In this document: piece after piece, positions 1-44,500 of the stretch
Layout: each line of letters begins with the position of its first letter
Numbering within the stretch: position 1 is the first letter of the stretch
Translations under genes and position numbers: made by a program
The notes under the pieces: model-generated
What the model was told of the DNA's origin: nothing
Databases searched by the model: none
The model's input: only the letters and a program-made list of their open reading frames with translations
Origin: a bacterium
GTDB taxonomy: Bacteria > Armatimonadota > JACIXR01
Reading direction: 5' to 3'
DNA: 44,500 bases
Assembly: GCA_014360495.1 (NCBI GenBank)
Contig: JACIXR010000007.1
Coordinates: forward strand, 1-44,500

Positions 1-33
1 GGCGGTGGTCAGTTTGGACCAGGCAGACAGTAG
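1..33 (+). CDS. Possible 3' end of an upstream gene (glycine-rich tail)
   Basis: Frame 1 reads GGGQFGPGRQ and then TAG at 31-33. A glycine/glutamine-rich tail followed 25 bases later by a strong hairpin is compatible with the end of a plus-strand gene cut by the window edge. Only ten codons are visible, so neither family nor reality can be judged. Confidence 0.25.
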   Translation, partial: GGGQFGPGRQ

Positions 34-57
34 CGAGTTAATAAGAGGAGCATAATA

Positions 58-97
58 TGGGTGGGCAGATTGCCGATGTCGGCAATCTGCCCACCCA
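58..97 (+). repeat. Perfect 19-bp inverted repeat, possible terminator
   Basis: Bases 58-76 and 79-97 are exact reverse complements separated by only two bases (TG). The plus-strand side continues with a T-rich stretch (TTTGATTTT), so it could terminate the gene ending at 33. The perfect GC-rich stem with almost no loop would also fit a dispersed palindromic repeat. Confidence 0.5.
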
Positions 98-156
98 ACT
101 TTGATTTTAAAAATTAGGAAATGATAAAAAGCTTGGAAATAAGCCAGTTTCAAAAA

Positions 157-198
157 GAAAAGACAGGGGAAAGGGTTTATCCTTCCCCCTGTCTTTTA
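157..198 (-). terminator. Rho-independent terminator of the PorV-like gene
   Basis: Bases 158-173 pair with 181-196 with about one mismatch around a 7-base loop. Read on the minus strand, the stem is followed by a T-rich run (complement of 151-160). It lies about 20 bases beyond the stop codon of the minus-strand gene at 219-1076. The other side is also T-rich, so it may work in both directions. Confidence 0.65.
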
Positions 199-218
199 AT
201 TCTTTATGATTTAAGTTT

Positions 219-1076
219 TTAGAAAGATGATGATAGGCTTATCAGATGAAGGTCGGCCCTTTCATGCCTGGCGATTAGCCAGCCATAATCTATTTTTATC
301 ATATTGTATTTTATCCCCAATCCAAGCGTAGCGTTTTTATGAAGCCAGCCAAACCTCACAGTTAGGTAGTCGTTGAGCTTCCTCTCTATTCCGCCTCTTA
401 TCTGCACTTTATCAGTGGGGAAATTCCCCTTTTCTCTTGTGATATTGAACAAGTCAATAGCTAATAGGGTTGCTTCATTGGGGCGTAGGGCAAATCCGAT
501 ATTCATTGTGGGTTTAATTGGGAGCAAGGGGGAAGCACCGCCCGGGAGCTGGAGGGAAGGAGAAGTTACGTTGAGATATGATAGCCCGATAGTTAATTGG
601 GGCGATACTTGGTTTATCAGACCGATATCAACCGCCCAGGCGTTATCACCGGTGCCAGCAATGTCCGCCCTTTTGCTTCTTATATTGCCGCCAAGATAGA
701 AACCTTCCCCAAGCTTCTGGGACACGGTGTACACTATGTCGGTTTCTTCCTCCCGGGTATCGTCTCTTCTGCCATTCCAGTAGGAAAGAGCGCCAGCGAA
801 CTCGCTTGGACCTCTGCTCGGAGCGATAAAGGATAGCATATAAAGTTTCGCATCTTTCGCCTTTGCGGCAGTAGTGAAACTCGTCTGTGTCTCCGTAATA
901 GCCCCAATAATAGCCGGGTTCCATATAGCGGCGCTTACATCATCAGTCACCGCTATTGAGGCACTGCCGATGCCGAGCAACCTGGCCGTACCGACATCAA
1001 AATAGACTGCCTGCTGGCTGTAGGCAATGCCAGCCATGAACAATACTACAAGCAACAAGAACATCAGCTTCTTCAT
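219..1076 (-). CDS. PorV/PorQ-like outer-membrane beta-barrel protein
   Basis: A 285-residue exported protein. Residues 1-20 form a signal peptide (MKK, hydrophobic core, AYSQ). The following segment, GTARLLGIGSASIAVTDDVSAA then IWNPA, matches the N-terminal signature of the PorV/PorQ/UPF0164 barrel family (family consensus roughly GARxxGMGxAxVAxxDDxxAxxWNPA). The rest alternates in a beta-barrel manner and ends in Phe, as outer-membrane proteins often do. In Bacteroidota, PorV is the outer-membrane shuttle of type IX secretion that binds cargo C-terminal domains. Here that role is only an inference, encouraged by three CTD-bearing proteins about 10-20 kb away. The gene has its own promoter (1110-1138) and terminator (157-198), so it looks monocistronic. 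The start has a GGGGG ribosome-binding stretch upstream. The family assignment is fairly secure; the specific role is not. Confidence 0.75.
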   Translation of the reverse strand: MKKLMFLLLVVLFMAGIAYSQQAVYFDVGTARLLGIGSASIAVTDDVSAAIWNPAIIGAITETQTSFTTAAKAKDAKLYMLSFIAPSRGPSEFAGALSYWNGRRDDTREEETDIVYTVSQKLGEGFYLGGNIRSKRADIAGTGDNAWAVDIGLINQVSPQLTIGLSYLNVTSPSLQLPGGASPLLPIKPTMNIGFALRPNEATLLAIDLFNITREKGNFPTDKVQIRGGIERKLNDYLTVRFGWLHKNATLGLGIKYNMIKIDYGWLIARHERADLHLISLSSSF

Positions 1077-1109
1077 AAATATCAGACCCCCTAATAAAAG
1101 TTTTTTAGA

Positions 1110-1138
1110 ATTCTACATACATATTATTCAATGGTCAA
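1110..1138 (-). promoter_or_regulatory. Sigma-70-like promoter of the PorV-like gene
   Basis: On the minus strand, TTGACC (1133-1138) and TAGAAT (1110-1115) are separated by exactly 17 bases. The start codon of the 219-1076 gene lies about 35 bases downstream. This separates the gene from the LptD-like gene upstream of it on the same strand. Confidence 0.6.
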
Positions 1139-1152
1139 GCAATTTTTTATTT

Positions 1153-3009
1153 TTAAAATCCACCTTGAGATATTTCCAAACCAAATTTTTTATCTCGTTT
1201 GGACCAATAAAGATATATCTCCCTTTCTCCAATGGACTTTGAAAGGATATATTGTAAATCTGAAAAGTCATAGGGACCAAGTTTATAAAAATAAGAACGA
1301 AGCTGAAGACCCCATTGATGAGAGAAAGAGTAAGATAAGTTTCCGTAGCTGAACTTGCTATTGTCTTCCAAACTGTTGTTTATGTAGAAATAACCTGACC
1401 ATTTGCCTCTCCTGAAGAGTAGATTAAGCCCCAAATTCTCGCCTCCCTGACTTCCATACCTCGTAGCATTGAACTTTGAATAGGTAATGCTCAAGTTCCC
1501 CCACCCCTTGAGCTCCCTTCCTAAATAGGCGTTAAATGTATAAAGTCCCTTGTCCTCCTTCCCCCATTGATAACCTCCCTCCAGTGAAAGGTCCAACCTG
1601 TTTTTCCCAATCATAATTGAAGGAGAAAGCCATTGGACAAAGAGCTCCTTTCCCAACCAATCCCACTTATATACCCTCCCTACTATTCCAAGCGAAGACA
1701 TCCCCAATTTCAACGGACGTATCCTAAGTGATATATCCTGCCCTTCTTTCTCGTAAATCCCGTATTTCCTTTGATAGATGTTGTAGATTAAGTTAGCGGA
1801 AGACCATTCTTTCCTTATGGAAACTCTGCTATACCTATCTCCTCTTGCGAGGTAATCAAGATAGAGGTTAGTAAAGAGCTTATCGGGGAAGATGTGCTGA
1901 TGAGACCAGGTAGCTCCCCAATCTCCTCCCTCCCCCTGCTCAAAAACAATTCCTCCCCTTGCATTATTTAGTTCATATTGCTGGTCAAGCGCCAAATTCC
2001 ATCCTTGCCGCCTCGTGTATACATCTATACCACTTGCATTCGCATACCGGAGATGAAGAGCACCTGTATAATTCTCTTTTAGGGCAAAATAAAAGGGAAA
2101 ATCAAGAGCTATACCGCTCGTTCCCCAACTCAACATCTGCTGAGTATAATCACCATAAGTGGAAAACCTTATTAACTGATATGGGAGGGAAAAAACTTTA
2201 CTGCCTCCTATGAAGGTAGAAGTTCCCTTTAGGTAGACCTTCTCCCCGGGAAATATCTCCGCCTCCTTTGCGAGAATCACGACGCGAGAATCGGCTGGGT
2301 CGTAGAAGTCAAAGGCATAGGAAGGAATATATCCTTCAAAAGGTTCCTCCACAAGGTTTATACCTTTTATCTTGACAGCCCTTACTTCTCCTTCTGCGAT
2401 GAGCATAATTCCCTCATTGGAGGTGAAATCCCAAAACAGCCTATCTCCTTCAATCTTCTTATGCCCGTTGCTCACGCATATTTCCCCCAGCGCTTTTAAA
2501 GTAGCTGAAGTAGCATCTACCTGAAAGCTATCGCCCGTGAAGATAAGCCCCTTGTAGTAAACATTTACATTTCCCGTAGCGTCCAAGACTCCTCCATCGG
2601 CGCACCAAGCAAGATAATTTCCCGAGACTTTTACCACTCTTCCCTTTCGCTCATATGTTAGTTCTTTCTCGGAAACGAAGGTAACTTTAGCTTGAACAGT
2701 TGAGCCCAGACAGGAGATGGTGATTGTAGCGGTTCCTTCCTTTGTGCTCGTTATCTCTGCCCTTGCCACACCTCCTTCCGTATATACCCAAGGAGTTATA
2801 GTGCCGAGGGTAGTGGCGAAATCAACTCTCACGCTCTGAGAGACAAGCCCCTTTCCTTCCTCCCTTATCTGGGCTGTAATCACTGCGGTAGAAGTCCCAT
2901 CAGCGGGGACAACCTGTGGGTTCACATCAACTTGAATGGTGTATATCGCTCCTCTCGCAAGGCTTAGAAATAAGATAATAGAGAGGAGAAAAAATTTTCG
3001 TCTTCCCAT
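1153..3009 (-). CDS. LptD/OstA-like outer-membrane protein with N-terminal Big-1-type Ig domain
   Basis: A 618-residue exported protein. Residues 1-20 are a signal peptide. Residues ~22-112 resemble an invasin/Big-1 bacterial Ig domain (PADGTSTAVITAQIREEGKG, later GTATITI). Residues ~125-240 have the repeating OstA/LptA beta-jellyroll pattern (VSGNYLAWCADGGVLDATGN, IEGDRLFWDFTSNEG), which in LptA/LptD binds lipopolysaccharide in transit. The remainder (~280-618) is rich in aromatic beta strands and ends in Phe, consistent with an outer-membrane barrel. LptD inserts LPS in the outer leaflet. Whether this protein does so or handles another glycolipid cannot be read from sequence. Classic LptD lacks a Big-1 domain and is usually longer. 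The ATG sits only nine bases from a possible minus-strand -10, so initiation may be near-leaderless. Confidence 0.65.
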   Translation of the reverse strand: MGRRKFFLLSIILFLSLARGAIYTIQVDVNPQVVPADGTSTAVITAQIREEGKGLVSQSVRVDFATTLGTITPWVYTEGGVARAEITSTKEGTATITISCLGSTVQAKVTFVSEKELTYERKGRVVKVSGNYLAWCADGGVLDATGNVNVYYKGLIFTGDSFQVDATSATLKALGEICVSNGHKKIEGDRLFWDFTSNEGIMLIAEGEVRAVKIKGINLVEEPFEGYIPSYAFDFYDPADSRVVILAKEAEIFPGEKVYLKGTSTFIGGSKVFSLPYQLIRFSTYGDYTQQMLSWGTSGIALDFPFYFALKENYTGALHLRYANASGIDVYTRRQGWNLALDQQYELNNARGGIVFEQGEGGDWGATWSHQHIFPDKLFTNLYLDYLARGDRYSRVSIRKEWSSANLIYNIYQRKYGIYEKEGQDISLRIRPLKLGMSSLGIVGRVYKWDWLGKELFVQWLSPSIMIGKNRLDLSLEGGYQWGKEDKGLYTFNAYLGRELKGWGNLSITYSKFNATRYGSQGGENLGLNLLFRRGKWSGYFYINNSLEDNSKFSYGNLSYSFSHQWGLQLRSYFYKLGPYDFSDLQYILSKSIGEREIYLYWSKRDKKFGLEISQGGF

Positions 3010-3019
3010 TTTTCAGTAA

Positions 3020-3046
3020 TATGATATAATAGATTAGGAAAGGAGG
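3020..3046 (+). promoter_or_regulatory. Extended -10 promoter and RBS of nrdD, overlapping a divergent minus-strand promoter
   Basis: TGATATAAT (3022-3030) is an extended -10 element and AGGAGG (3041-3046) precedes the ATG at 3055; no good -35 is visible. On the opposite strand, TTGCCT (3044-3049) and TATCAT (3021-3026), 17 bases apart, could drive the LptD-like gene. The two would then share the same DNA. Confidence 0.4.
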
Positions 3047-3054
3047 CAAGGCTT

Positions 3055-5145
3055 ATGATTGAGGAAAAGAAAGAGGTCACCGATGTTTCCCTCTTCGTCC
3101 GCACCTCTGGAGAACAATTAGAGCGTTGGAATAGGCAAAGGATAGTTGACGCCCTCGTCAGAGAGGCTCATATGGAGGTTGCCATCGCCCAACGTATAGC
3201 AAAGGAGGTAGAGGAGGAGATTTTCGCCTCCCATATCCAAGTTATAACCACCTCCTTAGTGAGGGAATTGGTTGATGCTAAATTGATAGAATATGGCTTT
3301 GAGAACGCCCGTAGGATGCATACCCGCATAGGCGTTCCCGTTTACGATGTGAAGAACATTATTTTTTATCCGAACAAGGAGAACGCGAATATCCCCCACA
3401 ATCCCGAGGCAACTAATCTAACCCTCGCCGAGGCTATAAAGAGGGAATTCGCCCTCCTCCATGTCTTCTCTCAAGAGATATCCGATGCCCACATTAGCGG
3501 CATCATTCATCTCCACGACCTTGGCTTCATTGACCGCCCTTATTGTTCAGGACAATCGCTTGAATATGTGAAGAAGTTCGGCTTAGACCTACCCAATGCG
3601 CTCTCCATAGCCAAACCCGCAAGACATCCCGAGGTTCTTCTCGGTCAATTGATCAAATTCTCCGCCGCTTTACAGGGACATTTCGCGGGCGCAATAGGAT
3701 GGGATGCTGTTAATCTCTTCTTCGCTCCCTATTTAGAGGGGCTTTCCGATAGGGAAATCCACCAGCTCGCCCAGATGCTGATTTTCGAATTCTCCCAGCA
3801 AGCAGTAGCGAGAGGTGGACAAGCTATCTTCAGCGATATTAACCTCTATTGGGAGGTTCCCGAACATTTCGCCGATGTACCCGCAATCGGTCCGGGAGGG
3901 GAATACACGGGAAAAACTTATAAGGAATATGAAAAGGAAGCGCAGAGATTCGTCAAAGCCATATTTGAGGTCTACCTGGAAGGAGATGGAACGGGTCGTC
4001 CCTTCTTCTTCCCCAAGCCCCTTGTCCATATGACGGAGAAATTCTTCCAAACCGAGGGATGGCAGGATTTTCTCAATTTTATCTGCGAGGTGGCAGCGGA
4101 AAAGGGTAATACCTATTTCGTATTTGATAGGGGAGGAACGGCGAAAATCTCTGAATGTTGTAGGCTGTCCTTTAAATTAGAGGAATCAGATATGGCTGAC
4201 GCAGCTCAGCCCTGGAAGATGCGTTATGCGGCGATTCAAAATGTCACCATCAATTTACCCCGCATCGCTTACGAGGCCGAAGGAAGCGACGCCTTGCTCT
4301 TTCATCTTTTGAGGGAGAGAGTGGAGCTCGCTGTAAAGGCGCATCTTCAAAAGAGGCGCTTCTTGGAGGAATTGCTATCGCTCGGTTCAGAGGGACCCTT
4401 GGCTCTACTCGCAATGAGCAGGGATGGTCAGCCCTATCTCAGAATGCATAGGGCAACCTATCTCATAGGAATGGTCGGTTTAAATGAAATGGTGCAGGCA
4501 CACCTGGGGAAAGAAATGCATGAATGCAACGAGGCGCTGAAATTCGGCTTGAAAGTGATTGCGTTTATGAAGCTTCTTTGTGAGGAATTCTCACGAAAAT
4601 ACAATATGCGCTTCGTTTTAGAGCAAACCCCCGCTGAATCCGCCGCCCATAGGCTCGCGAAATTGGATTTGTCCCACTATCCGGATAAAGCCGAACATAT
4701 TGTAAAGGGAGATATCTCCAAGGGAGAGATTTACTATACCAATTCCACCTATTTGAATGTCTCTGTGCCCATAAATCCCATAGAGAGGGTGAAGAAAGAA
4801 GGTCTTTTCCACCCATTGATAGAAGCGGGCGCTCTCACTCATATTTGGCTGGGAGAAGCAAGACCCAATGCGGAATCGCTCGCCAATTTCGTGGTGAAAG
4901 TATTCCGCCAGACGGAAAACGCCCAAATCGCCTTCTCCCCCGAGTTCACTTTCTGCAACAGATGCAGCAGCCTATCACGAGGAATATTAAACGCTTGTCC
5001 GCGCTGTTCCTCGCAGGATGTTGAGGGTATAACGAGAGTAACAGGATATTTCTCCCGCGTTTCCGGCTGGAATAAGGGAAAGAGGGGCGAGCTAAAAGAC
5101 CGCTTCCGAAGCGGTAAGTACTTCCTTGAGGAAAAAATAAAATAA
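3055..5145 (+). CDS. nrdD: Anaerobic (class III) ribonucleoside-triphosphate reductase
   Basis: A 696-residue enzyme that reduces ribonucleotides to deoxyribonucleotides using a glycyl radical; it works only without oxygen. Residues ~10-93 form the ATP-cone regulatory domain. HLHDLGF and C164 (PYCSG), and the C368-C369 pair (ECCRLSF), lie in regions where class III enzymes carry active-site cysteines. The C-terminal domain has the zinc site C634-C637/C648-C651 and the radical loop RVTGYF with G664 as the likely radical glycine. Length and order are typical and nothing is truncated. The activating enzyme NrdG, often adjacent, is not next to it: downstream, after 20 bases, is a sugar isomerase. 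The start is set by AGGAGG eight bases upstream. Confidence 0.95.
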   Translation: MIEEKKEVTDVSLFVRTSGEQLERWNRQRIVDALVREAHMEVAIAQRIAKEVEEEIFASHIQVITTSLVRELVDAKLIEYGFENARRMHTRIGVPVYDVKNIIFYPNKENANIPHNPEATNLTLAEAIKREFALLHVFSQEISDAHISGIIHLHDLGFIDRPYCSGQSLEYVKKFGLDLPNALSIAKPARHPEVLLGQLIKFSAALQGHFAGAIGWDAVNLFFAPYLEGLSDREIHQLAQMLIFEFSQQAVARGGQAIFSDINLYWEVPEHFADVPAIGPGGEYTGKTYKEYEKEAQRFVKAIFEVYLEGDGTGRPFFFPKPLVHMTEKFFQTEGWQDFLNFICEVAAEKGNTYFVFDRGGTAKISECCRLSFKLEESDMADAAQPWKMRYAAIQNVTINLPRIAYEAEGSDALLFHLLRERVELAVKAHLQKRRFLEELLSLGSEGPLALLAMSRDGQPYLRMHRATYLIGMVGLNEMVQAHLGKEMHECNEALKFGLKVIAFMKLLCEEFSRKYNMRFVLEQTPAESAAHRLAKLDLSHYPDKAEHIVKGDISKGEIYYTNSTYLNVSVPINPIERVKKEGLFHPLIEAGALTHIWLGEARPNAESLANFVVKVFRQTENAQIAFSPEFTFCNRCSSLSRGILNACPRCSSQDVEGITRVTGYFSRVSGWNKGKRGELKDRFRSGKYFLEEKIK

Positions 5146-5165
5146 AAAGGAGGTATCAGGAAAAG

Positions 5166-5921
5166 ATGAAAGTCGGCGTCCAGCTTTACACATTGAGAGA
5201 TTTCACGAAAACTGCGAAGCAAACAGCTGAAACCCTGAGGAAAGTGAAGGAGATGGGCTACAACATCGTCCAAGTATCCGCTGTTGATGAACCGAAAGAT
5301 GTTAAGGAATTGAAGAAACTATTGGATGATAATGGGCTCATCGCCGTTTCAACACACACGGGATATGAGGAAATCGTTAAGGAAACTGATAAGGTAATTG
5401 AGGAACACAAGATACTCGGATGTGAAGCAATTATATGCCCTGGCTTGCCGATGGAGCTTCATAATAAGGAAGGATATATAAAGGTTGGGAAGGATTTCTC
5501 AAAGGTCATAGGGAAAATCAAGGAGAACGGGCTCGTCCTTGCCTATCACAATCATGGGATAGAGTTTGAGAGATATGAGGGTAAAACAGGATTGGAAATC
5601 TTGATGGAGAATTGCCCCGAGCTTGAGGCGGAAATTGACACTTATTGGGTTCAATATGGAGGAGGCGACCCCGCTTACTGGATTGAGAGATTCAAAAACA
5701 GGGTGAGCCAAGTCCATTTCAAGGATATGGGAATCATTCAAAATAGGCAGGTTATGCCTCCAATTGGGGAAGGAAATTTGAACTGGGAGAGAATAATTGA
5801 GGCTTGCAGAAACGCCAATGTAAAATATTGCCTTGTAGAGATGGACACCCCAACGATAGAACCATTTGAGGCACTAAGGATAAGCTTGGAGAATCTCAAG
5901 CGATTGGGCTTGGAAGCTTAG
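5166..5921 (+). CDS. Sugar phosphate isomerase/epimerase-like TIM-barrel protein
   Basis: A 251-residue cytoplasmic protein of the xylose isomerase-like/AP-endonuclease-2 TIM-barrel superfamily. It begins MKVGVQLYTLRD, the usual first strand. It carries the metal-site strands expected for the family: LAYHNHGIEF, the acidic segment EIDTYW, VHFKDM, and a final LVEMDTP strand. Relatives include inosose dehydratases/isomerases, tagatose or erythrulose epimerases and many proteins without assigned substrate. The substrate cannot be told from sequence. A strong AAGGAGG site precedes the ATG. It follows nrdD by 20 bases and is followed 70 bases later by two secreted glycosidase-like proteins, suggesting a sugar-handling group more than a link to nucleotide reduction. 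Confidence 0.85.
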   Translation: MKVGVQLYTLRDFTKTAKQTAETLRKVKEMGYNIVQVSAVDEPKDVKELKKLLDDNGLIAVSTHTGYEEIVKETDKVIEEHKILGCEAIICPGLPMELHNKEGYIKVGKDFSKVIGKIKENGLVLAYHNHGIEFERYEGKTGLEILMENCPELEAEIDTYWVQYGGGDPAYWIERFKNRVSQVHFKDMGIIQNRQVMPPIGEGNLNWERIIEACRNANVKYCLVEMDTPTIEPFEALRISLENLKRLGLEA

Positions 5922-5991
5922 AAATCCTTATTAGGACGCAAATTTTCGGCATAAGCGACTTCTTTCCTGTAAAGGAAGGAGGTGGAGTGTA

Positions 5992-7983
5992 GTGGTTAAA
6001 TTTCTCAGCATATCCTTGCTTTTGTTCCTCTTATTTGCTTTTCTCATCCCCGCCAAGGGTGAGGACTCGGGGTTATATAAGAGAATGGGGGAAAATATCG
6101 TCGTCAACGGTGGGTTCGAGGAGGAAGAGAATGGAGCCCCTGTTGGCTGGTCCATTCCCAAGGATATCACTTCCTTGGATTCCATCAATCCTCGCTCTGG
6201 GAAGTTCAGCTTAAAATATTCTCGCACGGATAAAAACGACTACCGCCTCATCACTCAGCAAATCCCCTGCGTTCCCGGAAAGCTTTACGAGGCATCGGTA
6301 TGGGTTAAGGGAGAAAATGTCAAAAGCGAGGAATCCACTGATCAAGGGGCTGGTTTCTGCATTGAATGGTATGACCAGAATGGAAAGTGGTTGGGAGGAA
6401 CTTATCCACACTGCATAGCGGGAACATTTGATTGGCAGAAGATAACAACTATCGTTCGGATACCCAAGGAAGCGAAGAAGGTGAATATCACTCTTTACCT
6501 TCGTCCCAAGAATATCGGCACAGCCTGGTTTGATGATGTTGAAGTAGTTCCAGTAGCATCTTCCCTCTTCTCGCTCGCACTGCTTTCCCCCGCTTATAGG
6601 GGAACCATTTTGACACCAACCAGGGGAAAACAAATCAAAGCGAAGATACTTATTGATAGAGAGGACTACGACTTAACGGGGATACCCCTGCGAATTTTGA
6701 GCGAGTTGAAGGATGGCAAGGGAAATACTCTTGCTAAATCGGAAATGGTTCTCAGTGAGGAGAAGGAGGCTATTATCTCTCTGCCCCTTCCTGACTTAAA
6801 GCAGGGAGAATACGATTTCATCTGCCATCTTTATTCAAAGGAGAAAGAATTGGGGAAGATATCGGAACGGATAAGCGTGATGCAGAGGATGAAAGCGAAA
6901 GTTTATATTGACGAAAAACAAAGGCTCAGAGTGGATGGCAAGCCATTCTTCCCAATCGGTCTCTATCTCGGTCCAACTGAAGACGAGCATTTGGAACGGA
7001 TAAGCAAGGCCGGCTTCAATACCATCCTCTGCTACGGATACGGCGTTGGGCAAAATCCAGAGGCATATATGGAGAGGGCTTTAAAATACGGGTTAAAGGT
7101 GATTTATTCTGTTAAGGATTTCTATGAAGGAACGGCATATTTCCCTAAGATGGGGAAAAGCGGTCTGGAGTTGGCGAAAGAGTATGTTCTGAAGTTTCGC
7201 GACCATCCCGCCCTTCTCGCCTGGTATATAAACGATGAGCTCCCAATCACCTACATCCCAAAGTTAACTGAGATGTATAAGTTGATAAAGAGCCTTGACC
7301 CTAACCATCCTCAATTCCAAGTGCTATATCAAATTCCCGACCTTGAGTTCTATTATAATTGCACGGACATAATGGGAGTAGACCCCTACCCCATCCCCTC
7401 TCGTCCAATCAGTATGGTCTCCGAGTGGACTTCTTCCGCGGTTAAGGCAATGAGCAATGCCAAACCTGTTTGGGTTGTTCCACAAATCTTTGACTGGTCA
7501 GTTTATAATCCGGCGAACAAGCCGAGAGAGCCAACTTTTGAGGAGAAGAAAAATATGTTCTATCAGGCGCTCATCAACGGTGCAAAGGGATTGATAGCCT
7601 ATTCCTACTTTGACCTCCTAAGGACAACTGGAGGCAAGGAAGCGCCCAAAGAGCTTTTTGAAAAGAGATGGCGTGAAGTTTGCGAGATAGTGGCGGAGAT
7701 AAAGAAAATAGTGCCAGTTATTCTCGAAGGCGAGGACTTGGGTAAATTGAAAGGAATTCCCGAGAGCGAAAAGTTACAGGCAAGGGGAATCCTCTATAAG
7801 GGACAACTCTATATCCTAATCGCTAATACATCAGATGCGACATTATCAATAGACATTTCTTTACCTTTAAGAGGCTGGAAATCGGCAACTGGATTTAATG
7901 GCGAGCAAATAGTTATCAAAGATGATAAACTTCATATAGACCTTGAACCCTTGGAGGCTACGACCTATGTGTTATCTAAATAG
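5992..7983 (+). CDS. Secreted glycoside hydrolase-like protein with carbohydrate-binding domain
   Basis: A 663-residue exported protein starting at GTG, with AAGGAGGTGG about eight bases upstream. A signal peptide covers ~1-24. Residues ~30-190 form a galactose-binding-like beta sandwich (VVNGGFEEEENGAPVGW, WFDDVEVVP), typical of CBM4/9-like modules. Residues ~190-300 look like a second beta domain. Residues ~305-590 form a TIM barrel starting GKPFFPIGLY. The strand-4 motif WYINDELP places E416 as a possible acid/base, as in clan GH-A. At the expected strand-7 nucleophile position the sequence reads VWVVPQIFDW, with Q498 rather than Glu. The protein may therefore be a non-classical hydrolase, a lyase or a binding protein. 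I cannot assign a GH family. It overlaps the next gene, another secreted glycosidase. Confidence 0.75.
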   Translation: MVKFLSISLLLFLLFAFLIPAKGEDSGLYKRMGENIVVNGGFEEEENGAPVGWSIPKDITSLDSINPRSGKFSLKYSRTDKNDYRLITQQIPCVPGKLYEASVWVKGENVKSEESTDQGAGFCIEWYDQNGKWLGGTYPHCIAGTFDWQKITTIVRIPKEAKKVNITLYLRPKNIGTAWFDDVEVVPVASSLFSLALLSPAYRGTILTPTRGKQIKAKILIDREDYDLTGIPLRILSELKDGKGNTLAKSEMVLSEEKEAIISLPLPDLKQGEYDFICHLYSKEKELGKISERISVMQRMKAKVYIDEKQRLRVDGKPFFPIGLYLGPTEDEHLERISKAGFNTILCYGYGVGQNPEAYMERALKYGLKVIYSVKDFYEGTAYFPKMGKSGLELAKEYVLKFRDHPALLAWYINDELPITYIPKLTEMYKLIKSLDPNHPQFQVLYQIPDLEFYYNCTDIMGVDPYPIPSRPISMVSEWTSSAVKAMSNAKPVWVVPQIFDWSVYNPANKPREPTFEEKKNMFYQALINGAKGLIAYSYFDLLRTTGGKEAPKELFEKRWREVCEIVAEIKKIVPVILEGEDLGKLKGIPESEKLQARGILYKGQLYILIANTSDATLSIDISLPLRGWKSATGFNGEQIVIKDDKLHIDLEPLEATTYVLSK

Positions 7984-10906
7984 GATTTTACCCGTCTTTC
8001 TCCTAACATTATCAAACATCTTCTGGGGTGATTCTATGCAACCTGTGAAGCTCGGCGATTTCCTTTGGCATATTGAGGCTGAAAGGCAAGATGACTTCTG
8101 GTTAGACCCGCAAGGTGGACCGGGAAATTCTCCCGCACTTGTCGGAAGGGCATTCCCCGGAAAATCGGGCAAATGGGTCTCAGAGCCAATTTCAGTTGAA
8201 GAGGACAAAGCTTATATCTTTTCCGCTTTCGTTTGCTCACAACTCAATAGCGCTCAGGGGAGATTGGAGTTGGTTTTCTTGGATTCGGAAGGGAAAGAGA
8301 TATCCGTTTTTTCCAGCCGCACGATATTCTGGCATCACAATTGGGCAAGATATAAAGCGGTTGGAATCGCCCCAAAGGGCGCCAAGAAGGCAATCCTTCG
8401 CTTCAGTGTATGGGGACCAGAGGGAAATAGCTCGGGAAACGCTATGATTGCCCAAATCCATTACGGCAAGAGCGTGGATATAAAAGCCGAATTCAATGCC
8501 AAAGGGAATGTCATAATTTATCCAGCAAAGGGACAGGCTATGCTATACTTCCGCGGTGTCCCCGCGAATTTCCCATTGAAAATAAGATGGAAAATCCTTG
8601 ACTTTAACTTAAACCAAGTAGCCGAAAAAGAAACCAACACATCTTCAAGGGAACTCTCAATCTCTATTCCTCCGTTGGAGCCGGGCTACTATATACTTCA
8701 AATTGAGGCAAGTGGGGAGGGAATCATCCCAAATGATGAGGAGGTCTCCTTTGGGGTAATAAACCCATTGCCTAAAGATTTCAATCGTAAAGAATCGCCC
8801 ATCTGTTTGGATGCGGGAATGAGTTGGTCCTATGCTCCCGATGAGAAAAGGCTTGACCTTGCCTGCTATCTCTGCGAGATAGCAGGAATAGGGCTTTTAA
8901 GGGACCGCTTATGGTGGGGAGAGGTGGAAAAGGAGGAGGGCAAATACAATTGGGGTCGCTATGAACAATCCGCAAAGGCTCAAGCCCGCCACAACATAAC
9001 GGTTTATCAAATCTTTCACGATTGCCCAGTATGGGCAAGCATAGACCTTACAGGTGGAAGGAAAGCAGGCAATCAACCGCCTAAAGACCCGATTTATGTT
9101 TATAGGATGGTCAATCGTCTGGTGAGGGATTTGGGGAAATATGTTCGCTACTTTGAGGTTTGGAATGAACCAAATATCGGCTTTTTCAATGGGCGTCCAG
9201 AGGATTACGCCGCCATTCTTAAAGCCGCTTACCTCGGAGCCAAGGACGCAGACCCTAATTTCGGAATCCTCATTGGCTCAGCAGCGGGAACACCTGGGGA
9301 ATTCTACAAAAGGGTATATGAAAACGATGTAGGAGGCTATTTTGATATTTATAATCAACACTGGTACGGCTCTCCCGAGGATTTATTCAATTTCATACCG
9401 AGCTCGGTTATATCCCAGCTGAGTAAATTTGGATTGGAGGACAAGCCAATCTGGATGACGGAGATGGGGATGAGGGCTTACCCTGATGAAAACGGCGACT
9501 TCAAAGAGATTGAGCGTCAGCAGGCTTCCTATCTCGTTAGAGCTTATACCTGCTCATTCGCGAACGGGATTTCAAAGTTCTTTTATTTCTACCTATGCGA
9601 GTATTTGGAGGGGAGTGTTTCCCTCTGGGGAATAGTTCGCTCCGATTTAACCCCTAAGCCTACTTATATTGCCCTTGCCAACCTCATTCGCCAGCTTGGA
9701 GAGGCTAAATGCATTGGGTGGAAGAAGATTGATGATACTTATTTGATTGCCTTTAGAAGAAATAAAGACGAAAATGTAATTGTAGCTTGGGGCAAGGAAG
9801 GAAAGAACATCACCATCCCTGCAAAAGGACCAATTGTTGATATCGTTGGAAAGGTTATTCGTAAAGAGGAAAATAAGCCTGTTCCCCTCGCTATCCCCCT
9901 ATCTAATATGCCGATTTACATAAGGGGGCTAACCAATAGGGAAATCTCCGAGCTCCAGCTGAAACCTCCCCTTCCCAAAAATGATTGGAGACCAACGCCG
10001 GATAAAGAATTGAATACTAAGAGAACTTGGCTTCAGCTCGAGGTTAATCCCGGGCAACCTCGTTCAGGTGATGAGAGCGAGAAATGGGGAGCATTCATAG
10101 AGCCAGGGAAACCTTTCGTCGTTCGGGCTTGGGTGCGAAATTACTCCGATAAGCCAGCTTTCGCAACTCTAACCTGCCAGCCAGACGATGTTTTCTCCCT
10201 TCAAGGTGAAAAAGAGGTGAAGATTAGAGTTAAGGGATGGGAAAGCGGGTATCACGATTTCGTTCTAATCGGACAAAACATTGTGCAGGGGCAGGAGATG
10301 GGTGTTTCAGTGCTAATGGAGACGAGCAATCACCTGGAGAAAGGGAGAGTTTATCTCCAATCAAGGACCTCGGATGTGAAGGCGAAAGAGGAATCACTCA
10401 TAATGGATGGCGATTGTGATATCAACCAAATCATCCCGAATAACTCGCCCACTACAGAGGTTGAAATAAGGAAAGACGAGCAGGTTAAGCTTGGGGAAAA
10501 GGCGAGCATAAAGATAGGAGCGAAAATCGTTGGAAGGGGAGATGCCTGGGTATTCCCACACATCGTCCTTCCCGAAGATTTGGATTTGAGCAAGTTCAAG
10601 GGATTGGAGATTTGTAGTTATGTTCCGGAGGGGAAGGAGAGAAATGCAGGGCTATTAGTTCAGTTAATAGAGGAAGGTGGTGGGACTTGGATGATAGGAG
10701 GGATGCGTTCTTTGAGGGAGGATGGTTGGAAGAGGGATGTTGTGATATTCAGCTCTGCGAGACCGACGCAATGGGGTCCCGACCCGGATGGAAAATTGGA
10801 GTTGGAGAAGGTGAGGAAGATAATGATAGGATGGGGAGGTTATAGTGGGGAAATTGGTGAGAATATAGAGTTCTGGTTGGGGAAGGTATCGGCGATTAAC
10901 TGGTAA
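7967..10906 (+). CDS. Secreted clan GH-A glycoside hydrolase, multidomain
   Basis: About 979 residues when started at ATG 7967, which has GGAGG nine bases upstream and opens a signal peptide (MCYLNRILPVFLLTLSNIFW). A TTG at 7943 extends the frame but has no ribosome-binding site. An N-terminal beta sandwich (~20-160) resembles a CBM. The catalytic TIM barrel (~270-600) shows both clan GH-A acids: E401 in the strand-4 WNEPN motif and E499 in WMTEMGM. This resembles GH39/GH5-type enzymes (retaining beta-glycosidases). C-terminal beta domains follow, including a galactose-binding-like fold at ~800-979. It overlaps the upstream secreted gene by 17 bases, so the pair is probably translationally coupled and acts on the same extracellular polysaccharide. 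The substrate is unknown. A terminator follows immediately. Confidence 0.85.
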   Translation: MCYLNRILPVFLLTLSNIFWGDSMQPVKLGDFLWHIEAERQDDFWLDPQGGPGNSPALVGRAFPGKSGKWVSEPISVEEDKAYIFSAFVCSQLNSAQGRLELVFLDSEGKEISVFSSRTIFWHHNWARYKAVGIAPKGAKKAILRFSVWGPEGNSSGNAMIAQIHYGKSVDIKAEFNAKGNVIIYPAKGQAMLYFRGVPANFPLKIRWKILDFNLNQVAEKETNTSSRELSISIPPLEPGYYILQIEASGEGIIPNDEEVSFGVINPLPKDFNRKESPICLDAGMSWSYAPDEKRLDLACYLCEIAGIGLLRDRLWWGEVEKEEGKYNWGRYEQSAKAQARHNITVYQIFHDCPVWASIDLTGGRKAGNQPPKDPIYVYRMVNRLVRDLGKYVRYFEVWNEPNIGFFNGRPEDYAAILKAAYLGAKDADPNFGILIGSAAGTPGEFYKRVYENDVGGYFDIYNQHWYGSPEDLFNFIPSSVISQLSKFGLEDKPIWMTEMGMRAYPDENGDFKEIERQQASYLVRAYTCSFANGISKFFYFYLCEYLEGSVSLWGIVRSDLTPKPTYIALANLIRQLGEAKCIGWKKIDDTYLIAFRRNKDENVIVAWGKEGKNITIPAKGPIVDIVGKVIRKEENKPVPLAIPLSNMPIYIRGLTNREISELQLKPPLPKNDWRPTPDKELNTKRTWLQLEVNPGQPRSGDESEKWGAFIEPGKPFVVRAWVRNYSDKPAFATLTCQPDDVFSLQGEKEVKIRVKGWESGYHDFVLIGQNIVQGQEMGVSVLMETSNHLEKGRVYLQSRTSDVKAKEESLIMDGDCDINQIIPNNSPTTEVEIRKDEQVKLGEKASIKIGAKIVGRGDAWVFPHIVLPEDLDLSKFKGLEICSYVPEGKERNAGLLVQLIEEGGGTWMIGGMRSLREDGWKRDVVIFSSARPTQWGPDPDGKLELEKVRKIMIGWGGYSGEIGENIEFWLGKVSAINW

Positions 10907-10945
10907 AAAAGGGCGGCGTCGCCTTCGGCGACCCCGCCCTTGTAA
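10905..10945. terminator. Bidirectional rho-independent terminator
   Basis: Bases 10911-10923 pair with 10927-10939 (one mismatch) around a TTC loop, giving a GC-rich 13-bp stem. A run of A lies on the left and a T-rich stretch on the right. It sits between the stop codons of the plus-strand hydrolase and the minus-strand surface protease, so it can end both transcripts. Confidence 0.8.
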
Positions 10946-10962
10946 TTCTCTCTAATCCTCTC

Positions 10963-11925
10963 TTACCTCAAATTGAACATTGTTATTCCTCTAACGAAAC
11001 TGCCGTCGGAGCTCCTCGCTATTACCTCCAAGAGATATACGCCAGCAGGCAACGGCTTCCCTTGGGCATCCTTGCCATCCCATACCACGCTGTTCAACCC
11101 AGCCACGCCTGAGCGTGTCATCTCTTTTATCAACCTCCCATCCACTCCCTTAACGCTCACCTTCACATCCGCACTATCGCTCAGGCTGAAGCTCACATTC
11201 ACTCCTCCCCTCGTCGCCTTCGCCATCAACCCGCTTATCAATAGCGCTGATGCCCGCCTCTCGTATACCACCTTCAGCTCCTTGCGACCATCAGAGCTGA
11301 ATACATAGCGGGAGCTCGTCAGCATGTTGATTCTCTTATCTCCATCTATCAGATACAACGCATAGCCCTTGGGAAGCTGGGAGAGATTTGGCCAGCTCAA
11401 GGTTATCTCACCAGCACCCTCTACCACTACATCCCATTCCGCCCTCTCAGCCTTCTCCCTCACATCCCAAGCCAACCTCTCTCCCTTCCTCAGGAAGTAA
11501 AGCTGAACTCCACTCAAAGCAGGCGGCTCCTCAACCCCAGATAGCAACCCGCTATCTCCCATACCCAGATAGTTGCAGGTATCCTTGCCAGTGGAGCTCT
11601 GTGCAACGAGCTGAACCTTCCAACCCTCGGGCTTCAAATCCCTCGCCTCAACGGACTTCGTTGCGGGCGTGAATACCAACTGCACGCCGTCCTGCATTGC
11701 CTTTATCCAGTAGCCCTTCCAACCCTTAATCGTCCTATTATCACCGCTTAGGGCAGGATGGATGAGGATGTAATCCCCAGTCGTTGTATCGTAGCCCCAG
11801 AGATAACCTCTTACCAATCCTTCCCTATCCGCCTCGCTTAAGCTCAATTGTTGTGTTCCATACATCACCGTTAGAGCGGAGAGGTCAAGGTCGGAAGTGT
11901 AAGGAGAACCTATTATGTTCCAACC
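10963..11925 (-). repeat. Near-identical 963-bp duplication, copy A
   Basis: This segment matches 16159-17121 at a constant offset of 5196 bases with no gaps. By eye I count about six substitutions, two of them in the stop codon/last codon area. It encodes the last ~320 residues of the protease gene, and similarity drops sharply just beyond the GWNIIGSP codons. Confidence 0.95.
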
Positions 11926-14820
11926 CTTTGCGAGGGAGACCGTTGTTTCCCCATCGGGCAGAACGCCAGCGTAAAGATTGAGAGTGGGCGCTGAGCCATC
12001 TTTAGCCTTCATCCAGAAACCCTGTCCTGTATTTAGGACCGAGAGGTCAACATATTTTCCTTGAGCAGGGTCCCACCACTTGAGAGCGAGGTTGCTCAAC
12101 TGGTCCTTCAGGATATCGCTGACTTTGGTATTGGTGAAAAGTAGGGGCAGTGCAACCATATCAATCACGGGGAATTTATTTGTGGTCTTTATGAGGAACG
12201 AGTCGGTTCCTTTGCTTTGACCGGTGGCTTTGTCCTCTGCCTCAATCGTCCAGGTCCCCAGGGTGTCCAAGGGGATTTGTGAAGTGGGCAAGGTGATTGA
12301 GGCGAGACCATTCTCCTCTGTATCCACTTCTATTGAGAAAACCTTCCCCAGCGGATTAGTAATACTTACGGACAATGTTTGGTTCGCCATATATGCGATG
12401 CTTATCTTGAGGGTTGCGCCTCTTTGAGCGATTATATCTAATTCCTCAGGCGAAGCTTGAACTGCTATAACTCCCACGCCTAAACTTCCTTTATCAGAGC
12501 GCACCTCCACATAACCGTCCTCCGCTTCGAAGACGAATGTATAAACGCCGATATCGTTCAACACCACATCTTTCGCTGTGAAGACGATTCCCTGTTTGGG
12601 ATTATCGCCTTCTTGCTCAGGCGTTATAGGTGGTAACTCTTCGCCTTGGGGGTCGGTTATTATCAAGCGAACATTTTGAGGTTGGTCGCCGTCTACATCC
12701 TTGTAAGTCACGGAGAAGGTGAACTTTCCTCCAGCCTGCCCGTAAAGTGGGGAAGCTTGGGGATTGAGCAATTGGGGAGGATTGTTTACAATTGGACCCT
12801 CAACAGGTGTTGTGGAAGTCACGTCTATTCCGTCAGAGGCAGAAAACTTGTAGGAATATTTATAACCTGTAGCCTTATATAGATTGAGGGAATATGTCCA
12901 GAGTTTTCCATCCTTGCTTGTCATAGTGAAGGGAGAACCGGTTATTTCGGAGCCATCTTGAAGGATATGCAATTTAACATATTCTGCGGAATCCACATCT
13001 GGGTCGGAATATTCAACACTAAAGGAGAACTTCTCCCCTGGAGCTCCTAAGGTTGGCTCAACCTTCCCATTGCTTAAGAGAGGAGCAGTATTTACACTCG
13101 GACCCGTAAATTCGCCGACGCTGGGATATCTGTAATCAGTCGTTCCATCGGAAGCTGTATAGTAGAAATCGTATAATCCTCTCTCTAAATAAATCCTCGT
13201 CTTATAGCTCCTTCCGTCTGACGAGGTCATATCGGCCTCGTAGGTCTTTCCTGTGATGGTGTTTATAAGATGAAGCTTTAGGTATGTAAGGGGTTTATCG
13301 GGAATATTATAAAGCAAAGTGAAGGTAAAGAGAGTGGAAGGAGCTCCTTTGCTCGGTGTAAAGTTGGCGCCGCTGAATGCGGGCAGACCAGAGAACGCTT
13401 TGACGCAAACATTTGTATTATAGAAGTATGAAGTTATATCTTCCCAACTCACTCCGTCGCTACTGATAAAGCTCTCACCCGGGTTTGCTGTAGCCTTACT
13501 GCTGTAGCCAGCGACTGGAATCTCAACGGGAATGGGAGCGTCCCAACCCGGAGTATTCAGATAAACAACAACAGAGAATTTCTGTCCCTGAGCGACTTGG
13601 ACAGGAACATCCAAGAGGATGGTATGGTACCCGGGAAGGGGCAGTGTTCCGCTCTTGCTTCCCGCCAAGGTTCCGCTTCTTGGCTGACCGGGAGCTACAT
13701 TGGTGTAGACATAAACTGTATAGCTGGTGTTCACAACAGGAGTATAGAAGCTTACCGCACTGATGGGCTCGTCGCTAACAGCGGTGAAAATATTCGCGAA
13801 CCAAGCTGTTGACCCACCATAGCCTGTGAAAGTTACTACTCCGAGAGGGTCATACTGATATATGTTGGTATAATTCGTCACATCCTCTCCCGCAGCGAAT
13901 ACTGCATTTTCTATTCCTATCGCTGTATCGTAATAAGAAATGTAAAAGTATCCTCCCTCGCCCCAACTTGAACCCCAGCTATTTCTCACTATAAAGGCTC
14001 CGTCGCCAGGTGGTTCTGTTGAGAAATTAGTTCTCGGGTAGTTATCATCCCATCCAACTATGCAGACGGAGTGATTGCCGTATTCCGAGCCACTATAATA
14101 ATAAGCATTTGTTGAAGGATTGAAATAAGCGTCATCGTAATACATTGAAGTATAAACTGCTCCATATCGCATAACAGCGGATTTTATTATGTCATTATCT
14201 AGCGGCCCGGTTCTATCAGGTAATGAGTAGACTTTCTGAATATGTTGGCGAACGGTTAACTGCTGCCAGCTCCCAGGATTTGGATATGGGTCGTCAACTT
14301 CCTCCACTGGTCCAAACCATCCCGCAAGATAAGCAACTGAGGATAGAGCAAATCCTCCATTCCAACCGAAGGGTTCCCCGGGAGCAACAGGGTCATAGTT
14401 ATCTGCTGCCCAATTGGTCAAATTATTTTCCGAGAAATCCCAAACCTTCCCCGTTTCGGTGAGGTCGCAGGATTCAAGAGAACCAAATGTGGCATGTGCC
14501 CAACAAGTCCCATAAACATCCTGGTCCTTTACTGGGGTTAACCTACCTTGTTGACGGAGGTCATAACGTGATGGAAGAGGCTGTCGCGATAAACTGACAA
14601 TCCTTCCTCTATTGATAGCGGAGAAATTAAACGGAGAAGGTAATAGACCCAAAGGATGCCCGCTTTTGGTGAATAGAGGAGGGACAATCCCCTTGCCTAC
14701 ATTCTCACGAAACTCCAAAAACTTTGGATTAAGAGGTGCAAGGAAGGGCTGTGCATATGCTACCCCAACCCAAAGGAGCGATATCCCCAATATCAGTAGA
14801 ATGCCTTTTCTTTTTAGCAT
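10963..14820 (-). CDS. Secreted papain-family (C1A) protease with lectin-like, Ig-like and FlgD-type C-terminal domains
   Basis: A 1285-residue surface or secreted protein. A signal peptide (~1-24) and a short pro-region precede a C1A peptidase domain (~84-300) with all catalytic positions visible: Q100 (oxyanion hole), C106 in GTCWAHA, H250 and N280 in RNSWGSSWG. Residues ~305-475 resemble the lectin-like domain often fused to bacterial C1 peptidases. At least three Ig-like repeats follow (near 490, 600 and 705; pattern FTFSVTYKDVDGD...YVKLHI). Next comes a module with KWW-PAQGKY, GFWMK and GWNIIGSP, and finally a FlgD-like Ig domain ending MFNLR. The last ~320 codons are almost identical in DNA to those of the 16159-21831 gene. 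It is the last gene of the five-gene minus-strand run. The start has GGAGGAGG upstream. Confidence 0.9.
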   Translation of the reverse strand: MLKRKGILLILGISLLWVGVAYAQPFLAPLNPKFLEFRENVGKGIVPPLFTKSGHPLGLLPSPFNFSAINRGRIVSLSRQPLPSRYDLRQQGRLTPVKDQDVYGTCWAHATFGSLESCDLTETGKVWDFSENNLTNWAADNYDPVAPGEPFGWNGGFALSSVAYLAGWFGPVEEVDDPYPNPGSWQQLTVRQHIQKVYSLPDRTGPLDNDIIKSAVMRYGAVYTSMYYDDAYFNPSTNAYYYSGSEYGNHSVCIVGWDDNYPRTNFSTEPPGDGAFIVRNSWGSSWGEGGYFYISYYDTAIGIENAVFAAGEDVTNYTNIYQYDPLGVVTFTGYGGSTAWFANIFTAVSDEPISAVSFYTPVVNTSYTVYVYTNVAPGQPRSGTLAGSKSGTLPLPGYHTILLDVPVQVAQGQKFSVVVYLNTPGWDAPIPVEIPVAGYSSKATANPGESFISSDGVSWEDITSYFYNTNVCVKAFSGLPAFSGANFTPSKGAPSTLFTFTLLYNIPDKPLTYLKLHLINTITGKTYEADMTSSDGRSYKTRIYLERGLYDFYYTASDGTTDYRYPSVGEFTGPSVNTAPLLSNGKVEPTLGAPGEKFSFSVEYSDPDVDSAEYVKLHILQDGSEITGSPFTMTSKDGKLWTYSLNLYKATGYKYSYKFSASDGIDVTSTTPVEGPIVNNPPQLLNPQASPLYGQAGGKFTFSVTYKDVDGDQPQNVRLIITDPQGEELPPITPEQEGDNPKQGIVFTAKDVVLNDIGVYTFVFEAEDGYVEVRSDKGSLGVGVIAVQASPEELDIIAQRGATLKISIAYMANQTLSVSITNPLGKVFSIEVDTEENGLASITLPTSQIPLDTLGTWTIEAEDKATGQSKGTDSFLIKTTNKFPVIDMVALPLLFTNTKVSDILKDQLSNLALKWWDPAQGKYVDLSVLNTGQGFWMKAKDGSAPTLNLYAGVLPDGETTVSLAKGWNIIGSPYTSDLDLSALTVMYGTQQLSLSEADREGLVRGYLWGYDTTTGDYILIHPALSGDNRTIKGWKGYWIKAMQDGVQLVFTPATKSVEARDLKPEGWKVQLVAQSSTGKDTCNYLGMGDSGLLSGVEEPPALSGVQLYFLRKGERLAWDVREKAERAEWDVVVEGAGEITLSWPNLSQLPKGYALYLIDGDKRINMLTSSRYVFSSDGRKELKVVYERRASALLISGLMAKATRGGVNVSFSLSDSADVKVSVKGVDGRLIKEMTRSGVAGLNSVVWDGKDAQGKPLPAGVYLLEVIARSSDGSFVRGITMFNLR

Positions 14821-14841
14821 ATTTTTAGAACCTCCTCCTAC

Positions 14842-14856
14842 GGGTTAATTTAACCC
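14842..14856. promoter_or_regulatory. Short perfect palindrome between two operon genes
   Basis: GGGTTAATTTAACCC is a perfect 7+1+7 inverted repeat in the 52-base gap between the CsgG-like gene and the protease gene, just upstream of the protease ribosome-binding site on the minus strand. It could be an operator or a small RNA hairpin modulating the last gene. There is no further support. Confidence 0.25.
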
Positions 14857-14872
14857 TCATCCTCACGCTTCC

Positions 14873-16147
14873 TTATGGTGGTGTGGGTGCAGGTGCTTCA
14901 GGAGTTGGTTGAATCGGCTTAGAAGCTAATCCTTCTGCCCCTTGAGAAGATAAAGCGGATACCTTATAGTAAACCGTCCCTGCGAGCGGATTAGCGTCTA
15001 ACAATTGCGTTCCCGTGGTGGTTCCGATTAGCTCAAACGGCCCATCCTGGCTAACTCCCCGATATATCCTATAACTACTTGCCCCGACGACCGCCTGCCA
15101 ATTTATCTCCACATAACTCTTCGTCTGGCTCGCTATCTTTATGGCGCTGACACCGCTGGGAACGGGAGGCGCTCCCACTATTATCAATGAACTATATGCC
15201 CGACCAAGCTCTTCTCCTCCCTTGCCTATTGCGATTACACAATAAGCATAAGCGTTCCCTATTCGGACATCCGTATCAGTGTAAGCGGTCTGAGGAGGAT
15301 AAACCTCCCATAAATCCTCATAGGGAAGCGTCTTTACATCCTTTATAACTTGGATGTTCCAAGGCGCTCCCTGAGGCGTATTCTGTAGTGTAGCTCTCAA
15401 TATTTTATATCTTGAAGCTCCAACTGCGGGATTCCAACTTATATCCACTGTCGCCCCATAAGATACCGCATCAACCCTAGGAACATAAGCTTCCGCCTTT
15501 GCTTCCTCCCTCGTTTGACTCCACACTATCCAGCCCAACAATATAGCCCCCAGTAGATAGTACTTGCTTCTTTCCTTTCTCTTTATCTCCGCTTGCTTCT
15601 TGGAAGGTGTAGGAGCACCTACTAACGCAGATACGAGAGAGCGAGCCGCCTCATCCAATGCTTCCTTTATCGCCGCTTCCCTTGATACTCCGTTGACCTT
15701 TCCCCTGCTCTTACCCGTCACAACCGCCTCCTTAACCTGCTTCCCCTCCGCAACACTCAGCATCCTCGCCCGCTCCATTACGCTTATTACGCCCTCTTCC
15801 TCCTTCAACTCCTCAACGCTTCCTATAAATACATAATTCGCCCCCAGTAGCCTTCCTATCTCCATCGCCCTATCATCATCGCCCGGCGCAAGTGTCACCT
15901 CCTCCTCCGTCAATGAGCCATCGGATATCAGCCTCTGGACCATTGGAGAGCGAAGATGATAGGGTATTACATCTCCCCTCCCAGTTGCGAAGAGGGCGAT
16001 GTTTAAGGCGCTGCGGGCTTCTTCAGAGAGATTCTGCTCGGTCTTATCCTCAAAGGGGAAAACTAGGTAGGTATCCTTCCCCCAAAGGGGCAGGACACCT
16101 AAAATCACGACTAGCAACAGGACAGAATAGCTCGCTACTTTCTTCAT
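14873..16147 (-). CDS. Exported CsgG-like/fibronectin type III hybrid protein
   Basis: A 424-residue protein. The signal peptide (~1-23) has no lipobox cysteine. Residues ~25-175 resemble the CsgG/TolB-N-like alpha/beta fold: YLVFPFEDKT, then AMEIGRLLGANYVFIGSVEE, the usual 'level of the named family' signature, and an Ala-rich helix near 160. A Lys/Arg-rich linker and a short hydrophobic segment (YYLLGAILLGWIVW, ~197-210) follow. Two Fn3-like domains come next (~225-330, 335-415; VDISWNPAVGASRYKILRA, VEINWQAVVGASSYRIYRG), then a Pro-rich tail. Canonical CsgG forms the curli secretion pore as a lipoprotein; this protein lacks that lipid anchor. The gene lies 11 bases after the giant surface protein and 52 bases before the protease. 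It shares its architecture with the 24377-26170 product. The function is unknown. Confidence 0.7.
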   Translation of the reverse strand: MKKVASYSVLLLVVILGVLPLWGKDTYLVFPFEDKTEQNLSEEARSALNIALFATGRGDVIPYHLRSPMVQRLISDGSLTEEEVTLAPGDDDRAMEIGRLLGANYVFIGSVEELKEEEGVISVMERARMLSVAEGKQVKEAVVTGKSRGKVNGVSREAAIKEALDEAARSLVSALVGAPTPSKKQAEIKRKERSKYYLLGAILLGWIVWSQTREEAKAEAYVPRVDAVSYGATVDISWNPAVGASRYKILRATLQNTPQGAPWNIQVIKDVKTLPYEDLWEVYPPQTAYTDTDVRIGNAYAYCVIAIGKGGEELGRAYSSLIIVGAPPVPSGVSAIKIASQTKSYVEINWQAVVGASSYRIYRGVSQDGPFELIGTTTGTQLLDANPLAGTVYYKVSALSSQGAEGLASKPIQPTPEAPAPTPP

Positions 16148-16158
16148 TTTGGCTCACC

Positions 16159-17121
16159 TCACCTTAAATTGAACATTGTTATTCCTCTAACGAAACTGCC
16201 GTCGGAGCTCCTCGCTATTACCTCCAAGAGATATACGCCAGCAGGCAACGGCTTCCCTTGGGCATCCTTGCCATCCCATACCACGCTGTTCAACCCAGCC
16301 ACGCCTGAGCGTGTCATCTCTTTTATCAACCTCCCATCCACTCCCTTAACGCTCACCTTCACATCCGCACTATCGCTCAGGCTGAAGCTCACATTCACTC
16401 CTCCCCTCGTTGCCTTCGCCATCAACCCGCTTATCAATAGCGCTGATGCCCGCCTCTCGTATACCACCTTCAGCTCCTTGCGACCATCAGAGCTGAATAC
16501 ATAGCGGGAGCTCGTCAGCATGTTGATTCTCTTATCTCCATCTATCAGATACAACGCATAGCCCTTGGGAAGCTGGGAGAGATTTGGCCAGCTCAAGGTT
16601 ATCTCACCAGCACCCTCTACCACTACATCCCATTCCGCCCTCTCAGCCTTCTCCCTCACATCCCAAGCCAACCTCTCTCCCTTCCTCAGGAAGTAAAGCT
16701 GAACTCCACTCAAAGCAGGCGGCTCCTCAACCCCAGATAGCAACCCGCTATCTCCCATACCCAGATAGTTGCAGGTATCCTTGCCAGTGGAGCTCTGTGC
16801 AACGAGCTGAACCTTCCAGCCCTCGGGCTTCAAATCCCTCGCCTCAACGGACTTCCTTGCGGGCGTGAATACCAACTGCACGCCGTCCTGCATTGCCTTT
16901 ATCCAGTAGCCCTTCCAACCCTTAATCGTTCTATTATCACCGCTTAGGGCAGGATGGATGAGGATGTAATCCCCAGTCGTTGTATCGTAGCCCCAGAGAT
17001 AACCTCTTACCAATCCTTCCCTATCCGCCTCGCTTAAGCTCAATTGTTGTGTTCCATACATCACCGTTAGAGCGGAGAGGTCAAGGTCGGAAGTGTAAGG
17101 AGAACCTATTATGTTCCAACC
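16159..17121 (-). repeat. Near-identical 963-bp duplication, copy B
   Basis: Partner of 10963-11925 at a fixed 5196-base offset. One of the few differences changes a Thr codon to Arg in the TPA(T/R)KSVE segment; others are silent or in the stop region. The sharp edge at 17121 falls inside the coding sequence. Confidence 0.95.
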
Positions 17122-20100
17122 TTTCTGAATGGTATAAGTGAAAGATGGTTCGGTGTATTTAGTTCCTTGATAGAGCTCAACAGCGGTTAGCCCTGCTACC
17201 TTCATCCAGAAGCCCTGCCCCGTGTTGAGGGTTGTGAGGTCTACATATTTCCCTTGGGCAGGATTCCACCACTTAAGTGTGAGATTACTCAGCTGGTTAC
17301 CAAATATATCCTTTACGGCTGTATCCTTATATTCGAAGGGAAGAGCAACCATGTCAACGGCGGGGAACTGGCGGGTTATCTTGACGAGGAATGTAGCCTG
17401 TAGCGTCTCCAACACATTGCCTTTGCTGTCCTTCGTATTCACTTCAACGCTATATTGACCCAAAGTATCGGGAGATACCTGCTCGCTATAGCTTCCCGTT
17501 GTATCCGCTTGGAAATCTTTATCCGCTATCTTCACACCCTCGGGATTGGTCACCGTGATGTGCCCAGATTGTCCTGGGCGGGTTGAAATCTGAATGGTTA
17601 CCACTCCTTTAGGGTCAGCGCCTAGGTCAAGCTCTTTAGGAGTAATTGTCATCAAGGACCCTATTCTGAATTGAGGATAATCCTCCTCTTTAAGTGGAGC
17701 TTTCACATAATTATTGAATTCACGACCATCATCAGCTTCCACAAAGAACCTGTATTCTCCGGTCTCTGTGAAAACAGGGTCAACTTTGTATTCAACGCCG
17801 CTCTTATAATCTGTGGCGGCGGGGTCGACCTGGGACATCGTCTCCGTGCGATAAGCCGCCCAACTGCCATCCGGCTGTTTCTTCTCAATGGTAGCTTTGA
17901 CATATTTAGGCGCATCGTTGTTTGCATCTGAGTAAGTGGCGAAGAATGTCATAGCTATATTGGGCACGCCAACGCTTGAGCTCACAGCTATATCGGATAG
18001 TGCAGGCTTATCGTTGATATAAGGCAGTTGAACCTCGCCGTTGGCTATCAGCTTATATTCCTTGCCCGTGGGAAGCGTTATATTATAATTTGCCCCCGAG
18101 GTAGGATATCTAACGGAGTCTGTGCCATCTGACGCTTCAAGATGGAAGCTATGTAAACCTGCTCCAAGGTCGCTGCCCTTTATCTCCGCCTTATAGAGCT
18201 TACCATCGTCGGTTCTATCGTCATCCGGGTCAACAGGCTGCATATCTATAGCCTTCTTCAAATCTATGACCAGCTTTACATATGAGGGCATTTGGTTGTT
18301 GCCATCCACGAACTGAACTGTATATGTGAAGGTATCGTTTAGACCACCTATTGAAAGTCCACTACTGGGGTCAACGGGCGAGATGTATTCTGTGACCCTA
18401 CTATCGTCTTGCGATTCGTCGGGATTTTGTTTTGGAGACAGCAACTTCGGAGGTATATTAGGTATTATACGGGGTCCGAGCAGGAAAGGAAAACCTCTCT
18501 TAGCCGGCTCAGCATCCTTGGGAAGGTATAGCTCTCCACCATTATAGGTAATGTGGAAGGTATATCTGTAGCTATTTGAATAGCTCGTTGGGTCATTGGG
18601 GTCAAAGGCAAGGAGAGGATAGTTCCTTACAGCAAACTGCCCTCCACCTTCGTCTTGCATAGATAGAATTGCCACCGCCTCCCAATCGGTATTTACCTTT
18701 CGTTCAATTAACAACTCCACGCTTGGATTCTGCCCAAGCAAAGCGGGGTCAACCTTATCCAGATGGATTACCCAGCTATTAGCCACCGTTCCATTAGCGG
18801 GGTCAACCGCTCCAAATGTATGCTCAATTGCTTCCACGGGTCTGTCATCGGTTTTGCCGTCGTTTGTGGTAAATTCTGCAGCGTAATATGTCTGAGGTCC
18901 GTAGACCAACTTGGCGGTATACCAGAAGACAGTTCCATCTCTATAAAGTGTATCGGATGGGTCTTCCTGGGTCATCTTTATTGTATCAAATACCGTCCAA
19001 TTTGCTCCAGTGTCGTCCGTTTTCATTATGAACATCTTAATCCAAGCGGGAGCATCATCATCGCCATCGTAGTAAGTCACTCTCCAGGTAACTGGTATTT
19101 GAGGAGAAGGCACTCCACCTGTAGCACTTGTTAAATTGGGGTCAGCCAGGTAGGGAACCCTGTTTGTGGTTATCTCGGGTCCAGAAATATCGTAGGAGGC
19201 GGGATATCTTATCGTCGTTCCCGTTTCGGGATAATAGGGCTCGCCCCAGTCATCAGTGAACTCAAAGTGATAGCTATAAGAGCAGCGAGGGTCAAAGGGC
19301 TCCTGTGTCTCAGGGTTGAAGTATTTGGATTGGTATTGGAATGTAGCTCCCGCCGTCCAATCATTCGCTGACCCTAACCAGCTCACCCTTGCCATCTGAC
19401 ATCTACGAGTCTCCAATATCTGCCCGGTGCTTTTGTCTATCTTGTTTATCACCAAGAGAGCGAATCTCGGAGGGTCGTTGTCAGCATCCTTGTAGCTTAC
19501 CGTCCAAGTGAAGGTCGTCCCCGAGGGTCCAGATGTTGGACTAAGGGATTCTCCCCAGAGAACGGGGTCGTTGTTTACCCATGGACCGGGCAGGAAATCA
19601 CTTCCTACAGGATTATCCCAAGGGTCAGGGTTTACATCTAAATCTGGAGGATTAGGCGGTATGTCCCTCACCCAGTAGAGGGCTTTGTTGGGGTTAGAGG
19701 TTACAGGGTCGGAAGGGTCATCCTTAGGTCTCGCGGGGAACTTCGCCGTTCTCGCATAATCATTGGCATCAAAGAAGGTGGCATATTTGCCCGGTGGAAG
19801 CGTTGTTTCAAAGTAATACCACTCGCCGTTTCTGTAATCGCCATCATTCGGTGCTCCTTCATAGCGGAGCATCCAATATTCCATCCACATCCCTTTTTGA
19901 TAATCATATATTAAAACCCTCACTCTGTATGGGTCTTTGTTCTTTGGCTGAGTATATTTTACCCAGAAGCGAATCTTGGAAGAAGAAGGAACACGGCGCC
20001 ACTTATAGGGAGCTGGGCGAGGAATGGGGGAATATTCCACATATGAATTGCCATTGTTCACGCTGAGCAGAAGTTTGCCATCGGGGGCGTCGGCGGCTAT

Positions 20101-21831
20101 CTTCTCGGGAACCCAAACCTCCAATGGATTAGTCGTTATTTGAACGAGGGGTGAATCAGTGATTGGTTCCAGAGGGTCATGGTCTTTATATTTCTCGCTT
20201 CCATATTTCCAGCCAGTGTATCCATAAGTGAATCCGCCCTGTGAAAGAATTGGATAATTCCAAAGGCGGAAGGGTTTCCAACCGGGAACTTGCTCCGGAA
20301 CCTGAGCATTGGTGAATGCTGGAAAGAAGGGATAGAGTATGTAATTACAGGAGGTGGACGATTCAGGATAAAAACGAGTGTAGTCGTATCTATCATTTCC
20401 AACAAAGTCTACAGGAGTTGATGAACCCCAGGCCTGCCCTGTGTCGGGGTCAACCTGATGCCACCAGTAATAAGTTATATCGCCATCCCTGTCCATATTA
20501 TAAGGTCTTAAATCAGCGGAGGCTTCAAAATAGTAGTTTATCTCCGACTGGCTGAAGGTGAAATCCCATCCGGCGCCTTGCCCCGCACCAAATCCTGTGT
20601 CACTTCTCGTTGTAGGATAGCCAGGATTGGAATGACCGTTCGGCTCCCTATAACCGGTCTTCCCCAAATTGCCGAAGGCAACATAGTGATTGCTGAATGT
20701 TATTCCATCGCCTGACATCCCTCTTAAAATCCTCTGGGGATAAACTATGTAAGATGTATTGCCTACTGTATTAACAACATACTGGGACCCACCGTTATAG
20801 AGAACAGGCCACAAGTTCCACTCCCTTCCCTGCCCAATATAGTAGCCCAAATATTCCGTTGGGCGAACAGTGTATTTGTAAATAACGCCGTTCATATAAT
20901 CCTGCCCTGTCAGCTGGTCTATATCCTTGTTGGGGCTCTCCACTACCATAAAGTGGGGAATCCAGACGCCGGTTGCCTGCCCGGTTACAGGGTCGGAATC
21001 ATCGGACCTTGCGGATATCTCGCTGTTAGACCTGTCCTTTATCCAAACTACCGGCGTGCCAAGCCTGTTGATGGAAAGAGTTTGTATTTTGGCATTGTAA
21101 TCTCCTCCCTCATCTCGCCAGTTATCCTGCCCAGATGAATATCCACCCCCGTACCAGTTCGCTGCATCAGTGTTCACGAAGAAGCGGGGAGGCAATCCAT
21201 CCAGATGGATGTATTTTACTCTAAATGTATATGTGCAGGAAGAAGAGCCAGCATCGGGATGCCCGGGGTCAAGCGGGTCTATGGTTAGTCCTTGTCCATA
21301 TGCTCCTCCCTCAGGGAACAGCAACACCCGATTAACGCCCGTCACGACTATTTGGCGGTGTTCAGATTCCACGATGTCGGGAGGAGTGGTTGAAGTAGGA
21401 GAAGCCGAGGAGGCGATTACATACCACTCAAAGCTTTGAGGACCACCTGTTAGGGAAGCCCCAAAAGGAAGGGTGTTATGGGGGTCAGTGGGGTCATAGG
21501 AAACCCATGAGGGCAACCATGGATACGCAGTTGCACACCAAACCCCTTGCTCCCAGTTCCCACTAATCAACCACATTGGATACCTTCGTCCATTAACAAT
21601 CAATGTTGGCCACTGCCAGAAAATCTCGCCACTACCTGTCTGAAGCTCTATGAGGAAAGTAAAGCAAGTGTTAGCAGTGCCATCGGCAGCAGCATCGGCA
21701 GGCACATAAGGTGGTTCAAGCCATCCCCTCCTGCTTGGACGAACCTCGTAATTGCCAGTGTAACTTACATTAGCTAAAATCAGTCCTGCTCCGAATATCG
21801 CTAATAAGCCGATTAATATTGCCTTTTTCAT
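16159..21831 (-). CDS. Giant modular surface protein with Ig-like repeats and FlgD-type C-terminal domain
   Basis: An 1890-residue exported protein, signal peptide ~1-20. Residues ~20-700 are aromatic, Tyr/Trp/Gly-rich beta sequence of no family I recognise. Ig-like repeats recur near 770, 915, 1170 and 1300 with the pattern WTVSYKDADNDPPRF, WRVTYYDGDDDAPAWIK, FFATYSDANNDAPKYVK. The Asp-rich loops suggest calcium binding. Residues ~1490-1570 carry the VALPFEY/KWWNPAQGKY/GFWMK module. Residues ~1571-1890, including the terminal FlgD-like Ig domain ending MFNLR, are nearly identical to those of the protease at 10963-14820. No catalytic motif is seen. It probably forms or decorates the cell surface. 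It starts 16 bases after the 21848-24325 gene and has a GGGAGG site. Confidence 0.85.
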   Translation of the reverse strand: MKKAILIGLLAIFGAGLILANVSYTGNYEVRPSRRGWLEPPYVPADAAADGTANTCFTFLIELQTGSGEIFWQWPTLIVNGRRYPMWLISGNWEQGVWCATAYPWLPSWVSYDPTDPHNTLPFGASLTGGPQSFEWYVIASSASPTSTTPPDIVESEHRQIVVTGVNRVLLFPEGGAYGQGLTIDPLDPGHPDAGSSSCTYTFRVKYIHLDGLPPRFFVNTDAANWYGGGYSSGQDNWRDEGGDYNAKIQTLSINRLGTPVVWIKDRSNSEISARSDDSDPVTGQATGVWIPHFMVVESPNKDIDQLTGQDYMNGVIYKYTVRPTEYLGYYIGQGREWNLWPVLYNGGSQYVVNTVGNTSYIVYPQRILRGMSGDGITFSNHYVAFGNLGKTGYREPNGHSNPGYPTTRSDTGFGAGQGAGWDFTFSQSEINYYFEASADLRPYNMDRDGDITYYWWHQVDPDTGQAWGSSTPVDFVGNDRYDYTRFYPESSTSCNYILYPFFPAFTNAQVPEQVPGWKPFRLWNYPILSQGGFTYGYTGWKYGSEKYKDHDPLEPITDSPLVQITTNPLEVWVPEKIAADAPDGKLLLSVNNGNSYVEYSPIPRPAPYKWRRVPSSSKIRFWVKYTQPKNKDPYRVRVLIYDYQKGMWMEYWMLRYEGAPNDGDYRNGEWYYFETTLPPGKYATFFDANDYARTAKFPARPKDDPSDPVTSNPNKALYWVRDIPPNPPDLDVNPDPWDNPVGSDFLPGPWVNNDPVLWGESLSPTSGPSGTTFTWTVSYKDADNDPPRFALLVINKIDKSTGQILETRRCQMARVSWLGSANDWTAGATFQYQSKYFNPETQEPFDPRCSYSYHFEFTDDWGEPYYPETGTTIRYPASYDISGPEITTNRVPYLADPNLTSATGGVPSPQIPVTWRVTYYDGDDDAPAWIKMFIMKTDDTGANWTVFDTIKMTQEDPSDTLYRDGTVFWYTAKLVYGPQTYYAAEFTTNDGKTDDRPVEAIEHTFGAVDPANGTVANSWVIHLDKVDPALLGQNPSVELLIERKVNTDWEAVAILSMQDEGGGQFAVRNYPLLAFDPNDPTSYSNSYRYTFHITYNGGELYLPKDAEPAKRGFPFLLGPRIIPNIPPKLLSPKQNPDESQDDSRVTEYISPVDPSSGLSIGGLNDTFTYTVQFVDGNNQMPSYVKLVIDLKKAIDMQPVDPDDDRTDDGKLYKAEIKGSDLGAGLHSFHLEASDGTDSVRYPTSGANYNITLPTGKEYKLIANGEVQLPYINDKPALSDIAVSSSVGVPNIAMTFFATYSDANNDAPKYVKATIEKKQPDGSWAAYRTETMSQVDPAATDYKSGVEYKVDPVFTETGEYRFFVEADDGREFNNYVKAPLKEEDYPQFRIGSLMTITPKELDLGADPKGVVTIQISTRPGQSGHITVTNPEGVKIADKDFQADTTGSYSEQVSPDTLGQYSVEVNTKDSKGNVLETLQATFLVKITRQFPAVDMVALPFEYKDTAVKDIFGNQLSNLTLKWWNPAQGKYVDLTTLNTGQGFWMKVAGLTAVELYQGTKYTEPSFTYTIQKGWNIIGSPYTSDLDLSALTVMYGTQQLSLSEADREGLVRGYLWGYDTTTGDYILIHPALSGDNRTIKGWKGYWIKAMQDGVQLVFTPARKSVEARDLKPEGWKVQLVAQSSTGKDTCNYLGMGDSGLLSGVEEPPALSGVQLYFLRKGERLAWDVREKAERAEWDVVVEGAGEITLSWPNLSQLPKGYALYLIDGDKRINMLTSSRYVFSSDGRKELKVVYERRASALLISGLMAKATRGGVNVSFSLSDSADVKVSVKGVDGRLIKEMTRSGVAGLNSVVWDGKDAQGKPLPAGVYLLEVIARSSDGSFVRGITMFNLR

Positions 21832-21847
21832 CCAGCTATCGCCTCCC

Positions 21848-24325
21848 TCATCTTAAATTAAACATCTGAATCGCTCGGGAGAATTCACCATCAGTTCCCC
21901 TCGCCAGAACCTCAATTATGTAAATGCCCGCAGGCAAGGGGTTGCCCCTCTCGTCCTTCCCATCCCAATAGAGGCTATTCGCCCCCTCTTTCAAGCTCCT
22001 CTGCCCCAACACTTTAACCACCTTCCCTGATGCCATTGCTACCCTCGCATTCACCACCGCCTCCGCTGAGAGGCTGAATGCTATGCTCACTCCACCCCTC
22101 TGGGGAACCACCCTCAATCCTGTTATCATCGCCTTTCTATTCCCCTCCACCGCCTCTATCTTCAATATCCTCTTCCCCTCCACTTTATATGAAGAAGTAG
22201 TGCCCATATATGTTCTATTGCCGTTTTCATCAATTATATACAATCTCAATCCCTTGGGGAGCTTCTCCATTCCCTTCCAGATTATCTCCCCGCCCTGCGG
22301 AGCATTTGCCTCTATCGTCCATACCTTCTGGGCGGTTGAAGAGCGGACATCACAAGCCAAGCTCTCTCCATCCCTAACTATATTGAGATATGTGCCAACT
22401 GGTGAGGGCGGCTTCTCAATCTTCAACTCCTTGCCAACGCCGATGTAATTCGCTTCATCCTTTACATTTCCGCTTAAGAGGACTAATTGGATTAGCCAAT
22501 CAGCGCTTATATTGCGGGCAGTAGCAGTTATATCACCTACAGAAGCGCTTATTGAGCGGGCGGGGATGGATGGGAAGATTAGAGTGCAGGGAACAGCTAC
22601 CTTTATAAAATACCCCTCCCAGGGCAGTAGAGAATAAGAGCTGGAAACACTCCACTCATAGGAGCTATCTTCGGGCTTCCAATGGAAGATATAGCTTCTC
22701 AGCCAGCCTGAATTTATCGCGTCCAGCCATCCCTTAACCTGACCACCGTAGTTAACTCTTACGCTTCCCCAATCAATAGGATATACGAAGGGATTGCCGA
22801 TTTGATTCCATCCCGCATCAAGGCTTATGGAATATGGTGTTGTGCCCGATAACGGTGTGGGTGGCTGAGGTTGAGATTTGGAAACATCCACCTTAGTGGG
22901 AGTACCAACCTTCAGCCAGTAAGCCATTCCCAGTTTTATTGTCGCAAGCTGGGAATCCGTGGGATAGAAAAGATATCTATTGTCCTTTGGACTCCATCTT
23001 GCGACCTTATTCGTGATATCGCCGAGGTCGCTCAGCACTTTCTCCATGCGAGAATCCGAGAACAAATAGGGAGCGGAGAACATCATGACCCCCGAGGGAA
23101 GACGCCTCGTGAATCCAACGGGAATATCAATATACCTCGTTAAGGCTCTTCTCGGAAGTCCAGGGATATCTACAGATACTTTCAAAGGGAGTCTCCCGGA
23201 CACATCAGCAGCGATATTTATTTGCCAGACAAGCTCCGCTTGAGGGTCAGGGGCTGTGGCTGACGCGCGAGGTGGGATATCTGGGAAGGTTTTCACTTGA
23301 GTTTCACCACTAGCAAGGCTCAACCCTTCAGGTAATTCAATACTCGCTTGAGCTCCGCTTATTGTGGAGTCAACCGGATTATATAAATCGCAGAGAAGGG
23401 TGACGGAAGTAGTGCCTGCTTGCAAGGTAGCAGGAGCATAGATTGCAACGCCAGCTGGGTAAGTATAATCATTAGTGGACCAGTCAACACCTAAATAGAA
23501 AACGAATTTACGGCTTTCACCTGGCTGAATCCAACGCGGAAACCACTTGAGAACCAACCCAGCGCTTGTTGTTATTCTCGCTCCCGTTACTTGGTAATCC
23601 CATGGGTCATCTGCTCCAGAAATGGACTCGGCATTGGCTATTATCACATTTGTTGGCTTTGTTGCATCCCATTCCCCAATCGTCGCCCTTAAAATCGCTG
23701 TGGGATTGGTGAAATCATCAGAAGCTCGGACATATGAAGGCACATCCAATTGGCTGATAAGCCTTTCCCTATCTATAATCCCCAAACTTGGAACAAGAAA
23801 AAGCGTCTGTGTGGCACCGCCCACCGGCACCTCTAAATTGAGAATCTGCATAAATCCGATATTATGCGCCGTTATATCCCCATTTTTTACCGTATATTCA
23901 ACCCTTATCGCGTCCCTCACAACTGTGACTTTCTGCTTGACATTTATATTAATGGGGCGAGTATTGTCATTTCCGATTTCCGCATCTATCAGCCACTCAC
24001 CCTCTATGTCGTTAGGGCTTATGACTTCGGGTGGGCTAACAGCTGTACCATCATCACCCACCTTGTATGAAACGCCGCTTGTCTCTTGGTCTGATGAAAG
24101 CAATTCCTCTACCCTCACAATAGCCAATGTATTATCGCCATTTAGGATTTGTATTGCATCATCTGTCGTCCTATTGGGGTCTCCACCAACGGTCTCAAGC
24201 GTTATATGATGGTCATCCCCTACGGTAACCGAGACATAGCTATTAGCCAATGTTCCCTCACCCCAGGCAAGCCCCCACCCTATCATCAATGCTGCTCCCA
24301 GTGTCAGCGCTATTTTAAATTTCAT
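21848..24325 (-). CDS. Surface protein with FlgD-type C-terminal domain
   Basis: An 825-residue exported protein, signal peptide ~1-22 (MKFKIALTLGAALMIGWGLAWG). Residues ~25-300 are a beta-rich domain of no family I recognise. Residues ~300-400 resemble a CARDB/DUF11-like stalk repeat (YAPATLQAGTTSVTLLCDLY). Residues ~405-600 hold a diverged copy of the KW-P-KY / GMAYWLK / GWNQIGNP / GYFIK module found in the two larger surface proteins. The last ~85 residues form a FlgD-like Ig domain (NSLYWDGKDERGNPLPAGIY) ending MFNLR. It is the most diverged of the three CTD proteins, so the family predates the recent duplication. It lies 51 bases after the CsgG-like gene and 16 bases before the giant protein. 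The function is unknown, presumably cell-surface. Confidence 0.8.
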   Translation of the reverse strand: MKFKIALTLGAALMIGWGLAWGEGTLANSYVSVTVGDDHHITLETVGGDPNRTTDDAIQILNGDNTLAIVRVEELLSSDQETSGVSYKVGDDGTAVSPPEVISPNDIEGEWLIDAEIGNDNTRPININVKQKVTVVRDAIRVEYTVKNGDITAHNIGFMQILNLEVPVGGATQTLFLVPSLGIIDRERLISQLDVPSYVRASDDFTNPTAILRATIGEWDATKPTNVIIANAESISGADDPWDYQVTGARITTSAGLVLKWFPRWIQPGESRKFVFYLGVDWSTNDYTYPAGVAIYAPATLQAGTTSVTLLCDLYNPVDSTISGAQASIELPEGLSLASGETQVKTFPDIPPRASATAPDPQAELVWQINIAADVSGRLPLKVSVDIPGLPRRALTRYIDIPVGFTRRLPSGVMMFSAPYLFSDSRMEKVLSDLGDITNKVARWSPKDNRYLFYPTDSQLATIKLGMAYWLKVGTPTKVDVSKSQPQPPTPLSGTTPYSISLDAGWNQIGNPFVYPIDWGSVRVNYGGQVKGWLDAINSGWLRSYIFHWKPEDSSYEWSVSSSYSLLPWEGYFIKVAVPCTLIFPSIPARSISASVGDITATARNISADWLIQLVLLSGNVKDEANYIGVGKELKIEKPPSPVGTYLNIVRDGESLACDVRSSTAQKVWTIEANAPQGGEIIWKGMEKLPKGLRLYIIDENGNRTYMGTTSSYKVEGKRILKIEAVEGNRKAMITGLRVVPQRGGVSIAFSLSAEAVVNARVAMASGKVVKVLGQRSLKEGANSLYWDGKDERGNPLPAGIYIIEVLARGTDGEFSRAIQMFNLR

Positions 24326-24376
24326 AAACCTCTACCTCCCATCTTCTTCTCTCCTTTCTCGCTTTCCTCATGTTAA

Positions 24377-26170
24377 TTAAGGAGGGGAAGGAGGACCCGG
24401 CTCGATGTTTATCGTGAACCAATATCCCTTGCGGAAAACATAACCTCCTGGAGGTTTCTGGGTATCGTCTTTATTTATCGCTCCTACCCTCCAGTATAGC
24501 ACCTTCGCATTTTTAAACCTTGATAGGTCAAGGGTCAACCCCGTCTCTGGCATCAGGTCTCCTGCATTGCCTATAAGATAAAGCGGCTTGCTGCGCAATG
24601 TCTTGCTACTGTCGGAGGGGAAGCTTGGGTCTGTGGAAACCTCCACAACATACTCATTGGCACCGTCCACAGCAAGCCATTGGAATGTAACGCTATTAAG
24701 CTGGTCAACGAGGAGGGTAGTTCCATTAGCCGGTGAGGCAGGAGTTGGAGGGACGATTGGTGTATAACGCCCAAGGGGAATAGGGTCCATATAATGATAG
24801 ACTACGCGCGCCTCGCCATCGGGAGGAGCTGGAGGGCAATAAGCGTTTATCCCAATCACATAGTAATAATAGGAACGCCCAGGGATGAAGGGGGTCGTCG
24901 TGATGTCCTCTGTGTCCAAATCAGCGAGGTCATCGGAAGGGAGATATCTCGTGATTGTAGCGGGGAGCTGGAGCGAATCCTCGCAAGTGCTGGGAGGTGT
25001 CGTTCCGCCATAGAGGATGCCATTCTCAAAATAAAGGTTATTACGCCAGCTATAAATCAAGTATACATCGCTGTCAGCGGGAATAGCCCCAGGGGAAGAT
25101 GGCATAGAGGGGTTGGGAGTTCTGTAGACCATCACCGCGGCGATGTTTGTGGGATTGGGTATCTTGCGATAATCCCAGGATAGGTGGATTATCGGACTTC
25201 CTCCGGATTCATCCGCATAACAAGTACTTGGACGAGGACCAGCGGTAGCGCTTGAGCTCTTCTGCATCAATTTATAAATGCCAAAGGCTAAAAGCAAAGC
25301 GGGAAGCGTCTTCTGCAAACTCGTCTTCGCCTTCGTCTTTATCTCCTGCTCCAAGGGAGCCTTGCCAATGGGAGGAAGCTCGTAAACAATCCGCACCTTG
25401 TCTCCTCCCTGAATACCCCGAGGGGCTTCCAATATCGTCGCCGTTGAGTCCGTTAAGGTTACCTCCTTCACCTTTATCCTTCCGACTTTCTCCCCTCCAC
25501 GCAGAACCACCATCTCCATTCCCTCCTTAATTCCCTGTCGGGAGCCAGCATTAAGGAGAACCTCACTCCCCATCGTTGTGAGGATAGTGAATTCGGGAAC
25601 ACCTCTAACGGCAAAGGAAACGAACTGTTGGGCAATCTGGTAAGCAGCTTTATTTAGAGCTTCATCTACGAGAATATCAACATCTCCTGTATAATCGTAT
25701 TTTGGCGAGCTCTTACCAGTCGCTACCGCTCCGGTTATCGGCTCCTCGGTGGAGATATCAAGCATCTGGCAGGCAACCTGAACAGCCGCCTGAGTGGCGC
25801 CATTGCTGCGGGAAATAGCCACCTGAATAACCGTCCCCGTGATTACGCCGTCCAATCCCAAAGCGCGCCCAAGCCTCACCATATCCACCTTATCAAGGGG
25901 ATAGGAGAGCCCCTCAGCCTCCACTTCCCTCTCCAAATCCGCACGGGAAAGAATGGTGAAGTAATCCCCCGCGACGGTTGTCAAAGACATAGCTACAGCG
26001 TCGGCGGCACGCCTACCCACCATCTTCCCTTCGTACTTGCTCAAATTGTTGAAATCCAATATCGCCACCTCTAATATCCTTTTCTTCGCCTGCCCCTGAA
26101 GAGATGAAGTGCCCACCAACAAAGCCAAGCCAACAAACAACGCCAACAGCCAGGACTGTCTATGCCCCAT
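24377..26170 (-). CDS. Exported CsgG-domain protein with Fn3-like C-terminus
   Basis: About 597 residues from the ATG at 26170, which has GGAGGG eight bases upstream and begins a signal peptide (MGHRQSWLLALFVGLALLVG). An upstream start at 26227 is possible but would bury the signal peptide. Residues ~30-190 are a CsgG domain (VAILDFNN, FTILSRADLEREVEAEG, LGRALGLDGVITGTV). Residues ~195-275 resemble the SH3-like C-terminal domain of FlgT-type proteins (NAGSRQGIKEGMEMVVLRGG). A hydrophobic segment (LPALLLAFGIYKL) is followed by Fn3-like domains and a Pro-rich end. There is no lipobox Cys. It heads the surface-protein run, 50 bases after coaE. CsgG relatives form secretion pores or periplasmic assembly factors; here a role in exporting or anchoring its neighbours is inference. 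Confidence 0.75.
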   Translation of the reverse strand: MGHRQSWLLALFVGLALLVGTSSLQGQAKKRILEVAILDFNNLSKYEGKMVGRRAADAVAMSLTTVAGDYFTILSRADLEREVEAEGLSYPLDKVDMVRLGRALGLDGVITGTVIQVAISRSNGATQAAVQVACQMLDISTEEPITGAVATGKSSPKYDYTGDVDILVDEALNKAAYQIAQQFVSFAVRGVPEFTILTTMGSEVLLNAGSRQGIKEGMEMVVLRGGEKVGRIKVKEVTLTDSTATILEAPRGIQGGDKVRIVYELPPIGKAPLEQEIKTKAKTSLQKTLPALLLAFGIYKLMQKSSSATAGPRPSTCYADESGGSPIIHLSWDYRKIPNPTNIAAVMVYRTPNPSMPSSPGAIPADSDVYLIYSWRNNLYFENGILYGGTTPPSTCEDSLQLPATITRYLPSDDLADLDTEDITTTPFIPGRSYYYYVIGINAYCPPAPPDGEARVVYHYMDPIPLGRYTPIVPPTPASPANGTTLLVDQLNSVTFQWLAVDGANEYVVEVSTDPSFPSDSSKTLRSKPLYLIGNAGDLMPETGLTLDLSRFKNAKVLYWRVGAINKDDTQKPPGGYVFRKGYWFTINIEPGPPSPP

Positions 26171-26220
26171 TTTGCGACCCTCCTTTTTTACTATTGCGAT
26201 ATTTGTTTTCTTAGAATTGT

Positions 26221-26871
26221 CTAACAAGCTGGATGCACCTCCTGCTTGTCTTTTCTCTCTATTCTAAAACATCTCTCATTTTCTTGCAAGCAATTTTTTA
26301 AATATTTCCAAATTTTTTCTACCTCTTTTTTCGTCTCCTTGATATCTACATCCCCTCTAACAACAAAATCAGCAACCCGCAATCTCTCTTCCCAACTCGC
26401 CTGCGACCTTATCCTGGCTAATGCCTCTTCCTCGCTAAGTCCCCTTATGATTAGACGATTTAATTGGACAAAAGGTTCCGCATAAACAACAATAACCTTG
26501 TCAAACATCTTTTCACCACCACTCTCAACCAATAAAGGAACATCTACGATAACCACATCTTCTTTCATCCTCTTCATCCTTTCCTCCAATCTCTCATAAA
26601 CCAAAGGATGAATGAGGGAATTCAACTTCTTCCTCTTTTCCTCATCAAAGAAGACAATCTGTGCCAGCTTTCTCCTGTCTATCCTTCCTTTATCATCTAA
26701 TATTTCGGGTCCAAATTCTTTCACGATTCTTTTATACCCCCTATTCCCCTTCCTTGTCAAGGCTTTTGCAATCCTATCGCAGTCAAGCACCTTCGCCCCC
26801 AATTCCTTGAACATCTTCAGAACGGTTGATTTCCCGCTTGCTATCCCGCCCGTGAGCGCAACCTTAATCAC
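26221..26871 (-). CDS. coaE: Dephospho-CoA kinase
   Basis: A 216-residue cytoplasmic enzyme that phosphorylates dephospho-CoA at the 3'-ribose hydroxyl, the last step of coenzyme A synthesis. The P-loop GGIASGKST is at residues 8-16. The family segments VLDCDRIAKAL, the LNSLIHP helix, the VVDVPLLVESG strand and the RIRSQ motif near 153 are all present. The C-terminal ~20 residues extend slightly past the usual end. It starts at GTG (26871), overlapping the S1 gene by eight bases, with GGAGGAGAA inside the S1 coding end as ribosome-binding site. The pair is translationally coupled. Confidence 0.93.
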   Translation of the reverse strand: MIKVALTGGIASGKSTVLKMFKELGAKVLDCDRIAKALTRKGNRGYKRIVKEFGPEILDDKGRIDRRKLAQIVFFDEEKRKKLNSLIHPLVYERLEERMKRMKEDVVIVDVPLLVESGGEKMFDKVIVVYAEPFVQLNRLIIRGLSEEEALARIRSQASWEERLRVADFVVRGDVDIKETKKEVEKIWKYLKNCLQENERCFRIERKDKQEVHPAC

Positions 26872-28117
26872 TCTTCTCCTCCTCTTTCTTTTCCTCTTCC
26901 TTCTCCTCTTTTAGTTTCTTTAAAACATCACCCGCTATATCTCCTATTGTCATGGGTGTCCTCTTCTGCTGCTTCAAATACTCCTGCGCCTTTTGCTTCT
27001 CCCTTTGTCGTTCCCTTTCTCTCTTGAGCTCCTTTATGGATAAATGCATCCTGCGTGCTGACGGCTGAAAATCTATCACCTTTGCCTCAACCTTAGCGCC
27101 CTTCCTCACAGCATCCTCGGGCTTGCTCACCTTTCTATCGCTTATATGGGAGAGAGGAATAAACGCATCAATGCCCTCCTCCAAACGCACGAAAGCACCC
27201 GTGGGAACCAGCCTCACCACCCTGCCCTGCACAACATCCCCTTCCCTATACTTCTTCTCCGCTTCCCGCCATGGGTCAGGAAGAAGCTGTTTCAAACCCA
27301 ATGATATCCTTTCCTTCTCCTTATCTGCCTTTAATATAACAACTTCTATCTTCTGCCCCTTCTTCAAAGCCTCCTTCGGATGCTTTATATATGACCAGGA
27401 GATATCGCTGATATGGAGTAGTCCCTCAATCCCCCCAATATCAACAAACGCTCCAAAGTCTGTCAACCTCTTGACCACGCCCTGCACTACCTTCCCCTCG
27501 CTCAAATTGGCAAATATCTCCTCCTTCCTCTTTTGCCTCTCCTCCTCCACCGCTATTTTATGTGATAATACCACCTTCCCTCTGCTTCTATCCAGCTCTA
27601 TTATCTTAAGCGGGATGGACTGCCCAATTAGATAGCTGGGATTCTTTCTCCTGTATTGGGAAAAGTCAAGGTGAGAGTAGGGAACAAATCCCTGCACCCC
27701 GAGGTCCACCAAAACGCCGCCTTTCACCCTATCCACCACCATAGCGCTAAGAATCTCTCCCTTTCTATGGGCGTTCTCCAATTTCTGCCAAGTGAGCTCG
27801 AAATCCGCTCTCTTCTTGGAAACGATTATATCGCTTTCCTCAGCATCCGCCTTCAAAATGAAAACCCTCACCTCATCACCCACGGAGAGAACCTCCCTTG
27901 GCTCCACTCTTCCCTTCAGTGATATCTCATCCGCTGGCAGTAAACCTTCCGCCTTCCCACCAACATCCACCATTGCACCGTCTTCGTCAATCTGAACAAC
28001 GGTGCCTTTGACAATCATCCCCCTCTGCAGGGGACGAATTGTCTCTCTCAGGTCTATCTCCATTTCGTTTTCGTTTTCGTTTTCCTTTTCCTTTTCTATT
28101 TCCTCTTGCTTCTCCAC
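26864..28117 (-). CDS. rpsA: Ribosomal protein S1-like protein, four S1 domains
   Basis: About 417 residues. Four S1 RNA-binding domains lie at ~32-102, 117-185, 203-272 and 290-358, each starting with a G-V-V/K-G pattern (e.g. GVVKRLTDFGAFVDIGGIEG). The four-domain form is common outside Proteobacteria, where S1 has six; it may act in translation initiation or RNA turnover. I prefer the GTG at 28117 because AAGGAGG lies ten bases upstream. The GTG at 28165 would overlap mutM by 32 bases without a clear site. The N-terminus is a Glu/Lys/Asn run coded by a hexanucleotide repeat, and the C-terminus is a charged Lys/Glu tail. It lies 16 bases downstream of mutM and overlaps coaE. Confidence 0.85.
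   Translation of the reverse strand: MEKQEEIEKEKENENENEMEIDLRETIRPLQRGMIVKGTVVQIDEDGAMVDVGGKAEGLLPADEISLKGRVEPREVLSVGDEVRVFILKADAEESDIIVSKKRADFELTWQKLENAHRKGEILSAMVVDRVKGGVLVDLGVQGFVPYSHLDFSQYRRKNPSYLIGQSIPLKIIELDRSRGKVVLSHKIAVEEERQKRKEEIFANLSEGKVVQGVVKRLTDFGAFVDIGGIEGLLHISDISWSYIKHPKEALKKGQKIEVVILKADKEKERISLGLKQLLPDPWREAEKKYREGDVVQGRVVRLVPTGAFVRLEEGIDAFIPLSHISDRKVSKPEDAVRKGAKVEAKVIDFQPSARRMHLSIKELKRERERQREKQKAQEYLKQQKRTPMTIGDIAGDVLKKLKEEKEEEKKEEEKSD
28063..28092. repeat. Hexanucleotide repeat in the S1 coding sequence
   Basis: Five tandem hexamers: three TTTCGT followed by two TTTCCT (plus strand). On the coding strand they give alternating Asn/Lys-Glu residues near the N-terminus of the S1 protein. 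Slippage by one unit would keep the frame and only change the length of the charged tail. Confidence 0.8.
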
Positions 28118-28133
28118 GAGCGGTGGACCTCCT

Positions 28134-28931
28134 TTATCTTTGACAATTAGGGCAGAAGTAGGCACTTCTGCCTCCTATTGTCTTACTCACTATAACTTCT
28201 CCACAGCGAATGCACTTCTCCCCTTCCCTTTGATATACCCTCGGCTGATATGTTCCCGCCTCCCCATAAATGTTTACATAATTTGAGAATGTCTCACCAC
28301 CTGCCTCTAATGCCTCCTTTAAAATCTTCCTAATTGCGTTATATATATCCTCGATCTCCTTTGCCGTCAAGCTTTTTGCGGGTCTCTCCGGGTGAATTCC
28401 CGCCTCAAATAATATCTCATTAGCATATATGTTCCCAATCCCCGCTACCACCGCCTGGTCCATAAGAACTGCCTTTATCTTCCCTCCTTTCTTCTTTAAA
28501 ACATCCATCAAATATGAGAGGGTGAACGCTTCGCTCAATGGTTCAGGTCCCATAGTCGCTAATCCCTCTAAATCATCATATCTGCCTTTTTTAACTATAT
28601 GCATTTCCCCCATCCTTCGCAAGTCGGAAAAATATAACTTCAATCCGTCTATATAAAATATCAATCTGGTATATTCCCCCTCATTTAGGCGAAGCTGACC
28701 AGTCATCCTGAGGTGGATTATCAGCTCCTCGTTTCCGTCTAATCCGAAGATAAGATATTTCCCTCTCCTCCTCACTCCCTCAACTCTTTTCCCCTTAAGT
28801 TTTTCCCTGAACTCCTCGGGGGAGATAGAGAGCATATAAGGGTCCAAAACATCCACATCCACAATCGTCTTCCCGACGATTGTGGTTTCAAGCCCTCTTC
28901 TTATCGTTTCTACCTCGGGTAATTCGGGCAT
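28134..28931 (-). CDS. mutM: Formamidopyrimidine-DNA glycosylase
   Basis: A 265-residue base-excision repair enzyme removing 8-oxoguanine and ring-opened purines. It starts MPELPEVETIRRGL: Pro2 is the Schiff-base nucleophile and Glu3 the catalytic acid of the Fpg/Nei family. RRGKYLIF carries the conserved Lys of the beta strand. IYANEILFEAGIHP is the helix-two-turn-helix signature. The C-terminus is a CxxC-x16-CxxC zinc finger with the GGRSAYFC arginine, ending CPNCQR. All key residues are intact. It opens the minus-strand group mutM-S1-coaE, with a promoter at 28940-28967, divergent from miaB-mutS. Confidence 0.95.
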   Translation of the reverse strand: MPELPEVETIRRGLETTIVGKTIVDVDVLDPYMLSISPEEFREKLKGKRVEGVRRRGKYLIFGLDGNEELIIHLRMTGQLRLNEGEYTRLIFYIDGLKLYFSDLRRMGEMHIVKKGRYDDLEGLATMGPEPLSEAFTLSYLMDVLKKKGGKIKAVLMDQAVVAGIGNIYANEILFEAGIHPERPAKSLTAKEIEDIYNAIRKILKEALEAGGETFSNYVNIYGEAGTYQPRVYQREGEKCIRCGEVIVSKTIGGRSAYFCPNCQR

Positions 28932-28939
28932 CTTCCTTC

Positions 28940-28967
28940 ATTATAACACAAATCAAACGATTTGGAA
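28940..28967 (-). promoter_or_regulatory. Probable mutM promoter
   Basis: On the minus strand TTCCAA (28962-28967), 16 bases, TATAAT (28940-28945). The -10 ends nine bases before the mutM ATG, so the leader is very short. Confidence 0.45.
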
Positions 28968-28990
28968 ATATTTATAAGAAAGATTATAAA
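28962..28990 (+). promoter_or_regulatory. Probable miaB-mutS promoter
   Basis: On the plus strand TTGGAA (28962-28967), 17 bases, TATAAA (28985-28990). The -35 box is the same hexamer used, on the other strand, as the -35 of mutM, so the two promoters would be back to back and mutually exclusive. The predicted leader before miaB is about 120 bases. Confidence 0.4.
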
Positions 28991-29003
28991 AGTAAAGAAG
29001 AAC

Positions 29004-29066
29004 ATGTCAACCAGTAATCCTATGTACATCGGCTTAAGTGAAAAGCCCCTGTTCAAATATTTCTAA
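29004..29066 (+). CDS. Possible 20-residue leader peptide ahead of miaB
   Basis: ATG at 29004 to TAA at 29066 encodes MSTSNPMYIGLSEKPLFKYF. It lies just after the predicted promoter and 51 bases before the miaB ATG. There is only a weak purine run (AAAGAAG) upstream. A frame of 20 codons arises easily by chance, so this is tentative. Three of its last four codons start with U, the class decoded by MiaB-modified tRNAs. Confidence 0.25.
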   Translation: MSTSNPMYIGLSEKPLFKYF

Positions 29067-29117
29067 AGATTCGGGCAATTGATTTTCTCAACTCTGAAAG
29101 TTAAAATAAATTTAGAA

Positions 29118-30431
29118 ATGCCAAAGGTATGGATTGAGACATTTGGTTGCCAGATGAATGAGTGGGACAGCCAAGCTATGCTGGGAATGCTTCGGAGAGA
29201 GGGATGGGAACCTACCAACTCTCCCGAGGAAGCCGACCTCCTCCTGATAAACACTTGTTCCGTAAGGAAGAAACCGGAGGAGAAAGCCCTCAGCATCATC
29301 GGCTACCTCAGTAAGTTGAAGAAGGAAAAACCCCATATCCTAATTGGTGTTGCTGGCTGTATGGCTCAAAGAATGGGAGAGGAACTTCTCCAGCGCTTTC
29401 CTCTATTGGATTTCGTCTTGGGAACTGGGCAGGTGAAAAATATCGTTTCAATCGTTGAGGAAGCGAAAAAAGGTAGAATCGTTGCCCTTGATATCAACGG
29501 CTGCGTCCCCATCCTCCCCACTCTAAGGGAGAAACGATTCCAAGCCTATATACCGATAATCTTCGGCTGCAACAATTTCTGTTCCTACTGCATTGTCCCT
29601 TTCGTTAGGGGAAGAGAGAGGAGCAGACCCCTTCAGGAAATCCTTGAGGAAGCAAAAAATCTTATAGATGAAGGAGTAATAGAGATAACTTTGCTTGGAC
29701 AAAATGTCAATGCATATGGAAGGGATTTAAAGGAGGGATACACTTTTGTTGACCTTTTATATGCCTTGGGTGAATTGCCGATTAAAAGAATCAAGTTCAC
29801 CACATCTCATCCAAGAGATTTCTCCCGAGAGCTCATAAAGGCAATTGCCTCTATACCAGCGGTCTGCCACTGGGTACATCTCCCTATACAATCGGGAGAC
29901 GATAAAATCCTCAAGGCAATGCGGAGAGGTTATACCGTCTCCCAATATAAAGCCTTGGTTGAAGAGATAAGGGAAAATATACCAGATGTATCAATCACCA
30001 CAGATGTTATGGTTGGCTTTCCGGGCGAGGGAGAGGAGGAGTTCAGAAATACCCTCAAAACATTTGATGAGATAAAGTTCGACCAAGCTTATATGTTCGC
30101 TTTCTCTCCTCGCCCGGGGACATTGGCAGAGCGAATGGATGGACAAGTGGAACAGGAGGAGAAAATTCGCCGCCTAAGGGAGTTGGTCTCGCTTCAAAAC
30201 GAGATAAGCAGGAAAAAGAATCTCAAGATTTTGGGGAAAACATTGGAGGTTTTAGTTGAGGGTGAGGACCCGAAGGGGAAGGGTTTTCTCGTGGGTAAGT
30301 CAAGGGAACATAAAACCGTCGTCTTCCCCGGTGAAAGGGAGCTTATAGGGAAGTTAGTAAGGGTAAGGACTAAGGAAGCCTTTCTTTGGGGCTTCAAAGG
30401 AGAGATAGAAAATGAAGAAGGAGAAGGATAG
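29118..30431 (+). CDS. miaB: tRNA-2-methylthio-N6-dimethylallyladenosine synthase
   Basis: A 437-residue radical SAM methylthiotransferase that adds a methylthio group to i6A37 of tRNAs reading UNN codons. The N-terminal UPF0004 domain carries the auxiliary-cluster cysteines C11 (TFGCQMNEWDS), C47 (INTCSVR) and C81 (VAGCMAQR). The radical SAM cluster is C151-C155-C158 (GCNNFCSYC). A TRAM domain closes the protein (~370-430). The QMNEWDS segment and C-terminal layout favour MiaB over RimO or MtaB. I chose the ATG at 29118 because the protein then begins at the conserved MPKVWIETFGC; an earlier TTG at 29079 adds thirteen unsupported residues. It overlaps mutS by 20 bases. Confidence 0.93.
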   Translation: MPKVWIETFGCQMNEWDSQAMLGMLRREGWEPTNSPEEADLLLINTCSVRKKPEEKALSIIGYLSKLKKEKPHILIGVAGCMAQRMGEELLQRFPLLDFVLGTGQVKNIVSIVEEAKKGRIVALDINGCVPILPTLREKRFQAYIPIIFGCNNFCSYCIVPFVRGRERSRPLQEILEEAKNLIDEGVIEITLLGQNVNAYGRDLKEGYTFVDLLYALGELPIKRIKFTTSHPRDFSRELIKAIASIPAVCHWVHLPIQSGDDKILKAMRRGYTVSQYKALVEEIRENIPDVSITTDVMVGFPGEGEEEFRNTLKTFDEIKFDQAYMFAFSPRPGTLAERMDGQVEQEEKIRRLRELVSLQNEISRKKNLKILGKTLEVLVEGEDPKGKGFLVGKSREHKTVVFPGERELIGKLVRVRTKEAFLWGFKGEIENEEGEG

Positions 30432-32991
30432 CTTAACGCCTCTTTTTAGACAATATCACTCCATAAAATCGCAATATCCCGATGTCATTTTGATGTTCCG
30501 CCTGGGAGATTTCTACGAAATGTTCGGAAAGGACGCGGAGATTGCTTCCCGGGAACTTGACCTCGTTTTGACCTCAAGGGAAGCGGGAAAGGGGAAACGC
30601 ATCCCTATGTGCGGTGTTCCCTATCACGCGGTGGAGAGATATATCGCTCGCCTTCTCTCCCGGGGCCACAAGGTAGCCATCTGCGAACAGATGGAGGACC
30701 CAGCGAAGGCAAAGGGATTAGTGAAGCGCGCGGTGACTCGTATCGTCACGCCTGGGACAGTTGTGGAAGAATCTATGTTAGAAGCGAGGAGGAGCAGTTT
30801 TTTAGCCGCTGTTGCGAGGGATGGAGACGAATACGGGCTCGCAATTGCGGATGTCTCAACTGGAGAGCTCATCAGCACTAATATAAAAGGGGAAAAGCTT
30901 CTTTGGGAAGAGCTTCAAAGGACATCGCCAGCCGAACTTCTTCTCCTCGCCAAAGACGATGAATTGGGGAAGAACGCTCCACCTGGCACGACAATCACTT
31001 ACCTGGAGGATGACCCATTCCTTTTCCAATCGCCTCGTCAGATTCTCCTTGAGCATTTTCAAGTTTCCTCTCTGCGGGGGTTCGGAATAGAGGAGTATCC
31101 ACTCGTTCAACAGGCTTGCTCTATGATTTTATCCTATCTCAGAAAGACACAACTCTCTTCTCTCCGTCATATAAATTCCATTTCAATATATTTCCCTCAG
31201 CAATATATGCTGGTGGATACAATCGCAAGGAGGACGCTTGAGATAACGGAATCCTTTGACGGGTCAAGGGAGCGGAGCTTGCTTGGGGTTCTGGACTCCA
31301 CTCTCACGCCGATGGGAAGCAGGTTATTGAGAAAATGGATAGAACAGCCTCTACTCTCAAAGGAGGAGATAGAGAACAGGTTGGATGCAGTGGAGGAACT
31401 ACATAATCAAGGGAGGATAAGGGCTTGGTTGAGAGAGGGTTTGAAGTCCATTGGGGATTTGGAGAGGATAGTTGGGAGGTGCGCTACGGGCGTTGCTTCT
31501 CCAAAGGATTTATTGATTTTAAAGAAGGGGCTGGGAAGCGTATCCGCTATCTCTCCTCATCTCTCCGAGATGAAAAGCGAACTATTAAGAGAGATAAATG
31601 AGCGCCTAAATCCCCTGCCCGACCTCTATTCCCTTTTAGATAGAGCTTTGAGAGAAGATGCCCCAGCAACTTTAAGAGAAGGAGGTATAATAAAAGAGGG
31701 TTTCAGCAAGGAACTTGACGAGTTGAGGGAGGCGGCAGCCCAGGGAAAGGAATGGATAGCGGAGATGGAGAACAAGGAGCGCCTTCGCACGGGTATAAAA
31801 TCGCTTAAAATAGGATATAATGCGGTATTTGGCTACTATATAGAGGTCACGAAGCCTAATCTTCGCCTTGTCCCCAAGGATTACATAAGGAAGCAAACGC
31901 TAGTTAACGCGGAGAGGTTCATAACAGAGCCATTGAAGGAATTAGAGGCAAAGGTCCTGGGCGCGGAGGAGAGGATGGCGGAGCTGGAGTATGAAATCTT
32001 CGTATCCCTGAGGGATGAGGTCGTGAGAAGAGCTGAGGAGGTTCTGCAAGTGGCAAGGGCTGTGGCTGAGCTCGACGTCCTTCAATCCCTCGCTGAGGTG
32101 GCTGCACGCTATAACTACATTAGACCGATTATAGATGAAAGCGACGAAATCGTGATAAGGGATGGGAGGCATCCGGTTGTGGAGAGATTTATGGAGCCGG
32201 GACGCTTCGTTCCCAATGATGTTGAACTGAATTGCCGGGATAAACGCCTCCTCATAATAACCGGTCCAAATATGGCAGGGAAATCAACCTATCTGCGACA
32301 GGTAGCGCTCATAGTTTTGATGGCGCAAATAGGTTCTTTTATTCCCGCACGATATGGTAAAATCGGCTTGGTTGATAGAATTTTCACTCGCATTGGAGCG
32401 AGAGATGACCTCTCCTCAGGGCAATCAACATTTATGGTGGAAATGAACGAAGTGGCTAATATACTTAACAACGCTACACCGAGAAGCCTCATAGTTTTGG
32501 ACGAGATAGGTAGAGGAACATCTACTTTTGACGGTTTATCAATAGCTTGGGCAGTTGCGGAGTACATATTGAGCGATAATATCGGTGCACGCACCCTCTT
32601 CGCCACCCATTACCACCAGCTGAACAAGTTAGCAAAAACAAACGAAGGCGTTAAAAACTTGAGGGCGGATGTAAAAGAGGAAGGAGGAAAAATCGTTTTC
32701 CTTTATAAGATACGCCCCGGGGCGACGGATAAATCATATGGAATACAGGTGGCGAGCTTGGCGGGAGTTCCTAAGGAGGTTTTAGAGAGGGCAAAGGAAG
32801 TGTTGGAGGAATTGGAGAAAAACGAGCAGCCATCCAAAAGGACACTACCCACAAGGAGGCAAAAGCTTCAGTTATCCCTTTTTGAGTTAGAGCATCCAGT
32901 ATTGGAGGAAATTAAAAACCTTGATTTAACAAATCTAACCCCAATAGAAGCCCTCAACAAGCTGAAAGAGCTACAAGACAAGCTGTTGTAA
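30412..32991 (+). CDS. mutS: DNA mismatch repair protein MutS
   Basis: An 859-residue mismatch-recognition ATPase. The N-terminal mismatch-binding motif FYEMFG is at residues 34-39, with the Phe that stacks on the mispair and the Glu that contacts it. Core, lever and clamp domains follow. The ATPase has Walker A GPNMAGKST (618-626), then FMVEMNE, the Walker B segment LDEIGRGTSTFDG and the FATHYHQL His-loop. The C-terminus has the short MutS tail (LSLFELEHP). All parts of a bacterial MutS1 are present. Its start overlaps miaB by 20 bases, with AAGGAGAG upstream; miaB-mutS(-mutL) order is known in other bacteria, but mutL is absent here. A likely terminator follows at 33006-33039. Confidence 0.96.
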   Translation: MKKEKDSLTPLFRQYHSIKSQYPDVILMFRLGDFYEMFGKDAEIASRELDLVLTSREAGKGKRIPMCGVPYHAVERYIARLLSRGHKVAICEQMEDPAKAKGLVKRAVTRIVTPGTVVEESMLEARRSSFLAAVARDGDEYGLAIADVSTGELISTNIKGEKLLWEELQRTSPAELLLLAKDDELGKNAPPGTTITYLEDDPFLFQSPRQILLEHFQVSSLRGFGIEEYPLVQQACSMILSYLRKTQLSSLRHINSISIYFPQQYMLVDTIARRTLEITESFDGSRERSLLGVLDSTLTPMGSRLLRKWIEQPLLSKEEIENRLDAVEELHNQGRIRAWLREGLKSIGDLERIVGRCATGVASPKDLLILKKGLGSVSAISPHLSEMKSELLREINERLNPLPDLYSLLDRALREDAPATLREGGIIKEGFSKELDELREAAAQGKEWIAEMENKERLRTGIKSLKIGYNAVFGYYIEVTKPNLRLVPKDYIRKQTLVNAERFITEPLKELEAKVLGAEERMAELEYEIFVSLRDEVVRRAEEVLQVARAVAELDVLQSLAEVAARYNYIRPIIDESDEIVIRDGRHPVVERFMEPGRFVPNDVELNCRDKRLLIITGPNMAGKSTYLRQVALIVLMAQIGSFIPARYGKIGLVDRIFTRIGARDDLSSGQSTFMVEMNEVANILNNATPRSLIVLDEIGRGTSTFDGLSIAWAVAEYILSDNIGARTLFATHYHQLNKLAKTNEGVKNLRADVKEEGGKIVFLYKIRPGATDKSYGIQVASLAGVPKEVLERAKEVLEELEKNEQPSKRTLPTRRQKLQLSLFELEHPVLEEIKNLDLTNLTPIEALNKLKELQDKLL

Positions 32992-33004
32992 AAACGCAAA
33001 ACCC

Positions 33005-33040
33005 GTTCAGAACCTTTACAAATTTTCTGAAGTTTTTATT
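33005..33040 (+). terminator. Possible terminator after mutS
   Basis: TTCAGAA (33006-33012) pairs exactly with TTCTGAA (33025-33031) around a 12-base loop, followed by a TTTTT run at 33033-33037. The stem is short and AT-rich, so it is only moderately convincing. Confidence 0.4.
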
Positions 33041-33121
33041 CTCCTCATAAGCTTATTAATCCTTGTCTTCTTATACACTCTACCTAAAAAGATCGCATTT
33101 GAATTTGTTTTTGCCAAAATT

Positions 33122-33139
33122 GGTTTTTGGTATTTTTGG
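33122..33139 (+). repeat. 18-bp direct repeat, upstream copy (candidate operator)
   Basis: GGTTTTTGGTATTTTTGG, identical to 33184-33201 and 62 bases from it start to start. It ends eight bases before the -35 box at 33148. Confidence 0.6.
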
Positions 33140-33147
33140 GAAAAATA

Positions 33148-33176
33148 TTGACGACAATGTAGACCCTGCTTATAAT
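33148..33176 (+). promoter_or_regulatory. Sigma-70-like promoter of the regulator/radical SAM operon
   Basis: TTGACG (33148-33153), exactly 17 bases, TATAAT (33171-33176): one of the best promoters in the window. Transcription should begin near 33183, about 27 bases before the regulator ATG at 33210. Confidence 0.75.
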
Positions 33177-33183
33177 TATAATA

Positions 33184-33201
33184 GGTTTTTGGTATTTTTG
33201 G
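33184..33201 (+). repeat. 18-bp direct repeat, downstream copy (candidate operator)
   Basis: Exact second copy of the 33122-33139 sequence, placed right at the predicted transcription start. With the first copy it brackets the promoter, a position suited to repression by a bound protein. Confidence 0.6.
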
Positions 33202-33209
33202 TGATTGAT

Positions 33210-33851
33210 ATGCTGACGAGAAGAAGAAGAGAAGCTTTGAAGACCCTCAAGAAATTAACGGAAGAAAGAGGACCTATAGGCTATGAAGAGCTGGCTCAGG
33301 CGCTCGGGATTAGCAAATGGTCCGCCTATGAGCTCCTCATTCAGCTTGAGGAGGGAGGATATGTCCAATCGGAGCTGAGAAAATGCAATGGCAAATCTGG
33401 TGGACGCCCTTCACTTCGCTTTTACCTTTCTCCCCAGGGGGAAGAAGTATTGGAAGGGGAAAGCGGTTTGGAGGCTTTGAGGGAAGAGATATCCCGTTAT
33501 TTTCAGTTAGCGAAAAGGGATTTGAAAGCTGCCTCAGCAGCTCTTAAGGAGAAGTTGACCGCAAGGACAACCCCTCTATTACAATCCGCTCATAGCCTCA
33601 CAATGCTCCTCTTTGAGCTTAAGAATTATTCCTCTGAGCTTTATTCGCGCATCAGAAGAATAATAAAAAGCGGAGAGGACCTTTCCCTCATCAGTGGAGC
33701 GGCTATGGTGGGGGATAGACACGGAAGGCTGGATAAAATAATAAGAATCTGTCAGCAGGCTCTCTCACGCTTAAGCAAGGCTCAGAAGGAAATCATCGCC
33801 TCCATATTAAAAGAGGAGGCTAAAATCTTGGATATAGGAAAGGAGGCGTAA
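33210..33851 (+). CDS. Winged-helix transcriptional regulator
   Basis: About 213 residues from ATG 33210. The open frame extends back to 33063 but would cross the promoter at 33148-33176, so the later start is preferred. Residues ~1-75 form a winged helix: MLTRRRREALKTLKKLTEE, then GYEELAQALGISKWSAYELL as helix-turn-helix and GGYVQSELRK...GGRPSLRFYLSP as the wing, resembling the ArsR/PadR/ROK-type DNA-binding fold. The C-terminal ~130 residues are helical with many charged residues and no metal or ligand motif that I can name. It is separated from the first radical SAM gene by three bases and is the first gene of that operon. The repeats flanking its promoter suggest autoregulation. Ligand and targets are unknown. 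Confidence 0.75.
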   Translation: MLTRRRREALKTLKKLTEERGPIGYEELAQALGISKWSAYELLIQLEEGGYVQSELRKCNGKSGGRPSLRFYLSPQGEEVLEGESGLEALREEISRYFQLAKRDLKAASAALKEKLTARTTPLLQSAHSLTMLLFELKNYSSELYSRIRRIIKSGEDLSLISGAAMVGDRHGRLDKIIRICQQALSRLSKAQKEIIASILKEEAKILDIGKEA

Positions 33852-33854
33852 AGA

Positions 33855-35348
33855 ATGGGGCTGTTGGTAATGAAGAGAAGCCATATAAAGGCGCAGACAG
33901 ATTACCTGAAGCTGCGGATGCTCTTCAACAACCCTTTGACGAAGGCTACATTAACCCACCTACTCACTAAATCCGACGGAGGAAAGACCCGCTTAGAAGA
34001 GTTAATGGATAGACTTGCAAGGGGAGAAAAACCTCGTGGACTCAGGGAACGTCCCATTTTTTCCCTGATGCATACTGTCGCAAGGGCAATTGGCATCCCT
34101 CAAGAGAAAATCCCAGAGTATATGGCGCATCCGAACATACGCAGAACCATCCTTAACGCCGCCTTCAGCATTCAAGAATATGGATTGAAACTACCTATGA
34201 CCTTCTATGCCCCCTTGATGGTCGTCTGGAACATAACTTATACCTGCAATCTTCGCTGTAAACATTGCTATGAAAACGCCGGGACTCTACGCCCCAAAGA
34301 GCTATCCACGGGCGAACTCTCAAAGGAAGAAAAGCTCGCTTTGGTAGATGAAATAGCCGATTCCCAGATACCCACCCTTTCTTTCTCCGGTGGGGAACCC
34401 CTTCTCTGCAAGGATTTCTGGGATGTCGTGGAAAAGGCAAGAGAAAGAGGGCTCTACCTTTCAATGAACACGAACGGCACAGCTATTACGCCAGAGGTAG
34501 CGAAGAAATTAAAGGAATACGATTTCGCTTATGTGGCGGTGAGCATTGATAGCGCTAATCCGGAAAAACATGATTTCTTCCGAGGGGTTAAAGGGGCTTG
34601 GGAGAGGTCTATCAAAGGAATTAAGAATGTTATTGAAGCAGGAGGCAATGCTATTCTCTCCGTCACCGTGACGAGATACAATTACGATGAGTTTCAGGAT
34701 ATCCTGGAATTGGGACGGAAATTGGGAGTTTACAAGGTTATGGTCTACAACTTCATACCAACAGGAAGGGGTAGGGAAATCTGGAATAGGGATTTAAACC
34801 CTGATGAAAAGGAGTCAATCCTTCAGCAGATGTATGATTTTCTCCTTGAAGGTGGTTCTCTCTGCACCACATCGCCTCAGCTCGGCAGATTCTGTTTGGA
34901 GAAGGACAAGCCAGAGTTCGCCCCCATCGCTCATTTAGGCGTCGGAAAGGCTAAGGACCTCTCCCTTCTCGCCGAGCTAATCGGTGGATGTGGCGTGGCA
35001 AGAGCATATATGGCTGTTCAGCCGGATGGCACCTACACTCCCTGTGTTTATATGCCCGATGTCCATCTTGGTCATTTCAGAACGGATAGAATTCTTGATG
35101 TATGGCATAATCATCCCTTCCTCAATAAATTAAGGGACAGGAGCAAATTATGGGGCGCTTGCGGCAACTGTGAATACAACAGGGCTTGTGGTGGTTGCCG
35201 GGCAAGGGCACTCGCCTACTTCGGCGACCCAATGGCTCCCGACCCAGGATGTATAAAGAACAGAGATTATTTTGAGGAGTTCGTAAACAAACACCCAGAG
35301 ATTTATTCTTATTCTGAAACTGAAGAAATTCCCTCTGCAAGCGAGTAA
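33855..35348 (+). CDS. Radical SAM/SPASM protein of unknown substrate
   Basis: A 497-residue cytoplasmic iron-sulfur protein. The ~115 N-terminal residues are helical and of unknown role. The radical SAM core (~118-330) has the cluster motif CNLRCKHCY and the SAM-binding GGEP. A SPASM-type C-terminus carries clustered cysteines: GGCGVARAYMAVQPDGTYTP then C, WGACGNCEYNRACGGCRARA and DPGC, enough for one or two auxiliary 4Fe-4S clusters. SPASM proteins modify peptides or proteins, or act on haem-like precursors (AhbC/AhbD, NirJ); this one cannot be placed further. It starts at ATG 33855 with GGAGG upstream. It sits between the regulator and a second radical SAM protein, all on the same strand with tiny gaps. 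No RiPP-type precursor peptide was found nearby. Confidence 0.85.
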   Translation: MGLLVMKRSHIKAQTDYLKLRMLFNNPLTKATLTHLLTKSDGGKTRLEELMDRLARGEKPRGLRERPIFSLMHTVARAIGIPQEKIPEYMAHPNIRRTILNAAFSIQEYGLKLPMTFYAPLMVVWNITYTCNLRCKHCYENAGTLRPKELSTGELSKEEKLALVDEIADSQIPTLSFSGGEPLLCKDFWDVVEKARERGLYLSMNTNGTAITPEVAKKLKEYDFAYVAVSIDSANPEKHDFFRGVKGAWERSIKGIKNVIEAGGNAILSVTVTRYNYDEFQDILELGRKLGVYKVMVYNFIPTGRGREIWNRDLNPDEKESILQQMYDFLLEGGSLCTTSPQLGRFCLEKDKPEFAPIAHLGVGKAKDLSLLAELIGGCGVARAYMAVQPDGTYTPCVYMPDVHLGHFRTDRILDVWHNHPFLNKLRDRSKLWGACGNCEYNRACGGCRARALAYFGDPMAPDPGCIKNRDYFEEFVNKHPEIYSYSETEEIPSASE

Positions 35349-35368
35349 AAAGAAAGGAGGAATTGAAG

Positions 35369-36763
35369 ATGTCTCTAAGAAAAAAGGCAATTGGGATAGC
35401 AGCTAGCCAAGCAATGAGAATCATCGCTCCACTACTCAATCGTTTTTCCGACGATAACTTGATCCGCTTGACATATGTTTTGGAGAAGGTGGCGCGCCTT
35501 GATTATCATAAACAGCAGATAAGGGAGCTTCGCGCCCTCTTCGAGAGGCGACATCCAGCAATAGAGTTCGCACGCCGAGTGCTAAGGGACACAAATCCAA
35601 CCGTGAGGAAAAAACTCTTCAACAATCTCGGTTTGAATTGCGTTTATTTAACAATTGATAAGAGAAAAGAGCTTGAGGCTCAGGGACTTGCCGCGCCCTT
35701 CCTCATAGTCATAAGCCCCACGATGCGCTGCAACCTTAACTGTATCGGCTGCTACGCTGGCTCCTATCGCAAAGAAAGCGACCTCCCCTTTGATGTCTTT
35801 GATAGAGTCATAAGCGAAGCTAAAGAGATGGGGACCTATTTCTTCACGATATCCGGTGGAGAGCCATTTATCTACGAGGGGCTACTGGATATATTCAAGA
35901 AACACAACGATGCCAGCTTTTTGGTTTATACCAATGGAACGCTCATAGATGAGGAAATGGCGAAGAAGTTGGGGAAATTGGGAAATGTTGCTCCCGCTAT
36001 CAGCATAGAAGGCTATAAAGAGGAAACAGATTATAGGCGAGGAAAAGGAGTTTATGAGAAGGTGCTAAAGGCTATGGATAACCTCAAAAAGGAAGGGGTC
36101 TTCTTCGGGTTCTCCGCCACCTATACAAGCCTGAATTATGATACCATCTCAAGCGAAGAATTTGTGGATTTCCTCATAGATAAAGGTTGCTTCTTCGGTT
36201 GGTATTTTATGTATGTGCCAGTTGGCAAGAATCCCGATACCTCCCTTATGGTTACCCCAGAGCAAAGACAATATGTTAGGGAGAGAATCTGGAAGGTAAG
36301 GGATACAAAGCCCATCTTCGTCGCAGATTTCTGGAACGATGGGCATCTCACTTCCGGTTGTATGGCTGGAGGAAGGTTGTATGCACATATAAACAATAAG
36401 GGCGAGGTCGAGCCCTGCGTATTCTCCCACTTCGCTGTTGACAATGTGAAAGAGAAGTCGCTTTTTGAATGCCTCAATTCGCCCTTCTTCAAAGCTATAA
36501 GGCGCCGGTTCCCCTGGACGGATAATTATTTCAAGCCTTGTATGATTGTTGACAACCCCTGGGTATTAAGGGAATCTGCCCAAGAGGGTGGCGCTTATCC
36601 AACCCATCCCGGGGCTGATAGTCTATTTACTGAATTGAAGGATTTTTTGGATGAATACTCCCGAAAGATGGAAGAGGTAACACGCCCCGTTATGGAGGAA
36701 TACAAGGCTTGGTTGGAGAAGAAAAAGCAAAAAGTAACAAGCGGAGAGGAGAGCAAGGGATAA
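35369..36763 (+). CDS. Second radical SAM protein, partner of the upstream one
   Basis: About 464 residues from ATG 35369, eight bases after AAGGAGG; a TTG six bases earlier is less likely. A helical N-terminal region (~1-110) resembles in style that of the upstream paralogue. The core (~112-330) has CNLNCIGCYA as the 4Fe-4S site and SGGEP as SAM contact. C-terminal cysteines are few: GCMAGG, EPCVFSHF and KPCMIVDN. A full SPASM set (CxxCxxxxxC) is not evident, so it probably holds at most one auxiliary cluster. Twin radical SAM genes suggest consecutive steps of one pathway or a complex. The substrate is unknown. Its 3' end may overlap the next gene, depending on that start. Confidence 0.82.
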   Translation: MSLRKKAIGIAASQAMRIIAPLLNRFSDDNLIRLTYVLEKVARLDYHKQQIRELRALFERRHPAIEFARRVLRDTNPTVRKKLFNNLGLNCVYLTIDKRKELEAQGLAAPFLIVISPTMRCNLNCIGCYAGSYRKESDLPFDVFDRVISEAKEMGTYFFTISGGEPFIYEGLLDIFKKHNDASFLVYTNGTLIDEEMAKKLGKLGNVAPAISIEGYKEETDYRRGKGVYEKVLKAMDNLKKEGVFFGFSATYTSLNYDTISSEEFVDFLIDKGCFFGWYFMYVPVGKNPDTSLMVTPEQRQYVRERIWKVRDTKPIFVADFWNDGHLTSGCMAGGRLYAHINNKGEVEPCVFSHFAVDNVKEKSLFECLNSPFFKAIRRRFPWTDNYFKPCMIVDNPWVLRESAQEGGAYPTHPGADSLFTELKDFLDEYSRKMEEVTRPVMEEYKAWLEKKKQKVTSGEESKG

Positions 36764-36774
36764 CCCTTCAAGAA

Positions 36775-37692
36775 GTGAAAACCAAATTCGTCCAACCTCG
36801 GGTCAAACCTCTATTAAAAGAGGTCAATGCTTTAATTTTCGATGTAGATGGTGTGCTCTTGGATGTCCATCAATCCTTCTGGGATGTTATCTTACTTACA
36901 ACCAAAAAATATCTTGAGCTCCTTTCCATAAAAAGCCCGTTTGTCCCCCGCAAATCCCATATTAAGCTCTTGAAAATGGCAGGAGGATTCAACAACGACT
37001 GGGATGTAACCTCTGCCCTCATACTCATATCACTCTCCTATGCATTCAATCATCCCTTGAATCTAAGGGAAATCGGAGAAGAAATCTACAAACGAGGCGG
37101 TGGCTTAACCCAATTAGAGGCTCTGCTTAGGGAAAAAATTCCCGTTGATTTCCCAAAAATCAGTTCCCTTTTGGATAAATCCTTGGTTGAACGCCTATTC
37201 AAGGAGATTTACGCGGGGAAAGATACACCCATTGTGTATGGGTTCCAGCCAAAGTTTATATCTCCCGAGCAGGAAGGGTTATATAAGAACGAAATCCCCC
37301 TTTTAAAGCCCGAAGATATCCCTCCCTTCATTGAAAAAATCGCCCTCTTCACAGGGAGGACAGCTGGGGAAACTCTTCTCGCCCTCAAAATGACGGGTTT
37401 CGCCTCCCTTATCCCACAAGAGCACATACTAACAGCTGATGACGGATTGAACAAACCCGACGAGGAAAAGCTCAAACAGTTGGCAAACAAACTCGGGGCT
37501 AAAGTAGCAATATATGTGGGAGATGCAATTGATGACCTCCGCTCCGTCCCTAAAGGAGATTCCTCTCTTTTATCTTGTATTGTTCAAAAAAGAAATAAAA
37601 AGATATTCAGGAAAGAAGGAGCGGATATAATAGTCCCTGATACGATTTCCCTCATTCAACTTCTCAAGGAGGAAAGGAGCGAGGAAAAATGA
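36775..37692 (+). CDS. HAD-family phosphatase, probable histidinol-phosphatase
   Basis: About 305 residues from a GTG at 36775. The start is uncertain: a TTG at 36709 has GGAGG ten bases upstream but would overlap the radical SAM gene by 55 bases. HAD motifs are all present: I, FDVDGVLLD with the nucleophile and acid Asp; II, LFTGR; III, the Lys in NKPDEEK; IV, VGDAIDDLRS. A large cap insertion (~45-185) separates motifs I and II. It resembles the HAD-IA subgroup TIGR01548, which I recall has been seen fused to imidazoleglycerol-phosphate dehydratase. Its stop overlaps hisB by four bases. A histidinol-phosphate phosphatase role, as in the N-terminal domain of E. coli HisB, is a well-motivated inference but not proven. 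Confidence 0.78.
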   Translation: MKTKFVQPRVKPLLKEVNALIFDVDGVLLDVHQSFWDVILLTTKKYLELLSIKSPFVPRKSHIKLLKMAGGFNNDWDVTSALILISLSYAFNHPLNLREIGEEIYKRGGGLTQLEALLREKIPVDFPKISSLLDKSLVERLFKEIYAGKDTPIVYGFQPKFISPEQEGLYKNEIPLLKPEDIPPFIEKIALFTGRTAGETLLALKMTGFASLIPQEHILTADDGLNKPDEEKLKQLANKLGAKVAIYVGDAIDDLRSVPKGDSSLLSCIVQKRNKKIFRKEGADIIVPDTISLIQLLKEERSEEK

Positions 37693-38267
37693 GGATGGCG
37701 GAGATTAAACGCCAGACGAAGGAAACTGATATAGAAGTGAAGCTAATAGTTGATGGAGAGGGGAAAGCAGATGTTTCAACGGGTATTGGTTTTTTAGACC
37801 ATATGCTCGTAACACTGGCGAGATTTTCTCTACTTGACATCTTTTTAAAAGCCAAAGGAGACCTTCATGTTGACCAACATCATCTCGTTGAAGATATAGG
37901 CATATGTCTCGGGCAGGCTCTTGATAAGGCACTAAGTGAAAGAAAGGGTATAAAAAGATTCGGCTTTGCCATTGCTCCAATGGATGAAGCTCTTGTTCTT
38001 TCCTCAATTGATATATCGGGAAGAGGCGGGTTTTGGAAGGATTTTTCCCTCAAGAAAACCAAGGTTGGTGGTTTTGAGACAGAAACGGTTGAGGAATTCT
38101 TCCGCCAGCTCGCTTTCAACGCCAAAATCACTCTTCACTTGAAACTTCTCAGCGGTGATAACCTACATCATATAATAGAAGCTATGTTTAAATCCTTCGC
38201 ATTAGCCTTGCGAGAAGCCGTTAAAATAGAGGGAGAAGAAATCCCTTCAACTAAGGGGATGCTTTAA
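37689..38267 (+). CDS. hisB: Imidazoleglycerol-phosphate dehydratase
   Basis: A 192-residue enzyme of histidine synthesis that dehydrates imidazole glycerol phosphate to imidazole acetol phosphate. Both manganese-binding histidine pairs are visible: the GFLDHML segment with DQHHLVEDIGI in the first half, and DNLHHIIEAMFKS in the second. DISGRG and the terminal STKGML also fit the family. It is a single-domain IGPD, shorter than the bifunctional E. coli protein. It starts at ATG 37689, overlapping the HAD gene by four bases (ATGA), and its 3' end overlaps the convergent debranching-enzyme gene by 17 bases. Other his genes are absent from the window. Confidence 0.95.
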   Translation: MRMAEIKRQTKETDIEVKLIVDGEGKADVSTGIGFLDHMLVTLARFSLLDIFLKAKGDLHVDQHHLVEDIGICLGQALDKALSERKGIKRFGFAIAPMDEALVLSSIDISGRGGFWKDFSLKKTKVGGFETETVEEFFRQLAFNAKITLHLKLLSGDNLHHIIEAMFKSFALALREAVKIEGEEIPSTKGML

Positions 38268-40155
38268 TCCTTTCCATCTCCCACAAAATCCTCAAAACCT
38301 CGCCAACGCTCCAGGCTTGGCTTATACATCCCCTCGGCGTCCAGGGATAATCACCATCAAAGATTTCCGAGATTGTTCCCAAGCCAGCCTCCCGTAGGTG
38401 CCCATAAAATGGCTCAACTAACCACTCAAACTTTTTTTCTCCAAGTCCCCGCAGAAGTTCCCAAAGGAAGCCAATTAGGTAAGCCCAGGCAGTCCCCTGA
38501 TGATAGGCGCTATCCCTTTCTGCAACTCCACCCTCATATCTTCCCCTGTATCCTGGTTCTCTTTTCCCCAGACTGCGTAAACCCAAGGGTGTATAAAGCT
38601 CCTTAAATGCGAGGTTGGCAATTTCCCTTTTCTTATTTATTGTCAAAGGGACAAACGGAAGCGCTCCAGCGATGACTTGGTTTGGACGCAAGGAGGCAAC
38701 TTTTTCATCCCCTCTTATGACATCATATAAGCCTAAAGGGGCTATAAATTCTTTCAAAAAGCTCCTTCTCGCCCTTTCAAGTAAGTCGGAAAATAAAAAA
38801 TCCTTTCCCAATCTCTGGGAAAGGATTCCCAGAAAAGATAGGGAAAAAAGCCAAAGGGCGTTCACTTCCACTGCCTTCCCGTAGCGAGGGACAACCGGCT
38901 TCCCATCTATTTTAGCATCCATCCAATCCATACAAATATTTTCATTCCCTGCCCATACCAAACCATCCTCATCTATCCTAACATATTCCCCCTCCCCTCT
39001 AATTAAATCCTCAATTATTTTCTCCAAATATGGATAGATCTCCATTGCGAAGCTCTTATCCCACTTAGCTTCTAAGAATTTATAGACAGTCCAGAAAAGC
39101 CAAAATGTCGCATCAATGCTGTTGTAAAGGGTTTCACCCTCCATAAAGGAATTCGGTATCAACCCACCATTTAGATATGTTAAAAAGGAAAATATTATTT
39201 CCTTACCTTCCTCAATCCTTCCCAGAGACAGACACAAGCCAGGGAGGGATATCATAGTATCCCTGCCCCAATCGGTAAACCAGTGATAGCCTGCTATTAT
39301 GCTCTTCCTTCCAAACCATTCCACGAAAAAAGAATCAGCAGAGAGAAGAAGCGATTTTATATCTTCGCCTTCTCCTATCTCGCTCTTAGCCAAAATCCTT
39401 TCCGCCCTTTTACCCTCTTCCTTAAAAAGCTCCCTTGAGGATTCCTTCAGCAATTCCGAAGAACAAATAAAGCCAACATCCTCTCCACTTTTGAGTTCAA
39501 CTTCAAAAGCACCGATATTGAAATGGTCCTCCTTATAATCCAATCCTCGCTCCCTTTCCTTCGGATAAGTCATATCGTAATACCAATCACTACCTTTTCG
39601 GAAGCTTCCCTTTTCACATTTTATGAAGAACCTATATGGTTTTATAATCTCTACAAAATTCCCTCCGCTTCTGAACTGCCATTCCTCCCTGCTTCTTTTT
39701 AGAGAGTGGTAGGAGCGGAAGTTCAGCAAGGGAAGAAGGCGAAGTTTAAAGGGGGTCTCTGCTCTTAAAACCTCGTAAATGACAACCAGTGCGTTCCTTC
39801 CCTTGGGCAGGATTAGGCTCTTCTTCAGCAAAATCCCCTCAGCATCATAAACCCAGTTCACAGACCAGCCTGTGAAGGAAAAACTCAAAATCCTTTTATG
39901 CCCATCTGGATGAACCACTTCATTGTAAATATTTGATGAAAGGGGGATTCTTTCATCCTCTTTCACTACTTCTTCCTCTATCTTTGATAATATTAACTTT
40001 CTATCCTCTGAGGGAGCGAGGAAGAAACCGTGATAGCGGCGAGTATTGATGCCCAAGACCGAAGATGATACGAATCCACCTTTCCCGTTTGCCAGAAGCC
40101 ACTCTCTATCAAGCGCGGAAGGAAAGGCGATTTGCTCTCCGCTAAGATGAATCAC
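38251..40155 (-). CDS. Glycogen-debranching enzyme (amylo-alpha-1,6-glucosidase, GH133-like)
   Basis: A 634-residue cytoplasmic enzyme (no signal peptide) that hydrolyses alpha-1,6 branch points of glycogen-like polymers. The N-terminal domain (~15-225) has the GDE_N signature NGKGGFVSSSVLGINTRRYH. The C-terminal (alpha/alpha)6 domain (~270-630) has HWFTDWGRDTMISLPGL, with the Asp expected to be catalytic, then WMDAKIDG and the closing QAWSVGEVLR motif. It matches bacterial/archaeal GDE proteins in length. It starts at GTG 40155, overlapping the upstream histidine kinase gene by four bases, so the two are translationally coupled. The 3' end overlaps convergent hisB by 17 bases, leaving no room for a separate terminator. 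Confidence 0.92.
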   Translation of the reverse strand: MIHLSGEQIAFPSALDREWLLANGKGGFVSSSVLGINTRRYHGFFLAPSEDRKLILSKIEEEVVKEDERIPLSSNIYNEVVHPDGHKRILSFSFTGWSVNWVYDAEGILLKKSLILPKGRNALVVIYEVLRAETPFKLRLLPLLNFRSYHSLKRSREEWQFRSGGNFVEIIKPYRFFIKCEKGSFRKGSDWYYDMTYPKERERGLDYKEDHFNIGAFEVELKSGEDVGFICSSELLKESSRELFKEEGKRAERILAKSEIGEGEDIKSLLLSADSFFVEWFGRKSIIAGYHWFTDWGRDTMISLPGLCLSLGRIEEGKEIIFSFLTYLNGGLIPNSFMEGETLYNSIDATFWLFWTVYKFLEAKWDKSFAMEIYPYLEKIIEDLIRGEGEYVRIDEDGLVWAGNENICMDWMDAKIDGKPVVPRYGKAVEVNALWLFSLSFLGILSQRLGKDFLFSDLLERARRSFLKEFIAPLGLYDVIRGDEKVASLRPNQVIAGALPFVPLTINKKREIANLAFKELYTPLGLRSLGKREPGYRGRYEGGVAERDSAYHQGTAWAYLIGFLWELLRGLGEKKFEWLVEPFYGHLREAGLGTISEIFDGDYPWTPRGCISQAWSVGEVLRILWEMERIKASP

Positions 40156-41882
40156 TCTTCCTTAGGAGGTGGAGCGGGTGGAAGTGTGAAGTAAAAGGTT
40201 GAACCCTTTCCCTCCTCGCTCTCCACCCATATCTTTCCGCCGTGAGCCTCAACGAGGTGCCTTGTGAGGTAGAGTCCAAGACCAGTTCCCGAAATCTTTC
40301 TTCCCTCCACTCGGACAAACCTTTGAAAGAGACGAGGAAGCACATCCTTCGGAATCCCCAATCCCTGGTCCTTAACAGCAACCAATACGCCTCCGGTTTC
40401 GGGGTCCTCCTTTATCGTTATCCTTACCTCTCCGCCATTAGGAGAATATTTCACCGCGTTGCTCACAAGGTTAGTTATTATTTGGTCCACCTTATCTTCA
40501 TCTGCGATAACCGTGGGCACTGGCTCTTGGACATCTAAAACGAATTCATGCTTTGATGTGTAATTCTTTTGTATTTCTACTATCTTCTTTGCGATGTCTA
40601 CAACATCCACGGGCTTTAGAACCAATTCCAATGCCCTTCCCGACTCAATACGAGAGAGGTTAAGGAGGTCATTAATCAGCCTCGTTAATCTATCACATTC
40701 CTGGTCTATTATCTGTAGGAATTCTCTCCGTGTCTCAAGGTCGTAGTAGCCTTCAGTGTCCGACAGCAATGTAGCGACAAAACCCTTTATTGAGGTAAGG
40801 GGCGTTCTAAGCTCGTGGGATACATGGGAAACGAAATCGGTCTTCATTTGGTCAAGACGCTTCAACTCGGTTATATCAGATAAGATGGTTACCTCACCCA
40901 AAGTTTCATTGTTTTCACCAGTTATAGGCGCTGTTTGTGCCTGGAAATAACGCTCGCTTGTGCCCACCGTGAAAGTGAGTTCCTCCACCACTTCCTCTCC
41001 ATTCTCCAGTGTCCTCCTTATTATCTCCCTTACTCTTTCATCTTTTATAACTTCTTGATAATCAGCTCCCACGCTGTTATTTGGAGGTATCTCCAATAGC
41101 TGTCTCGCAACATGGTTAAGAACAGTTATTCTCCCTTTATTATTAACCGCAAGCACACCCACAAGCATGCTCTCAAGAGTGGCTTCCAGTTGTCTCTTCT
41201 CCTCCAATGCCTCAAGATAGAGCTTTGCCTGAGCAATAACGGAAGCTGCCGAGCGGGCAAGAACCATAGCAAGACGCACATCTTCATCCGTAAACTGCCC
41301 ACCAAAGCGCTTGTTAAAGACCTTTAACACACCTACCCTAATTCTATCAACTACTTTTCCATCTTCATCCCTTCTCTCCACTATAAGAGGGACGGTAAGG
41401 GAATTCCTTATCCCAAAAAGGCTGGCGAACTCCTTAGCAGTGCGTGGGTCGGACAAGGAATCATTAACTATGATGGGCTGCCCGGTCATAAACGCCTCCC
41501 CACTCACTCCTTGCGTTGCCCTTGTGCGATAAAGTTTCACCTCCTCATCGGTCATACCAAAGGCTGGAGGTTGAGCAACTAGCTCACCAGTATCCTTGTC
41601 GTAGAGCTTTATTACACATTTCTCCGCTTGAAGAATCATGGCTATCTTCGTGACCAGACGTTTAAGGGTATCCCTCAGCTCCTCGGTAGTGGTAATAGGA
41701 GCGGCGGGTTCCTCAACGGTGGTCGGCGCTTCACTTACAGGAGTAGTCCTACCCGTTCTCCTCTCCAACTGCCCCCTCAGATGCTCTATTTCCTCTTTTA
41801 GCGCCTTGTTTTCCGCCAAGAGCTTCTCATATTCCGCCTCTAAAGCTTGATACTTCGCTTTCCAGTCAATGCTCGCCTTCAT
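40152..41882 (-). CDS. Soluble GAF-PAS sensor histidine kinase
   Basis: A 576-residue protein without transmembrane segments. Residues 1-45 form a coiled coil (YQALEAEYEKLLAENKALKE). Residues ~70-215 form a GAF domain, ~230-340 a PAS domain, and ~345-415 HisKA with phospho-acceptor H356 in VSHVSHELRTP. Residues ~455-570 form the HATPase with N box NLVSNAVKYSPNGG, G1 KDQGLGIP and G2 GTGLGLYL. It should sense a cytoplasmic signal and phosphorylate a response regulator, but no regulator gene lies in the window, so it is an orphan here. It has its own strong promoter (41909-41937), AGGAGG upstream, and a 4-base overlap with the glycogen-debranching gene. That hints at control of or by carbohydrate reserve status, which is inference. 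Confidence 0.93.
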   Translation of the reverse strand: MKASIDWKAKYQALEAEYEKLLAENKALKEEIEHLRGQLERRTGRTTPVSEAPTTVEEPAAPITTTEELRDTLKRLVTKIAMILQAEKCVIKLYDKDTGELVAQPPAFGMTDEEVKLYRTRATQGVSGEAFMTGQPIIVNDSLSDPRTAKEFASLFGIRNSLTVPLIVERRDEDGKVVDRIRVGVLKVFNKRFGGQFTDEDVRLAMVLARSAASVIAQAKLYLEALEEKRQLEATLESMLVGVLAVNNKGRITVLNHVARQLLEIPPNNSVGADYQEVIKDERVREIIRRTLENGEEVVEELTFTVGTSERYFQAQTAPITGENNETLGEVTILSDITELKRLDQMKTDFVSHVSHELRTPLTSIKGFVATLLSDTEGYYDLETRREFLQIIDQECDRLTRLINDLLNLSRIESGRALELVLKPVDVVDIAKKIVEIQKNYTSKHEFVLDVQEPVPTVIADEDKVDQIITNLVSNAVKYSPNGGEVRITIKEDPETGGVLVAVKDQGLGIPKDVLPRLFQRFVRVEGRKISGTGLGLYLTRHLVEAHGGKIWVESEEGKGSTFYFTLPPAPPPKEE

Positions 41883-41908
41883 AGTTCAATAGAACACCTC
41901 CTATTATC

Positions 41909-41937
41909 ATTTTACATACCATATATTCCTTTGTCAA
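41909..41937 (-). promoter_or_regulatory. Sigma-70-like promoter of the histidine kinase operon
   Basis: On the minus strand TTGACA (41932-41937), 17 bases, TAAAAT (41909-41914). The ATG at 41882 follows about 27 bases later with AGGAGG between. Confidence 0.7.
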
Positions 41938-41960
41938 TACTCCTTAAGAGCGTCCGAAGG

Positions 41961-41989
41961 TTGAATATTCGCTCTTTAAATAATATAAT
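41961..41989 (+). promoter_or_regulatory. Sigma-70-like promoter of the DUF89-thiD operon
   Basis: On the plus strand TTGAAT (41961-41966), 17 bases, TATAAT (41984-41989), followed by AAGGAGGAG and the ATG at 42025. It is divergent from the kinase promoter, with the two -35 boxes 23 bases apart. Confidence 0.65.
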
Positions 41990-42024
41990 AAATTTCAAAG
42001 AAAATTGGAAGGAGGAGTGACTCT

Positions 42025-42363
42025 ATGGAAGAATCTCAAGCGAAGAAAATAGGCGATGTTTTCCGGAAAATCGGGAAAACAGTGCAGGCACAAGCGGAGA
42101 TAGCTAGCCTTCGCCTCCAAATAAGGAAAAAAGAAGGACAAAAGAGAGAGATTTATCAGAAAATAGGCGAGAAGGTTTATTCGCTCTATCCTAAGGGATT
42201 GGTTAAGAATTCCACACTCATCTCGATGTGCGAAGAGCTTAAAAAACTTGATGAGGAGATAAAGGAAATTGAGGAAAAGATAGCCTCTCTATTGGAGGAG
42301 CCGAAAGAGGAAAAACAAGAAGAGACAGACGAGGAAGGTATAGAGGAAGAAATAGAAGAGTAA
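42025..42363 (+). CDS. Small coiled-coil protein of unknown function
   Basis: A 112-residue, highly charged protein without signal peptide, cysteine or catalytic motif. Residues ~20-95 are predicted helical coiled coil, split by a YPKG turn near 54 (QAEIASLRLQIRKKEGQKRE; later ELKKLDEEIKEIEEKIASL). The C-terminus is a very acidic Glu run. It has a strong ribosome-binding site (AAGGAGGAG) and promoter, and ends three bases before the DUF89 gene, so it is genuinely the first gene of that operon. It could be a structural or adaptor protein; no function can be assigned. Confidence 0.75.
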   Translation: MEESQAKKIGDVFRKIGKTVQAQAEIASLRLQIRKKEGQKREIYQKIGEKVYSLYPKGLVKNSTLISMCEELKKLDEEIKEIEEKIASLLEEPKEEKQEETDEEGIEEEIEE

Positions 42364-42366
42364 GAG

Positions 42367-43233
42367 ATGAGGATAAGACCAGATTGCCTCGCCTGCGTCT
42401 TCAGGCAGTGCTTGGAAGCGACGAAATTATCAAACTCCGACGAGAATAAAGCTTTTTCCGCCTTAAAAGCAGCGGCTAACCTCATACCATCTTTCAATAA
42501 TTCCGATACCCCGATGAGCATCACTATGGCTATGCATAGGATGGTGCGGGAAAGGCTTGGTATTGATGACCCCTATAAGGAGGTTAAGAGGAGTTTCAAC
42601 GAGAAAGGGGCAAGAGCCTATCCTCTCCTCGTTCAACTAATGAGAAGCTCACACGAGCCTCTTGAAACTGCGATAAAGATTGCCATAGCGGGAAACATCG
42701 TAGACTATGCCCTACCGATTGAGAAAGACCTTGATAAATCCCTTAGGTTAGCCCTTGAGTCCCCTTTGCCGATGAGGGATTGGGAGATATTCCGTAAAGA
42801 GCTGGAAAAGAGCAAAAACATTCTCTATTTGCTTGATAACGCAGGGGAAATATTCTACGACAAAATTTTAATTGAGCACCTCGTTGAAAGGGGATATGAG
42901 GTCGCCGCGGTTGTGAGAGGTGGTCCAGCGATAAACGATGCTCTACTCGAGGATGCTCGCTTCGCGGGAATAGATAAGTTAGCGAGAGTCTTAACAACGG
43001 GCTTGGATACAGTGGGATTTATATTGAACCAGGCCTCCAAAGAATTTCTTAGGGCGCTTGACCAAGCGGATTTAATCATCGCTAAAGGGCAGGCGAACCT
43101 TGAATCGTTGGACGAAACCGATTATCCAGCTTTCTTTCTCCTCAAGGCGAAATGTCCCATCATTGCTGAATTGACAGGAGTAGAGGTGGGTGGCATAGTT
43201 TTTCAAGCGAATCGCAGGCGATGGAGAAGATAA
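42367..43233 (+). CDS. DUF89 / ARMT1-like damage-control phosphatase
   Basis: A 288-residue cytoplasmic protein of the DUF89 metal-dependent phosphatase family. The N-terminal cysteines C7, C10 and C15 (RPDCLACVFRQC) mark the prokaryotic subfamily. DNAGE (LLYLLDNAGEIFYDK), the GGPAINDA loop and the AKGQANLES segment form the metal and phosphate site. Characterised relatives remove phosphate from damaged or surplus sugar-phosphates and cofactor precursors, e.g. 4'-phosphopantetheine or fructose-1-phosphate. The actual substrate here is unknown. It starts three bases after the coiled-coil gene and overlaps the HAD-IIA gene by 13 bases. Confidence 0.88.
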   Translation: MRIRPDCLACVFRQCLEATKLSNSDENKAFSALKAAANLIPSFNNSDTPMSITMAMHRMVRERLGIDDPYKEVKRSFNEKGARAYPLLVQLMRSSHEPLETAIKIAIAGNIVDYALPIEKDLDKSLRLALESPLPMRDWEIFRKELEKSKNILYLLDNAGEIFYDKILIEHLVERGYEVAAVVRGGPAINDALLEDARFAGIDKLARVLTTGLDTVGFILNQASKEFLRALDQADLIIAKGQANLESLDETDYPAFFLLKAKCPIIAELTGVEVGGIVFQANRRRWRR

Positions 43234-44006
43234 AGCTCGTTATCTTCGATTTAGACGGAGTTATTTATAGAGGAAACTCCCTTTTGCCCGGCGCCAAGGA
43301 AACGATAGAGGAGCTTCGTAAGAGGGGTAAATCCATCGCATTCCTAACGAATAATTCTACCAGAACCCGGTATCAATATATAAGGAAATTATCCCGTTTG
43401 GGGATTAAATCGCAAGTAAAGGAGATTTTCACCTCCGCCTGGGGAACAGCCAATTTCTTGAAAACTAAAGGAACAAGAAAAGCTTTGGTCATCGGCGAGG
43501 AAGGCTTGAAAAAAGAACTTAAATGGGCTGGAATAGAGGTCACTTCCCTCCCCCAAAACGATGTAGATTACGTAGTGGTTGGTTTAGACCGTCGGTTTAA
43601 TTATAAGAAGCTTTGCAACGCTTTTGAAGCAGTGAAAAAAGGAGCCACGTTCGTAGCTACAAATATGGATTATACATTCCCTTTAGAGGATAAAATCGTC
43701 CCTGGAGGGGGGTCTATCGTGGCCTCGCTCCGCTGGGCTCTAAACATGGAACCTATCGTTATAGGAAAGCCCTCTCCCTTCCTTTTGGAATCCATAATGA
43801 ATCACTACGGCGTGGTTAAGGAACAGGCGGTTATCGTTGGTGATAGATTGGATACGGATATAGAAATGGGAAAGAAAGCAGGAATGAGAACAGTGCTTGT
43901 CTTAACGGGCGTGACGAGCAGGGAAGAAGCGGAGAGACAAGCTATAAAGCCGGACGAGATAATAGAGAAATTGGACGATTTAATGGATTTAGAATGGTTG
44001 AAATGA
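43221..44006 (+). CDS. HAD-IIA (NagD-like) phosphatase
   Basis: A 261-residue cytoplasmic phosphatase. HAD motif I is FDLDGVIYRGN (D10, D12), motif II FLTNNSTRTR, a C2-type cap lies at ~80-175, the motif III lysine is in VIGKPSPFL and motif IV is VGDRLDTDI. Length and order fit the NagD/4-nitrophenylphosphatase/phosphoglycolate phosphatase group. The physiological substrate cannot be read from the sequence. The start overlaps DUF89 by 13 bases and the stop overlaps thiD by four (ATGA), so the three are made together. Confidence 0.9.
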   Translation: MEKIKLVIFDLDGVIYRGNSLLPGAKETIEELRKRGKSIAFLTNNSTRTRYQYIRKLSRLGIKSQVKEIFTSAWGTANFLKTKGTRKALVIGEEGLKKELKWAGIEVTSLPQNDVDYVVVGLDRRFNYKKLCNAFEAVKKGATFVATNMDYTFPLEDKIVPGGGSIVASLRWALNMEPIVIGKPSPFLLESIMNHYGVVKEQAVIVGDRLDTDIEMGKKAGMRTVLVLTGVTSREEAERQAIKPDEIIEKLDDLMDLEWLK

Positions 44007-44500
44007 GGAGAGTTCTCACAATAGGTGGCTCCGACCCCACGGGTGGAGCGGGAATCCAAATGGACTTGAAAGTTTTCCAAACACTTGGAGTATGGGGGCT
44101 CTCTTGTGTAACAACGGTTACAGTTCAAACAACCTTCGGTGTAGAAAAGATAACCAAGATTCCCCCTCACATTGTTGCTCGGCAGATAGATGCGGCAGTT
44201 TTGGATATCGGGATAGACGCCTGCAAGATTGGAATGCTCTACGCACCACGAATTGTGAGCGTAGTGGCTGAAAGAATAAAACGCAGACGTATACAAAATG
44301 TCGTCCTTGACCCCATCATAAAGGCAAAGGGCGGGCGTGTGCTTCTCACCCCAAAAGCCTTTAAACGGCTAAAACAAGAACTCATCCCCCTATCTCTTAT
44401 AATCACCCCAAACTTAGAAGAGGCAGAGGCAATATGCGGATTTTCAGTTCGTTCCCCTGAGGATATGGAGCTCGCTGCCCAAAAGTTATACGAGATGGGA
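44003..44500 (+). CDS. thiD: Hydroxymethylpyrimidine/phosphomethylpyrimidine kinase (partial)
   Basis: The first 166 codons of a ribokinase-fold kinase, cut by the window end. It reads MRRVLTIGGSDPTGGAGIQ, the classic ThiD/PdxK-like N-terminus (GGSDxxGGAGIQAD). Later come VTTVTVQTTFGV, CKIGMLY, VLDPIIKAKGG and LIITPNLEEAEAI, all usual ThiD segments. ThiD phosphorylates HMP and HMP-P in thiamine synthesis. PdxK-type relatives cannot be excluded without the C-terminus. Its ATG overlaps the HAD-IIA stop by four bases. The frame is not in the supplied list of long frames because it runs off the end; I read it directly. Confidence 0.9.
   Translation, partial: MRRVLTIGGSDPTGGAGIQMDLKVFQTLGVWGLSCVTTVTVQTTFGVEKITKIPPHIVARQIDAAVLDIGIDACKIGMLYAPRIVSVVAERIKRRRIQNVVLDPIIKAKGGRVLLTPKAFKRLKQELIPLSLIITPNLEEAEAICGFSVRSPEDMELAAQKLYEMG

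Follow-up and report, generated by a model that had tools for sequence, protein, structure and literature searches.

A phylum-core envelope gene cluster of Armatimonadota with likeness to type IX protein display

Introduction

Several bacterial envelope systems are built from parts related to those described here. In the type IX secretion system (T9SS), cargo proteins carry a C-terminal domain (CTD) with an Ig-like fold; secretion depends on the extreme C-terminus of this domain, and its motif E contacts the outer-membrane protein PorV (PMC10202324, PMC11285876). The T9SS has been described as confined to Bacteroidota (PMC10202324). FlgT, from the flagellar H-ring, and PelC, a lipoprotein from the ring of the Pel exporter, form rings on the periplasmic side of the outer membrane. 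Their fold is shared with the periplasmic domain of the curli channel CsgG, within a superfamily that also includes LpoB and GNA1162.

Here, we analyze a window of 44,500 nucleotides from an Armatimonadota genome (contig JACIXR010000007.1, positions 1 to 44,500). The initial annotation of this window, made from the sequence alone, singled out an operon for large exported proteins and two CsgG-like proteins and proposed a dedicated pathway for surface export or assembly. In outline, this is still the best reading; its suggestion of a curli-type pore does not hold, and the extent that it gave to the system was incomplete. In the literature on secretion and the envelope in Armatimonadota, we found no account of the cluster or of such an outer-membrane route.

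Results

Organization of the operon and its surroundings

The coordinates bear out a five-gene operon on the minus strand at 10963-26170, with gaps of 52, 11, 16, and 51 bases (Table 1). The CsgG1 start at 26170 is an internal ATG, and an alternative TTG start for the open reading frame lies at 26227. The 825-aa protein is the orthologue of an ~900-aa tailed protein in other families, and the repeats of the 1285-aa protease are homologous to the “big” protein. The operon is not the full extent of the system: two genes for outer-membrane barrels, one an LptD paralogue and one PorV-like, lie outside it. The LptD-paralogue gene is ~8 kb away, with four plus-strand genes between it and the operon; in most other families it adjoins csgG2. 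The PorV-like gene follows the LptD-paralogue gene.

Two further groups of genes were noted in the window. Between the barrel and the operon, two plus-strand genes at 5992-10906 have a called overlap of 41 bases; one encodes a CBM_4_9 protein and the other a glycosyl-hydrolase-like protein. At 33063-36763, a gene for an HTH regulator is followed by two adjoining radical SAM/SPASM genes.

Table 1. Features of the cluster in the window, with predicted domains.
Feature	Position (strand)	Description
CsgG1	24377..26170 (-)	Signal peptide; CsgG/FlgT-fold domain, ~residues 31-185; FlgT_C-like domain, ~190-265; 12-16-aa hydrophobic segment, ~287-301; C-terminal Fn3/Ig-like domains; phylum-core gene
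825-aa tailed exported protein	21848..24325 (-)	C-terminal module leading into FlgD-type Ig; MFNLR end
1890-aa tailed exported repeat protein	16159..21831 (-)	MFNLR end; homologue of the ~2000-aa “big” protein elsewhere
CsgG2	14873..16147 (-)	Signal peptide; LpoB/PelC/CsgG-superfamily domain; hydrophobic segment; two Fn3-like domains
1285-aa tailed exported papain-family (C1) protease	10963..14820 (-)	Lectin_like domain; MFNLR end
FlgD-Ig / T9SS-CTD-like tail, 825-aa protein	21848..22126 (-)	
FlgD-Ig / T9SS-CTD-like tail, 1890-aa protein	16159..16434 (-)	
FlgD-Ig / T9SS-CTD-like tail, 1285-aa protein	10963..11238 (-)	
LptD-paralogue outer-membrane barrel	1153..3009 (-)	Invasin-D3-type Ig domain at N-terminus
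PorV/PorQ-family-like outer-membrane barrel	219..1076 (-)	NF033709 E=4.5e-19, under curated cut-off; PDB PorV 8e-4

Distribution and gene order across the phylum

The closest relatives of the source genome are metagenome-assembled genomes (MAGs) at ~81% identity, followed by a Fimbriimonadia genome at ~33%; Fimbriimonadia are part of Armatimonadota. CsgG1 is encoded in 234 of the 251 genomes of the phylum (176 of 179 good ones), and the barrel in 99 of 101 (75 of 76 good ones). The two genes lie at most 25 kb apart in 30 of the 32 genomes in which one contig carries both, a count that omits 25 further genomes whose fragmented assemblies place them on different contigs. The exceptions are separated by 69 kb and 852 kb. 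Thus, the cluster is phylum-core in Armatimonadota, and the operon of the source genome is its local form. A tblastn search of CsgG1 against plasmids gave no match.

We surveyed gene order in 40 neighborhoods, three of which repeat L008-L010, leaving 37 independent loci. The recurring order is an ~1800-aa tailed protein, CsgG1, an ~1000-aa tailed S8 subtilase, an ~900-aa tailed protein, sometimes an ~2000-aa tailed protein, CsgG2, and the barrel. Rather than occurring mostly without tailed neighbors, CsgG1 is accompanied by FlgD-tailed proteins at 25 of these 37 diverse loci (hand count), in line with the initial proposal. In the source genome, the N-terminal sequence of a 1685-aa tailed protein encoded on another contig (C6) suggests that this is the ~1800-aa protein in a displaced position. 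The protease slot, which in most other families holds an S8 subtilase, is filled by a papain-type (C1) enzyme in the source genus; the C-terminal modules are homologous, and 10963-14820 (C1) and L051:7837-10806 (S8) form a pair for comparison.

C-terminal tails of the large proteins

Three proteins of the operon end in MFNLR and have a FlgD-like Ig domain at the extreme C-terminus, as initially annotated; they score 42, 40.3, and 38.4 bits against the Pfam FlgD_ig cut-off of 27. The common ending is present in all three but does not amount to three independent identities, since two of the tails are recent copies. Specifically, the genes starting at 10963 and 16159 have a 3' block in common (10962-12104 and 16158-17297; 93.4% identity over 1151 columns), and their final 300 nt are 99% identical. 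Judged by this identity, the block is a recent segmental duplication or gene conversion. The third tailed gene (21848-24325) has no DNA block matching the other two. Elsewhere in the genome, two further tailed proteins end in MFILR (C4) and MVNLR (C6). One more FlgD_ig match, the sixth, lies on C9 and is weak, scoring under the cut-off and sitting away from the C-terminus.

Across the phylum, the large tailed proteins share a C-terminal module of a few hundred residues that ends in the FlgD-type Ig domain. The last residue is Arg in 63 of 69 tails versus 33 of 259 (13%) other proteins of the same loci, a comparison of related sequences whose p-value overstates their independence. In an alignment of 45 tails, the final Arg is near-invariant. 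The tail profile matches FlgD at 1e-11; its match to the T9SS CTD of PorU is weaker (8e-4). Searched singly at E<=0.1, 43 of the 45 tails match PorU models, 33 match PorZ, and 27 match Por_Secre_tail. Against the T9SS type A CTD model TIGR04183 (cut-off 23), two window tails score 18.5 and 15.9, and one is unlisted.

FlgD_ig is found in 224 of the 251 genomes, a survey in which family counts may take in FlgD itself. Several families without it retain CsgG1 and the barrel, so the core would have a function independent of tails. At tail-less loci, homologues of the S8 subtilase and of the ~900-aa and ~2000-aa proteins are retained, minus the tail module. By this pattern of presence and loss, the tails are separable and not part of the core of the cluster. 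At L055, L056, L060, and L063, all large cluster proteins are without the FlgD-type tail, and the gene order is kept.

CsgG-like proteins

Both CsgG-like proteins have the annotated plan of a signal peptide, a CsgG-like domain, a hydrophobic segment, and Fn3 domains. The name “CsgG-like” is justified at the level of the superfamily; in the window, both proteins are under the Pfam CsgG cut-off (CsgG1, E=0.018), and the best structural match is FlgT. Among CsgG1 homologues, 16 of 37 match Pfam LpoB (best 3e-10), 14 match CsgG (best 5e-9), and nine match FlgT_C; the family also matches Pfam TolB_N, as well as TsaP and LpoB in the PDB. The Fimbriimonadia orthologue scores 30 bits against the Pfam CsgG cut-off of 20.8.

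The AF2 model of CsgG1, which has a pLDDT of ~75 in the first domain and 58 overall and is of low confidence outside the first domain, matches FlgT best (3w1e; 1.4e-11), followed by CsgG, GNA1162, and PelC. The predicted structure therefore retains the CsgG/FlgT/PelC/LpoB fold, as the annotation of a CsgG-like domain had supposed. The modeled domain has ~155 residues and also matches domains of PelC/GNA1162 size, in a model whose quality is too low to exclude pore-type beta-hairpins. CsgG2 is more divergent, and its family matches PelC, XCC0632, and LpoB weakly. CsgG1 and CsgG2 thus look like ring proteins of the FlgT/PelC type rather than CsgG pores.

In agreement with the annotation, a lipobox Cys is absent from the window proteins (and present in only 2 of 38 CsgG1 homologues), and a scan of window ORFs revealed no curlin family. 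Together with the missed Pfam CsgG cut-off and FlgT as the best match to the model, this led us to reject a canonical curli system.

A hydrophobic segment with a median length of 16 residues directly follows the domain in all 38 CsgG1 homologues, and K/R residues are richer on its N-terminal side in 37 of the 38. The signal peptide and this placement of K/R argue, by the positive-inside rule, against an inner-membrane helix, and a length of ~16 residues suits the thinner outer membrane. We infer that the segment probably crosses or inserts into the outer membrane. It is also present in most CsgG2 proteins. Fimbriimonadia CsgG2 stops at the segment, without Fn3 domains, and these domains would therefore be optional.

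The sole Pfam CsgG match of the source genome is a 306-aa protein with a FlgT-like C-terminus, encoded far from the window (L001:1210-2130; C2:141213). Some CsgG2 homologues are fused to long invasin-type Ig arrays (L066:7344-11801, 1485 aa; L075:1-5802, at least 1934 aa).

Outer-membrane barrels

In a profile of 15 barrel members (A5), all 15 have an invasin-D3 Ig domain joined to an LptD-like region. The profile matches LptD (7omm) at 1.6e-8, over the jellyroll/OstA-like region and the start of the barrel. A structure prediction for the barrel from two sequences reached a pLDDT of 37 and gave no usable model. The window barrel alone has no Pfam LptD match, and the absence of any Pfam LptD hit led us to suspect that it might be the only LptD of the genome. 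This was rejected when a separate LptD-like protein of 707 aa was found at C1:229037; its family matches LptD (8h1r) at 1.7e-12. The genome also encodes LptF/G, LptA, and LptC, giving a complete-looking Lpt set. With a second LptD-like protein present, the window barrel is at most an LptD paralogue. The PorV-like protein scores 69 bits against NF033709, whose cut-off is 90.

Proteins with a SprA motif

No SprA was found above the TIGR04189 cut-off in any of 101 phylum genomes. The SprA-like matches consist of one ~90-aa motif within barrel-like proteins of 850-1300 aa, whose profile gave no SprA structure match; none of the matches is full-length. These proteins were rejected as true SprA because their profile retrieves no SprA structure. 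GldL was above the TIGR03513 cut-off in none of 61 genomes, with one sub-threshold match, in a search whose control set was without a positive control. With SprA and GldL not found at cut-off, a canonical T9SS was also rejected. In some respects the system would operate as T9SS display does, but it is not a T9SS, as neither of these two defining features was found at cut-off.

The SprA motif is found in 63 of 86 tail-bearing genomes versus 0 of 15 tail-less genomes (p=5e-8; family level, p=0.002). In the set, eight loci have a SprA-motif gene next to a tailed gene, and the one in the source genome (912 aa; C4, L085:8637-11375) overlaps a tailed gene. This co-occurrence and adjacency suggest that the SprA-motif protein may be a partner of the tail. 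A second SprA-motif family is encoded on another contig of the genome (C7, L086:5161-8385), beside a zinc-finger anti-sigma-like gene. Both families, with proteins of ~900-1200 aa, are widespread in the phylum, and the first is without a PDB match.

Discussion

We propose, with a probability of about one half, that the operon is the local copy of a phylum-core Armatimonadota cluster for outer-membrane assembly and display, which resembles the T9SS without being one. In the mechanism that we envisage, the large proteins would be exported by Sec, after which the tail would act like a type IX CTD, as a folded signal for sorting or anchoring. Its readers at the outer membrane would be barrel proteins, namely the PorV-like barrel and probably also the SprA-motif protein encoded on C4. 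CsgG1 and CsgG2 would form periplasmic rings or collars under the outer membrane, in the manner of PelC with PelB and of FlgT with the flagellar rings, and the short hydrophobic segment would hold them in place. The large proteins would make up a surface layer, with one of them, a protease, as its processing enzyme. A more specific version, which we consider unlikely as a whole, is that the LptD paralogue with its Ig domain is the protein translocon of an export machine characteristic of the phylum. FlgT/CsgG-fold rings, spanning the outer membrane with a short helix, would feed it, the FlgD-Ig-tailed giants would be displayed, and the SprA-motif protein would be a second, separable module.

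Other explanations for the cluster were considered. The core of CsgG1, CsgG2, and the LptD-paralogue barrel might export or insert a glycolipid or polysaccharide to which the large proteins bind, so that linkage would reflect a common surface layer and not a protein translocon. The barrel is indeed related to LptD, the CsgG-fold proteins are related to PelC, which forms the ring in a polysaccharide exporter (PMC12141448), a complete-looking Lpt set exists besides the paralogue, and the core is retained without tails. However, in most families the cluster lies beside genes for large exported proteins, the window operon contains no recognized glycan-synthesis gene, and the window has no LptA/LptC/LptB set dedicated to the paralogue. 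We regard this explanation as rather unlikely. Less probable still is a divergent type IX system, in which the tails would be type A CTDs, the PorV-like protein a shuttle, and the SprA-motif protein a reduced SprA translocon. The lack of SprA (0/101) and GldL (0/61) above cut-off weighs against it, as do the shortness of the motif (~90 aa), its profile without a SprA structure, and the presence of CsgG1 and the barrel, which have no place in the T9SS, even though the tails are CTD-like, a PorV-like protein is encoded, and SprA-motif genes co-occur with tails and adjoin them.

A role at the base of a flagellum or type IV pilus, which would account for the FlgD-like and FlgT-like domains, is very improbable. 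FlgD is the best match of the tail and FlgT that of CsgG1, which also matches TsaP; yet the scanned window ORFs include no recognized gene for flagella or pili, almost all genomes of the phylum encode CsgG1, and the FlgD-type Ig domain forms only the last ~90 residues of proteases and Ig-repeat proteins of 800-2000 aa. That unrelated envelope genes lie together by chance is scarcely credible: the same order recurs in distant families and the 30/32 linkage contradicts chance, although the assemblies are MAGs, gene order is variable, and csgG1 and the barrel are far apart in a few genomes (69 kb, 852 kb).

If a phylum-core cluster for assembly and display is the right reading, its implications extend beyond this genome. 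Almost all members of a whole phylum share CsgG1 and the barrel as part of their envelope gene set. The occurrence of CTD-like tails and a PorV-like barrel without SprA or GldL at cut-off would, if true, mean that sorting by FlgD-Ig/CTD domains is broader than the T9SS. Likewise, the proposed function for the LptD paralogue would take LptD-type barrels beyond lipopolysaccharide. Named Armatimonadota have been cultured, and the system is therefore open to testing.

Comparison with known systems

With the T9SS, the cluster shares an Ig-like C-terminal tail with a conserved and basic extreme C-terminus, very large exported cargo that includes cysteine or serine proteases, and a PorV-like barrel nearby. 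It differs in that SprA and GldL are not found at the family cut-offs, with CsgG/FlgT-fold proteins and an LptD-paralogue barrel in their place, and in that FlgD, not the T9SS CTD model, is the closer match to its tails. CsgG1 and CsgG2 have the core alpha/beta fold of the periplasmic domain of CsgG. Unlike the curli channel, there is no lipobox, an FlgT_C-like extension and a hydrophobic segment follow the domain, the C-terminus consists of Fn3/Ig domains, and no curlin was recognized in the window.

The best structural matches are to FlgT and PelC, although no flagellar or Pel genes are present in the window, the hydrophobic segment and Fn3 domains are extra, and CsgG1, unlike PelC, is not a lipoprotein. 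By profile, the barrel resembles LptD in its jellyroll/OstA-like region and the start of its barrel; it differs from LptD in its N-terminal invasin-type Ig domain, its shorter length, its failure to match Pfam LptD, and the presence of a separate LptD in the genome. Thus, the parts of the cluster resemble those of several known machines and belong to none of them, and together they appear to form a machine for the surface display of very large proteins.
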